From Chrysochromulina tobinii (taxonomy: Eukaryota; Haptophyta; Prymnesiales; Chrysochromulinaceae), in assembly GCA_001275005.1 (NCBI GenBank), contig JWZX01003369.1:1-41245 (forward strand): a DNA stretch of 41,245 nt. Reading direction: 5' to 3'. The position numbers were made by a program, and so were the translations under genes. The notes beneath the pieces were generated by a model. That model was given only the letters and a program-made list of their open reading frames with translations, made no database searches and had not been told where the DNA came from. Every line of letters starts with the position of its first letter. Position 1 is the stretch's first letter. Of the stretch, positions 1 through 41,245 are shown piece by piece.

Positions 1-349
1 AGCGGTCACGGAGTGGTCTTCATGACTCACCACCGGCGGCAGCCAGGAAGGTCCAGGACGCACGAAAGACGCCGGACCGCCCTGACCCAGAGCGCAGAAG
101 TGTGAATTGGTTGTGAACACTTTCCTCCCTGGTCACTCCCTGCTGCTACTAGTCTACAGTACGGCTGCGAAAGCCTGGACGCCGCGTAGCCGAGTGCAGC
201 AAGCTATACCAGTCCCATCTGTATGCTCTACGTAGCGTGTCGTACTGGCGAGTGGACCGGGACAATGCACCCATGATCCTCATGGCTCGTGGCGCCATGC
301 GCTCGTCCCGGTGTGGCCGAAATAAGCGAGTGCGCCACTCGCCACTCGC
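1..349. other. Left-edge stretch without a gene
   Basis: No convincing coding sequence was seen. It lies just downstream of the stop codon of the minus-strand WLM protease gene, so it should hold that gene's 3' untranslated region. The reading frames that enter it from the right on the plus strand are antisense shadows of the protease gene. Confidence 0.5.
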
Positions 350-1525
350 TCACGCGCACTTGGAACACAGGCAAAAGCCTGGCGGGCCGTCGTGCAGCTC
401 GCCGTCGTGCAGCTCGTCCTCGTCATCTTCGTCGCCCTCCTTGAACTCCGCCGTGTCCTCGTGTATCATCTCCATGGGCGCAAACAGGCCGTCGCCGTCA
501 TCACCCTCGTCGTTGTCGTCATCGTCGCTGCTGCCGAGCTCGATCGCCGTATCGGCGTCGCCGCCCGTCTCGCGCAGTCGTTTCTTCGTGGCCTCACGCG
601 CGGAGAGCGGCTGCTGTCCAACGCGCGCCAGCGCCGCCTGCCGTGCCGCCTCGGCGGGCGTGCGGCTCGCCTGCGCCGCCGCCAGTTGCTTCCCCTCGAC
701 CGTTCGCTTGTCGATCATCTTCTGCTTCCGACCGAGCGCGGGCTTCTTCCTCTTACCGCCGCCAGCGCCAGAGCTCCCGCTGGGCCCGCCGCGTGCGCGA
801 CTGCGCCTGCGACCGCCGCCGCCGCCGCCGCCGCCGCCCAGCAGCCGCCTCTTGCTGCGGCATCCGCCTTCGACCGAGCCGTCACCCTCTCCGAAGTCCT
901 CGCCCTCGCCCGCCGCGCCCCCACCTTCCTTGCCCCCCTCGACGATGCTCACCCCGTCTGCCAGTAGCCTCTTGTAGACGCCCCACACCTCTCGATTCTT
1001 CTCATAGAACTCAGGCGGGTGCACGTCTTCGATCCCCAGTCCGGAGATGTGAGTCATCTCGTGGATCATCACGGCCATCAACTGCCGGAATGAACGGAAC
1101 GCGTTGCACTGCCTCGACGGGCGCTGGCGGAGCTGCAAGGTGATGTCGGCCGTGCCTTGGCGGTCGTGGTAGCACATGCCGCCGGGGCCGCCGACGTGCT
1201 CCTTTAGGTGCTTGACGGTCCAGCCATAATGGCGCAGCACGGGGTCGCTATGCCTTTTGAGCCGAGCGAGCAGTCGCTGTGCCTCGGCGATCGACGCGGC
1301 ATCTTTCACGCCGTCGTGGCCGAGGCCGTCGAGCGGCACCGTCCACCATACCGATCGGTACTCGTCGCTGTTCCAAAGCTCGTGCACTCCGGAGCGCTTT
1401 TCCTTGGTCCGCTCGGCACCGGCGGAGGGCTCGATGACGCTTGTAAGTGAGAGGACGTTGGATCCGCCACTAAGTGCCACAGCGGCCGACGAGGGTGCGC
1501 CCCAACCAGTCTTGTGTGGCTCCAT
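350..1525 (-). CDS. WLM-domain (Wss1/SPRTN-like) zinc metalloprotease
   Basis: A 391-residue protein from the first ATG (1525). Residues about 75-190 match the WLM fold: a helical lead-in, a GW-x-V-x-x-L strand, then the zinc site HEMTH (155-159) with Glu156 as the catalytic base. A third ligand His is likely at 169 in the segment DVHPPEF. WLM proteases of the Wss1 group degrade proteins crosslinked to DNA and are tied to SUMO. Here residues about 327-337 (AIELGSSDDDD) look like a SUMO-interacting motif: a short hydrophobic run followed by an acidic stretch. The middle holds a Gly9 run and basic, probably disordered, segments (about 198-285). The tail ends CLCSKCA, a cysteine cluster too short to call a finger. 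The family is clear; the DNA-protein-crosslink role is inferred. No intron is needed. Confidence 0.8.
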   Translation of the reverse strand: MEPHKTGWGAPSSAAVALSGGSNVLSLTSVIEPSAGAERTKEKRSGVHELWNSDEYRSVWWTVPLDGLGHDGVKDAASIAEAQRLLARLKRHSDPVLRHYGWTVKHLKEHVGGPGGMCYHDRQGTADITLQLRQRPSRQCNAFRSFRQLMAVMIHEMTHISGLGIEDVHPPEFYEKNREVWGVYKRLLADGVSIVEGGKEGGGAAGEGEDFGEGDGSVEGGCRSKRRLLGGGGGGGGGRRRSRARGGPSGSSGAGGGKRKKPALGRKQKMIDKRTVEGKQLAAAQASRTPAEAARQAALARVGQQPLSAREATKKRLRETGGDADTAIELGSSDDDDNDEGDDGDGLFAPMEMIHEDTAEFKEGDEDDEDELHDGELHDGPPGFCLCSKCA

Positions 1526-2055
1526 ACGTTGGAAGGGTCGAGAGAAGGAGGCCCTTGGCCGCCGCGCCCTTCCGCCCGCGGTCACCGCTCAATGCCGCCG
1601 ACCTCCGCTCGCGGAGCGGACCATTTTAGGCAGCCTTACGTTTCCCCACAGTGGGGGGCACGCCATGACCCTTTAGGTTAGGTCCTCCACCTCGCGGCCG
1701 GTGAAGCGACGCGTGCGTGGGTGGGACGGGATGCCAGATCATGGGACCGTGCCACATTTAAGCATTGAAAGCACTAGATTGCTCATATGTTCGGTTCGCG
1801 CATGAGCCATGAGGGACGCATCTCATCGAGACAACCGGCGCGTGCGTCCCCGTTGAGTCTCTACAATACCATCACAAGCTCAGCTGCAGCACGCATCTAC
1901 ACATCGATATATCAATAATATATATAGTACACATCGCAAGACATGCCGACTTTATTGAGAATCCCGTCACCTGGCGCGTGGTCGGTGGTGCGCACCCCCC
2001 GTCCATGACCCAGTCCACAGAGCGCAGATGCTCGCAGCTTTGACCAACCTCAACA
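1526..2055. other. Intergenic region between two minus-strand genes
   Basis: About 530 bases hold the 5' region of the protease gene (right-hand neighbour of its ATG) and the 3' end of the helicase gene. An AT-rich patch near 1895-1935 (atcgatatatcaataat and around) stands out from the GC-rich surroundings and may contain the helicase 3' processing signal. No ORF here looks real. Confidence 0.4.
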
Positions 2056-5000
2056 TCACACAACAGAGCCTACAGTCTTCTCTGCTGACGCGTGCTGCTC
2101 CGCAAGGCGCTGCTCCCACTCGCCTACGACGCCGTCAAAGTCGTCGCCTGAGCGCACGAGTGCGCGCTTGCCCGTCTCAGTTCGGGTCGCCTGCAGCGGC
2201 AGGAAGGCGCCGACGGCACCGCCCTCGTTCAGGTACCTTAGGAGGACTTCCCACAGCTTCGAGTCGGCCGCGAGCGCCTCGGCGTTGCCGATCACGTACA
2301 GCCCGAGCCGCGCGCGTGAGAGCGCCGCGCCCATGCGCGGCTCGGAGCCGACCAGCCCCAGTGCGCCTTGCGGAGGCTTCTCGGCGCCCGGCACGGCGCC
2401 CGCCAGCGCGGCAGGTGGCGAACGTACGAGCGAGAGCAGCACGATGTCGTTCTCTTCGCCATGGTACGCGTCGATCAAGCTGGTGACCACCTGCTCGAGC
2501 CCCGGCACCCCCAACGCCCGCAGCTCGCGCTGCACTGTGAGCAGCTGGCCGCAGTACGGCGCGAGCACGGTCATCTGGCGGGGGGCATAGCCCTGGCGCA
2601 TCAAGTAGAGCGCGAACGCCGCGCAAAACTTGGCCTCGTGCACGTTGCACCGCGATCGGCTCGAGGCCTCGACGCTCTCTGGCTTCGTGTGCTTGAGCAT
2701 GTACACGGCACGTTCGACCCCCTTGACCCCGCCCTTGGAGGAAGGGCCCGCGGCGGTGGCGCCACCGACAGCCTCCGCCAGGGGATAGAGGGGGCGAAGC
2801 AGACGCGAGAGCGCGGCGGGTAGCCGATGCTGCAGCGTGAGGCGCCCCCCCATGTCCGCCGCTGCGTGGGACTTATCGCGCAAGACGAGAAGGCGCTCAA
2901 ACATCGACGTGGGCAGCCGAAAGGTACGGGCGAGGCGGGCGACGGACGATCGTGGGTGCACTTGCTGCCGGTCGCCACAGAGTATGAGATGCGTGAGCGA
3001 CGGCGTGATGGCGATGAGCGTGTGGCTCTCGAGCGCCTCGGCTGCGTCGTCCACCACGACCACCTGGCACTCGAGCGCCGCCACGAGCGGCGCGTACTGT
3101 GTGAAGGCGCTCCGCGTCATGCCCACGAGCCTCGCTCGACGCAGCACCCTCAAGTGCATCTGCTGCTGCAGCTGCAGCTTCTCGCGGCAAGCGCGCTCAT
3201 ACTGCTCGCACAAGCCAGCGAGCCGCTCGTACATCGTCCCAAATTTGGAGTGGAGCCAGAGCCAGGCAAGCTGCTCCCGCTCAACCGTATCGAGCTGCCA
3301 CAGGTCGTCATGCTCGAGCAGCCTCTCGCGCGTCTCGTCATCGGGGTACGCGAGGTCATCCGCACGGCTGACGGGCATCGGCGGGCCCTCCTCCTCCAAC
3401 CCTCGCGAGGCGCACGGCTCGTCCTTGGTGCGCCCAGTACGGCGCTCGCTCACGTTGCCCGGCGTCCACGCGGCAGTCCACGTGGCACGCTCGTGCTCCG
3501 AGGCAAGGAACAGCTCGCCGTTACGCGCGAGCCGCAGCTCCTCTTCCCACAGCTCCTCCTCGGCCGCCCCCTTATCATCGTACTCGACGCGCGTGATCGC
3601 AGCCCAGTCTGCCTTTCGGTTACCGGCCGAGCGCACGAGCCGTTCACGAGTGGGCGCGCTCGATGCGAGCTTGGCCGTTTCACGCCGGGCGAGCTCTGCG
3701 GCCGTCACGAGCGCCGACGGCCGCGCGGGCTGCCGTTCCGCCGTGGCAAGCAGTGCCTCCGCCGCCCGCTCCTCCGCGGCCTTGCGTATGGGGTCGAGCC
3801 ACGTGGCGAGTGCCTGCTCTATGTGCATCCAGCCCGTGGGCGAAGCGCACAGCGACATGATCTGCGCGGTCGTGCACCCCTCCTCGACGTCCTCTACCGT
3901 CGGCTCCCGCTGCGCGAGGTCCTCCGCCACCAATCGCTCGATTTGGGCACGCAGCTCCGCCTGCTGCTTGGTCCAGCTCTTCCAGGCCTTCAGATGCGCT
4001 GCGTCGTGCTCGGCCTCGGCAGATGCGAGCCGCCCAATCTCACAGGGCTGCATCCGCGCACTCTCGGAGCGCGCACCCACACGCACCAGCGGCAGCTCGG
4101 GCGCGCTGTCCAGCAGGCCGCCGAGCGCCATATCGAGCGCCACGTTGCTCGAGCACACGAGGAGCACCGGTGCAGTGAGCCCCGCCTCCTTGCGCGCGTG
4201 CAGCAGCGCCACGAGCGCGCGCTGCAGCACCAGCGACTTACCGGTCGCCGGGGCGCCGTGGAGAACGCTCAACTCGGCGCTCAGCACGTGCTCCAGCGCC
4301 CTCTTCTGGGGCGCATCGAGCGCCACGCCGCCGCCCTCGGGGGCGCCGGCTGGGGCTCCGGCTGAGGCTCCGGCTGAGGCTCCGGCTGCTCTGGCCACAT
4401 CGAGCATGGTCGCGTGCGAGGCGAGCGGCGCGCTCGGTGCGCCCTTGAGCAAGCACGGCTGCATGGGCAGCGAGGGCACCGTCCATGCGCTGGAGGGCCT
4501 GCAGCACGTGCCGGTGCGTTTCGAAGCATGCGGGCGACTCGGCGATCAGAAAGCGAGTCCCCTTGGTTTGGGCGCCGAGGAAGGCGCGGTGCTCGCCTTC
4601 GAAAAGGAACACGTCGATGGTCGGGGGCAGCCCGGCGCTGCCGAGGAGCTCGCGGCTCGCGACGGTCGCCCATAAGATCGTGTCGAAGCCATCGCACGAG
4701 AGTGCAAGCAGGGAGCCGAACAGCAGGCGCTGTGTGCGTGTCCAGTCGACGTACACGTCTGCCACGAAGGTGAGACGGTACATGAAGCCCTTGGCAGTGC
4801 ATCGGACCGACTGCAACTCGGCCTCCCGATACAGATGCATGCGCCGCTCGTCGAGCGGGGCGCCCTTGCGCAGCGCCGTGATGCCCGCACGCAAGGGCGC
4901 GAGGGTCTCTTCGCGCAGCAAGAGGAATTGGCTCATCAGGTACTCCTCTGCACTCTCGAAGGTGCCTTCGCTCACCCGGCGCGGCAGCTGGAGGGGCTCT

Positions 5001-6268
5001 CCCGACAGGTCCGAGTGCGTGGGGAAGACGGGCAACGAGCGCCAGTCCGGCGGCGTCTCAACGTCCGGCTCGCTGGCGAGCGCTGTCGCCTTGCGCGAGC
5101 CTGAGCCCGCCCCGGCCGTGCTGCTCGCCTCTGTCGACCCCGTGACGGACCCCGCACACCATGCGCTTTGCACCTTGAGGCTAGCCGCTGCTGCACCCGC
5201 GCCCGACGCCGCTTCGACGGTGGCCGCCGCGCCCTTGCCACCAGCCGCTCCCGCCGCCACGCCGATCGCCGCGGCGGCGCCACCGAGGGGGCGTGGCGGC
5301 AGCACGAGTGTGCTCAGGTCGGTGCCGCCGCCGTCCTCGACGTCCCTCGAGCTCTTGGGTGCCGTGCTGGGCGCCCTGGTCGACGCGATGGGCGGCGCGA
5401 TCGGCGAGACGCTCTCGGACTCCGTGCCGGCCTCCCAGTCATCCGCCACGCCCGACAGGTCCTCTGCGGGCTCCGGCAGCGGTGGGGGCGGTGGCGGAGG
5501 GGGCGGCGTGCCACGTGGCAGAGTTCCCTGGTGCACCTCGGGCGAGTTCGGCTGGCCGTGCTTGGAGAGACTCGGATACTCCGCCTCGTCCAGCCTCGAG
5601 CTCGAGGCCGCGTCCGCCGCCGGCATCGCCCCCGCCAGCTCGGGCGGCACGAGCGCCGAGAGAGCTCCCAGGACGCCCTCGATGAGCTCCTCCTGTGCAT
5701 GCGAGAGGTTCACGGCGCGCGCAGCAGCCCGGAGCGGTGCCACGAGCTCCCGGAGCTGGAGGGGAACGTCAGGCTCGAGCTTGAAGCGGCGCTGCAGAAG
5801 CGTGAGTAACGTGGCCAGTTGCGTGAAGCACGCTAGGCTGGGAGGCGCACTGCCCACGTTCTCACGAGAGAGCAACGGCAGATGCTCGACGTACCTCACC
5901 ATGGGCATCACTGCCGGCTCCGAAGAAACCGCGCCCGTGCCGTCGGCACCGCCAGCGTTGCCGCCGCCACCGTTGAAACCGCCACCGTTGTGCGGGAGCC
6001 GAAAGAGAGGCGAGGCGAGGAGTCGAGTGTACAGTGGCGCCGACTTTTCGCTGAGCGAGTGGTCGCAGATGGCGGGAGATGCGAGTAGCGCCACCAGCCG
6101 ACGCGTGACCGCGGGCGCGGGCGCCTCGGCTGCGAGGATGTCCAGCAGCATCTGCGGCGGCTTGTTGCCGAGGAGAAGCCCCACCGCGCCCGCACTCTTG
6201 CCCGGTGAGCTCAGCTCTACCTCGCGCTTCTCGAGCCACTTGGCGCGGGACGCCGAGGTGCTATCGAG

Positions 6269-6306
<38 letters not shown>

Positions 6307-7957
6307 GGCCACTATCCGCTGCGACCACGGAGTCGTGATGGTGTTTGACCTCCCTGGCGTCGCGTGGCGCGGCGTCCGTGCGCGCGCCGACCGCGCCATC
6401 GGCATCGAGCGGCCGCCACTTTGGCGCGCCACGTTGGGCACTTGGCGCACCAGCGCCGCCGCCGGCCGCTCGCTTGGCAGCGGCGGCTGCGGCAGTCGGG
6501 TTGTCGATCGCCTCGCGCCACGCAGGGATCTTTGAGACCATCGCGTCGACAAGGAGCTCCTTTAGGTCCTCATGGAACGTCTCGGGGAAGAGTTTCGTCA
6601 CCTCCTGGGGCAGAAAGAGCCCCGCGACCGGCCGACTGGGAGATTCGGTGAGCTGCCACAGCATCGCCTTCGCACATTCGATCAGAGGGATGAGCTCACC
6701 CTCAATAGAGCTCATCTTCAGCGCTGAGGCGAGCTCGGTGCAGCGCGCGGGCGGCACCCTCCCGTCGCGGTGCGTGAACACATCGTCGAGGAATCGGATG
6801 ATCTCCTCGGGGGATCGCGCGCGCAGCAAGCTGAGTAACGGCTTCGTCTCGAGCCGCCCTTCATGGGTGAGCATGCGCCCCGCCGCCGACTTGAGGTCGG
6901 ATTGCTGGCGCTGGATGTCGCGCAGTGAGCTGCCGGCGGGTGCGCCCCAGCCGCTGGCGCCGCCGCTGCTGCCGCCGCGGCCGCGATGGCCACCGCCGCC
7001 GCCGCCGCTGCTGCCGCCGCCGCTGCCACCGCCGCTGCCGCCGCCCCTCCGAGGGTTCACACCGCAGTTCACACCGCCGTCCCGGCGCGCTCCCCCATCG
7101 GAGCCCCCGCGCATGCTGATCCCCGCTCCCAGCCCAGCTCCCATGCCCATGCCAGCACCGCCTGGGCGGAGGCTCCCCTCGCCCACGCCCTCACAGCCAG
7201 CGAGCTTCCCGCCGGGCATCATGTCCAGCGTGAGCGTGCCGAGGACCGCGCCGCTGGAGCCGAAGCCTTTTACCGGTCGGAGGTTCAAGCCGATCACATC
7301 CGGTCCGCTAGGGGGCAGCCGCACGTTGGTCGCGCGCCGCTTGCCGCCATTCTTGCCACTGTGGTCCTCGACCACGTGGAACTCGACCAGGGTGCCCACG
7401 TAAATCTGGTCCATCGACGTGCCTGGGCTGAGGCTCGTCGCAAAGTGGAAGAAGATGTCTGTGAGTCACACGACGCCAGTGGGGTGAGCGCCAGTGGGGT
7501 GAGAGCCGATGGGTGCTTCCCGACGCGCGCCAGAGCGCGCGCAGGGAAGGTGCGTGCGCGCGCGCGTGCACGCGTGCACGCGGCGGCGGCGCTGGCGGCG
7601 GCGGCGGCAGGCAGCGGGCGGCGGCGGCGGCAGTAGCGGGAGCGCACCAGTCCGAGGCAGTCCCGAGGCTGCATCTGGCTGGATGAAGCCAAAGCGGTCC
7701 GACTCGCGCAGCGACACCACCTCGCCGAGAAAGAGTTGTCCCTCGAGCACATCGTCGCTGTTGCGACCGCCGCCGCCGGCACCATGGCGTCCGCCGCTGC
7801 CTTTGCTGCGTCGGTCACCATGGTTGTCCATTCTATCATCAAGTTCAGAGCGCGGCCTGGAGCCACCGCTCGGGCGAAAGCTACCGCCACGCTCGTCCTC
7901 ATCGAATCCTCCGCCACCGCCTGGTCTCAAGCTGAATCCTCCAGGTCTCAGACTCAT
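2056..7957 (-). CDS. ZNFX1-like SF1 RNA helicase with N-terminal cold-shock domain
   Basis: Spliced model: exons 7957-7648, 7458-4480 and 4388-2056, in frame throughout, 1873 residues. Residues about 73-150 form a cold-shock domain: FGFIQP, then across intron 1 DIFFHF, then VGTLVEFHVVED. A Gly/Ser-rich linker follows, then a helical ARM-like segment, then the ZNFX1-type block (PVFPTHSDLSGEP, YLMSQFLLLREE, RLLFGSLLALS). The helicase core starts at GAPATGKS (about 1141-1148, Walker A). It continues with VVVVDDAAE (about 1539), GDRQQVHP and GEENDIVLLSLVRS, the order and wording of ZNFX1/UPF1-like SF1 helicases. DDAAE replaces the more usual DEAA/EEAA. NFX1-type zinc fingers, present at the C-terminus of animal ZNFX1, are absent. 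ZNFX1 proteins act in RNA silencing inheritance and antiviral sensing; that role here is inference. The exon 2/3 junction is uncertain: a 91 or 94 nt intron, or a single-base shift near 4480. Confidence 0.8.
4389..4479 (-). other. Probable intron 2 of the helicase gene, or frameshift site
   Basis: The conserved frame of exon 2 (ending FETHRHVLQALQRMDG) is offset by one base from the frame that carries the Walker A motif. A GT (4479) to AG (4390-4389) intron of 91 nt, or an alternative end 3 nt later, restores the frame and splices into the AGASAGAPAG linker. A one-base slip near 4480 would instead keep VPSLPMQP, which faintly resembles the VPFQ segment of ZNFX1. cDNA would decide. Confidence 0.5.
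7459..7647 (-). other. Intron 1 of the helicase gene (splits the cold-shock domain)
   Basis: Donor GTGCGC at 7647 and acceptor CACAG ending at 7459 give 189 nt. Joining CGG-ACT-G to AC-ATC-TTC creates RTDIFFHF, exactly the RNP2-like part of a cold-shock domain, so the splice is well supported. The intron carries CCG/GGC-rich sequence and, near its 3' end, two tandem copies of caccccactggcg. Confidence 0.8.
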
Positions 7958-8396
7958 AATGCAGCAGACCGCCAGCAAATAGATGCTGTCACCGCTGCTG
8001 CAAGGCCACCAGTGACGCGTGCCCTGTGCAGCGGTCGGCTTTCCTGAGCCGAGCAGCTCACAACGCAACGTGCGGTTGTAGGAGCGGCTAGCGGTTGCAA
8101 CAGCCCTGGCAGCGGCGCTCTGGGCAGCGGCGTCGGTGCGGCGCTAGTCGCGAGCACGCCGCCTTTCACAGCCAATGATTAAAACGTTCACAGCGCAGCA
8201 GGAAAAATTCGACTCTCAAGGTGAACGATGCGCATGTTCAGACGCCGGGTCAGGCCTTGACATCCTCCTTGTCGACCCAGAAGACTATCTCGCCATCAGT
8301 TCAAACTTCCATACTTGTCGTGAAGAAGCGCGTCTAGACTCGACCGAGACTCGGCCCCGTGTCCCTGTTCGACGAGCACGCAACCGGATTTGCATC
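7958..8396. promoter_or_regulatory. Divergent spacer between helicase and small three-exon gene
   Basis: The two genes start head to head about 440 bases apart, so both promoters must lie here or in nearby 5' exons. I see no definite TATA box. An alternative upstream ATG for the helicase at about 8068 is in frame but would add a poorly conserved-looking leader. Confidence 0.4.
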
Positions 8397-9028
8397 ATGG
8401 CGGCCCCTAAAGGTCCCAAGACCTTCGCCACGCTCGAAGAGGCCAAGGCGGACATGAAGGTGCTCATCGAAGAGTTGCTATCCAATAAGGAGGCCCTGCT
8501 GGCGATTGCCGCCGATCCGGAGAATGACACTCAACAGAAGAAGATTGCAAAGCTCATGCCCAAGCTCGTCCAAATCTTGGGGCCCAAGCTCGTGGAGAAA
8601 GGCTTTTGCGCGGCACCCGCTCAAGCATCGATGGGTGCGTGCCCGGATGCACAAATGATTGCACGCCACCCCATGGATGGACAGGCGAACGTTGTCTCCT
8701 TCCTGTCTCACACACGAACGGATGGAGTGTGCGCGTGGTGTGGCAGGGATCATGATGGGGGCGATGGCATGCCAGAAGGCAGCGGCCCCGGTGGAGGTTG
8801 GCGGCTTCGCGGGTGGCGAGGTGATCAAAGAAGGTGCGAGCTGCTCCTCGATGCACTTTACGCTGCCCCGTGGCGGGTTTCTGCGTCGCCGGGGAGGATG
8901 CCCTTGACTGACGCAGCATGCTCGCCTGCTTCCTTGCATTGGCAGCCATGAATCTGCTGCAGGGCGCCATGATGAAGGGAGAAGTGGACGAGGCGAAGCT
9001 CCAGGAAGTGGTGGCCAAGCTCTCCTAG
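8397..9028 (+). CDS. Small three-exon protein of unknown function (possibly C10-like)
   Basis: Exons 8397-8634, 8747-8833 and 8946-9028 join in frame to 135 residues. Donors are GTGCGT (8635) and GTGCGA (8834); acceptors are TGGCAG and TTGGCAG, both in phase 1. The protein is helical: an acidic N-terminal helix (LEEAKADMKVLIEELL), then KIAKLMPKLVQILGPKLVEKGF, a Met/Ala/Gly-rich centre (IMMGAMACQKAAAPVEVGG) and a closing helix (DEAKLQEVVAKLS). The spacing of the second helix and its ending in a Gly-Phe resembles the C10 (C12orf57) family, but this is a weak visual match. No catalytic motif or signal peptide is visible. Without splicing the frame ends in unrelated sequence, so the exons themselves are the main evidence for a gene. 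Confidence 0.65.
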
Positions 9029-9344
9029 TCAATCAACCGTAATCACGACGCTCCCCACACCGAATCCAGCGGGAGGTCCGAGTCCCTCGTAGCAGAAACG
9101 CTGCTCGAGCACTTTTCAGCGCCTCGTCGCTAATAAAACTGTTGCGGCGAGCGCGCCGCTGCCCGAGCGTCTTACTGTAGGTGCGCGACTAGTCGGCGTG
9201 TCACGCTTTTGATTTACGTTGGCGAGTTAGGGGGAAGGGGCGCACGGCGCGTGGGGCGGCCAGCTCGCCGACTAGAAACGACGGTTTCAATTTCGTCCCT
9301 CGCGGCACGAGGAAACAACTTGCAACTTCCACGTTGATCCACAC
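9029..9344. other. Intergenic, tandem plus-strand genes
   Basis: It holds the 3' region of the three-exon gene (an AT-rich taataaaact near 9130 could serve polyadenylation) and the 5' region of the IQ/EF-hand gene. No coding sequence is seen. Confidence 0.4.
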
Positions 9345-11354
9345 ATGGAGGAGCACGACGCCCGTACGGCTGCGGCCACCACGCTGCAAAGGCTGGAGCG
9401 AGGACGCTCAATGCGCGCCCACGTAAAGGAGACACATCAATCGTTGTCCAACGTAGAGAAGGCGCAGAGGATCGAGGCGACCATCCTAACACGAAAGCTC
9501 ATTATATTCTTCCTTGAGGCCGACGAGCTCAGCGACCGTCGCATCGACTTTGATCAGTTTGTGAAGGCGCTGCCCAGTGGCGTCCGAGAGAAGCACGAGC
9601 CTCGTGAGATACAAGCCTGGTTCAATCTGATGGATCACGATCGCGACAAAATCGTGACACTAACTGAAGCTGTGCTGTGTGCTATCTCTCTGGCCTCATT
9701 CCTCTCTGGAGCCGGCATCCTCGAGATCTTGCAGCAATACGATGACAATGGCAGCGGCCGTCTTTCGGAGCGAGAGTTCGCCCACGCTGCACGTGAACTG
9801 GGCTTCGGTGATGAAGCAAACCATGTCTTCCACTCGCTACCTCTGCGTGCAGATCAGAATATCGACTACGTCGACCTGCTCGAGGACGCGAAACTGACGT
9901 CTCAAGATAAAAAAATAGCGATCCGATTCATCACGGCCATGTCATGGAGCGGGCGCGGCGCTCATGCTCCACCAGACGTCGACACGCGCGGCTGGAGCTT
10001 TACGGGTGAAGATGTCGAAAGCGCAAGAACCAATCTTCGTACGCTCTTGAACGCGCACAGAGTCAAGCTTTCGGAAGTCTTTGATATAATCGACACGTCT
10101 GACGATCAGCGAGTCAGCCGGGAGGAATTTGTTGTAAGCTTCCACAACGTCCTTGGCTTTCAAGGCCGGCGCGAAATCACCGAAGAAATCTTTGCTGCCC
10201 TCGACGAATTTGACAGGGGGGTTGTCACATTTGATTCGCTTAATGGGTGGTTGAAGGGGACGGGCGTGAACCACCGATCCCAAATCGTGGCCGCAAAGCA
10301 ACTCTCCATCGCCCCAACGTGCGTGTGTGCGGAAGAGCCACCTTGGGACACAAGTCGGTTGCGCAAGGAGCTTCAGAAACTGCTCGACGACGCTGGGTTG
10401 CAGATCGCAGATCTGTTTGATGCCTGGGACGATGATTGCAATGGGGACCTTCGTAAAAAGGAATGGCTCGTCCACTTTAAGAAGCTCACGTTGCGAGGGG
10501 GGATCTCAGAAGAGTTGTGGTACTCCAAAATTCGCAACGCAGTGAACGACGCGTATGCAGAGATCGAGAAAGGACGAGCAATGCGCAGGAAGGTTCCTGG
10601 CATTGCGTTGGTCATCGACGGCATTGTCGAGCTCGGAGATCTCGACATGTGGCTGCAGGGTTTGGCAGGAAAGCCATCCAAGAAACGCCGAGCAAGCAAT
10701 GATTCTATTAGCTTGCCAACCCTCGAGGGGAAGGCTCCCGTGGGAAAGGAGCGCGGAATCGCGCAGTTCAACGACGAGCGAGGTGAGCAGCATGACCAGC
10801 TCAAGAAGCTCGAACGCGAGTGGACGGTGGGTGCGCCTGTTCGAACGAGTAGCAAGCCCATGAGCAAGATCTCCAAAGGCAAGACGCAACAACGCTTGCC
10901 CCAAAGCTCGTCGACACACACACTTCAAGGCCGCGTGGGGCCAGCTGGAGTGCACGACGTCCCGCAGTTGAAGAAGCTGCCTTCTGAAGCGGACCTCGCT
11001 CATCTGCGGCAGCTCCTCGAGGTCGCAAAGGAGAGCGGCATCACTTCGCCGGAGGTGCAGATTGCCAAAGCACGGCTGGCAAATGCCGAGCGACGGCGGG
11101 AAGAGGCATCGAACGTCGGTAAGGCGCCCAAAAACACGCGACTGCCTCAGATTTCAGGTCTACGTGGCGCTGCAGTCAGTCACTTCGAGGCGCCGCCTGA
11201 TGACGCAGAGGGGCCTTCGCCTAGCCGACCTTCGCCTAGCCGAAAGCCCGATCGTCAGCGGTCGTTGCACACTCGTTATCAGAATTTCGTCATCGGGCGC
11301 ATGTTTGAGGCGCGTGCGCGTGCGAGGCTCATGGTCAGTGGCACGTTCACGTGA
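9345..11354 (+). CDS. IQ-motif and multi-EF-hand calcium-binding protein
   Basis: A single-exon, 669-residue protein. The N-terminus (residues about 11-26, AATTLQRLERGRSMR) fits an IQ calmodulin-binding motif. At least four EF-hand loops follow: DHDRDKIVTLTE (about 93), DDNGSGRLSERE (about 130), DTSDDQRVSREE (about 247) and DDDCNGDLRKKE (about 363). A degenerate fifth, DEFDRGVVTFDS, lies near 288. The DDNGSG and DDDCNG loops keep the calcium-coordinating positions best. After residue 460 the chain is basic, Ser/Pro-rich and probably disordered, with a short helical stretch (LKKLPSEADLAHLRQLLE) and a tandem SPSRPSPSRK. It is probably a cytoskeletal or axonemal calcium sensor, as such IQ/EF-hand proteins often are in flagellates; that is inference. 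Codon use is lower in GC at wobble sites than in the helicase gene. Confidence 0.8.
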   Translation: MEEHDARTAAATTLQRLERGRSMRAHVKETHQSLSNVEKAQRIEATILTRKLIIFFLEADELSDRRIDFDQFVKALPSGVREKHEPREIQAWFNLMDHDRDKIVTLTEAVLCAISLASFLSGAGILEILQQYDDNGSGRLSEREFAHAARELGFGDEANHVFHSLPLRADQNIDYVDLLEDAKLTSQDKKIAIRFITAMSWSGRGAHAPPDVDTRGWSFTGEDVESARTNLRTLLNAHRVKLSEVFDIIDTSDDQRVSREEFVVSFHNVLGFQGRREITEEIFAALDEFDRGVVTFDSLNGWLKGTGVNHRSQIVAAKQLSIAPTCVCAEEPPWDTSRLRKELQKLLDDAGLQIADLFDAWDDDCNGDLRKKEWLVHFKKLTLRGGISEELWYSKIRNAVNDAYAEIEKGRAMRRKVPGIALVIDGIVELGDLDMWLQGLAGKPSKKRRASNDSISLPTLEGKAPVGKERGIAQFNDERGEQHDQLKKLEREWTVGAPVRTSSKPMSKISKGKTQQRLPQSSSTHTLQGRVGPAGVHDVPQLKKLPSEADLAHLRQLLEVAKESGITSPEVQIAKARLANAERRREEASNVGKAPKNTRLPQISGLRGAAVSHFEAPPDDAEGPSPSRPSPSRKPDRQRSLHTRYQNFVIGRMFEARARARLMVSGTFT

Positions 11355-12115
11355 GACCGGACGTGAGTGCGCAACTCGCGGCTCGCGCTTACCGGGTATG
11401 TTAACGTTATCGTAAGCATTTCATCACATGTTTCATCATGACACTCCGTGTCAATGGTTAGTAGAAAATGCACAGTGGTCGTGAAACTAAGTCAAAGTGC
11501 GTTTACGGTCTCGTTCGAGCCTGCAGCCTCGCCGCAACTCTCCGTTCCGAGCGAGTCTCGCGTGTCCGCTCCGCCTGACCGCCGCCTCGCGGGCGAGGCG
11601 TGGAGTCTCCCGCTCGTCTCCTCTGGCGGCCGCGGGGCGTAGGCGCGTATACGGTCTACGGTGCCCTGTGACGTTCGACACCGGGAGGGGACGCACACCC
11701 GACCGCATGCGGATGCCACACCGCACACCGAGACTCCCTTCGTTCCCAAGCGCCCCAACAGAAGGTGACACTTTATTTGCCGTCCTTTAACGATTCATCG
11801 TAAAGTCGTATCCGTTTTCATTACGATCGACAGGGCCAACACACGCGACACGGGGCCCCAACCATGGCCCCAACGGGCGGGGCCCACGCGCCTCGAAAGG
11901 GGCAAATGCCACATGCGCCCGCACGCGCAGGCCATGTCGAGCGGCGAGCGCCCGGGCACCCATGCCGGGCACCCCTGTACATCCGCCAATCTCTCTGTGA
12001 GTGTGTGGTCAGGGGCTACCATCTACGATCTACCATGAAATCCTACACAGCCCATCTTGCATCTAGTACACACATTCCATGCCTGACGAACATGCCATCC
12101 TACACAGCCCAGCCC
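11355..12115. other. Convergent intergenic region
   Basis: About 760 bases between the 3' ends of the EF-hand gene (plus) and the kelch gene (minus). Both 3' untranslated regions should lie here. Short repeats of the catcc/tacacagcccat type occur at 12045-12115 (cctacacagcccatc and cctacacagcccagc, about 57 bases apart). Short reading frames near 11490-11790 overlap on both strands and look like chance. Confidence 0.5.
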
Positions 12116-13150
12116 TTACTCGCGGTCGATGTGGAGGACGTACGAGTCGGAGTAAGTGCTCACAAAGGGCCGCCAGCCGCCATGTAGCAAGTAATCTCCG
12201 TCCCCGAGGGGCGTGAGCGTCGCAGCGTTTCGTGGGCCTGGAGCGTCGGTTGCATCCTCCGGCAGCAACAGTTTCCACGCGCCGTTGCCGTCGCTTCCGA
12301 GCGTGAAAGCCCACAAGTCCGAGCGCGGCAGGAGGCCGTTGGCGCTCGACTCGGCGCCGCCGTACACGAGCATGCCACCGCCGCCAGGCAGCGGCGCCGC
12401 GCACGCGCCTGCACGTGCCGAGGGACACTGGGCGCTTCCCTGCTCAAGAGGACGCCACGCCCAGGTCTGGACGTCCAGGGCGAAGCAGTCGTTGACCATG
12501 GTGCCGGCCTTGGCCGCGCCGCCGAAGATAAGCATCGTCCGATCGTCCGCTGCCACCGCCACGTGCAGCCCTCTCGACGACGGCGGAGTGCCGGTCGTCG
12601 GCTGCACGCGGAGGGCGCGGCTCGCTGCATCCCACACGAGGATCGAATCGAGGCAGCGGAAGGTGTGGACGATGATGAGGCCACCGACGTTGACGGCGCA
12701 GTGACGGCTCGTGGGTCCACGGGGCATGGCGGCGGCACACCGCGTCCAGTCGTTCGTCTTGAGGTCGAGAGACCAAATGTCATCCAAAATCACGCCGCCA
12801 CTGCCAGGCACTTTAGGGTCCCAGCCACCAAAGAGGAGCAGCTCATCGCTCGTCGCAGCCGCTGCCGAGGCCAAGCGCGCTCCAGGCTGCTGTCCTCCGC
12901 TCGAGGGCGGCTGCAGCAGCCTCCAGCCACTGCTCTGCGAGTAGTTCAACAGGTCATTGGTGACATCTCGGGCGCCACCCTCGGGCTCCGCGTAGCCCCC
13001 GAAAAGCAGCACGCTACTAGCACCGGAAATGTAAGCGGCGGTGGCGCCCGAGCGTGGAGGCGTGGACGCAGGGAGACCGGCGGGTACGGCCTTCCAGGTC
13101 GCGGAGAACGTGACGCTGCAGACGAGGCCGGGGAAGAAGATGCTCGACAT
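12116..13150 (-). CDS. Kelch-repeat beta-propeller protein
   Basis: A 344-residue single-exon protein. Kelch blades recur as a hydrophobic strand ending in Gly-Gly, then a variable loop, a Tyr/Leu-Asp strand and a Trp: LLFGGYAEP, LLLFGGWDPK...DIWSLDLKTNDW, LIFGGAAKAG...CFALDVQTWAW, LVYGGAESS...DLWAFTLGSDG and YLLHGGWRPF...SYVLHIDRE. That is five to six blades, about right for one propeller. No BTB, F-box or other partner domain is attached, and there is no obvious membrane segment apart from a mildly hydrophobic start (MSSIFFPGLVCSVTF), which could be a weak signal or just blade closure. Kelch propellers are protein-binding scaffolds; the partner is unknown. The methyltransferase gene follows on its upstream side on the same strand, about 250 bases away. 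Confidence 0.8.
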   Translation of the reverse strand: MSSIFFPGLVCSVTFSATWKAVPAGLPASTPPRSGATAAYISGASSVLLFGGYAEPEGGARDVTNDLLNYSQSSGWRLLQPPSSGGQQPGARLASAAAATSDELLLFGGWDPKVPGSGGVILDDIWSLDLKTNDWTRCAAAMPRGPTSRHCAVNVGGLIIVHTFRCLDSILVWDAASRALRVQPTTGTPPSSRGLHVAVAADDRTMLIFGGAAKAGTMVNDCFALDVQTWAWRPLEQGSAQCPSARAGACAAPLPGGGGMLVYGGAESSANGLLPRSDLWAFTLGSDGNGAWKLLLPEDATDAPGPRNAATLTPLGDGDYLLHGGWRPFVSTYSDSYVLHIDRE

Positions 13151-13406
13151 CCCCGTCTCGTTGTTGTCGTCGGCGGACGGACGGCCAGCCCCCTGCGTTC
13201 AACGCTGCGGTGAAAGGAAGTGTGAATGAAACTGTGAACATATCAACCCGACGACACGCGAATCAGCAATCCGACGCGGGTGTGCTCATGTCATGTGGAC
13301 AGAGATAGGAAATTTCTCAAGTTTAAACATGCTGACCCTAGGGTGCGTGCGTATGGTCCGGTCACCAAAAGCAAACTTTCCTAGTAGACTAGCAGCGCTG
13401 GATAAT

Positions 13407-14213
13407 TTAAATGATCCTGCGCAATACGCACTCCGCGACCTCGAAGCTATCTCCCTGCCGCGTCGCAAGAGCAATCGTTGTGCGTTCCGTTCGCTCGATC
13501 GCAAACAAGGGCGCTCCCGCCGCAGCACTCTCCTCAGTCGACGAGCAGAGCAGCTCCAGGAGCGCTGATCGGCGAGCATCCTTGTAAGGCCGGTCGGCAT
13601 TATCGAAGAGCAGTACGATGCCACCAGGCCGCACGGCTTTCTCGAGCACTTTCGCGAGCAGCGGCGGCGCACTCTCGTCGTAGATGATGTCAGCAGCCAG
13701 CACCACATCGTACTCACCGTGCTGCCATCCGTGCGACCAGTCGCTGGTTCTTGTCTGCACCGTGCAAGTGTTTTCGGCTGCATTGGCAGCAGCATAGAGT
13801 GCCGCGTCGGGCTCGCGATCCGTCGCGACCACTTCCGATGCGCCAGCGAGGGCCGCACAGACGGAGGCGAAGCCGAGGCCAGCTCCCAGCTCGAGGACGC
13901 GCTGGCCCGCCACCAATTCTGGCTCAGAAAGTACCCGCTCACCTGCTGCGACTGCGCTTGGCCACACTTGCGCCCAGTACGCTGGTCTGTCCGCGAGAAG
14001 CTCGCAGCAGCGCTCCTCCATCACCTCATCGTACCGGTCTGGGTCTGCTGCTGCTGCCGCGTGCGCGCTCGCCATGACTGCTTCCATCACCTCATCATCG
14101 CTCGGCGCAAGTACTGCTACCGTGCGTCCGGCTAGTGAGACGTGTTGCACAGCGCTCAGCTTAGGGTTTAACCGGACCGCCGCAAGTACATGTACCACGA
14201 GCACAGAATTCAT
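13407..14213 (-). CDS. Seven-beta-strand protein (lysine) methyltransferase, METTL21/METTL20-type
   Basis: A 268-residue protein from the first ATG (14213). The SAM site is VLELGAGLGFASVCA (motif I), followed by the acidic end of strand 2 in VVATDRE. The substrate-side motif sits in VVLAADIIYDES, and PAYWAQVWPSA precedes motif I. This set (YWAxxWP, LELGAG, D-x-x-YD) marks the family-16 methyltransferases, which trimethylate or monomethylate lysines in chaperones, elongation factors or the ETF beta subunit. LFDNADRPYKDAR near residue 205 recalls the GDPGRP segment of the ETFB-directed enzymes, but the match is loose, so the substrate stays open. The first 20 residues (MNSVLVVHVLAAVRL) are hydrophobic/basic and could be a mitochondrial leader, which would fit an ETF-type target. 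The start is shared with a divergent spacer to the TPR-JmjC gene. Confidence 0.75.
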   Translation of the reverse strand: MNSVLVVHVLAAVRLNPKLSAVQHVSLAGRTVAVLAPSDDEVMEAVMASAHAAAAADPDRYDEVMEERCCELLADRPAYWAQVWPSAVAAGERVLSEPELVAGQRVLELGAGLGFASVCAALAGASEVVATDREPDAALYAAANAAENTCTVQTRTSDWSHGWQHGEYDVVLAADIIYDESAPPLLAKVLEKAVRPGGIVLLFDNADRPYKDARRSALLELLCSSTEESAAAGAPLFAIERTERTTIALATRQGDSFEVAECVLRRII

Positions 14214-14457
14214 GATTGAGGAGTTGCGAACCGACAAGTTCCGACCGACATGAACACACAAACAGTGCCGTAGCACCGGCTGTCGCGTCTGTCGTGTTAA
14301 CGTTCACGCACACACAAATGAATGAGAAGAGACGATTCCGAGATGTCGTTTGGATCTGAGAGGTGGAGTCAGAGTGTCGCATTTCGAGAACTTTTTACTT
14401 GAGAAGGCAATCTCGAAATTCACTGGAGGCAACAAGGACAACTCGGCGAATCTCGCA
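14214..14457. promoter_or_regulatory. Divergent spacer between methyltransferase and TPR-JmjC genes
   Basis: Only 244 bases separate the two start codons on opposite strands, so a shared bidirectional promoter is likely. The spacer has a patch rich in cacacacaaatgaatgagaag near 14310 and an AT-rich tract gaactttttac near 14388. No definite TATA box is seen. Confidence 0.45.
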
Positions 14458-17144
14458 ATGAACATCGTGGTTACCAGCTTGACCCTCGTCGCCGCGACCG
14501 GTAGCACGCATAGAGCGCCGCATGGTGCCAAACAGCTCCACGATGATGGGTTTGCCCATCTGCGCGAGCGTTCGCTGGTGGAAGCTCGAGAGCTGCTCAG
14601 GCAAGCAGAGAGCCTCCATCCATCAGCGCCTCATACGCAGCTGCTGCGTGGCCACTGCGCAATGGCAGACCGAAACCTCGATGCTGCCTTAGATGCGTAT
14701 GAGCAGGCTGACCAGTCGACATTCAAACTTAGGACAACCGCATCAGATGAGCAGGCGTGCACCGCAAGCGCGGATGTGCACCATGCGTTTGGCCGGCTAT
14801 TCCGCAACCAGGAGCGTTGGGCGGAGGCAGATGTGCGCTATGAAGCCGCCCGAAAGCTGCTGCCCTCTTCGATGGCCTTGGAAGAGGAGGGACTCTTTGC
14901 GCGCGGCAAGCGTCTCCTCGTGGACGACGCGCCAGCGGAAGCAGCTGTTGCGTTCGAACGCGGATTGGCGCTGTCATCGGCGCCATGGCGCCCCCACTTC
15001 GCTCTGCAATGTGCGCACGCGCACGGGCTGTGCGGCGACCTGGACGCGGCGCTCGAGCATTACGAGGCCGCTCTGCGCCTGCATGCGCTCCCCAGCCGTT
15101 CTCAGCTTCCCTCGTTGCTGAGCACGCTCGCCGTCCATCATGAGAAGCTACACGACCTCGACGCGGCAAGCCGCTTCTTGCGCGCCGCGTGCAATCTGTG
15201 GTGTGCGTCCATTGGCGACGAGCCGCCGCCGTCACGGACGGCGGCAGGGAGTGAACCGCACGCTTCGGAAGTACGCGCGGCGACAGCCATGACCCACATC
15301 AAGGTGGCACGTGCGCTCGAGGGCTTGTATGCGCTCACTGGCACCTCTTCCTCGACCGCGAATCTGACGAATCTGACGACTCTGACGACTCTGACGACTC
15401 TGCGCGCCCTGGACGAGATCGTCGAGCTGCCACCCGGGTTGGAGGCAGCAGCGGCTCACTACCGCAAGGCCATCGAGCTGCACCCGCGGCTGGCGGCGGC
15501 GTACGATGGGCTCGCCACACTCCTGCTGGGCACATCTCGGCTGGCCAACTTTGGCGCGCCCTCTGCGGCGGCTCTCAACACAGACGAAGCACTCTCGCTA
15601 CTCCAGACGGCCGCGTCGCTCGCGGCGAGCGCACAGCCGGCAACAGCCACAGCGGGAGCCGCTGCCGCTGCCATCCCTTCCACAGCCACCCCTCCCACAC
15701 CTGCCATCCTTTCCACAGCCACCAAGGAGCGCGCTGCCGCAGATGAGCAGCGACGGCTGCATCTCGACGCGATCTTCTCGACAAGATCGGAGGTGGCGCA
15801 TTGGAGAGCGATCGTCGCCAACTTGACACTCAAGGGGGCTGCTGCTCAGAGGCACACGCCAGCCCGCCCTCACGCCTCTGCAAACGCCCGGCCGGCACGG
15901 GGTGCGTGGCAAGTGCCCGAAGCGTTGAAGCACGCGCGAGTTGTGGCGCGACGGCGGGTGGCGACTGCGCCCGAACTCATGGCGCTCATCAAAGCGCGAG
16001 CACCGGTGGTGCTCACGAACCTGCAGCGAGACGCTGGGTTTGCCTCGGGGGATGCGTGGAGCGCTCATCAGCTAGCTGCCCTCGCCGGCGAGCGCATTGT
16101 CAAGGTGAGTATCTCGCAGAGCGGTCGGTTCGATGGGTCGGAGGATGGCTCGCTGTGGGGACTTTCCGAGGGGCAAGATGTTCTGGTGAGGACGACACAG
16201 ATGCACCTTGCAGCTGATTACCACTGCTTACCACTGCTTACCACTGCTTACCACTGCTTACCACTGCTTACCACTCCTGATGGCCACTGATGACCACTGA
16301 TGACCACTGATGACCACGACACAATGCACATTGCAGCTGCGTGGCATGCTCGTCTCGGTGGCCGCTGAGTGCCGCTGATTGTGTTGGATGCAGGTGCGGC
16401 CACCCGAGACGCACATGCAGTTGCGTGACCTGCTCGCGTTGCTCTCGCTAGAAGAGCCTCCCGCCCATTTCTATCTCGAGTACAACGCACTGCACCAGTA
16501 CTTGGGGAAGCCGCTCCGCGAGATGGTGCCTTGCCCGCCTCAGGCATCCCTCCTCCGTCCGCTGCTGACGAACCTTTGGCTGGGCAAAGGCGCCACTACC
16601 TCGCCGCTGCATTATGATGAGTACGAGAACCTGCTCTGTCAGGTGCGATGGCGCGCGGAGCTTCTGATGGCCACTGATGGCCTCTGATGGCCACTGATGG
16701 CTTCTGATGGCTTATGATGGCCACTGATGGCCACTGATGGCCACTGATGGCCTCGCTCATCAGGTGCGAGGGCGCAAGGAGATCCTCCTCTTCCCGCCCG
16801 AGGACCTTCCTCTTCTCGAGTATCGCGCGCGGCCCAAGGGCGTGATGCGCTATGAGTACCCGGACCGCTTCACACGTGTTCCGCTGTCCGCCGAGGCGAG
16901 GGCGACCAAGGTCCTCTTTGCCGCGTCGATCAACATGACCCATCCAGACCGGCCGAGGAAGCGGGCCCTCGAGCAGTGCTCTCCGCTGCGCTGCACACTC
17001 CAGCCTGGGGAGACGCTGCTGCTCCCAGCTTATTGGCATCATGAGGTCTACTCGCACCCTGCCGAGCCCGATGGCGAGGGGTTGAATGTGGCGGTCAATT
17101 TCTGGTTCAGAAACGAATCCGCACCGCCCGCATACTATGCGTGA
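14458..17144 (+). CDS. TPR-JmjC (cupin-8) 2-oxoglutarate/Fe(II) oxygenase-like protein
   Basis: Exons 14458-16185, 16394-16642 and 16764-17144 join in phase 0 to 785 residues. A short hydrophobic start (MNIVVTSLTLVAATGS) could be a signal peptide. TPR-like helix pairs fill residues about 25-220 (for example GFAHLRERSLVEARELLRQAE and GDLDAALEHYEAALRLH) with one more near 330. The C-terminal third is a cupin-8 JmjC domain: LWLGKGATTSPLHYDEYENLL gives the Fe-binding His-x-Asp, and LLPAYWHHEVYSH gives the distal His, with NVAVNFWF closing the fold. Fe(II)/2-oxoglutarate hydroxylases of this group modify proteins or RNA; the substrate is unknown. A 9-base repeat encodes LTNLTTLTTLTTL near 15355. 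Both introns carry tandem decamers (see separate entries), and the intron 2 borders are near-duplicates. Confidence 0.8.
16186..16393 (+). other. Intron 1 of the TPR-JmjC gene, with internal direct repeat
   Basis: Donor GTGAGG at 16186, acceptor GATGCAG ending at 16393, 208 nt, phase 0. Its first part (16192-16216, from acgacacagatgcacc to gcagctg) is repeated with one gap and one mismatch at about 16316-16339. The decamer array lies exactly between the two copies. Confidence 0.75.
16215..16317 (+). repeat. Decamer minisatellite inside JmjC intron 1
   Basis: Ten decamers: one TGATTACCAC, five TGCTTACCAC, then after two extra bases one TGATGGCCAC and three TGATGACCAC. The period is strictly 10 bases. 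Reading through them without splicing gives a repeated HCLPL peptide and then a stop, so they are intronic. Confidence 0.9.
16643..16763 (+). repeat. JmjC intron 2: decamer array between duplicated splice borders
   Basis: A 121 nt intron, donor GTGCGA, acceptor ATCAG. Positions 16665-16754 are nine decamers of TGATGGCCAC, TGATGGCCTC or TGATGGCTTC. The first 18 bases of the intron (16643-16660) match the first 18 bases of the next exon (16764-16781) at 15 positions, and CAG precedes both, so the intron is bracketed by a direct repeat spanning both splice sites. Confidence 0.9.
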
Positions 17145-17507
17145 GCCCGCCGACGTCGTACTGGTACTCAACAGTGTTCGCGGTGTTGCTTGTTTTGAAC
17201 ACTGTTGAAACTCAAAACTCGGAAAACTGCTGATACGTGATAGCAAGCGGCTGGTAACACCCCGTTCTCGTGCCCGTTTCTCGTGCCCGTACCCCGGCTA
17301 CCCCCCCAAACCCTCTGCACTATCGGTGCACACTGTACCGCTCTCCTCTGGGCTCTCCTCCGAACCCGGTCCCCATTCACACTCTACCGCGTGAACAATT
17401 TCTGGGCATGGTGTGCGCTTTGAGCCGCGATCGGACGACGTCCGCCTCCGCCCGTACTGGCTGGAGAAAGTTTTGTGCGACGGCGTCGGGTTGGTGTTCC
17501 TCTCAGG
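17145..17507. other. Intergenic, or unmodelled 5' exon of the next gene
   Basis: No certain gene. One frame across 17410-17505 reads RLRPYWLEKVLCDGVGLVF, which looks more protein-like than its surroundings. A polypyrimidine-AG (gttcctctcag) sits just before the next ATG at 17508. An upstream exon of the following gene is therefore possible. The rest is the JmjC 3' region; tgttttgaacactgttg near 17190 is an imperfect inverted repeat. Confidence 0.35.
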
Positions 17508-18290
17508 ATGGTGCTGCACGAGGAGGGCTTCATAGTATGCTGCTCACTATGCGACACATATTTCGTGGTCGTCACCGGAGTGATGGCGCCATCGCAGCAC
17601 AACGGGCGCGAGGGCAAGAAGCAGCTCGATGAGCGCAACGAGAAGAAGCAGCTTGAATGGGCAGCAAGGCGCTGGACGATGCTTCGGTGCCCCACATGCG
17701 TCGAGCTTTTGATGGGCATGCAGATTCTTGAATACATTGAGCGGCACGTACGCGACAGCGACAGTCTCACACCACTCTCGCTTTGCTTTGTGGTCAGCTT
17801 TGAGGAGTCACAGCCGCCGCCGTTGTACCTGAATCATCATCCGCAGGGCGAAGCCGGCAAGCCGAAATGGCGTCTGGCCTCGGGCGTTGGGCCCGCCGGG
17901 CTCGAGCTCGACAATTCCCGGAGCGGGCGGCTGTGGAAGCCGAGCCTCAGGCCTTTTGGCATCGACAGGCCGCGTTACGAGGCGAGCGAGGAGGCGAGGT
18001 CGAGTGACGCCGCCGCCGTCCATGCGGAGGTAGTCAGGCGCGTGGAGACCGCATTTGAGGTTGCGGCGGAGTGCAGCGGGGCCGCAGCAGTAGACGCGCT
18101 CGCCGAGGAGTTGCACGCGGAACGACCTCTCTTTGCTTGCTGGAAAACTTTGGAGGAGCGGCTCGCCGCGACTGTGCAGGCGCATCGAGACGATGAGGAG
18201 GCGCGACGAGCGATGGAGTCACTCGCGGTGGCACCACCACCACAGCTGCCTCCGGATGACGATGACCCCATGATGGTGGGCTTTTGGTAG
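17508..18290 (+). CDS. Unrecognised protein with two CxxC knuckles
   Basis: A 260-residue protein if it starts at the ATG at 17508 (MVLHEEGF). CSLC near residue 13 and CPTC near residue 66 are spaced as in a treble-clef or rubredoxin-like zinc site, with a lysine/glutamate-rich helix between them. After that comes a Trp/Lys/Pro-containing middle, a helix-rich acidic segment (about 160-240, EVVRRVETAFEVAAECSG, LEERLAATVQAHRDDEEARRAM) and a short acidic tail ending PMMVGFW. I do not recognise the family. The reading frame is uninterrupted and the composition is protein-like on this strand only, which is why I keep it. The true start may be further upstream or in another exon. Confidence 0.55.
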   Translation: MVLHEEGFIVCCSLCDTYFVVVTGVMAPSQHNGREGKKQLDERNEKKQLEWAARRWTMLRCPTCVELLMGMQILEYIERHVRDSDSLTPLSLCFVVSFEESQPPPLYLNHHPQGEAGKPKWRLASGVGPAGLELDNSRSGRLWKPSLRPFGIDRPRYEASEEARSSDAAAVHAEVVRRVETAFEVAAECSGAAAVDALAEELHAERPLFACWKTLEERLAATVQAHRDDEEARRAMESLAVAPPPQLPPDDDDPMMVGFW

Positions 18291-19003
18291 CTGCTGAGAG
18301 GTATGTACTCGAGTAATGTGGCTCAGCCTGGCTCAAATTCGAAAGTGCTTGCTCGCTGCATCTTCGTCCGTTGCCTCGACTATACATGAAACATGATTGT
18401 ATACACGACAGCGACACGTACATACGGTATAGTAGGCGCTAGAAGCGCCATGACTGTCCGTGAACGCGGTAAAGCGCCCTAAAAGCGAACAAAGCCCCGC
18501 GTGGTACCCGCGCTACGCACATCCTTGCGTCCCACATGCTCGTGACAGAGCGTGATCATATAAGCTTACGGCCGCGCTCGTTCGGTTCTCGCCCTCTACA
18601 TGCTCTTGCTCTCTAAATCTATGTATGCTTGTATGGAGACTATTCTGTATTTTGGCACACACCTTTCACCTTGGACCTTGCTCCTTCCACTCCGTGAGCT
18701 AAGACCAGAATTCCAAATTATGCCCAATGTTATTTTCGAACCTCTACTACACGTCGGGCTGCACGTACTGAATCGGTACGTAAGACTAGTAGCAAAAAGA
18801 CTACAGAAACTGCGCGCGCGCGCGCGAGGCCCTCAGAGGCCCTTGCCTCTTTGAGTCGCGCTTTCCGCGTTACTTTACCGGTACTTACCGGTACGTACCG
18901 GTACAGAACGGTAAACTTTCATCGAACTGAACAGCTTCACCTCCGCTCGTGCCCTGAAACAGCGACGTCGCGCCTCGCAAGCACCTCGTCGTCGCGTCGC
19001 GAG
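18291..19003. other. Intergenic with AT-rich promoter-like patch and GGTAC repeats
   Basis: About 710 bases between two plus-strand genes. A TATA-like tcatataagc lies near 18556. A (CG)n run is at 18811-18825. At 18876-18915 the motif TACCGGTAC or a close relative recurs four times, making overlapping palindromes (TACCGGTA, GGTACGTACC) just upstream of the coiled-coil gene. An open frame continues upstream from that gene's ATG to 18851 but has no ATG of its own. Confidence 0.45.
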
Positions 19004-20167
19004 ATGCAACTCGCAACGCCGAGGCCGCCTGCAGGACCGCCGCCCCGAGCACCAACGCCACGAACGCCTGCTGGGCCTGACGCAACTCAAACGCCTCTCT
19101 GGAGTACGTCAAGCTATGTTCCGTCAACGCCTGAGGAAAGAAGTGCCAGAAAAAAGACGGCACACCAACTGGTCCTCACCACAGAGACCCGCATCAAGGA
19201 GGAGGCGCTCGCGCATGCACGCAAGCTCTCAGCCCGTCGACAGCTCGATGCAAAGTCGCTCGCGCTGGCAACGGCAGAGCAGGAAGCATTGCTCAGTCAT
19301 GAAAGGCGGCTAGCCTTGGCGCCACGCCACGCGTCGACGGTCTCGTCGAAGACACCTTGGAGAGACGACATTGGCGAAATGGCGGCGCGCTCACGAGCTG
19401 TGATACTTGAAGCCCTCCGCGCGAGCCAGCGGCGCGAAGAAGCCGTGGCCAAATCTCTCGACGCGGAGCGAATCGAGCGGATTCTCGAGCTTCGCGACCG
19501 AGAACTCCGGGCTTCCCTGCGCGATGCTATGGCAAAGCGTCGTGCATTTGCACAGCAGCAAGAGGAGTGGCTAGAACATCAGCGGCTCATGGCGGCCGCT
19601 AAATCGCAAAAAATCGAAGGTGACCAGGAGGCAAAGGAGCGTGCGCGACTTGAGATCGAGGAGGCGGCGCTCGCCTTCAAAGCGAAGAGAGAGAAGCAGG
19701 TTGCAAAGCGCAAGGCGGAGTCTGCCGCCGCGAAAGAACGAGCCGAGAAGCGCAAGCAAGAATACCTGCGACAACGAGCTGAGGAGATGGCGAAGGATCA
19801 GAGTGCACGGAACGAACGCGAGGAGGTCCGCCAGTTCGAGCGCGCTGTCGAGCACGCCCGCCGCAAGCACATGGTGTACGAGGAGGCCGTCGTCAAGCTC
19901 GAACCTTTGGCGATTGCTCGTGAGCGGCTGGAGAAAAAGGCGGACCTGATCCGTGAAGAGGACGAGAACGCGCTGCTACCGGCAGCACTGATGGCGGACC
20001 TGGATCGTGCTGCCAAGCGGCACGAGGCCATGGTATCCCGTGTGCAGGACTTGAAGCTCGAGGCAGAGCGTGCGGCGAATGACGCAATCGCGATCAAGAA
20101 GCGCTCGGTAGCTGCCGCCGCGACGGCCGCCGCCGCTTCGTCTAAGCCGACCGAACCGCCAAAGTAG
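19004..20167 (+). CDS. Coiled-coil protein, charged, unknown function
   Basis: A 387-residue single-exon protein from the first ATG (19004). The first 70 residues are Pro/Thr/Ala-rich and probably disordered (PRPPAGPPPRAPTPRTPAG). From about residue 75 to 365 the chain is an almost unbroken run of Glu/Arg/Lys/Ala with heptad-like hydrophobics (for example RIERILELRDRELRASLRDAM and KRKAESAAAKERAEKRKQEY), so a long single helix or coiled coil is expected. The tail is an Ala-rich AAAATAAAASS segment ending PTEPPK. No enzymatic motif is present. Proteins of this look are common among flagellar and basal-body components of protists; that placement is a guess. Codons show the strand bias of a real gene: antisense frames are broken. 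Confidence 0.65.
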   Translation: MQLATPRPPAGPPPRAPTPRTPAGPDATQTPLWSTSSYVPSTPEERSARKKTAHQLVLTTETRIKEEALAHARKLSARRQLDAKSLALATAEQEALLSHERRLALAPRHASTVSSKTPWRDDIGEMAARSRAVILEALRASQRREEAVAKSLDAERIERILELRDRELRASLRDAMAKRRAFAQQQEEWLEHQRLMAAAKSQKIEGDQEAKERARLEIEEAALAFKAKREKQVAKRKAESAAAKERAEKRKQEYLRQRAEEMAKDQSARNEREEVRQFERAVEHARRKHMVYEEAVVKLEPLAIARERLEKKADLIREEDENALLPAALMADLDRAAKRHEAMVSRVQDLKLEAERAANDAIAIKKRSVAAAATAAAASSKPTEPPK

Positions 20168-20519
20168 AACGACGATCGACGAAAACGTGGACCTTTGGTT
20201 GATTTGACGATGATGATGTCGAGGTGACGAGCGGCTTGAGGGGCGAGCATGGAGGGGAGTTGAGAAGAGAGGGGGGGGGCTGTTTTCGGGTGCTGCAACT
20301 CCCTGTACATGATGGCAAGGCCGCTCGAGCCTCGTCGCGTTTGCAGCTTCCCGCCACCTCCCGTGAGCTGACACGAGGACGTGCACGAGGATCATGCGCG
20401 AATGAGGCTATGCTGCAATTATACTGCAGACCGGAGAGATAGGGGCGGGGGGGAGAGTATTGTATTAACAGAGGGGCACACGAGACCATTCACACTTTCG
20501 AGGGACCGCCTTTCGCGCA
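20168..20519. other. Intergenic, tandem plus-strand genes
   Basis: Contains homopurine and G runs (gagagggggggg near 20270, ggggcgggggggag near 20443). A low-GC segment gtattgtattaacag near 20458 precedes the transporter start. No coding sequence is seen. Confidence 0.4.
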
Positions 20520-22434
20520 ATGGGGGGCGGAGTGCGAGGCGACGGCAAGAAGGTTGGCGTACTCGGCATGGTGGTCGTCGGCTTCTTCGTGGGTGCATGG
20601 TGGCATCTACGGCAACGAGTCCATGCTCATGGCCGGTCCGCCTCTGTATGTGTTCATCCTGCTGGGCGTGGTGCCCTTCGTCTACTCGCTGCCGATCGCG
20701 CTCATCGTGGCGGAGCTGAGCACCGCGTTCCCCGAGGACGGCGGCTACGTCGTGTGGGTGCAGGAGGCGTGCGGCAAGAATATTGGCTCGCATCACGCCT
20801 ACTGGGTGTGGGTGATCTACGTGGTTGATGCAGCCATCTACCCGGTGCTCGTGGCCAACTACGTCGATACGATGATGCCGATGAGCGCCACCGGGCGCAG
20901 TCTGTTCGCCGTGGCGATCGTGCTCGGCGTCACGCTCATCAACCTGAACGGCACCGACATGATGGTCAAGTTCAACACGCTCCTTGCCATCATCTCGCTC
21001 GTGCCCACGTTGATCTTCACAGCGCTCGGGCTGCCGAACACGACCTTCGAGCGGTGCGTGGTGAGCGAGGGCGACGTGGATTGGACGCTGCTGGTCTCCT
21101 GGACGCTCTGGCTCTACTGCGGCTTCTTCTCCCTGGGCACACTCGCCGGCGAGCTCGAGAATCCACGTCGCACCTTCATCATCGCGATTGCCATCCTCTT
21201 CCCCACAGTGCTGCTGCTCAACACGCTGCCTCTGGCCGTGGCGCTCGGGACCGACGACCGGCTCGAGCACTACACGGCAGGCTACTTCAACGTGCTCGCT
21301 GGCCGACTGGGCGGCCGGTGGCTCGACGGGGGCTTCCAGCTTGGCGCCAACGTACGCCACTGATGACCACTGATGACCAATGATGACCTGACGATGATGA
21401 CCACGGATGACCACGGATGACCACGGATGACCACTGATAGCCTCTGATCGGATCTCTGTGTGCGACAGGTGTGCCTCGTCGGGCTGTACAATGCCGCCGT
21501 GCTCACCGCAGAGCGCTCGCTCTTCTTTCTGGTGAACACGCAGTACGGCGCCGCGTGTCGAATCCGAGTGCTTCGTGATTGCAAATGATTGTACACGATT
21601 GCTCATATCTGAGTGAGCATGGTCGCGTCGGACTGCAGGTACGGCGATGCGCTGGACGCGTGGGCCGCGGATCGCGAGATGCACATGAGCGCAGGCGGCC
21701 GCATGCTGCGCTCCCTCGCCAGCTCGCAGACGGGCGTCGCGCCCCTCTTCATCCTTCTGAACGCTGCATGCGCGGCCGTGCTGGTCTGGATGCCGTATAC
21801 CTTGCTGGTCGAGTTCTCGATGCTGCTCTCGGTGCCTTCGATCCTCCTCTTCATGTGGTCCTTTGTGGCACTCCGCGTGCAGAGACCGTACGTCGAGCGC
21901 CCATTCCTCATACCAGGAGGACTACCCGTCGCCGTGCTGCTCACCATCGTGCCGGTCGCTGTGTCCATCGCTTACGCGGCCATCATCGCGACCGAGTCTG
22001 TGGAAAGCTCGTCGGAACGGCCGAGTGCGGAGGCGGCTGGCTCGGCGGGATTGCAAGCGGCATCGGAGGGCGGCTTGCCGCCCATATTCCAGGTAGCCTC
22101 AGCGCTCGGCGTCATCGGGCTCGGCCTCGTGGTCCATCTCATAGCGCACTATTGCAGCAGCAGCAGCAGCAGGGGGGAGGTAGTCAGCAGCAGCAGAGGG
22201 CACGGCGGCCGGCGCGGCGGCCGCAGCCTACACGACGACGATGGCTACGGCCTCACACACACGCCGCTGCCGAAGCCAAGCACTTCCAAGCCTTGGCCTC
22301 TGCCCACAGCCGTGGTGAGGGTGGTCCGCGGCCACGCGCACCACGCTGAGGAGCTCGAGGCCTTCAATGGCGCGACGCCGATGTCGCAGTCGCGCTCGCT
22401 CCTGCGCGAATATCGGCATAGAAGTACGTTATAG
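20520..22434 (+). CDS. APC-family amino-acid/polyamine transporter, one apparent frameshift
   Basis: Exons about 20520-21351, 21469-21542 and 21639-22434. The start (MGGGVRGDGKKVGVLGMVVVGFF) is in a different frame from the rest: dropping one base (T at 20598) gives FFVGAGGIYGNE, which has exactly the length of the FFEVSGGPFG segment of plant-type PUT/LAT transporters. Hallmarks follow: PFVYSLPIALIVAELSTAFP, EDGGYVVWVQEACG and VDAAIYPVLVANYVD, then about ten more hydrophobic helices, among them LINLNGTDMMVKFN and GTLAGELENPRRTF. These are typical of proton-coupled polyamine or cationic amino-acid transporters. The C-terminal tail is polar, with a Ser run from a CAG/AGC repeat near 22153 and a Gly/Arg stretch. 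Intron 1 is a decamer array; intron 2 has duplicated borders. The frameshift may be an assembly error. Confidence 0.75.
21352..21468 (+). repeat. Transporter intron 1, filled with TGATGACCAC decamers
   Basis: Donor GTACGC at 21352, acceptor GCGACAG ending at 21468, 117 nt, phase 0. Positions 21361-21454 hold nine decamers: TGATGACCAC and variants GGATGACCAC, TGATAGCCTC and TGATCGGATC, with one 4-base interruption. It is the same repeat family and the same orientation relative to transcription as in the JmjC introns 5 kb away. Confidence 0.9.
21543..21638 (+). other. Transporter intron 2 with duplicated border
   Basis: Donor GTACGG, acceptor CTGCAG, 96 nt. The intron begins GTACGGCGCCGCG and the next exon begins GTACGGCGATGCG, each preceded by GCA or GCAG. 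Splicing restores NTQYGDALDAW in the transporter frame. Confidence 0.8.
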
Positions 22435-22898
22435 GAAGACGAATAGCATTAGGTCCGCGACGGTTCGCTCACGGTCGAAGTCTTCTCGACAGCTCGACCC
22501 AGTCGAGAGAGGGACCGTACGCGACGTGACTCGACCCGGGCGACGCCGACGGGGGTGCGCGCCGCGTGCCGCGTCGGTGTCACGTCAGTGTAATTTGATT
22601 GGGTACGCGGATGAGGGATGTCCGCGACCGGTGTATAGAGTCTTAAATAGAGACAGTGTGGAATCCGAGAATACGATAAAAACTTACAACTTATGGATAC
22701 ATTTCAGGTGGGTGCGAATCAGACTGTGCTGCCGGCTGTCGGGGTGTGCGGCTGTGCGCTGAGAACGCGTGCGGGTCAGTCGCGAGTCGCGGGCACGCGC
22801 GTGATATGAGGGAGAGGGGCGGCCAGTCCCGGTGAGCGCGTTTGATGTGCCCCATGCGCCCTCGCACGCCTCCTCTCTTCTCGGGGGGCCCCGCGGCT
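22435..22898. other. Convergent intergenic region
   Basis: It separates the 3' ends of the transporter (plus) and the desaturase (minus). A low-GC segment at 22615-22705 (including gtcttaaatagagac and acgataaaaacttac) stands out and probably contains 3' processing signals for one or both. No gene is seen. Confidence 0.45.
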
Positions 22899-24209
22899 CT
22901 AATCGACCTTGGCCTCCTTGATCACCTTGTAGTCGAAGTTGCCCACGCGCCATAGGTTCATGTAGGTCACGTAGAGGCACGTCCAGTAGGAGCGCACGTC
23001 GTACTCGACGCCGTGCTTGGCGAAGAGCGCCATGACGCGCGGCTGAATCTTGGGGTGGTTGTACTGCGGCATCGCGGGGAAGAGGTGGTGCTCAATCTGG
23101 AAGTTGAGGTACGCCATCCACCAGTTGCACCACCAGCTCGACGTGCAGTTGGTCGTGTGGTTGGCCGAGTACAGCGTCCACGAGATGTGCTTCGTCTTCG
23201 GGATCACGTCCTTATGCGTGTGCGAGACGGCGAAGTTGGTGAAGATGTACGTGGCGCCGACGGCCAGGTGCGCAAAGTACAAGCCCGCCGAGCGCGACAG
23301 ACCCATGTAGCCAAAGGCCTGGTGCCAGAGCACGTAGCGCAGCGCCATCCAGACGAGCTCGAGGTAGTTTCCCACACGCTGGGCGTGATTCGGGTGCTGG
23401 ACGAACTGCCAGACGAAGGCGACCAGCGTGGTGATGACGCCGCCGAAGAAGAGGGGCGCCTGCAGCATCAGCCACTTCTTCGAGCCCTTGACGCCGATGA
23501 TCTTATGGAAAGCCACGAGGGGCAGTGTCTGCAGGTCGGGATCGGCACCGAGCTTCTGCGGCGTCGTGTGGTGCTTGTTGTGCTGGTTGCGCCAGTAGCA
23601 GCCCGACATGCCGCAGCCGAGGCCATAGATGATCATCTGCAGGTGGCGGTCGATCTTGATGTTGCCCGTGAGCGAGTAGTGGCCGCCCTCGTGCTGCAGC
23701 CAGCCGCAGCGGCCTTGCGCGATGCCCATCATGAGCATGCCCGTCCACCAACGGCCGCCCCAGATGAGGACGAGGCTCGCGGCGTACATGGCAATCACCT
23801 CGCCGATGCGGTAGGCCACGTGCGCGAGGTTGGGCTCAAAGTACCCCTCCTGGAGCAGCTGCTGCCGGAGCTCCTCAAAGTCCTTGCTGAGAGCATCTTT
23901 CTCGTAGTCAGCATCGACGGGACGCGAGGGCAGTGAGGCGAGCATCTTGGCCGCCTTCTTGGAGCGCAGGTGGAAGTTGTTGTACGCGTCGCTCGCGTCC
24001 GAGCCGAGCTGGTACGTGATCACCTTGCCACCTGGGTGGCGCTTGACGAACGCGCTCACGTCGTACACCACGCCGTTGATGATCATCTCCTTCTCGGCGT
24101 CGATCGAAGAGACGGTGAGGTCGGCCGCATCCGTGCGGCTGTCGTTCGTGAGGCCGTGGTAGATCTCGGGGAGGACGGTGGCGTGGCGTTCAGGCGCTTT
24201 GCTGGCCAT
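22899..24209 (-). CDS. Front-end fatty-acid desaturase with N-terminal cytochrome b5 domain (Delta6-type)
   Basis: A 436-residue protein from the ATG at 24209 (MASKAPERH); an in-frame ATG 20 codons earlier is less likely. The cytochrome b5 domain carries HPGG (about residue 59), the haem-binding hallmark. Three histidine boxes follow: QHEGGH (about 172), HNKHH (about 209) and QIEHH (about 374). The Gln in the third box marks front-end desaturases. The segment HYSLTGNI plus YGLGCGMSGCYWRNQHNKHHTTPQKL is worded like the Delta6 acyl-CoA desaturases of marine microalgae. Delta6 is therefore the best guess, though Delta5 or Delta8 is possible. The enzyme would sit in the ER membrane and insert a double bond between an existing one and the carboxyl end during EPA/DHA synthesis. 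Length is normal and no key residue is missing. Confidence 0.88.
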   Translation of the reverse strand: MASKAPERHATVLPEIYHGLTNDSRTDAADLTVSSIDAEKEMIINGVVYDVSAFVKRHPGGKVITYQLGSDASDAYNNFHLRSKKAAKMLASLPSRPVDADYEKDALSKDFEELRQQLLQEGYFEPNLAHVAYRIGEVIAMYAASLVLIWGGRWWTGMLMMGIAQGRCGWLQHEGGHYSLTGNIKIDRHLQMIIYGLGCGMSGCYWRNQHNKHHTTPQKLGADPDLQTLPLVAFHKIIGVKGSKKWLMLQAPLFFGGVITTLVAFVWQFVQHPNHAQRVGNYLELVWMALRYVLWHQAFGYMGLSRSAGLYFAHLAVGATYIFTNFAVSHTHKDVIPKTKHISWTLYSANHTTNCTSSWWCNWWMAYLNFQIEHHLFPAMPQYNHPKIQPRVMALFAKHGVEYDVRSYWTCLYVTYMNLWRVGNFDYKVIKEAKVD

Positions 24210-24436
24210 TCTGCAGAATAGATTCCCGATCCTGCATTCGAGGGCCGCCGTCTCTATTTTCCCACACATTTCTCGTTTCTTGTCAAGTCAGGACGGTCAC
24301 ATCAAAGAACAATTCAAAAAAGTCCAAGCCACTTCAAAGCACGCCACATCCCGCGTCCCGTTTCCTCGAAAGTTATCCCCGTGACGAGCCAGTGACGAGC
24401 CTGCTACGCGCACCCGCCATTGGACGAATCCTGAAG
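24210..24436. promoter_or_regulatory. Divergent spacer upstream of the desaturase
   Basis: Only 227 bases lie between the desaturase start (minus) and the next start (plus). The spacer is less GC-rich than its flanks (aagaacaattcaaaaaagtc near 24305). Both promoters should lie here. Confidence 0.4.
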
Positions 24437-24934
24437 ATGTCCCTCGAGGCTGAAGGATTGTGTGTTGTCGTGCCCGATGCTGATGCGGACTACGTCTTCG
24501 TACCACATGCATTTCGGTACAAGGGCACGTACCGTGACGATATTCGCGAGCAAGAAGTCTACGAGCAGGATGCAGGATCGTGGATCCCAATAGAGTCTCC
24601 GACGTCCACGACGGCCTCCATCCGCACAATGTCTTGTGCGCGGAAGCAACAACTGATGGAGACAACAACTGACGGAAGCAGTGACCGGCTGTCCGAGTGG
24701 GCAGCCGATCCAGCAGATCCGACTAGTGGCTCCGAATGTCCAGCAAAGCCCGCTGGCGGCTTCACCAGGATGGCGAGCGTGGCTGCAAAGGCACGACTCG
24801 AGCGAGCCGCAGCTCGCGAGAGAGCCCGGGCGACAACACCGGCTAGGGAGCGCTGGGCGATGAGCTCCTCTTGGAGCCCGCGAGACTTTCGCCAAGCACT
24901 GCAACAATCCGCTGCGATCGAGTCTCCACTGTAA
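24437..24934 (+). CDS. Small unrecognised protein
   Basis: A 165-residue protein from the ATG at 24437 (MSLEAEGLCVVVPDADADYVFVPHAFRY). The N-terminal 55 residues look folded: alternating hydrophobic strands with Tyr/Phe and a conserved-looking PHAFRYKGTY. The rest is Ser/Thr/Ala/Arg-rich, with a basic helix (AAKARLERAAARERARA) near residue 115 and SWSPRDFRQAL near the end. No family is recognised and no membrane or signal segment is seen. It could be longer if upstream in-frame codons belong to a 5' exon. Kept because the frame is open from a plausible start within a divergent promoter arrangement; a chance ORF cannot be excluded. Confidence 0.4.
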   Translation: MSLEAEGLCVVVPDADADYVFVPHAFRYKGTYRDDIREQEVYEQDAGSWIPIESPTSTTASIRTMSCARKQQLMETTTDGSSDRLSEWAADPADPTSGSECPAKPAGGFTRMASVAAKARLERAAARERARATTPARERWAMSSSWSPRDFRQALQQSAAIESPL

Positions 24935-25164
24935 GTAAGAAAAACATGCCAACAGGCAGCGTACACGTGGCGAGGGAGTCTCCACTGTGATTCTGTGCGG
25001 TCACTGAGATAGAGGTCGGTACCTTCAGTCAGGGAATGAAAACACAATCCGCACACCGAAAAGATTGCCAGTTCGGCTAGTTGTTGTTCACATGAGCGCA
25101 TGTGAGTGTACAAGATCGTAGCTAATACTCGCTCAATCCGAATCAAAATTAATAGGCTGCGCGT

Positions 25165-28100
25165 TCACAACTGATCCACGCCGTGTGCATACGGGCCTCG
25201 ATCTCTCCACCCCCCAAAGTGCTTTTCCGCCACCTGCTTGGCCTGGTTGCCAACCAAGTCCAGCGACTTGAGAGCGGGCAACGCCGCGTCTGCCGCCGCC
25301 GTCAGTGCAGCCACACCGGCAGAGCCCATCAGATTGTTGTAGAGCCAGAGCTTCTCGAGCTTGGCGAGCACCACACCTCGAGGCATCTCCCATGAGGTCT
25401 CTCCAGTCTCGGCACGGAAGAAGTAGAGCGCGCCTGTCTCTTCGTCCTCGTGCGCCTCCCAGCCGGGCGCGAGCGTGGCCATCAACGGCGGCGCATCTCC
25501 GCAAATCTCCCGCGGATCTCCGCAGATCTCCCGCGGATCTCCTCCGCAGATCTCTGCCATCGCACTCGATCCCGCGATCGCCGCCGCCGCAAAGCCACCA
25601 ACGCGACCCGAGGACAGCGACTGAGCGAGTGCGACGGCTCCGGCGTCTCCGATCCGATTCGAATGCAGGTAGAGCGTCTGCAGATTGGCCAACGCGCCCT
25701 TGGCAATCGCACCGGCTAATGCAGCTGCGCCCTGATCGCCGATGTGGTTGCGGTTGGCATCCAGAAAGACCAACCGGGCAAGGCTGCCGCTCGCCAGCGC
25801 ACCCGCAAGCTCCACCATCCCCGCGTCATCGACCTGATTGTTGTCGATGTAGAGCCACTCGAGATGACTCAGCGCCCCAAATCGCGTCGCATCGGCGAGG
25901 GTCGTGAGGCCTTCGCCGCTGATCGCGTTGCAGCTGAGCAGCAGTCGTTTGAGTCTCGGCACTCCCTCGAGATCTCGTAAGATCGTCGAGATCACGACGA
26001 GATCGTCGTCCACGAGCCGTTTTCGCGCCCAATCGGCGCCCACCTCAGTGCACAACTTCTCGCGTGTGCTGCCCACCTGCGTCCAGAACGCCGCCGCCTT
26101 CTCGGTCAGGAGGCGCTCATCGTGCAGTGCCAGCTTGGTGGCGGCGTTCTCCAGATGGCCACGCCATGCGTCCTCAGCTGCGGTTGCGCGGTATGCGGCC
26201 GCCCGCCGCTCTACTGCATGTCGTTGCTTGATTGCATCCAGATGCTCGGTCCAATGCCCATGATCGAGTGAGATTGCTTGAGTGCATCCAGATTGTGTCA
26301 GATGCTCGGCCCCATGCCCCGGCGGCACCGGCTGGCACGGCGACGGGTGGCCGCTATCTGTGGCGAGCTCGAGCTCGATCTCATGCTTCGAGGCCATCTG
26401 CTCGTCTTCGAGTCGCAGCCGCTCTCTCATTGCTGCGGCCGCCCTTGGCAGCCAGAGCACCTCACGCACTACATTCTCGCCCACCGCCCGCAGCAGCTCG
26501 CGCACCGGGGCGTCGACCAGCCGCTTGCCCGCCTCCTCCGCCGTTGCCTTAAGAGCGCCCTCGAGCTGGCAGGCGGCCTCCTCGAGTGCGCGCATGAGCT
26601 TCTCGCGCACCTGATGAGGACGGCACTCTGAGGCATTCAGTAGCACTCAGTGGCACTCAGTCGCACTCAGTCGCATTCAGTCGCACTCAGTGGCACTCGG
26701 AGGCACTCGGAGGCACTCAGCAGCCTCCTCGAGCGCACCTCGGCGATGCATGCAAAGTGTGTGAGCATGCAAGCCATATTGTGCAGCTCCCGGCGCGCTC
26801 GCTCAAACTGCTCCCCCACTGCCGTCGCGATCGCGTCCCTGGCGCCGTCGTGATCGTCGGCAACGGCCTTGCCACTCTTGCCCCCATCGACCTTCTCGTC
26901 GCCTCCGCCATCACCCTTGGGCCGACTATCAGGCTCGTCACTGCCCTCGCTGCCAGAGCCTTCATCGCGCGCCTCCGAGGCAGCAACGACGGCACGCAGC
27001 GTCGCCAGTCCATTCTCAATCACGTGATGGAGCGCATCATCTACGAGCTCCGACACGAAGTCACTCTCGAGACGCTTGAGCTCGAGCGCATCGGCGGCCG
27101 CATCCGCTGCCGCCTCGTACTCCCCCCCGCCCACGGCCACCTCGATGGTCTCGCGCAGAGCCATCACGAGGCCACGCATGCTCTCCTGCGACGTGAGCAG
27201 GGTGGCCTTCAGTGACAATGGCGACTATCTCAGTGGCAGTCAACGGCCAACGGCAACCTCAAGGGCGACCCGGCTCCTCAGTGGCAATTACCTTGTCGGC
27301 ATCGTCGATGGCGGTCTGGAAGAGGGAGCTCGGCTCAGCGATGGGCTCGAGCTTCCGAAGGACAGCGAGCACCTGCGCGCGCGTACGCCAAGTCGCATCC
27401 CCGCGCTCAAGGAGATGATATAGGATCACATGCGACTCGTTGAGCGCCGAGATGAGCTCACGCGCGGCCGCATCGAGTCCAGTTGGGTCGAGCAAGCGCC
27501 TCCGGTGGTCGTCGGCCGTTAAGGGGCGACCAGACTCTGGATGGACGACGGGTGCCTTGCTGATCGCGAGGAGGATCGAGGGCGCATTCGCCTTGACGTG
27601 CGCCATGGTGCCGAAGAGGCCCGAGAGGATGTGGAAGAGGTCCTTGACCCCCTTGCCTCGGTCCGCGAGCAGCGAGTGATAGTTTATGATCACGACGACG
27701 AGCACACTCGCGGCGGCTGAGATCGTCTGCTTGACGTTGACTGCGTTCGCCACGTTGATCTCGAAGCCCCGGTTATCAAGGAAGCCCGGGCAGTCGGCAA
27801 AGGCGAACCCCTCTCCCAGGCTCTCTGCCGCCGACTCCACCTGAGGCGCACGGGTCTCTGGCTAGTTGGCAGTGCACTCGATCGTCCTCCATCGCAATTC
27901 ATGGGCAATCAGTCGTCGTCACCTGAGGCGCAAAGGTCTCCGATCGGTTGGTATGGCCGATTATCATGAGCTCTGTGACCGCGGATGCCCGGCTGACGAC
28001 CATGGTGTCGTCGGCGCTGAGCTCAAAGGTGCATCCGTGCAGCAGGTTGATGAAGGCAGACTTGCCCGCGCCGGTGTTCCCAAGAACCACCACACACCGC

Positions 28101-29260
28101 TTGCCCAACGCATGTCGCGACTGCGCCTGACCATGCTCAACACAACACAGCAAGCAGTGGCGAGACTCCTCGGCGGTGAGCGTGACGCCGCCGGGGGTGC
28201 AAAGCTTCTTATGAATCACCGGATCGACTTGGCCGCTCGCGAGCGAGGCTGTTCGTGTGGTGCGTGTGGCATGTCGCGCCTCCTGCCGCTGTGAACCACG
28301 CCCGGCGTGTCGAGCCACCGCCTCCCTCAGCCGCGTACGTGCCAGCTCGATGGTCTCGAGCTCGCCGAGCGAGCTCACTTGTGCGAGCTCTTGTAGGCAG
28401 TGCCAGAGCTCCGAGCACGCCGGGTAGCTCGCCGGGAGGCCGACTGGCCCATGCTCACCACAGCGCTCCATTCCTGAGTGGATAGCCTCCGGATTTGGAT
28501 GGATAGCCTCCGGATTTGGATGGACAGACTCCGGATTTGGATGGACAGACTCCGGATTTGGATGGACAGACTCCGGATTTGGATGGACAGACTCCGGATT
28601 TGGATGGACAGACTCCGGATTTGGATGGATAGCCTCCGGCTGAACAGCCATCGGCGAGGTTGCGGACGGCTGCGCAGGTTCGGGGTCCTGCGCGTCTTCT
28701 GGCAGCCGCTGCCGTATCAGCGCCACCAGGGCAGCTTTGGGGTCCTCGCTGTCGAAACAGGTCACGAGGCATTCGCTTGGCGTGGTCTACAGCACCTCGC
28801 AAGCTCGCCTGTAGAGGGTGCCGAGGCTTCCCTCTAGGTTTTCGTGGGCTTCGCGCCGCCGCTGAACCACAGCGGAAGGACTGGCTGGGCATGCCCTCTT
28901 CCCTCCCGAAGTGAAAGGCTGAACATGGTCGTCATCGCTCGCCTTGCTCGTACTGAGGCTGCCCATCTCGCCGCTCTGGTCCTGCACTTCCTTCCGAATG
29001 GTCACGATCTGCTTGCGGGTTGCCTCGATGAAGACTTTGCGCGCAAGCACCTCTCGTGCGTCATGCTGAGTCTGCATGCGACTGCCCTCCACAATGCTCA
29101 CCGTGTCCTCCAAGTCCTGCAAATCCCACTCGACAGCGCGCAGGCCGGACAGCAGCTCCAAGCTCAGTCGCTCGAAAAGGTTACTCTTGCTATCGAGCAC
29201 CTTCCACTTAGCGTGCATCTCCTCCAGCATCCGGACCAAGTTTTGCACCTCCTCGTCCAT
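25165..29260 (-). CDS. Multi-exon P-loop GTPase-LRR-WW protein
   Basis: Exons 29260-28796, 28744-27923, 27840-27292, 27206-26739 and 26610-25165 join in phase 0 to 1249 residues. The N-terminus is helical. Seven HPNPE repeats follow, then a GTPase: GNTGAGKS (Walker A), FADCPGF (switch-2/DxPG), VVVIINYHSLL and a weak AISKAP where NKxD is expected. A coiled-coil middle leads to RNI-type leucine-rich repeats (LKRLLLSCNAISGEGL, LEWLYIDNNQVDDAGM, LQTLYLHSNRIGDAGA, LEKLWLYNNLMGSAGV). A WW domain (GWEAHEDEETGALYFF...GETSWEMP) is inserted between the fourth and fifth LRR. The P-loop/LRR layout resembles sensor or scaffold proteins, but no named family fits. The first exon boundary is unsure: a TAG at 28789-28787 is in frame, removable by a possible 51 nt intron (28795-28745). 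Confidence 0.65.
26222..26320 (-). repeat. In-frame 60-bp-period tandem duplication in the GTPase-LRR gene
   Basis: The segment encoding HGAEHLTQSGCTQAIS is an imperfect copy of the following HWTEHLDAIKQ. At DNA level CCGAGCATCTG and GATGCA-TCAAGCAA recur 60 bases apart (one copy has 8-9 extra bases compensated elsewhere). The frame stays open, so this is probably coding, though a hidden intron cannot be ruled out. Confidence 0.6.
26611..26738 (-). repeat. GTPase-LRR intron made of ten TGAGTGCCAC-type decamers
   Basis: Donor GTGCGC at 26738, acceptor CATCAG ending at 26611, 128 nt. Positions 26621-26720 are ten decamers in transcript sense: TGAGTGCCAC, TGAGTGCGAC, TGAATGCGAC and close variants. 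The intron's first 19 bases resemble exon sequence a little downstream (GCGCACTCGAGGAGGCCGC) at about 16 of 19 positions. Confidence 0.85.
27207..27291 (-). other. GTPase-LRR intron, 85 nt
   Basis: Donor GTAATT at 27291, acceptor CTGAAG ending at 27207. Splicing joins IDDADK to ATLLTSQESMRG; reading through ends in a stop after EEPGRP. The intron contains TGCCACTGAG twice, a rotation of the decamer in the neighbouring intron. Confidence 0.75.
27841..27922 (-). other. GTPase-LRR intron bracketed by a 21-bp direct repeat
   Basis: Donor GTGACG at 27922, acceptor CCTCAG ending at 27841, 82 nt. The 21 bases across the 5' splice site (27940-27920) and across the 3' splice site (27858-27838) match at 19 positions, both including GCGCCTCAGGTG. 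Splicing joins SETFAPQ to VESAAESLG just before the DCPGF motif. Confidence 0.85.
28484..28639 (-). repeat. Coding 21-bp minisatellite (HPNPE repeats)
   Basis: Seven copies of a 21-base unit (plus a partial one) encode HPNPESV or HPNPEAI in the GTPase-LRR protein. The two outer copies on each side are slightly diverged (gatagcc versus gacagac), the inner ones are identical, which points to recent expansion. Confidence 0.9.
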
Positions 29261-29455
29261 TGCGGGCCTGTCGCCGACGCCGACGAGAAGCTTGCTTGGG
29301 CCTTGCTTGTGACATCGCGGAAAGTTTCCCTATTAGGACAACATGCACCGCTCGTCTGGCAATTGTTGTTGCGATAAATCGCATGAGGATTTGAGATTCA
29401 TATCGAATCTGAGATTCGATTGGAGAGCTTCGTCGAAGTCCCACGAAGCTGAGTC
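29261..29455. promoter_or_regulatory. Divergent spacer between GTPase-LRR and ABC transporter genes
   Basis: Only 195 bases between opposite start codons, suggesting a shared promoter. It contains a direct repeat of gagattcatatcgaatct/gagattcgattgg type around 29392-29420 and is lower in GC than the coding flanks. Confidence 0.45.
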
Positions 29456-32400
29456 ATGTCGGGTCCACCACCGCCTCCGAAGCCGGGAGTTCTCGGTCTG
29501 CCGCCCGTACCTTTTCGCAAGCTGTACGCGTATGCGAGCGGCTTTGACATATTCCTCACCATTGTTGGCTGTGTCAGCGGCTTTACGGCGGGTGTGGTGC
29601 TTCCGCTGTTTTCGATTGTGTTTGGAAATGGGCTCGATTCGTTTAACAACCCTATGGCATCCATGGACTCCATCGTTGATTCAATATCAACGCTCGCCTA
29701 TTTCTTCTTCTATATCGCCATCGTAGCCGGCGGGCTCACGTTTCTTCAGGTGCTCTGCATGGGTCTGGCCACTTCCAACATGATCGATCGGATGAGAACG
29801 GCTTATGCAGAGAACCTGTTGCGCCTCGACTTTGCATGGTATGACACGCACCGTACTAGCGAGGCTGTGGCGCGCCTCGCAGAGAGCACCATCAGCATCT
29901 CGTCTGGGCTCACGAAAGTGGCGACCGTTCTAAACTACACCGCCACGATCATTGCGGGCCTGGCGATCGGTTTCCGAACCTCATGGAAGCTCACCCTAGT
30001 CATCTTCGCGTGCGCTCCCCTGTTTGCGATCGCACTGGGCTTTGTGATTGCCATCGCAATCAACGGTGAGAAGAAGGGACGCGTCGCATACTCTCGTGCA
30101 GGCGGCGCTGCAAACGAAGTCCTCTCCCTCATTCGGGCCGTTGGAGCCTATGGCGGAGAGAGACATGAGATGCGCCGGTATGAGACCTGTTTGGAGGCGG
30201 CTCGACGGGCCGGAGTGGACCAAGTGGCATTGGGCTAGCGGTCGGGGTCATGGTATCTACCTTCTACGCCATGTATGGCATTGCGCTCTTCTCTGGCGCC
30301 ATGTTCGTGATCGAGTCGCGTCGCGTCGACCCGTTGTGCGCGTACGACACGGGCCGTGAGGGCTGCTTCACGGGAGGTCAGGTGATCATCACGTTCATCG
30401 CTGTGCAGCTCTCGGCCCTCTCGATTGGTCAGATTGGGCCGAGCATCGGCATTGTTGCAGGTGCCCGTGCCGCTGCCGCTGACGTCTTCGGAGTCATCGA
30501 CGCAAAACCCGTCGTTGATATCAACGACGACAATCCCAAGCTGTTCCGCGGCAGCGCGCCAACCTCCACCGAGGTCTCAAGTGGTCTCCCCATCACCTTC
30601 AAGGATGTGACGTTCGCGTACCCGTCGCGTAGCGAGGAGCCGGTGCTCCGGGGCTTCTCTCTCGACGTCGCAGCCGGCGAGCGCGTGGGCATTGTCGGCA
30701 CGAGCGGTTCCGGCAAGAGCACGCTCGTGCTGCTCGCCATGCGTGCCTATGAGCTGAACACGAGCAAGAGTGGTTCCGTCACTGTGGACGGAGTGGACAC
30801 ACGCCAGTGGCACGTACAGTCTCTGCGTAAGCAACTCGGCCTGGTGCAGCAAGAGCCGATCCTCTTCGGCCTGTCGATTGCCGAGAACATCGCTCTGGGC
30901 GTGGCAGACCGCCTCGCGAGCGAAGTGACTCGTGCTGAGATCGAGGCGGCGGCAAAGAAGGCCAACGCCCACGAGTTCATCTTGGACGCTGCCCGACGGT
31001 TACGAGACGAACGCAGGCTCCGGGGTCTCGAGCACTCAGCTGTCGGGTGGTCAGCGCCAGCGCATCTGCATCGCGCGGGCGATCATCCGGAGGCCGAAGA
31101 TCCTTCTACTTGACGAGGCCACCTCCGCCCTCGACACGAAGAGTGAGCGGGTCGTGCAGCACGCGCTGGACACCATGACCAAGGAGGATGCCGCGACCAC
31201 CCTCGTCATCGCCCATCGCCTCTCCACCCTGGCCAACATGAACCGAATCGTCGTGATGGAGAGAGGTGTGCTCGTCGAATCAGGTCGTCACGAGGAGCTC
31301 GCAGTCAAGGAGGGCGGCGTCTATAAAGAGATGCTCCTCGGCCAGAAAATCGAGACGAAAGTAGACCCTAAGGCCCTTGCGGTGGACGCCACCAAGGCCA
31401 AGGTCCTCCCGGAGGAGGACAGTCCAAAGTTGGCCAAACTCGGCAGTGGCGAGGATGCTTCAGGCGGCGCAGCGAAAAGCGCCGCGCCGACAACTGATCA
31501 GGCGGCGGCGTCACGCTGGCAGATTCTACGCCGTGTCTGGACGATCCAGCGACCTGGCACCGTCCACCTCTTTCCAATAGGCATCTTGGCTGCTGCCGGC
31601 GGAGGGTGCATCTCACCACTCCTTGCGATCGTCTATGGCGGCGCGATCACCGTCTTCTTCTCTCTCGACGAGGAGTACATTCGCGAGCGATCTCTCGTCT
31701 ACCTTGGCTACTTTGGGCTGCTCGCCCTTGGGGTCTTCGCCTCCATTGCCATCCGCCAGCTCGTGTTTGCCCTCGTCGGCGAGCGCTTGATCATGCGGCT
31801 GCGCGCGCGCTCATACGGGGCGCTGGTCCGCCTTCCGGCGTCGTTCTACGATGTGCAATCGAACTCGCTCGGCGCGCTCACCACTCAACTCTCAACGGAC
31901 TCGACGCTCGTCAAAGGAGCGACCGGCGAAGTTCTCGCGACCATCTTTGAGGCTGTCGGCGCGGTCCTCTGTGCAGTCATCATTGCCTTCGTCAACTCGT
32001 GGCGCTTTGCTCTCGTCCTCATGTCGGTGTATCCGCTGCTCATTCTCGGGGGCATCTTCGAGTTCAAGTCCTATGCGGGCATCGAGAAGCTCGGTAACAA
32101 GAAGCTCGAGGATGCCTCTACGGTCCTCTCCGAGAGCATCTCCGCCTCGCGCACTGTCGCGGCCTTCGGCTTGCAGCCACGCTCCACGACGATGTATCGG
32201 GAGGCGCTGCGCTCGCTGCGCTCCAAAGAGGCTTGGGCCATCTTCTCAGTGGCCTTCGGCCAGAGCTTCGAGAGAGCGGTGTTGCAGTGCACGTACGGAA
32301 TCGCCTTCCTCGTCGGCGCCCGTTTCATCCGGGAGGGCTTCCTGACCTTCAGCCAGCTCCTCAACACTTTCCTCGCGGTGACGCTCTCCGCCGAGCAGAT

Positions 32401-33696
32401 GGGCCGAATCACCGCGTCGGCCCCGGACCTCGCGAAAGCATCCAACGCCGCCGAGAAGATCATCAAGCTCATCGACTCGGGCGAGGCGTCGCCTATCGAC
32501 CCACTGAGCGAGGCCGGGCTCGTGTGCGGCCAGAGTGGTAGCACGGGCGGCTCCTCGGGTCTGCGCATCGAGTTTCGGCGCGTGAGCTTTGCTTACCCGT
32601 CGCGCCCCAATGTGCCGGTGCTGTCTAACTTTTCATTCGTAATCGAGGCCGGGCAGTACGTGGGTGTGGTCGGCGCGAGTGGCTCCGGTAATTGCCCTTT
32701 GATAGCCCCCTCTGATTGCCATCCATCACATAGGAGCACGCGCGCTCTCCTGATCTGATTGCCCTCTGATTGCCCTCTGACTGCCCTCCGTCAGGTAAGA
32801 GCACGCTCGCTCTCCTAATCGGGCGAGTATACGACGTCGACGAGGGCGCCGTGCTCGTCGACGGCATCGATGTGCGCGAATGGAACGTGCGTGCGCTGCG
32901 CTCGCTCATCGGCCTCGTCCAGCAGGAGCCCGCCCTCTTCGCCGACTCTATCGCTTACAATATCGGGTACGGCACGCCCAGCGCCGAGAAGCCCGTCGAA
33001 GGCCAAGGCGTCCTGCCCCTCGAAACTGGTGGCTCAGAGGGCATGGCTACGGACGCAGCCGAGGCCGGGGCTTCGCTCCACAACAATACAAGCGCGGTAG
33101 GCGAGGGCAAGGTCTCCCCTCAGACCTCCGATCAGACTAAATCGACTAGCCCAGCGGAGGGGAAGCCGCGCTCGAAGGCTAAGAAAGCCGTTGTGGCGCA
33201 GGCCGTCGAGATGACTTTCGCACCTCCTCCCGACGAGATTGTGAACGCGGCCAAAATGGCCAATGCTGCGACGTTCATCGATACCTTTCCGGCCACATAC
33301 GCAACCTTTTGCGGCACGCGCGGCTCGCAGCTCTCGGGAGGGCAGAAGCAGCGCGTGGCCATTGCGCGCGCACTCTACCGGGCGCCTGCCATCTTGCTTC
33401 TGGACGAGGCAACCGCCGCTCTCGACACGAAGAGCGAGGCAGTCGTGCAAGAGGCCCTCGACCGTATCATTGAGGAGGGACGACGCACCAAGCCGGGCGA
33501 GACTGCCAAGCCGACTCGCACGACCGTGTGCATCGCGCACCGTCTAAGCACCCTCAAGAGTGCCGATCGCATCGTCGTCCTCGAGAAGGGTATTCTCGCT
33601 GAAGATGGGACGCACGATCAATTAATGAGCATGCCCTCTGGCAAGTATCGGGCGCTCGCGATGGCGCAGGGTGCGGCGATGAGCGCCACGGCCTGA
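29456..33696 (+). CDS. Full-length ABCB (P-glycoprotein-type) ABC transporter
   Basis: About 1378 residues in TMD1-NBD1-TMD2-NBD2 order. NBD1 has GTSGSGKST (Walker A), QQEPILF (Q-loop), LSGGQRQR (signature), [12 protein letters not shown] (Walker B) and IAHRLSTL (H-loop). NBD2 has [36 protein letters not shown] and IAHRLSTL, so both ATP sites look competent. About 70 extra polar residues sit in NBD2 after the Q-loop. An intron (32688-32794) splits the NBD2 Walker A between SGSG and KST. Two frame breaks are visible. Near 30225 the frame changes between RRAGVDQ and [16 protein letters not shown] and a few linker residues seem missing. Near 30987 one extra base interrupts [14 protein letters not shown]. 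Everything else is intact, so assembly indels are as likely as decay. The family exports lipids or toxic hydrophobic compounds; the substrate is unknown. Confidence 0.85.
32688..32794 (+). repeat. ABC transporter intron containing a copy of its own 3' exon start
   Basis: Donor GTAATT, acceptor CGTCAG, 107 nt, phase 1. Bases 32732-32755 inside the intron match exon bases 32797-32820 at 21 of 24 positions. Sense 11-mers TGATTGCCCTC, TGATTGCCCTC and TGACTGCCCTC lie between 32756 and 32788, and a more diverged set precedes the first copy. The intron looks like two tandem copies of one unit. Confidence 0.9.
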
Positions 33697-34136
33697 CAGG
33701 GGCACGTGCCAGAGGGCGGCCAGCAAGTATTTGCGCCTGATTGCGCATACGATTACCATGCCACCGAATGTCTGCACCGAGACGTCCATACCGTGCCCTG
33801 AATACTGAAGTGCAAACGATACGTCCATGCAGCTGTACCAGGCACCAGCAGTGCGCACAGCTGTGCGGCAGAAGTAGCGTGACTTTTCCGCGCGGTACCG
33901 TCGCGCATTCAACATGATTGTTCATTGCGATAGCGGCCCTCGTGCTTGGGGGTCCGAATGTGCTCGTTATTTGTGGATCAGCAAACATATATTGCCAGAC
34001 AATAACGATTGTTAAAACTCCGCCAGCTCTCTGCCGGTGATGCACATAGAGAGAGAAGACCTCCGCATGTAATTCCGTTACATGTAGGTTCCTACGCCTC
34101 CCCTTTCGCGAGAGCGAGCGAGAACTCGAGCGAGCA
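33697..34136. other. Intergenic, tandem plus-strand genes
   Basis: About 440 bases, lower in GC than the coding flanks, with an AT-rich stretch near 33985-34015 (catatattgccagacaataac). It contains the ABC 3' region and the promoter of the next gene. No ORF here is convincing. Confidence 0.45.
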
Positions 34137-36779
34137 ATGCGGCAGGGCCTTCGCAAATCGTCCGTAGGCTTCCTGGCCACGTTCGTCATGAATCAACAGG
34201 GTAGCTTAACCTCAGGTGGCGGGGCGTCTTGGATGGGGCGTGCACGTGCAAGCATCGGTCGCCGCAAGTACGAGGCGCAGCTGCTGGCGACAGCAGCGCA
34301 GCAGGGGGGCACTGCGGTGCAGGGCGACGAGACACTCAATTCGTCCGAAGCCTTTGTGCAGCGCCAGCGCATCAAGCGAGAGGCTATCGTGCGAACCGTC
34401 TTGGGCAAGTGGTGGGCCGTCGCGCTTGCGATGGCGCGGCGCTCGAGGCCGGGCTGCACCTCACTCGACTTTGACACGTACGAAAGCATCTACCACTCGC
34501 TCTTCCTGCAGATCGTCGGGCCGGAGGACTACGACGCCGATGAGGCGGACGAGTCGGTCGCCGAGGAGTTTGCCAACGACGCCGAAGGGGAGCTCGAGAT
34601 GAGTCAAGCGCAGTTCACGGACGGTATGTTTGAGATGGCGGACCTGCACGTACCCTCCCTCGAGGCTAGCGAGTACGTGGCCTTTCTGTCGACCCTGCTC
34701 GAAGCGATCACGGACGGCAACGGCGGCCTCGTAACCGTCAACAGGGCCGTGCGTGAAGGCGGTGGTGGCGCGATGAGCAAGACAGACCTCTCTAAGGCAG
34801 AGGCTCGGCTGGCAGATCTCAAGCGGCGAGCGGCGACAGGCGAATTGACGGACGCAGAGCGGAGGGAGATGGAAGCTCTTGAGCGCAAGCTCGCGGTACA
34901 CACAGCGGCCGCTCGCAAGGCAGCTTCCGGCGGCGCTCCCGTGGCCTCGAGCGGTGGCGCGTACAGCGCTGAGGGCATCGGCAGCGGGTATGGCATGTCG
35001 GGCATCGGGTGTGGCGTACTTCTCAGCGGTGGCGGCGGCGGGTACAGCGCACTTGAAGGCAGTGGATACAGCTCGCCTGGCGGCGGCGGCACTGGGAATG
35101 GCGCACTGGGCGGCAGCAGCCGCAGCAGCGGCATCGGTGCTAGCCCCGGCGGCAGTGCAGAGCAGCGGGCGCTGAGAACGAGCGCTGCCGAGTCGGCAAT
35201 GTGGCCGCCGTCGACGGATGCTGTTGCTCATCGCGGGACCGTTTGCACCGCGAGCACCGCAGAGCACGGCCCAAGGGTTCACAAGCGGCCCGGCAAGGGC
35301 GACAGACCCGATCGTGAGCTCGCCCAAAACAACCCCAGGCCCGTAGTATGGGAGCCTCCGCCTTCTTGGGATCCGGAGGAGATGCTCAGCCAGTCGAGAT
35401 TGCGCCTCAATTGCGTCGGGTGCTCTGGCGGAGTCGAGCAGTGCATCGAGTGCTGGCGGGCCGAGCGCGTCCTCCGCAAGAAGCTCGACTTGCAGCGCCA
35501 GCGCGCCGTCAGCACGGCCGACGCCTCCCCGTGCCCATGCTGGTGGATCGACGACACGCCACCCGTCTTTTATCGGCGTGCGCAGGCGAGCCTGCCTTCA
35601 GCTCCATCGTCACAGCGGCTGTCGCTCGCATGCCTGAACCCAAGTGATGGTGTCCTTCACACCTTGAGTACGTCTCGCTCGCTCATGGCCGGGATGACTC
35701 TGGGGCTCGGGCGCACCCCAAACTCGGCCCCGGAGCCATCCCGAGATATGCCCCGAGATGCTCTCACGCGCGCCCCAAGCTCAGCCCTCGTCGAGGCCGC
35801 CGCCGCTTCGGGAGAGGCTCCCATGGGGTATATCTCGGGGCATATCTCGGGAGAGGCTCCCATGGGGTATATCTCGGGGTATATCTCGGGAGAGGCTCCC
35901 ATGGGGCATATCTCGGGGCATATCTCGGGAGAGGCTCCCGTGGGGCGTTCTATGCTACTTCCGAGCCTCGGACGCTCCTCTTCGCTGCCCGCGCTGCGCA
36001 CCTCCATGCGCCCACTTCACACGCCGCTGCTACCGCCCTCGCCGGATGCGCCGGTTGCTCCCACGCTGTGCTTGGCCGCGATCGGTGATGCGGTCCCCAG
36101 TGTCGTTGGCGAGCTGCATGGTGGGGTGTCGAGGGGGTGTGGCAACATGAGCTGCAAGCCGCCGCGCCGCAGCCGGCAAGAGGTAACGAGCGCGGAGGAG
36201 CAGCTGGCAGCTGCGAGCTTGGGTCGTGTGGCAGCGATGAGCTTGGACCGTGTGGCAGTGGCTGCAGCAGGAGAATATCATAGTCATACAGAGCCCCCGT
36301 CATTCTGTGCTCCTACCACCGCCGTCGCCGCCGCCACATCCCTAAGGGAGGCCTCGCTGAGGGAGGCACCGCTAAGGGAGGCACCGCTAAGGGAGGCCTC
36401 GCTAGGGGAGGCCTCGCTAGGGGAGGCCTCGCTAAGGGAGGCACCGCGCGGCCGCGCCGAGACGCGGAAGCATGGCCGCCTCGGGAGCCTTGCAGCCACG
36501 TCGACCTCAGCGGCTACCGGTATGAAGGCATCGCGCGTGGGCAGCATCCATGTAGGCAGCAGCAATGGCGGCGGCGCGCTTGGAAGTGCCAAATTTGGAA
36601 GTGCAGGCTCGAGGCATGGCGCCGGCGCCCGAAGCTTCAAAATCAAGCGCCTGTCATCTCCTGCCACTTGGCATTTGCCGCTCACCGCGTGGATGGGCGA
36701 CCCGACGACAGAACGGGGCGGCGGCGCGGTGGCCGGAGGCGGCCACATAGGCCCATGCTGGGCGCCGGGCTGCCCTTGA
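34137..36779 (+). CDS. Large low-complexity protein with conserved protist N-terminal module
   Basis: An 880-residue single-exon frame from ATG 34137. Residues about 60-195 look folded: RQRIKREAIVRTVLGKWWAVALA, FDTYESIYHSLF, then MSQAQFTDGMFEMADLHVPSLEASEYVAFLSTLLEAI. That pattern (a WW-containing helix, then F-x-x-MFE-x-AD...EYV-x-FL) recurs in many flagellate and oomycete proteins of unknown role. A short helical stretch (about 220-265) follows, then a Gly/Ser-rich segment. Next comes a cysteine knot-like patch (NCVGCSGG, CIECW, then CPCWW, about 423-465) that might bind zinc. The remainder is disordered, with two coding minisatellites (separate entries). No enzyme motif is seen. The C-terminal third could be over-extended if an intron is missed. 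Confidence 0.6.
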   Translation: MRQGLRKSSVGFLATFVMNQQGSLTSGGGASWMGRARASIGRRKYEAQLLATAAQQGGTAVQGDETLNSSEAFVQRQRIKREAIVRTVLGKWWAVALAMARRSRPGCTSLDFDTYESIYHSLFLQIVGPEDYDADEADESVAEEFANDAEGELEMSQAQFTDGMFEMADLHVPSLEASEYVAFLSTLLEAITDGNGGLVTVNRAVREGGGGAMSKTDLSKAEARLADLKRRAATGELTDAERREMEALERKLAVHTAAARKAASGGAPVASSGGAYSAEGIGSGYGMSGIGCGVLLSGGGGGYSALEGSGYSSPGGGGTGNGALGGSSRSSGIGASPGGSAEQRALRTSAAESAMWPPSTDAVAHRGTVCTASTAEHGPRVHKRPGKGDRPDRELAQNNPRPVVWEPPPSWDPEEMLSQSRLRLNCVGCSGGVEQCIECWRAERVLRKKLDLQRQRAVSTADASPCPCWWIDDTPPVFYRRAQASLPSAPSSQRLSLACLNPSDGVLHTLSTSRSLMAGMTLGLGRTPNSAPEPSRDMPRDALTRAPSSALVEAAAASGEAPMGYISGHISGEAPMGYISGYISGEAPMGHISGHISGEAPVGRSMLLPSLGRSSSLPALRTSMRPLHTPLLPPSPDAPVAPTLCLAAIGDAVPSVVGELHGGVSRGCGNMSCKPPRRSRQEVTSAEEQLAAASLGRVAAMSLDRVAVAAAGEYHSHTEPPSFCAPTTAVAAATSLREASLREAPLREAPLREASLGEASLGEASLREAPRGRAETRKHGRLGSLAATSTSAATGMKASRVGSIHVGSSNGGGALGSAKFGSAGSRHGAGARSFKIKRLSSPATWHLPLTAWMGDPTTERGGGAVAGGGHIGPCWAPGCP
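35811..35945 (+). repeat. Coding 39-bp minisatellite
   Basis: Three and a half copies of a 39-base unit encode GEAPMGYISGHIS with Y/H exchanges. The unit itself contains two near-copies of tatctcgggg, so it arose in two steps. The frame is kept. Confidence 0.9.
36342..36452 (+). repeat. Coding 15-bp minisatellite
   Basis: About seven copies of a 15-base unit encode LREAS, LREAP or LGEAS. Copies differ by single bases (gctaagggaggc versus gctaggggaggc). The frame is kept. Confidence 0.9.
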
Positions 36780-37019
36780 GCCTCACGCGCTCTATTGACC
36801 TGCTCGTTCCCTTTGCTCCCCCGCCGAGCCTCGCCGCTGCCCCGCGCGCACGTCGCGGGTAAAGCCGCTTACCGTTCTAGACGTAGTAAGGACTAACATC
36901 GCGTTGTGAAGGTGTCTAACCTAAGGACGCTAGGAGGTTGCCATGGAGGTTGCTCCCCGAGGGAGCAGCGACAATAATTTTTCTATTGATGATCGGATAC
37001 AACATACGCGATGCGGCTT

Positions 37020-37115
37020 TTCGGGGGAGGGCTGCGCGCCGCCAGGCGGCGCCTGCGGCGCCGCTTAGCGCCGCTGCGCGGCGCAATTTTGTTGCGCGCT
37101 GCGCGCGCAAAATAT
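37020..37115. repeat. Cluster of GC palindromes and an AAAAT-capped hairpin
   Basis: Successive inverted repeats: ggcgcc-tgc-ggcgcc, then gcgccgc...gcggcgc, then attttgttgcgcgc paired with gcgcgcaaaat around a tgc centre. A similar cgcgcgctacgcgcgc follows at about 37193. Such a chain of self-complementary blocks is unlike the rest of the window. Confidence 0.7.
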
Positions 37116-37318
37116 CTCTACCAGTATCGAAAAGTCGCCGGGTTTCCGCAAATAGAACGACAAAATCCGTACTTCAAGTCATGTCGGTCACACCGCGCGC
37201 TACGCGCGCCCCGTGGGCGTTCACACAACACACACTTCGTCAGCACTCACGTGCTCTCCTCACCTAGAGGGATCGGCATCCTCGCGCAGTCCCCACGGCG
37301 CGACCAGAGGGCAGGACA

Positions 37319-37355
37319 GGGGGTCCGACGCGTGCGTCGCCCGCGTCGGACCCCC
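37319..37355. repeat. Perfect 14-bp inverted repeat
   Basis: GGGGGTCCGACGCG is followed after 9 bases by CGCGTCGGACCCCC. It would form a very stable stem-loop in either strand. It has no T-run after it and no neighbouring gene that it obviously terminates. Confidence 0.85.
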
Positions 37356-37554
37356 CCATCCACACAGCCATCACACAGGGTTCGAACGCGGCACGGCTCC
37401 AGCGCCGGAAGTCTCGGTCCTCCTCACTCTCAGTACTCTCTCAGCAGCCGCTCGGTTGAGGTCGGGCGGGTGGGCAACCAATGGGCGGCTGCTGTGCACC
37501 CACCTTCGGACCGGGTCACGTGGGGTTTCCTATCCTTTTTATTGGGGGGGGTTC

Positions 37555-37865
37555 CTATCGGATACGTATCCTGATGTAATGTGATGTGTCTTGCATGTAT
37601 CCTGATCGTATCTTGACGTGTCCCGTACATGTACGTCAAGATACATCGAGATACATCAGGATACATGTTGTATCTGTGACTTTGGCATCATTGAACCCAG
37701 CATCATTGGAAATGTATCTTAACCAGGGATATGTATCCTTCTTTAAGATACATTTAGGATACATTTAGAATACAACGTATCTTAACCATCAGATACATGC
37801 TGGCACACAAGATACACTCATGATACATGTCGAATACATAGGGATACATTCGAGGATACGTATCT
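37555..37865. repeat. GATACA/TGTATC repeat field with long inverted repeat
   Basis: The word gatacat or its complement atgtatc recurs more than a dozen times in both orientations. Around 37593-37666 catgtatcctgat...tatcttgacgt is mirrored by acgtcaagatac...atcaggatacatg, giving arms of 25-35 bases with one inserted stretch. It borders the damaged lysine-tail gene. Confidence 0.75.
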
Positions 37866-37871
37866 CGAGCC

Positions 37872-38299
37872 CTACTTGCGGGGGCGCTTGGATGAGCGCT
37901 TGGATGACGCCTTGGGCGACGCCTTGGGCGCGTCCTGAGCTGCCTTAGGTACCTTGGCAGGTGCCTGAGCACCCTTGCCCTACCCTTGCCTCCCTTCCCC
38001 TTCTTGGCTGGGGGCTCAGTTGCTTCTTCTCCTTCTTCCTCCTCGCCGTCGCCCTCGACGGCGTCGTCCTTGTCCTCATTGATCTCCTCCTCCTCATCTT
38101 GCTCCGCGGTGTCGGAGGGCAGGAAGCCCTTCTGGTAGAAGTAGCCGGTGGAGTGCTGGATGATGCGGTAGTGCTTGCCATCCTTGGACACGCGCTTCCA
38201 CACGCACTCCTCCGCCTTGAAGTTTTGCTTGCCGCCACGGGAGTTGAAAAAAAAAATGCAATCCCAACTTGTTCCAAAAAAGGGTATAATGATGAGCAT
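37872..38299 (-). pseudogene. Fragment or frameshifted gene: acidic block plus lysine-rich tail
   Basis: From an ATG at 38299 the frame reads through a Phe-rich start into KAEECVWKRVSKDGKHYRIIQHS and YFYQKGFLPSDTAEQ, which looks like a folded protein core. A long Glu/Asp block and then PAKKGKGGKG follow. There an 11-base near-repeat (GGCAAGGGT, twice) shifts the frame. Removing the repeat's effect continues as GAQAPAKVPKAAQDAPKA with a SKRSSKRPRK tail and a stop at 37872; without that, the frame runs on into the GATACA repeats. The acidic-then-basic tail suggests a nuclear or chromatin protein. The 5' end (a T10 run at 38254) looks unnatural, so a 5' exon may be lost. I do not recognise the core. 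Either a pseudogene or a gene with an assembly slip. Confidence 0.4.
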
Positions 38300-38702
38300 T
38301 TCGTCGACGGGCTGATGACGACAAAATGTTCGGCATGCCTTCGTTGCTTTTGCCCCTCTCTAGCTCACTTGTACCGTACTGCTAAAGCTCACTTGGTTCG
38401 CGCGACATATACATATTCCACGTACATACGATCTACCGGTCGCTCGATGTGTCTTGTTGAAGCACTTCCGGGCCGGGGGCGACTCAGGTCTCTGCGCGGT
38501 GAGCACGTAGGCCGTACGTTACTCGTTAGCGGGAGCTGTGGCCTGCGCGAGCCGGAGAGCTCATCACACGATACACACACACACACGCAGTTTTCACGCA
38601 GTAGACGCCGGCCCGTTCACAACCAGTGTAAACACGATCCGCTATATTCTGACAGGTCCTGTTCGTACTCTCTCATACTGACAGTTCGTGTAAATAAATC
38701 TC
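38300..38702. other. Intergenic, two minus-strand genes
   Basis: Lower GC than its flanks, with a (CA)n run at 38572-38585 and a ttgtaccgtactgctaaag segment. It should hold the 3' region of the large right-edge gene and the upstream region of the fragment. No gene is seen. Confidence 0.4.
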
Positions 38703-41245
38703 TCAAAACGAAAAGGCTGTGGGTGGCGGCGGCGGCGGCACCCTCGGCGGCAGCTCCGGCCACACAATCATCTCGAACAGCGCTGGCGGCGGCGGCGGGC
38801 GGCGGGGGAGCGGCGGCAGGGACGGGGGCGTCTGTGTGGCCATATCTTCCATTTCCGCCCTCGTCGCCGTCCTCGTCGTCCTCGTCGCCCTCTCGGCTGT
38901 CGCCCCGGCTCGCCACGCGCCGATCGCGTGATGACGATCATCATCATCATCGGCTGGCCTTTGGACCCGGTGCGCACTACGTGGCGTCGCATGATGACGA
39001 TCATCATCACCGTCGGCTGGCCAGTGGACACGTGGCAACGATGAGGCCTCACGCGAGCCCATCGCGTGATGACGATGATCATCACGCGAGCCCATCGCGT
39101 GATGACGATGATCATCACGCGAGCCGATCGCAGTTGACCTAGACGCACCCGCACCCGCGCCCGCCGCGCCCGCTTCCGCTTCAGCTCCGTCACCCGCAAT
39201 GATAGGGGTCGCCCCTGCCATATTAGGCAAGCGAAGAGGGATGGCTCGGCCGCTCGCGCTCAGAGTGCCGTGCGTCGCCAGTTGACCTGCGGAGTCGAGC
39301 ACCTGCCAGTACTCAAAGGCTCCGCCGCTCGGGGCCGCGAGTTGGGGCGGCGGCGCGTTAGCGGCGGTGGGGAGCTCCCTCAGGTTTGCAGCTGCCTCGT
39401 CCTCTTCCGCCGCCGCTGCCGCCGCCGCCGCCGCCTCCTCCGCTGCCGCTGCCGCCGTGGCCGCAAGCGGGATAGACCAAGAGGATCTTGCCAGATAACC
39501 CATGGAATGTCCCATATAAGGGTTGTCATCCCAATACGACTCTCCCATATTAGGTTCATCTACCATATTAGGGTCGCCTTCCCGATATCCCCCAGCGGCG
39601 GCTTCCATGGCGGACGCCCACGCCGCCTCCACCGCCGCCTCCACCGCCACCGCCTCCGGCAGCGTGCCACGTTGTGCGGCAGGTGGCGGCGGGTAGCCGT
39701 GCAACTGTTGATGGGCGGCGACCGTCGCAGCGGCGGAGGGAGGGAAGAGGCTGAGCCGTCGAACGGCACTAGTGGCAGCTTGCACCTCCTCGCTCAAACG
39801 CATGCGTGCATCAGTAGCCGCTGCCGCATCAGTAGCGCTCGAGGGCAGCGGCAGAAACGAGGCGCCGCGGAAACCGCCGCCGAGGCCGCCGCCACGGCCG
39901 CCGCCGCCGCTGCTATCACCGCCGCCAAAGTTACCGCCGCCGCCTCGGGTCGCTGCCATATTAGGGTCGCCTCGGGCTTTCGCCGCGTGCTCCGAAACGG
40001 CTCTCTTGAACTCGGCGCTGAACGTGGGCTCGCGCCGTGTCGGGCGCGACCGGGCGGCGGCGGCGGGGGGGTCGAAGAGGTCCAAAGCAGCCGCCGCGGT
40101 GGAGGAGGCGGTGGAGGCGTAGACGGAGGCGGCGGTGGAGGCGGCAGTGTCCGTTGTCGGTAGGAGGGGAAATGAGAGAGCAGCCCACCGGCGCCGAAGC
40201 TCATGCAAGCTCTCGTCCGCATGCATCGAGCCCAAGTCACGTGCAGAGGGCATTGGCCTAGCGGGCGCATCGAAAGTGGCCATCGAGCCGCCAGACGAGG
40301 ACGGCGCCGCTTCCGACGACAACCCTAATCCGGCAGGTGAAAGCCCGCTCCTGCCTAATATGGGCAGCGTCGCTCCAATCGACCCACCGCCCTGTGCATG
40401 CGCCACCGCCGGCAGTGCCGCACAGTACGCCGACGCCAGCGAGCCCGCAGGCGCGGCGCCGTCGCGGGCAGCTGCGGCCCTCTCCTCGTCCGCGTCGCTG
40501 CCCGTCAGCGCCCATAGCGGCGCGAGCTCGAGCGCCGTCATGAGCGCCGGAACGAGCGCCGTCGCGGGCGCCGTCGCGGGCGACGGCGTACGCGGCAGGT
40601 GCATCGTGCCGGGCGTCGTGCCGGGCGTCGTGCCGGGCGTCGTGCCGGGCGTCGTGCCGAGCGTCGTGCCGGGCGTCGTGCCGGGCGTCGTGCCGGGCGT
40701 CGGGCGTCGCCCTTCTAGGCCTCCCCGATTCGTCAGGCGCCGTACCGGGCACACTGCCCTGCCCCGTACCAGGCCCCTCGCCCCGGCCTCGCGGCGCCGT
40801 GTCGGGCGCGGCGCGCCGCACGCCCAGCGCGCCTCGGACGGGCTTCATCACCTCATGGAGCTCTGCCAGCGACGCACGCACATCGCCCAACGTCGCCGCA
40901 CCGAGATCTCCCCGAGATCGCTTATCGTCCAACCACGCGGCACCGAGATCTCCACCGAGATCTCCACCGAGATCTCCACCGAGATCTCCACCGAGATCGA
41001 CCGCTCCATCTCCGCGTGCATCTCCGCGTGCATCTCCGCGTGCATCTCCGCGTGCAGCTCCGCCCTTTTCTCCGACGGCCCCGGCGGCGGCCGCGGCCGC
41101 AGACGCGGCGGCGGTGGCGGCGGCGATGAGACGTCGGGCGGCGGCCGTCTCCGCCGCCACCGCCTCCGCCGCAGCGAGTCCGGCGGCGGCGGCGTCGGCG
41201 GCGTCGGCGGCGGCGCGGCAGAGCCCGGAAGCTTCGCGAGCGGCG
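38703..41245 (-). CDS. Large low-complexity protein, 5' end outside the window
   Basis: The gene enters from the right edge in an open frame (Ala/Glu-rich helix AAEAVAAETAAARRLIAAAT, then DARGDARGD and DLGGDLGGD repeats). It passes through a 12-base minisatellite (40606-40707) where the frame must shift by one (ARHD reading to PGTT reading), and ends at a stop at 38703: about 830 visible residues. Short stretches look ordered: ADESLHELRRRWAALSF, FSAEFKRAVSEHAAKARG, RMRLSEEVQAATSAVRRLS and FEYWQVLDSAGQLATHGTLS. Between them are Gly, Ala, Pro and His/Asp runs. The C-terminus is proline-rich (PRRPPPPPALFEMIVWPELPPRVPPPPPP). No known domain is recognised. The frame change could be an indel in the repeat or a missed intron. 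Confidence 0.5.
39054..39130 (-). repeat. Coding 33-bp repeat, His/Asp-rich
   Basis: Tandem units encode GSRDDHRHHAM; single diverged relatives (DDDRHHA) occur at about 38933 and 38992. Alternating Asp and His suggests, but does not show, metal binding. Confidence 0.8.
40606..40707 (-). repeat. 12-bp minisatellite with frame change
   Basis: Eight to nine copies of a 12-base unit (cccggcacgacg in transcript sense, one ctcggcacgacg variant). It reads PGTT in one frame and ARHD in another. The sequences to its left and right are best in different frames. Confidence 0.9.
40941..41055 (-). repeat. Two adjacent coding 12-bp minisatellites
   Basis: About four to five copies of gagatctccacc (plus-strand reading) encode DLGG on the minus strand. 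Next to them three to four copies of tctccgcgtgca encode ARGD. Both keep frame. Confidence 0.85.

Follow-up and report, generated by a model that had tools for sequence, protein, structure and literature searches.

The window (here, the whole analysed stretch of 41,245 bp, contig JWZX01003369.1 of Chrysochromulina tobinii) harbours genes for a cupin/JmjC-like protein, an amino-acid permease, an ABC transporter and a desaturase, together with a gene that keeps the name GTPase-LRR given to it by the first-pass annotation. Best matches to named relatives, all of them haptophytes, were found in Rebecca (56%) and Pavlovales (54%) for the desaturase, and in Prymnesium parvum (69%) for a gene of region L031, treated below. 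Five tandem arrays of one decamer family were delimited by TRF in the window, all of them intronic, all in sense orientation and distributed over both genomic strands:

16186..16393, plus strand: intron 1 of the cupin/JmjC-like gene; array at 16214-16317 (TRF)
16643..16763, plus strand: intron 2 of the cupin/JmjC-like gene; array at 16664-16752 (TRF); tail CTCATCAG at 16756-16763
21352..21468, plus strand: intron of the amino-acid permease gene; array at 21357-21438 (TRF)
26611..26738, minus strand: intron of the GTPase-LRR gene; array at 26622-26720 (TRF, minus-strand motif); tail CTCATCAG at 26611-26618, minus strand
32688..32794, plus strand: intron of the ABC transporter gene (Walker A region); 11-bp array at 32754-32788 (TRF)

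The boundaries of intron 1 were taken from the homologues P0245 and P0246 (with the Cupin_8 domain spanning the junction), which bore out the start at 16186 read by the first-pass annotation, where our own gene finder had proposed 16105. When the models of these cupin, permease and ABC transporter genes are spliced, Pfam domains cross the junctions. The intronic, sense-oriented arrays described earlier on both strands of the window are real and far above chance (as judged by TRF, shuffles and a reversed-pattern control), with 14 matches to the pattern TGATGACCAC repeated twice (<=3 mismatches) vs 0 in 100 dinucleotide shuffles. They do belong to one family, although its word is better given as (C/T)TGAT(T/G/A)(G/A)C(C) than in the form first proposed, and the supposedly near-constant 10-base period does not extend to the ABC array (period 11) or to other introns (periods 10-13). 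It had also been stated that no such array occurs elsewhere in the window: this holds for TRF arrays of the word, which are absent from coding and intergenic DNA, but arrays with units of 10-11 bp that are either unrelated or doubtful are present at 18875-18904, 37632-37666 and 37742-37774, and single words (TGAT[TGA][GA]CC) stand outside the array introns at 30045 (plus strand) and at six minus-strand places, the one at 27911 lying in sense within a predicted intron. Words like GATACAT/ATGTATC abound, in either orientation, in the intergenic stretch 37600-37800, where some of them form 10-11-bp arrays unrelated to the decamer family. At 28479-28639, 35808-35945, 36342-36442 and 40604-40702, long tandem repeats were recorded whose period is a multiple of three; the majority lie in predicted coding DNA.

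Over the whole genome (53.15 Mb, 2253 contigs) the doubled pattern TGATGACCAC (<=3 mismatches) recovered 7334 matches, vs 27 for the pattern reversed. Place and strand were tabulated in the window plus 24 10-kb regions that were selected by contig number and not for arrays (281,245 bp in total), using TRF arrays with periods 10, 11, 13 and 14, a score >=50 and >=2.5 copies. Gene models came from our own ab initio finder, in which non-coding DNA was modelled strand-symmetrically; homology exposed errors in them (the first settings and the intron-averse settings mis-joined genes, and the later models still contain errors). From 32 CTGA-type arrays, 29 were placed in introns in sense, two were intergenic and one was antisense, this last in a predicted intron that the region end truncates. 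In this much the first-pass annotation is supported, genome-wide (one word family, nearly always sense and nearly always intronic, for which slippage alone is insufficient). It had been conceded that unrelated units in most other introns would speak against the idea, and part of this was found, as 68 of 127 modelled introns lack the word and 11 intronic arrays are built of other words, some still carrying TTGAT. Arrays of other words (n=18 in the same sample) were distributed over introns (11), intergenic DNA (6) and coding DNA (1). Under a deliberately intron-averse model, single words TGAT[TG][AG]CC were counted 78 times in introns in sense and twice in antisense, 22 and 11 times in coding sense and antisense, respectively, and 40 times in intergenic DNA. 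Tandem periods that are multiples of three dominate in coding DNA, and those of 10-11 dominate the intronic arrays. The 24 regions hold 93 modelled introns, of which the 26 with >=3 words are confined to 10 regions; array introns are unevenly spread, with eight in one gene of L022, eight in one gene of L031 and none in 14 of the 24 regions. Extrapolation from these 26 in 240 kb would give ~5,800 array introns genome-wide.

The 127 modelled introns (26 sources, window and L017 included) were divided into 35 with >=3 words, 24 with one or two and 68 that were word-free. The downstream exon begins with GT in 22/35 array introns, 6/24 one-or-two-word introns and 7/68 word-free introns, and the acceptor reads CATCAG in 12/35 array introns vs 2/68 word-free ones. 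Exact direct repeats of >=8 bp across the junction were registered in 8/35 array introns vs 0/68 word-free introns; the remaining 27/35 array introns have no such repeat, which counts against the generality of the layout described below. The summed match between the flanks of the same intron reached 205 in array introns vs 128 for permuted pairs (sd 7, max 162, 2000 permutations) and 58 vs 41 (sd 3, max 54) in one-or-two-word introns, and word-free introns showed no excess over permuted pairs (91 vs 89, sd 3). A gapped test was weaker, because arrays match each other too: 6/35 array, 3/24 one-or-two-word and 5/68 word-free introns passed the 99% control, and one, three and one, respectively, exceeded the control maximum.

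The array is probably only the body of a larger, inserted unit, and the reading as a special minisatellite was incomplete. The telling feature is a direct repeat of exon sequence flanking a unit with a terminal 3' splice site, and it is common to a second family devoid of arrays. In this layout (T-E-T), which many of the array introns display, E consists of the array and a tail, CTCCCTCATCAG, supplying the 3' splice site, and T is a GT-starting copy of the first bases of the downstream exon, supplying the 5' splice site. T was detected in four of the five window array introns (p values nominal). In intron 1 of the cupin/JmjC-like gene a decayed copy at ~16186-16216 corresponds to the exon head at 16394-16423 (alignment p 0.03), and in intron 2 the first copy occupies ~16643-16665 and the exon copy 16764-16786 (alignment p 0.003). 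The head of the GTPase-LRR intron matches sequence 21-38 nt inside the downstream exon (local match p 0.007) and may represent a T copy with an internal loss. The ABC array (32754-32788) sits within a 65-bp duplication (32691-32820), in which the copy (32731-32755) of the exon head at 32796-32820 (p 0.0005) is placed inside the intron and not at its head. The permease intron is the exception, as an alignment search found no T (p 0.84).

Beyond the window, seven regions chosen for recurrence of CCCTCATCAG followed directly by GTGCG, ~70 bp apart, contained ladders or single T-E-T units; tail conservation at loci with CATCAG followed by GTGCG is there by choice, as they were selected by the tail. 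In a set of 20 isolated E tails, hand-picked among the first 100 listed so as to escape that bias, T was found (score >=11) in 12, and 10 of these scored above all 380 cross-paired controls (control max 11). A wider set of 80 sites (74 tails in L034-L060 and six known introns) had T (score >=12) at 30, 26 of them distinct, with lengths of 18-42 bp except for 12 (truncated by a locus end) and for 56 and 77, which include the array. An identical 40-bp E, with T of 33 bp in one case and 26 bp in the other, is carried by two introns of a single gene. This first family (E1) is dispersed, its core 32-mer having 164 copies (<=3 mismatches; control 0) with differing flanking T. Genome-wide, 782 of 1157 E tails (68%) are followed by GT and 375 are not. 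The ends of T agree beyond chance with the phase of the E units, as T-E microhomology would have it (mean match 0.92 vs 0.19, permutation p 0.0008) in a set of only 13 cases, two of them dominating. As to terminal inverted repeats of the cut-and-paste type, some E1 copies start with CTGAT and end with ATCAG. As regards a stop-codon (mRNA-decay) idea, the unit TGCTTACCAC contains no TGA. In a separate instance (G000:C127:6586-6684) the E tail recurs five times at an exact 21-bp spacing, and similar units are present in L038.

The second family (E2, GCATGCAAGTGCTCACCACGGCGC) had 1991 matches (24-mer, <=2 mismatches; control 0), e.g. L009 near 1997, L065 and L075, and displays the same T-E-T layout with no decamer array: generality belongs to the layout and not to the array. 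The 5' end of E2 is fixed (GCATGC), its 3' end is pyrimidine-rich and closes with CACAG, and its T measures 14-47 bp where it begins at GT. The flanking direct repeat exceeded its own control maximum in 14 of 20 loci (in L022 barely); none was found in five of the 20, and in L071 the sole match was to a simple repeat lying off the junction. Five of six sampled copies are in sense relative to the gene models, and in the remaining one (L026, antisense) the flanking repeat suggests that the gene model is wrong. Both E1 and E2 show the dispersion by which introners are recognized, i.e. similar sequence at many unrelated intron positions, and in both the flanking T differ from copy to copy.

Support for the junctions was provided by proteins. 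The record P0143 (568 aa, of cDNA or DNA origin, source jgi, longest contig 2175 bp) is 87-100% identical to the L031 exons (78% in one gapped stretch) and lacks exactly ten L031 introns, eight of them with 5-17 words; three further introns, in one badly resolved alignment stretch, were left out of the count. At an FtsZ junction the alignment with solved FtsZ is gapless. Splicing of these introns in the cell, and their origin by gain and not loss, are inferred. The records P0241 (97% identical; window side translated by eye) and P0242 (relatives 94-97%) read into intron 1 with a different unit order; the array is thus variable among close relatives, and arrays seem to evolve fast.

We consider it likely that the arrays are the bodies of an introner family, E1, that converts exon sequence to new introns. 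E1 would be composed of a run of (C/T)TGATKRCC decamers and CTCCCTCATCAG, offering words that resemble a branch point, a brief run of pyrimidines and an AG at its end. Its insertion would leave an exon stretch T (11-42 bp) on each side, the first copy (GT start) becoming the 5' splice site and the end of E1 the 3' splice site; the intron would consist of T1 plus E1, and splicing between the two T starts would restore the old message. Subsequently, the number of decamers may rise and fall and entire T-E units may duplicate into ladders, slippage and tandem duplication being still active on these units, as the ladders attest. The orientation lock would arise because splicing is open to sense E1 only; a second, probable cause is that insertion is aimed at GT-starting exon sequence in the transcription sense.

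The foremost alternative, which we judge improbable, is that only local tandem duplication took place (Rogers/Hellsten; amphioxus mirages), by which boundaries duplicate in place, AG/GT copies act as splice sites and the shared word is a branch-point word multiplied by slippage. Ladders of the form (T-E)n-T agree with it, as do the boundary-spanning repeats that the accessible portions of two papers describe in amphioxus and potato (PMC3087553, PMC4974935) and the enrichment of branch-like CTNAY words in word-free introns close to their 3' ends (28 vs 11.3, sd 3.2). However, the same E 32-mer occurs in many contigs with different T, and a second, unrelated E has an identical layout. Nor are introns of the same gene clearly more alike (6-mer cosine 0.209 vs 0.183, p 0.08), and within-gene copying is not claimed. 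The introns are also not purely duplicated exon, as a Rogers-type origin would have it, since E stands between the T copies.

Far less probable is a functional array, i.e. selection for several branch-point or splicing-enhancer words per intron, spread by convergent slippage. Every E1 unit does hold a branch-like word, and the last (C/T)TGA lies 13-31 nt upstream of the 3' site in 23/35 array introns (commonest distance 17), but more than half of the modelled introns (68/127) manage without the word, conservation reaches past the branch word and T is left unaccounted for. Ordinary intronic slippage with no common origin, to which we accord hardly any likelihood, fits the variable unit number and the periods (10-11 in introns, multiples of three in coding DNA) but accounts neither for the sense word and tail held in common nor for a T derived from the exon and the GT that follows E.

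Other candidates were discarded. C/D snoRNAs carry look-alike motifs (UGAUGA/CUGA), and an Rfam search of the window returned no match at gathering score. Viral carriage found no backing, with E1 patterns in 0 viral contigs and E2 in one, near the contig end; this contig (L077:4495-4518, from IMG/VR and phage-like by eye) ends with an E2 copy and a TGACGAACCC decamer array, and is probably a chimeric assembly. The E-tail 19-mer occurs at three places in three unrelated prokaryote genomes, which was taken as chance.

Returning to the introner reading, antisense cases are rare among the intronic ones (1/30 arrays, 2/80 words), as are intergenic arrays (2/32), and GT follows 68% of the E tails. 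Considering that the ~30% of the sample modelled as intron or intergenic should tolerate any orientation or register, this suggests, though from few cases and approximate gene models, that the insertions themselves are steered to sense exon sequence beginning with GT. More tentatively, and with the balance rather against it, strand direction may be imposed by mechanism and not by selection only, through a sense RNA route: a sense RNA with CTCATCAG-OH at its end, either a small RNA or an intron after excision, would be copied into exon DNA by target-primed synthesis at GTGCG-type nicks, a second cut 11-47 bp off would yield the long variable duplication, and the slippery portion of the template would correspond to the decamer array. 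If true, introns would breed introns. The short, fixed-length target duplication of cut-and-paste DNA transposons was not found in either family (T of 11-42 bp in E1, 14-47 bp in E2), and RNA-primed copying or templated repair is favoured over cut-and-paste because T length varies (11-47 bp overall). As for the hallmarks of target-primed (LINE/SINE-like) insertion, namely a duplication of variable length and a fixed 3' end, variable T was seen, the E1 tails were chosen by pattern and E2 has a fixed 5' end. The genome has 26 RVT_1 matches (22 over the cut-off) with no link to E; reverse transcriptases permit RNA-primed copying and do not show it.

Full-text literature searches, judged by titles and abstract openings, returned no report of decamer-array introners. 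Tandem repeats in introns may be mentioned in the genome paper of Emiliania huxleyi. In their accessible portions, papers on Chrysochromulina tobin and Phaeocystis globosa and one on tandem repeats in Daphnia show nothing on such introns.

Bulk intron gain is an open question, to which this genome would add two unrelated families with another architecture, namely a 3'-splice cassette combined with a long, variable exon duplication. Some copies appear young enough for T to be read exactly, making the birth of introns unusually visible, and the insertion route could be tested through strain comparison. The comparisons that follow concern the available sections of the cited papers. Introners are known, also from a Chrysochromulina MAG, where the introner has a 4-bp duplication and an element-borne 5' site; known families have target duplications of 3-9 bp, most surveyed ones combine short duplications with DNA-transposon signs, and low-complexity families were filtered from the survey (Gozashti et al. 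2022, PMC9860276). In a 2025 paper, introns of diverse kinds are described as having direct repeats of 4-30 bp nearby (PMC11782384). The amphioxus mirages (PMC3087553) resemble our case in their minisatellite-like boundary copies (units of 10-160 bp) and as proposed intron creators, but they are local to single genes, whereas one E is found here across many contigs. Tandem duplication of AGGT segments (PMC4974935) likewise has AG/GT on both sides and a message restored by splicing; here, however, the copies are separated by an E of non-exonic sequence, from which the 3' site comes. In Amoebophrya (PMC7789003), introner elements likewise form recurring introns whose boundaries are overlapped by direct repeats; unlike those described here, they have non-canonical sites, direct repeats of 3-5 nt and inverted repeats of 8-20 nt. 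With the surveyed introners (PMC9860276) both families share the dispersion at many intron positions and splice sites that are part element and part duplicated target, and they differ in their variable 11-47-bp repeats, element-borne 3' site and (in E1) minisatellite body. As dispersion was found, the layout fits splice-site restoration and a short fixed duplication was absent, we class them, on the evidence of sequence, as a variant on known introners: intron gain of the introner type, in which the bodies are minisatellites and the direct repeats are long and variable. This would reveal a class that the survey (PMC9860276), in its accessible portion, had filtered out.
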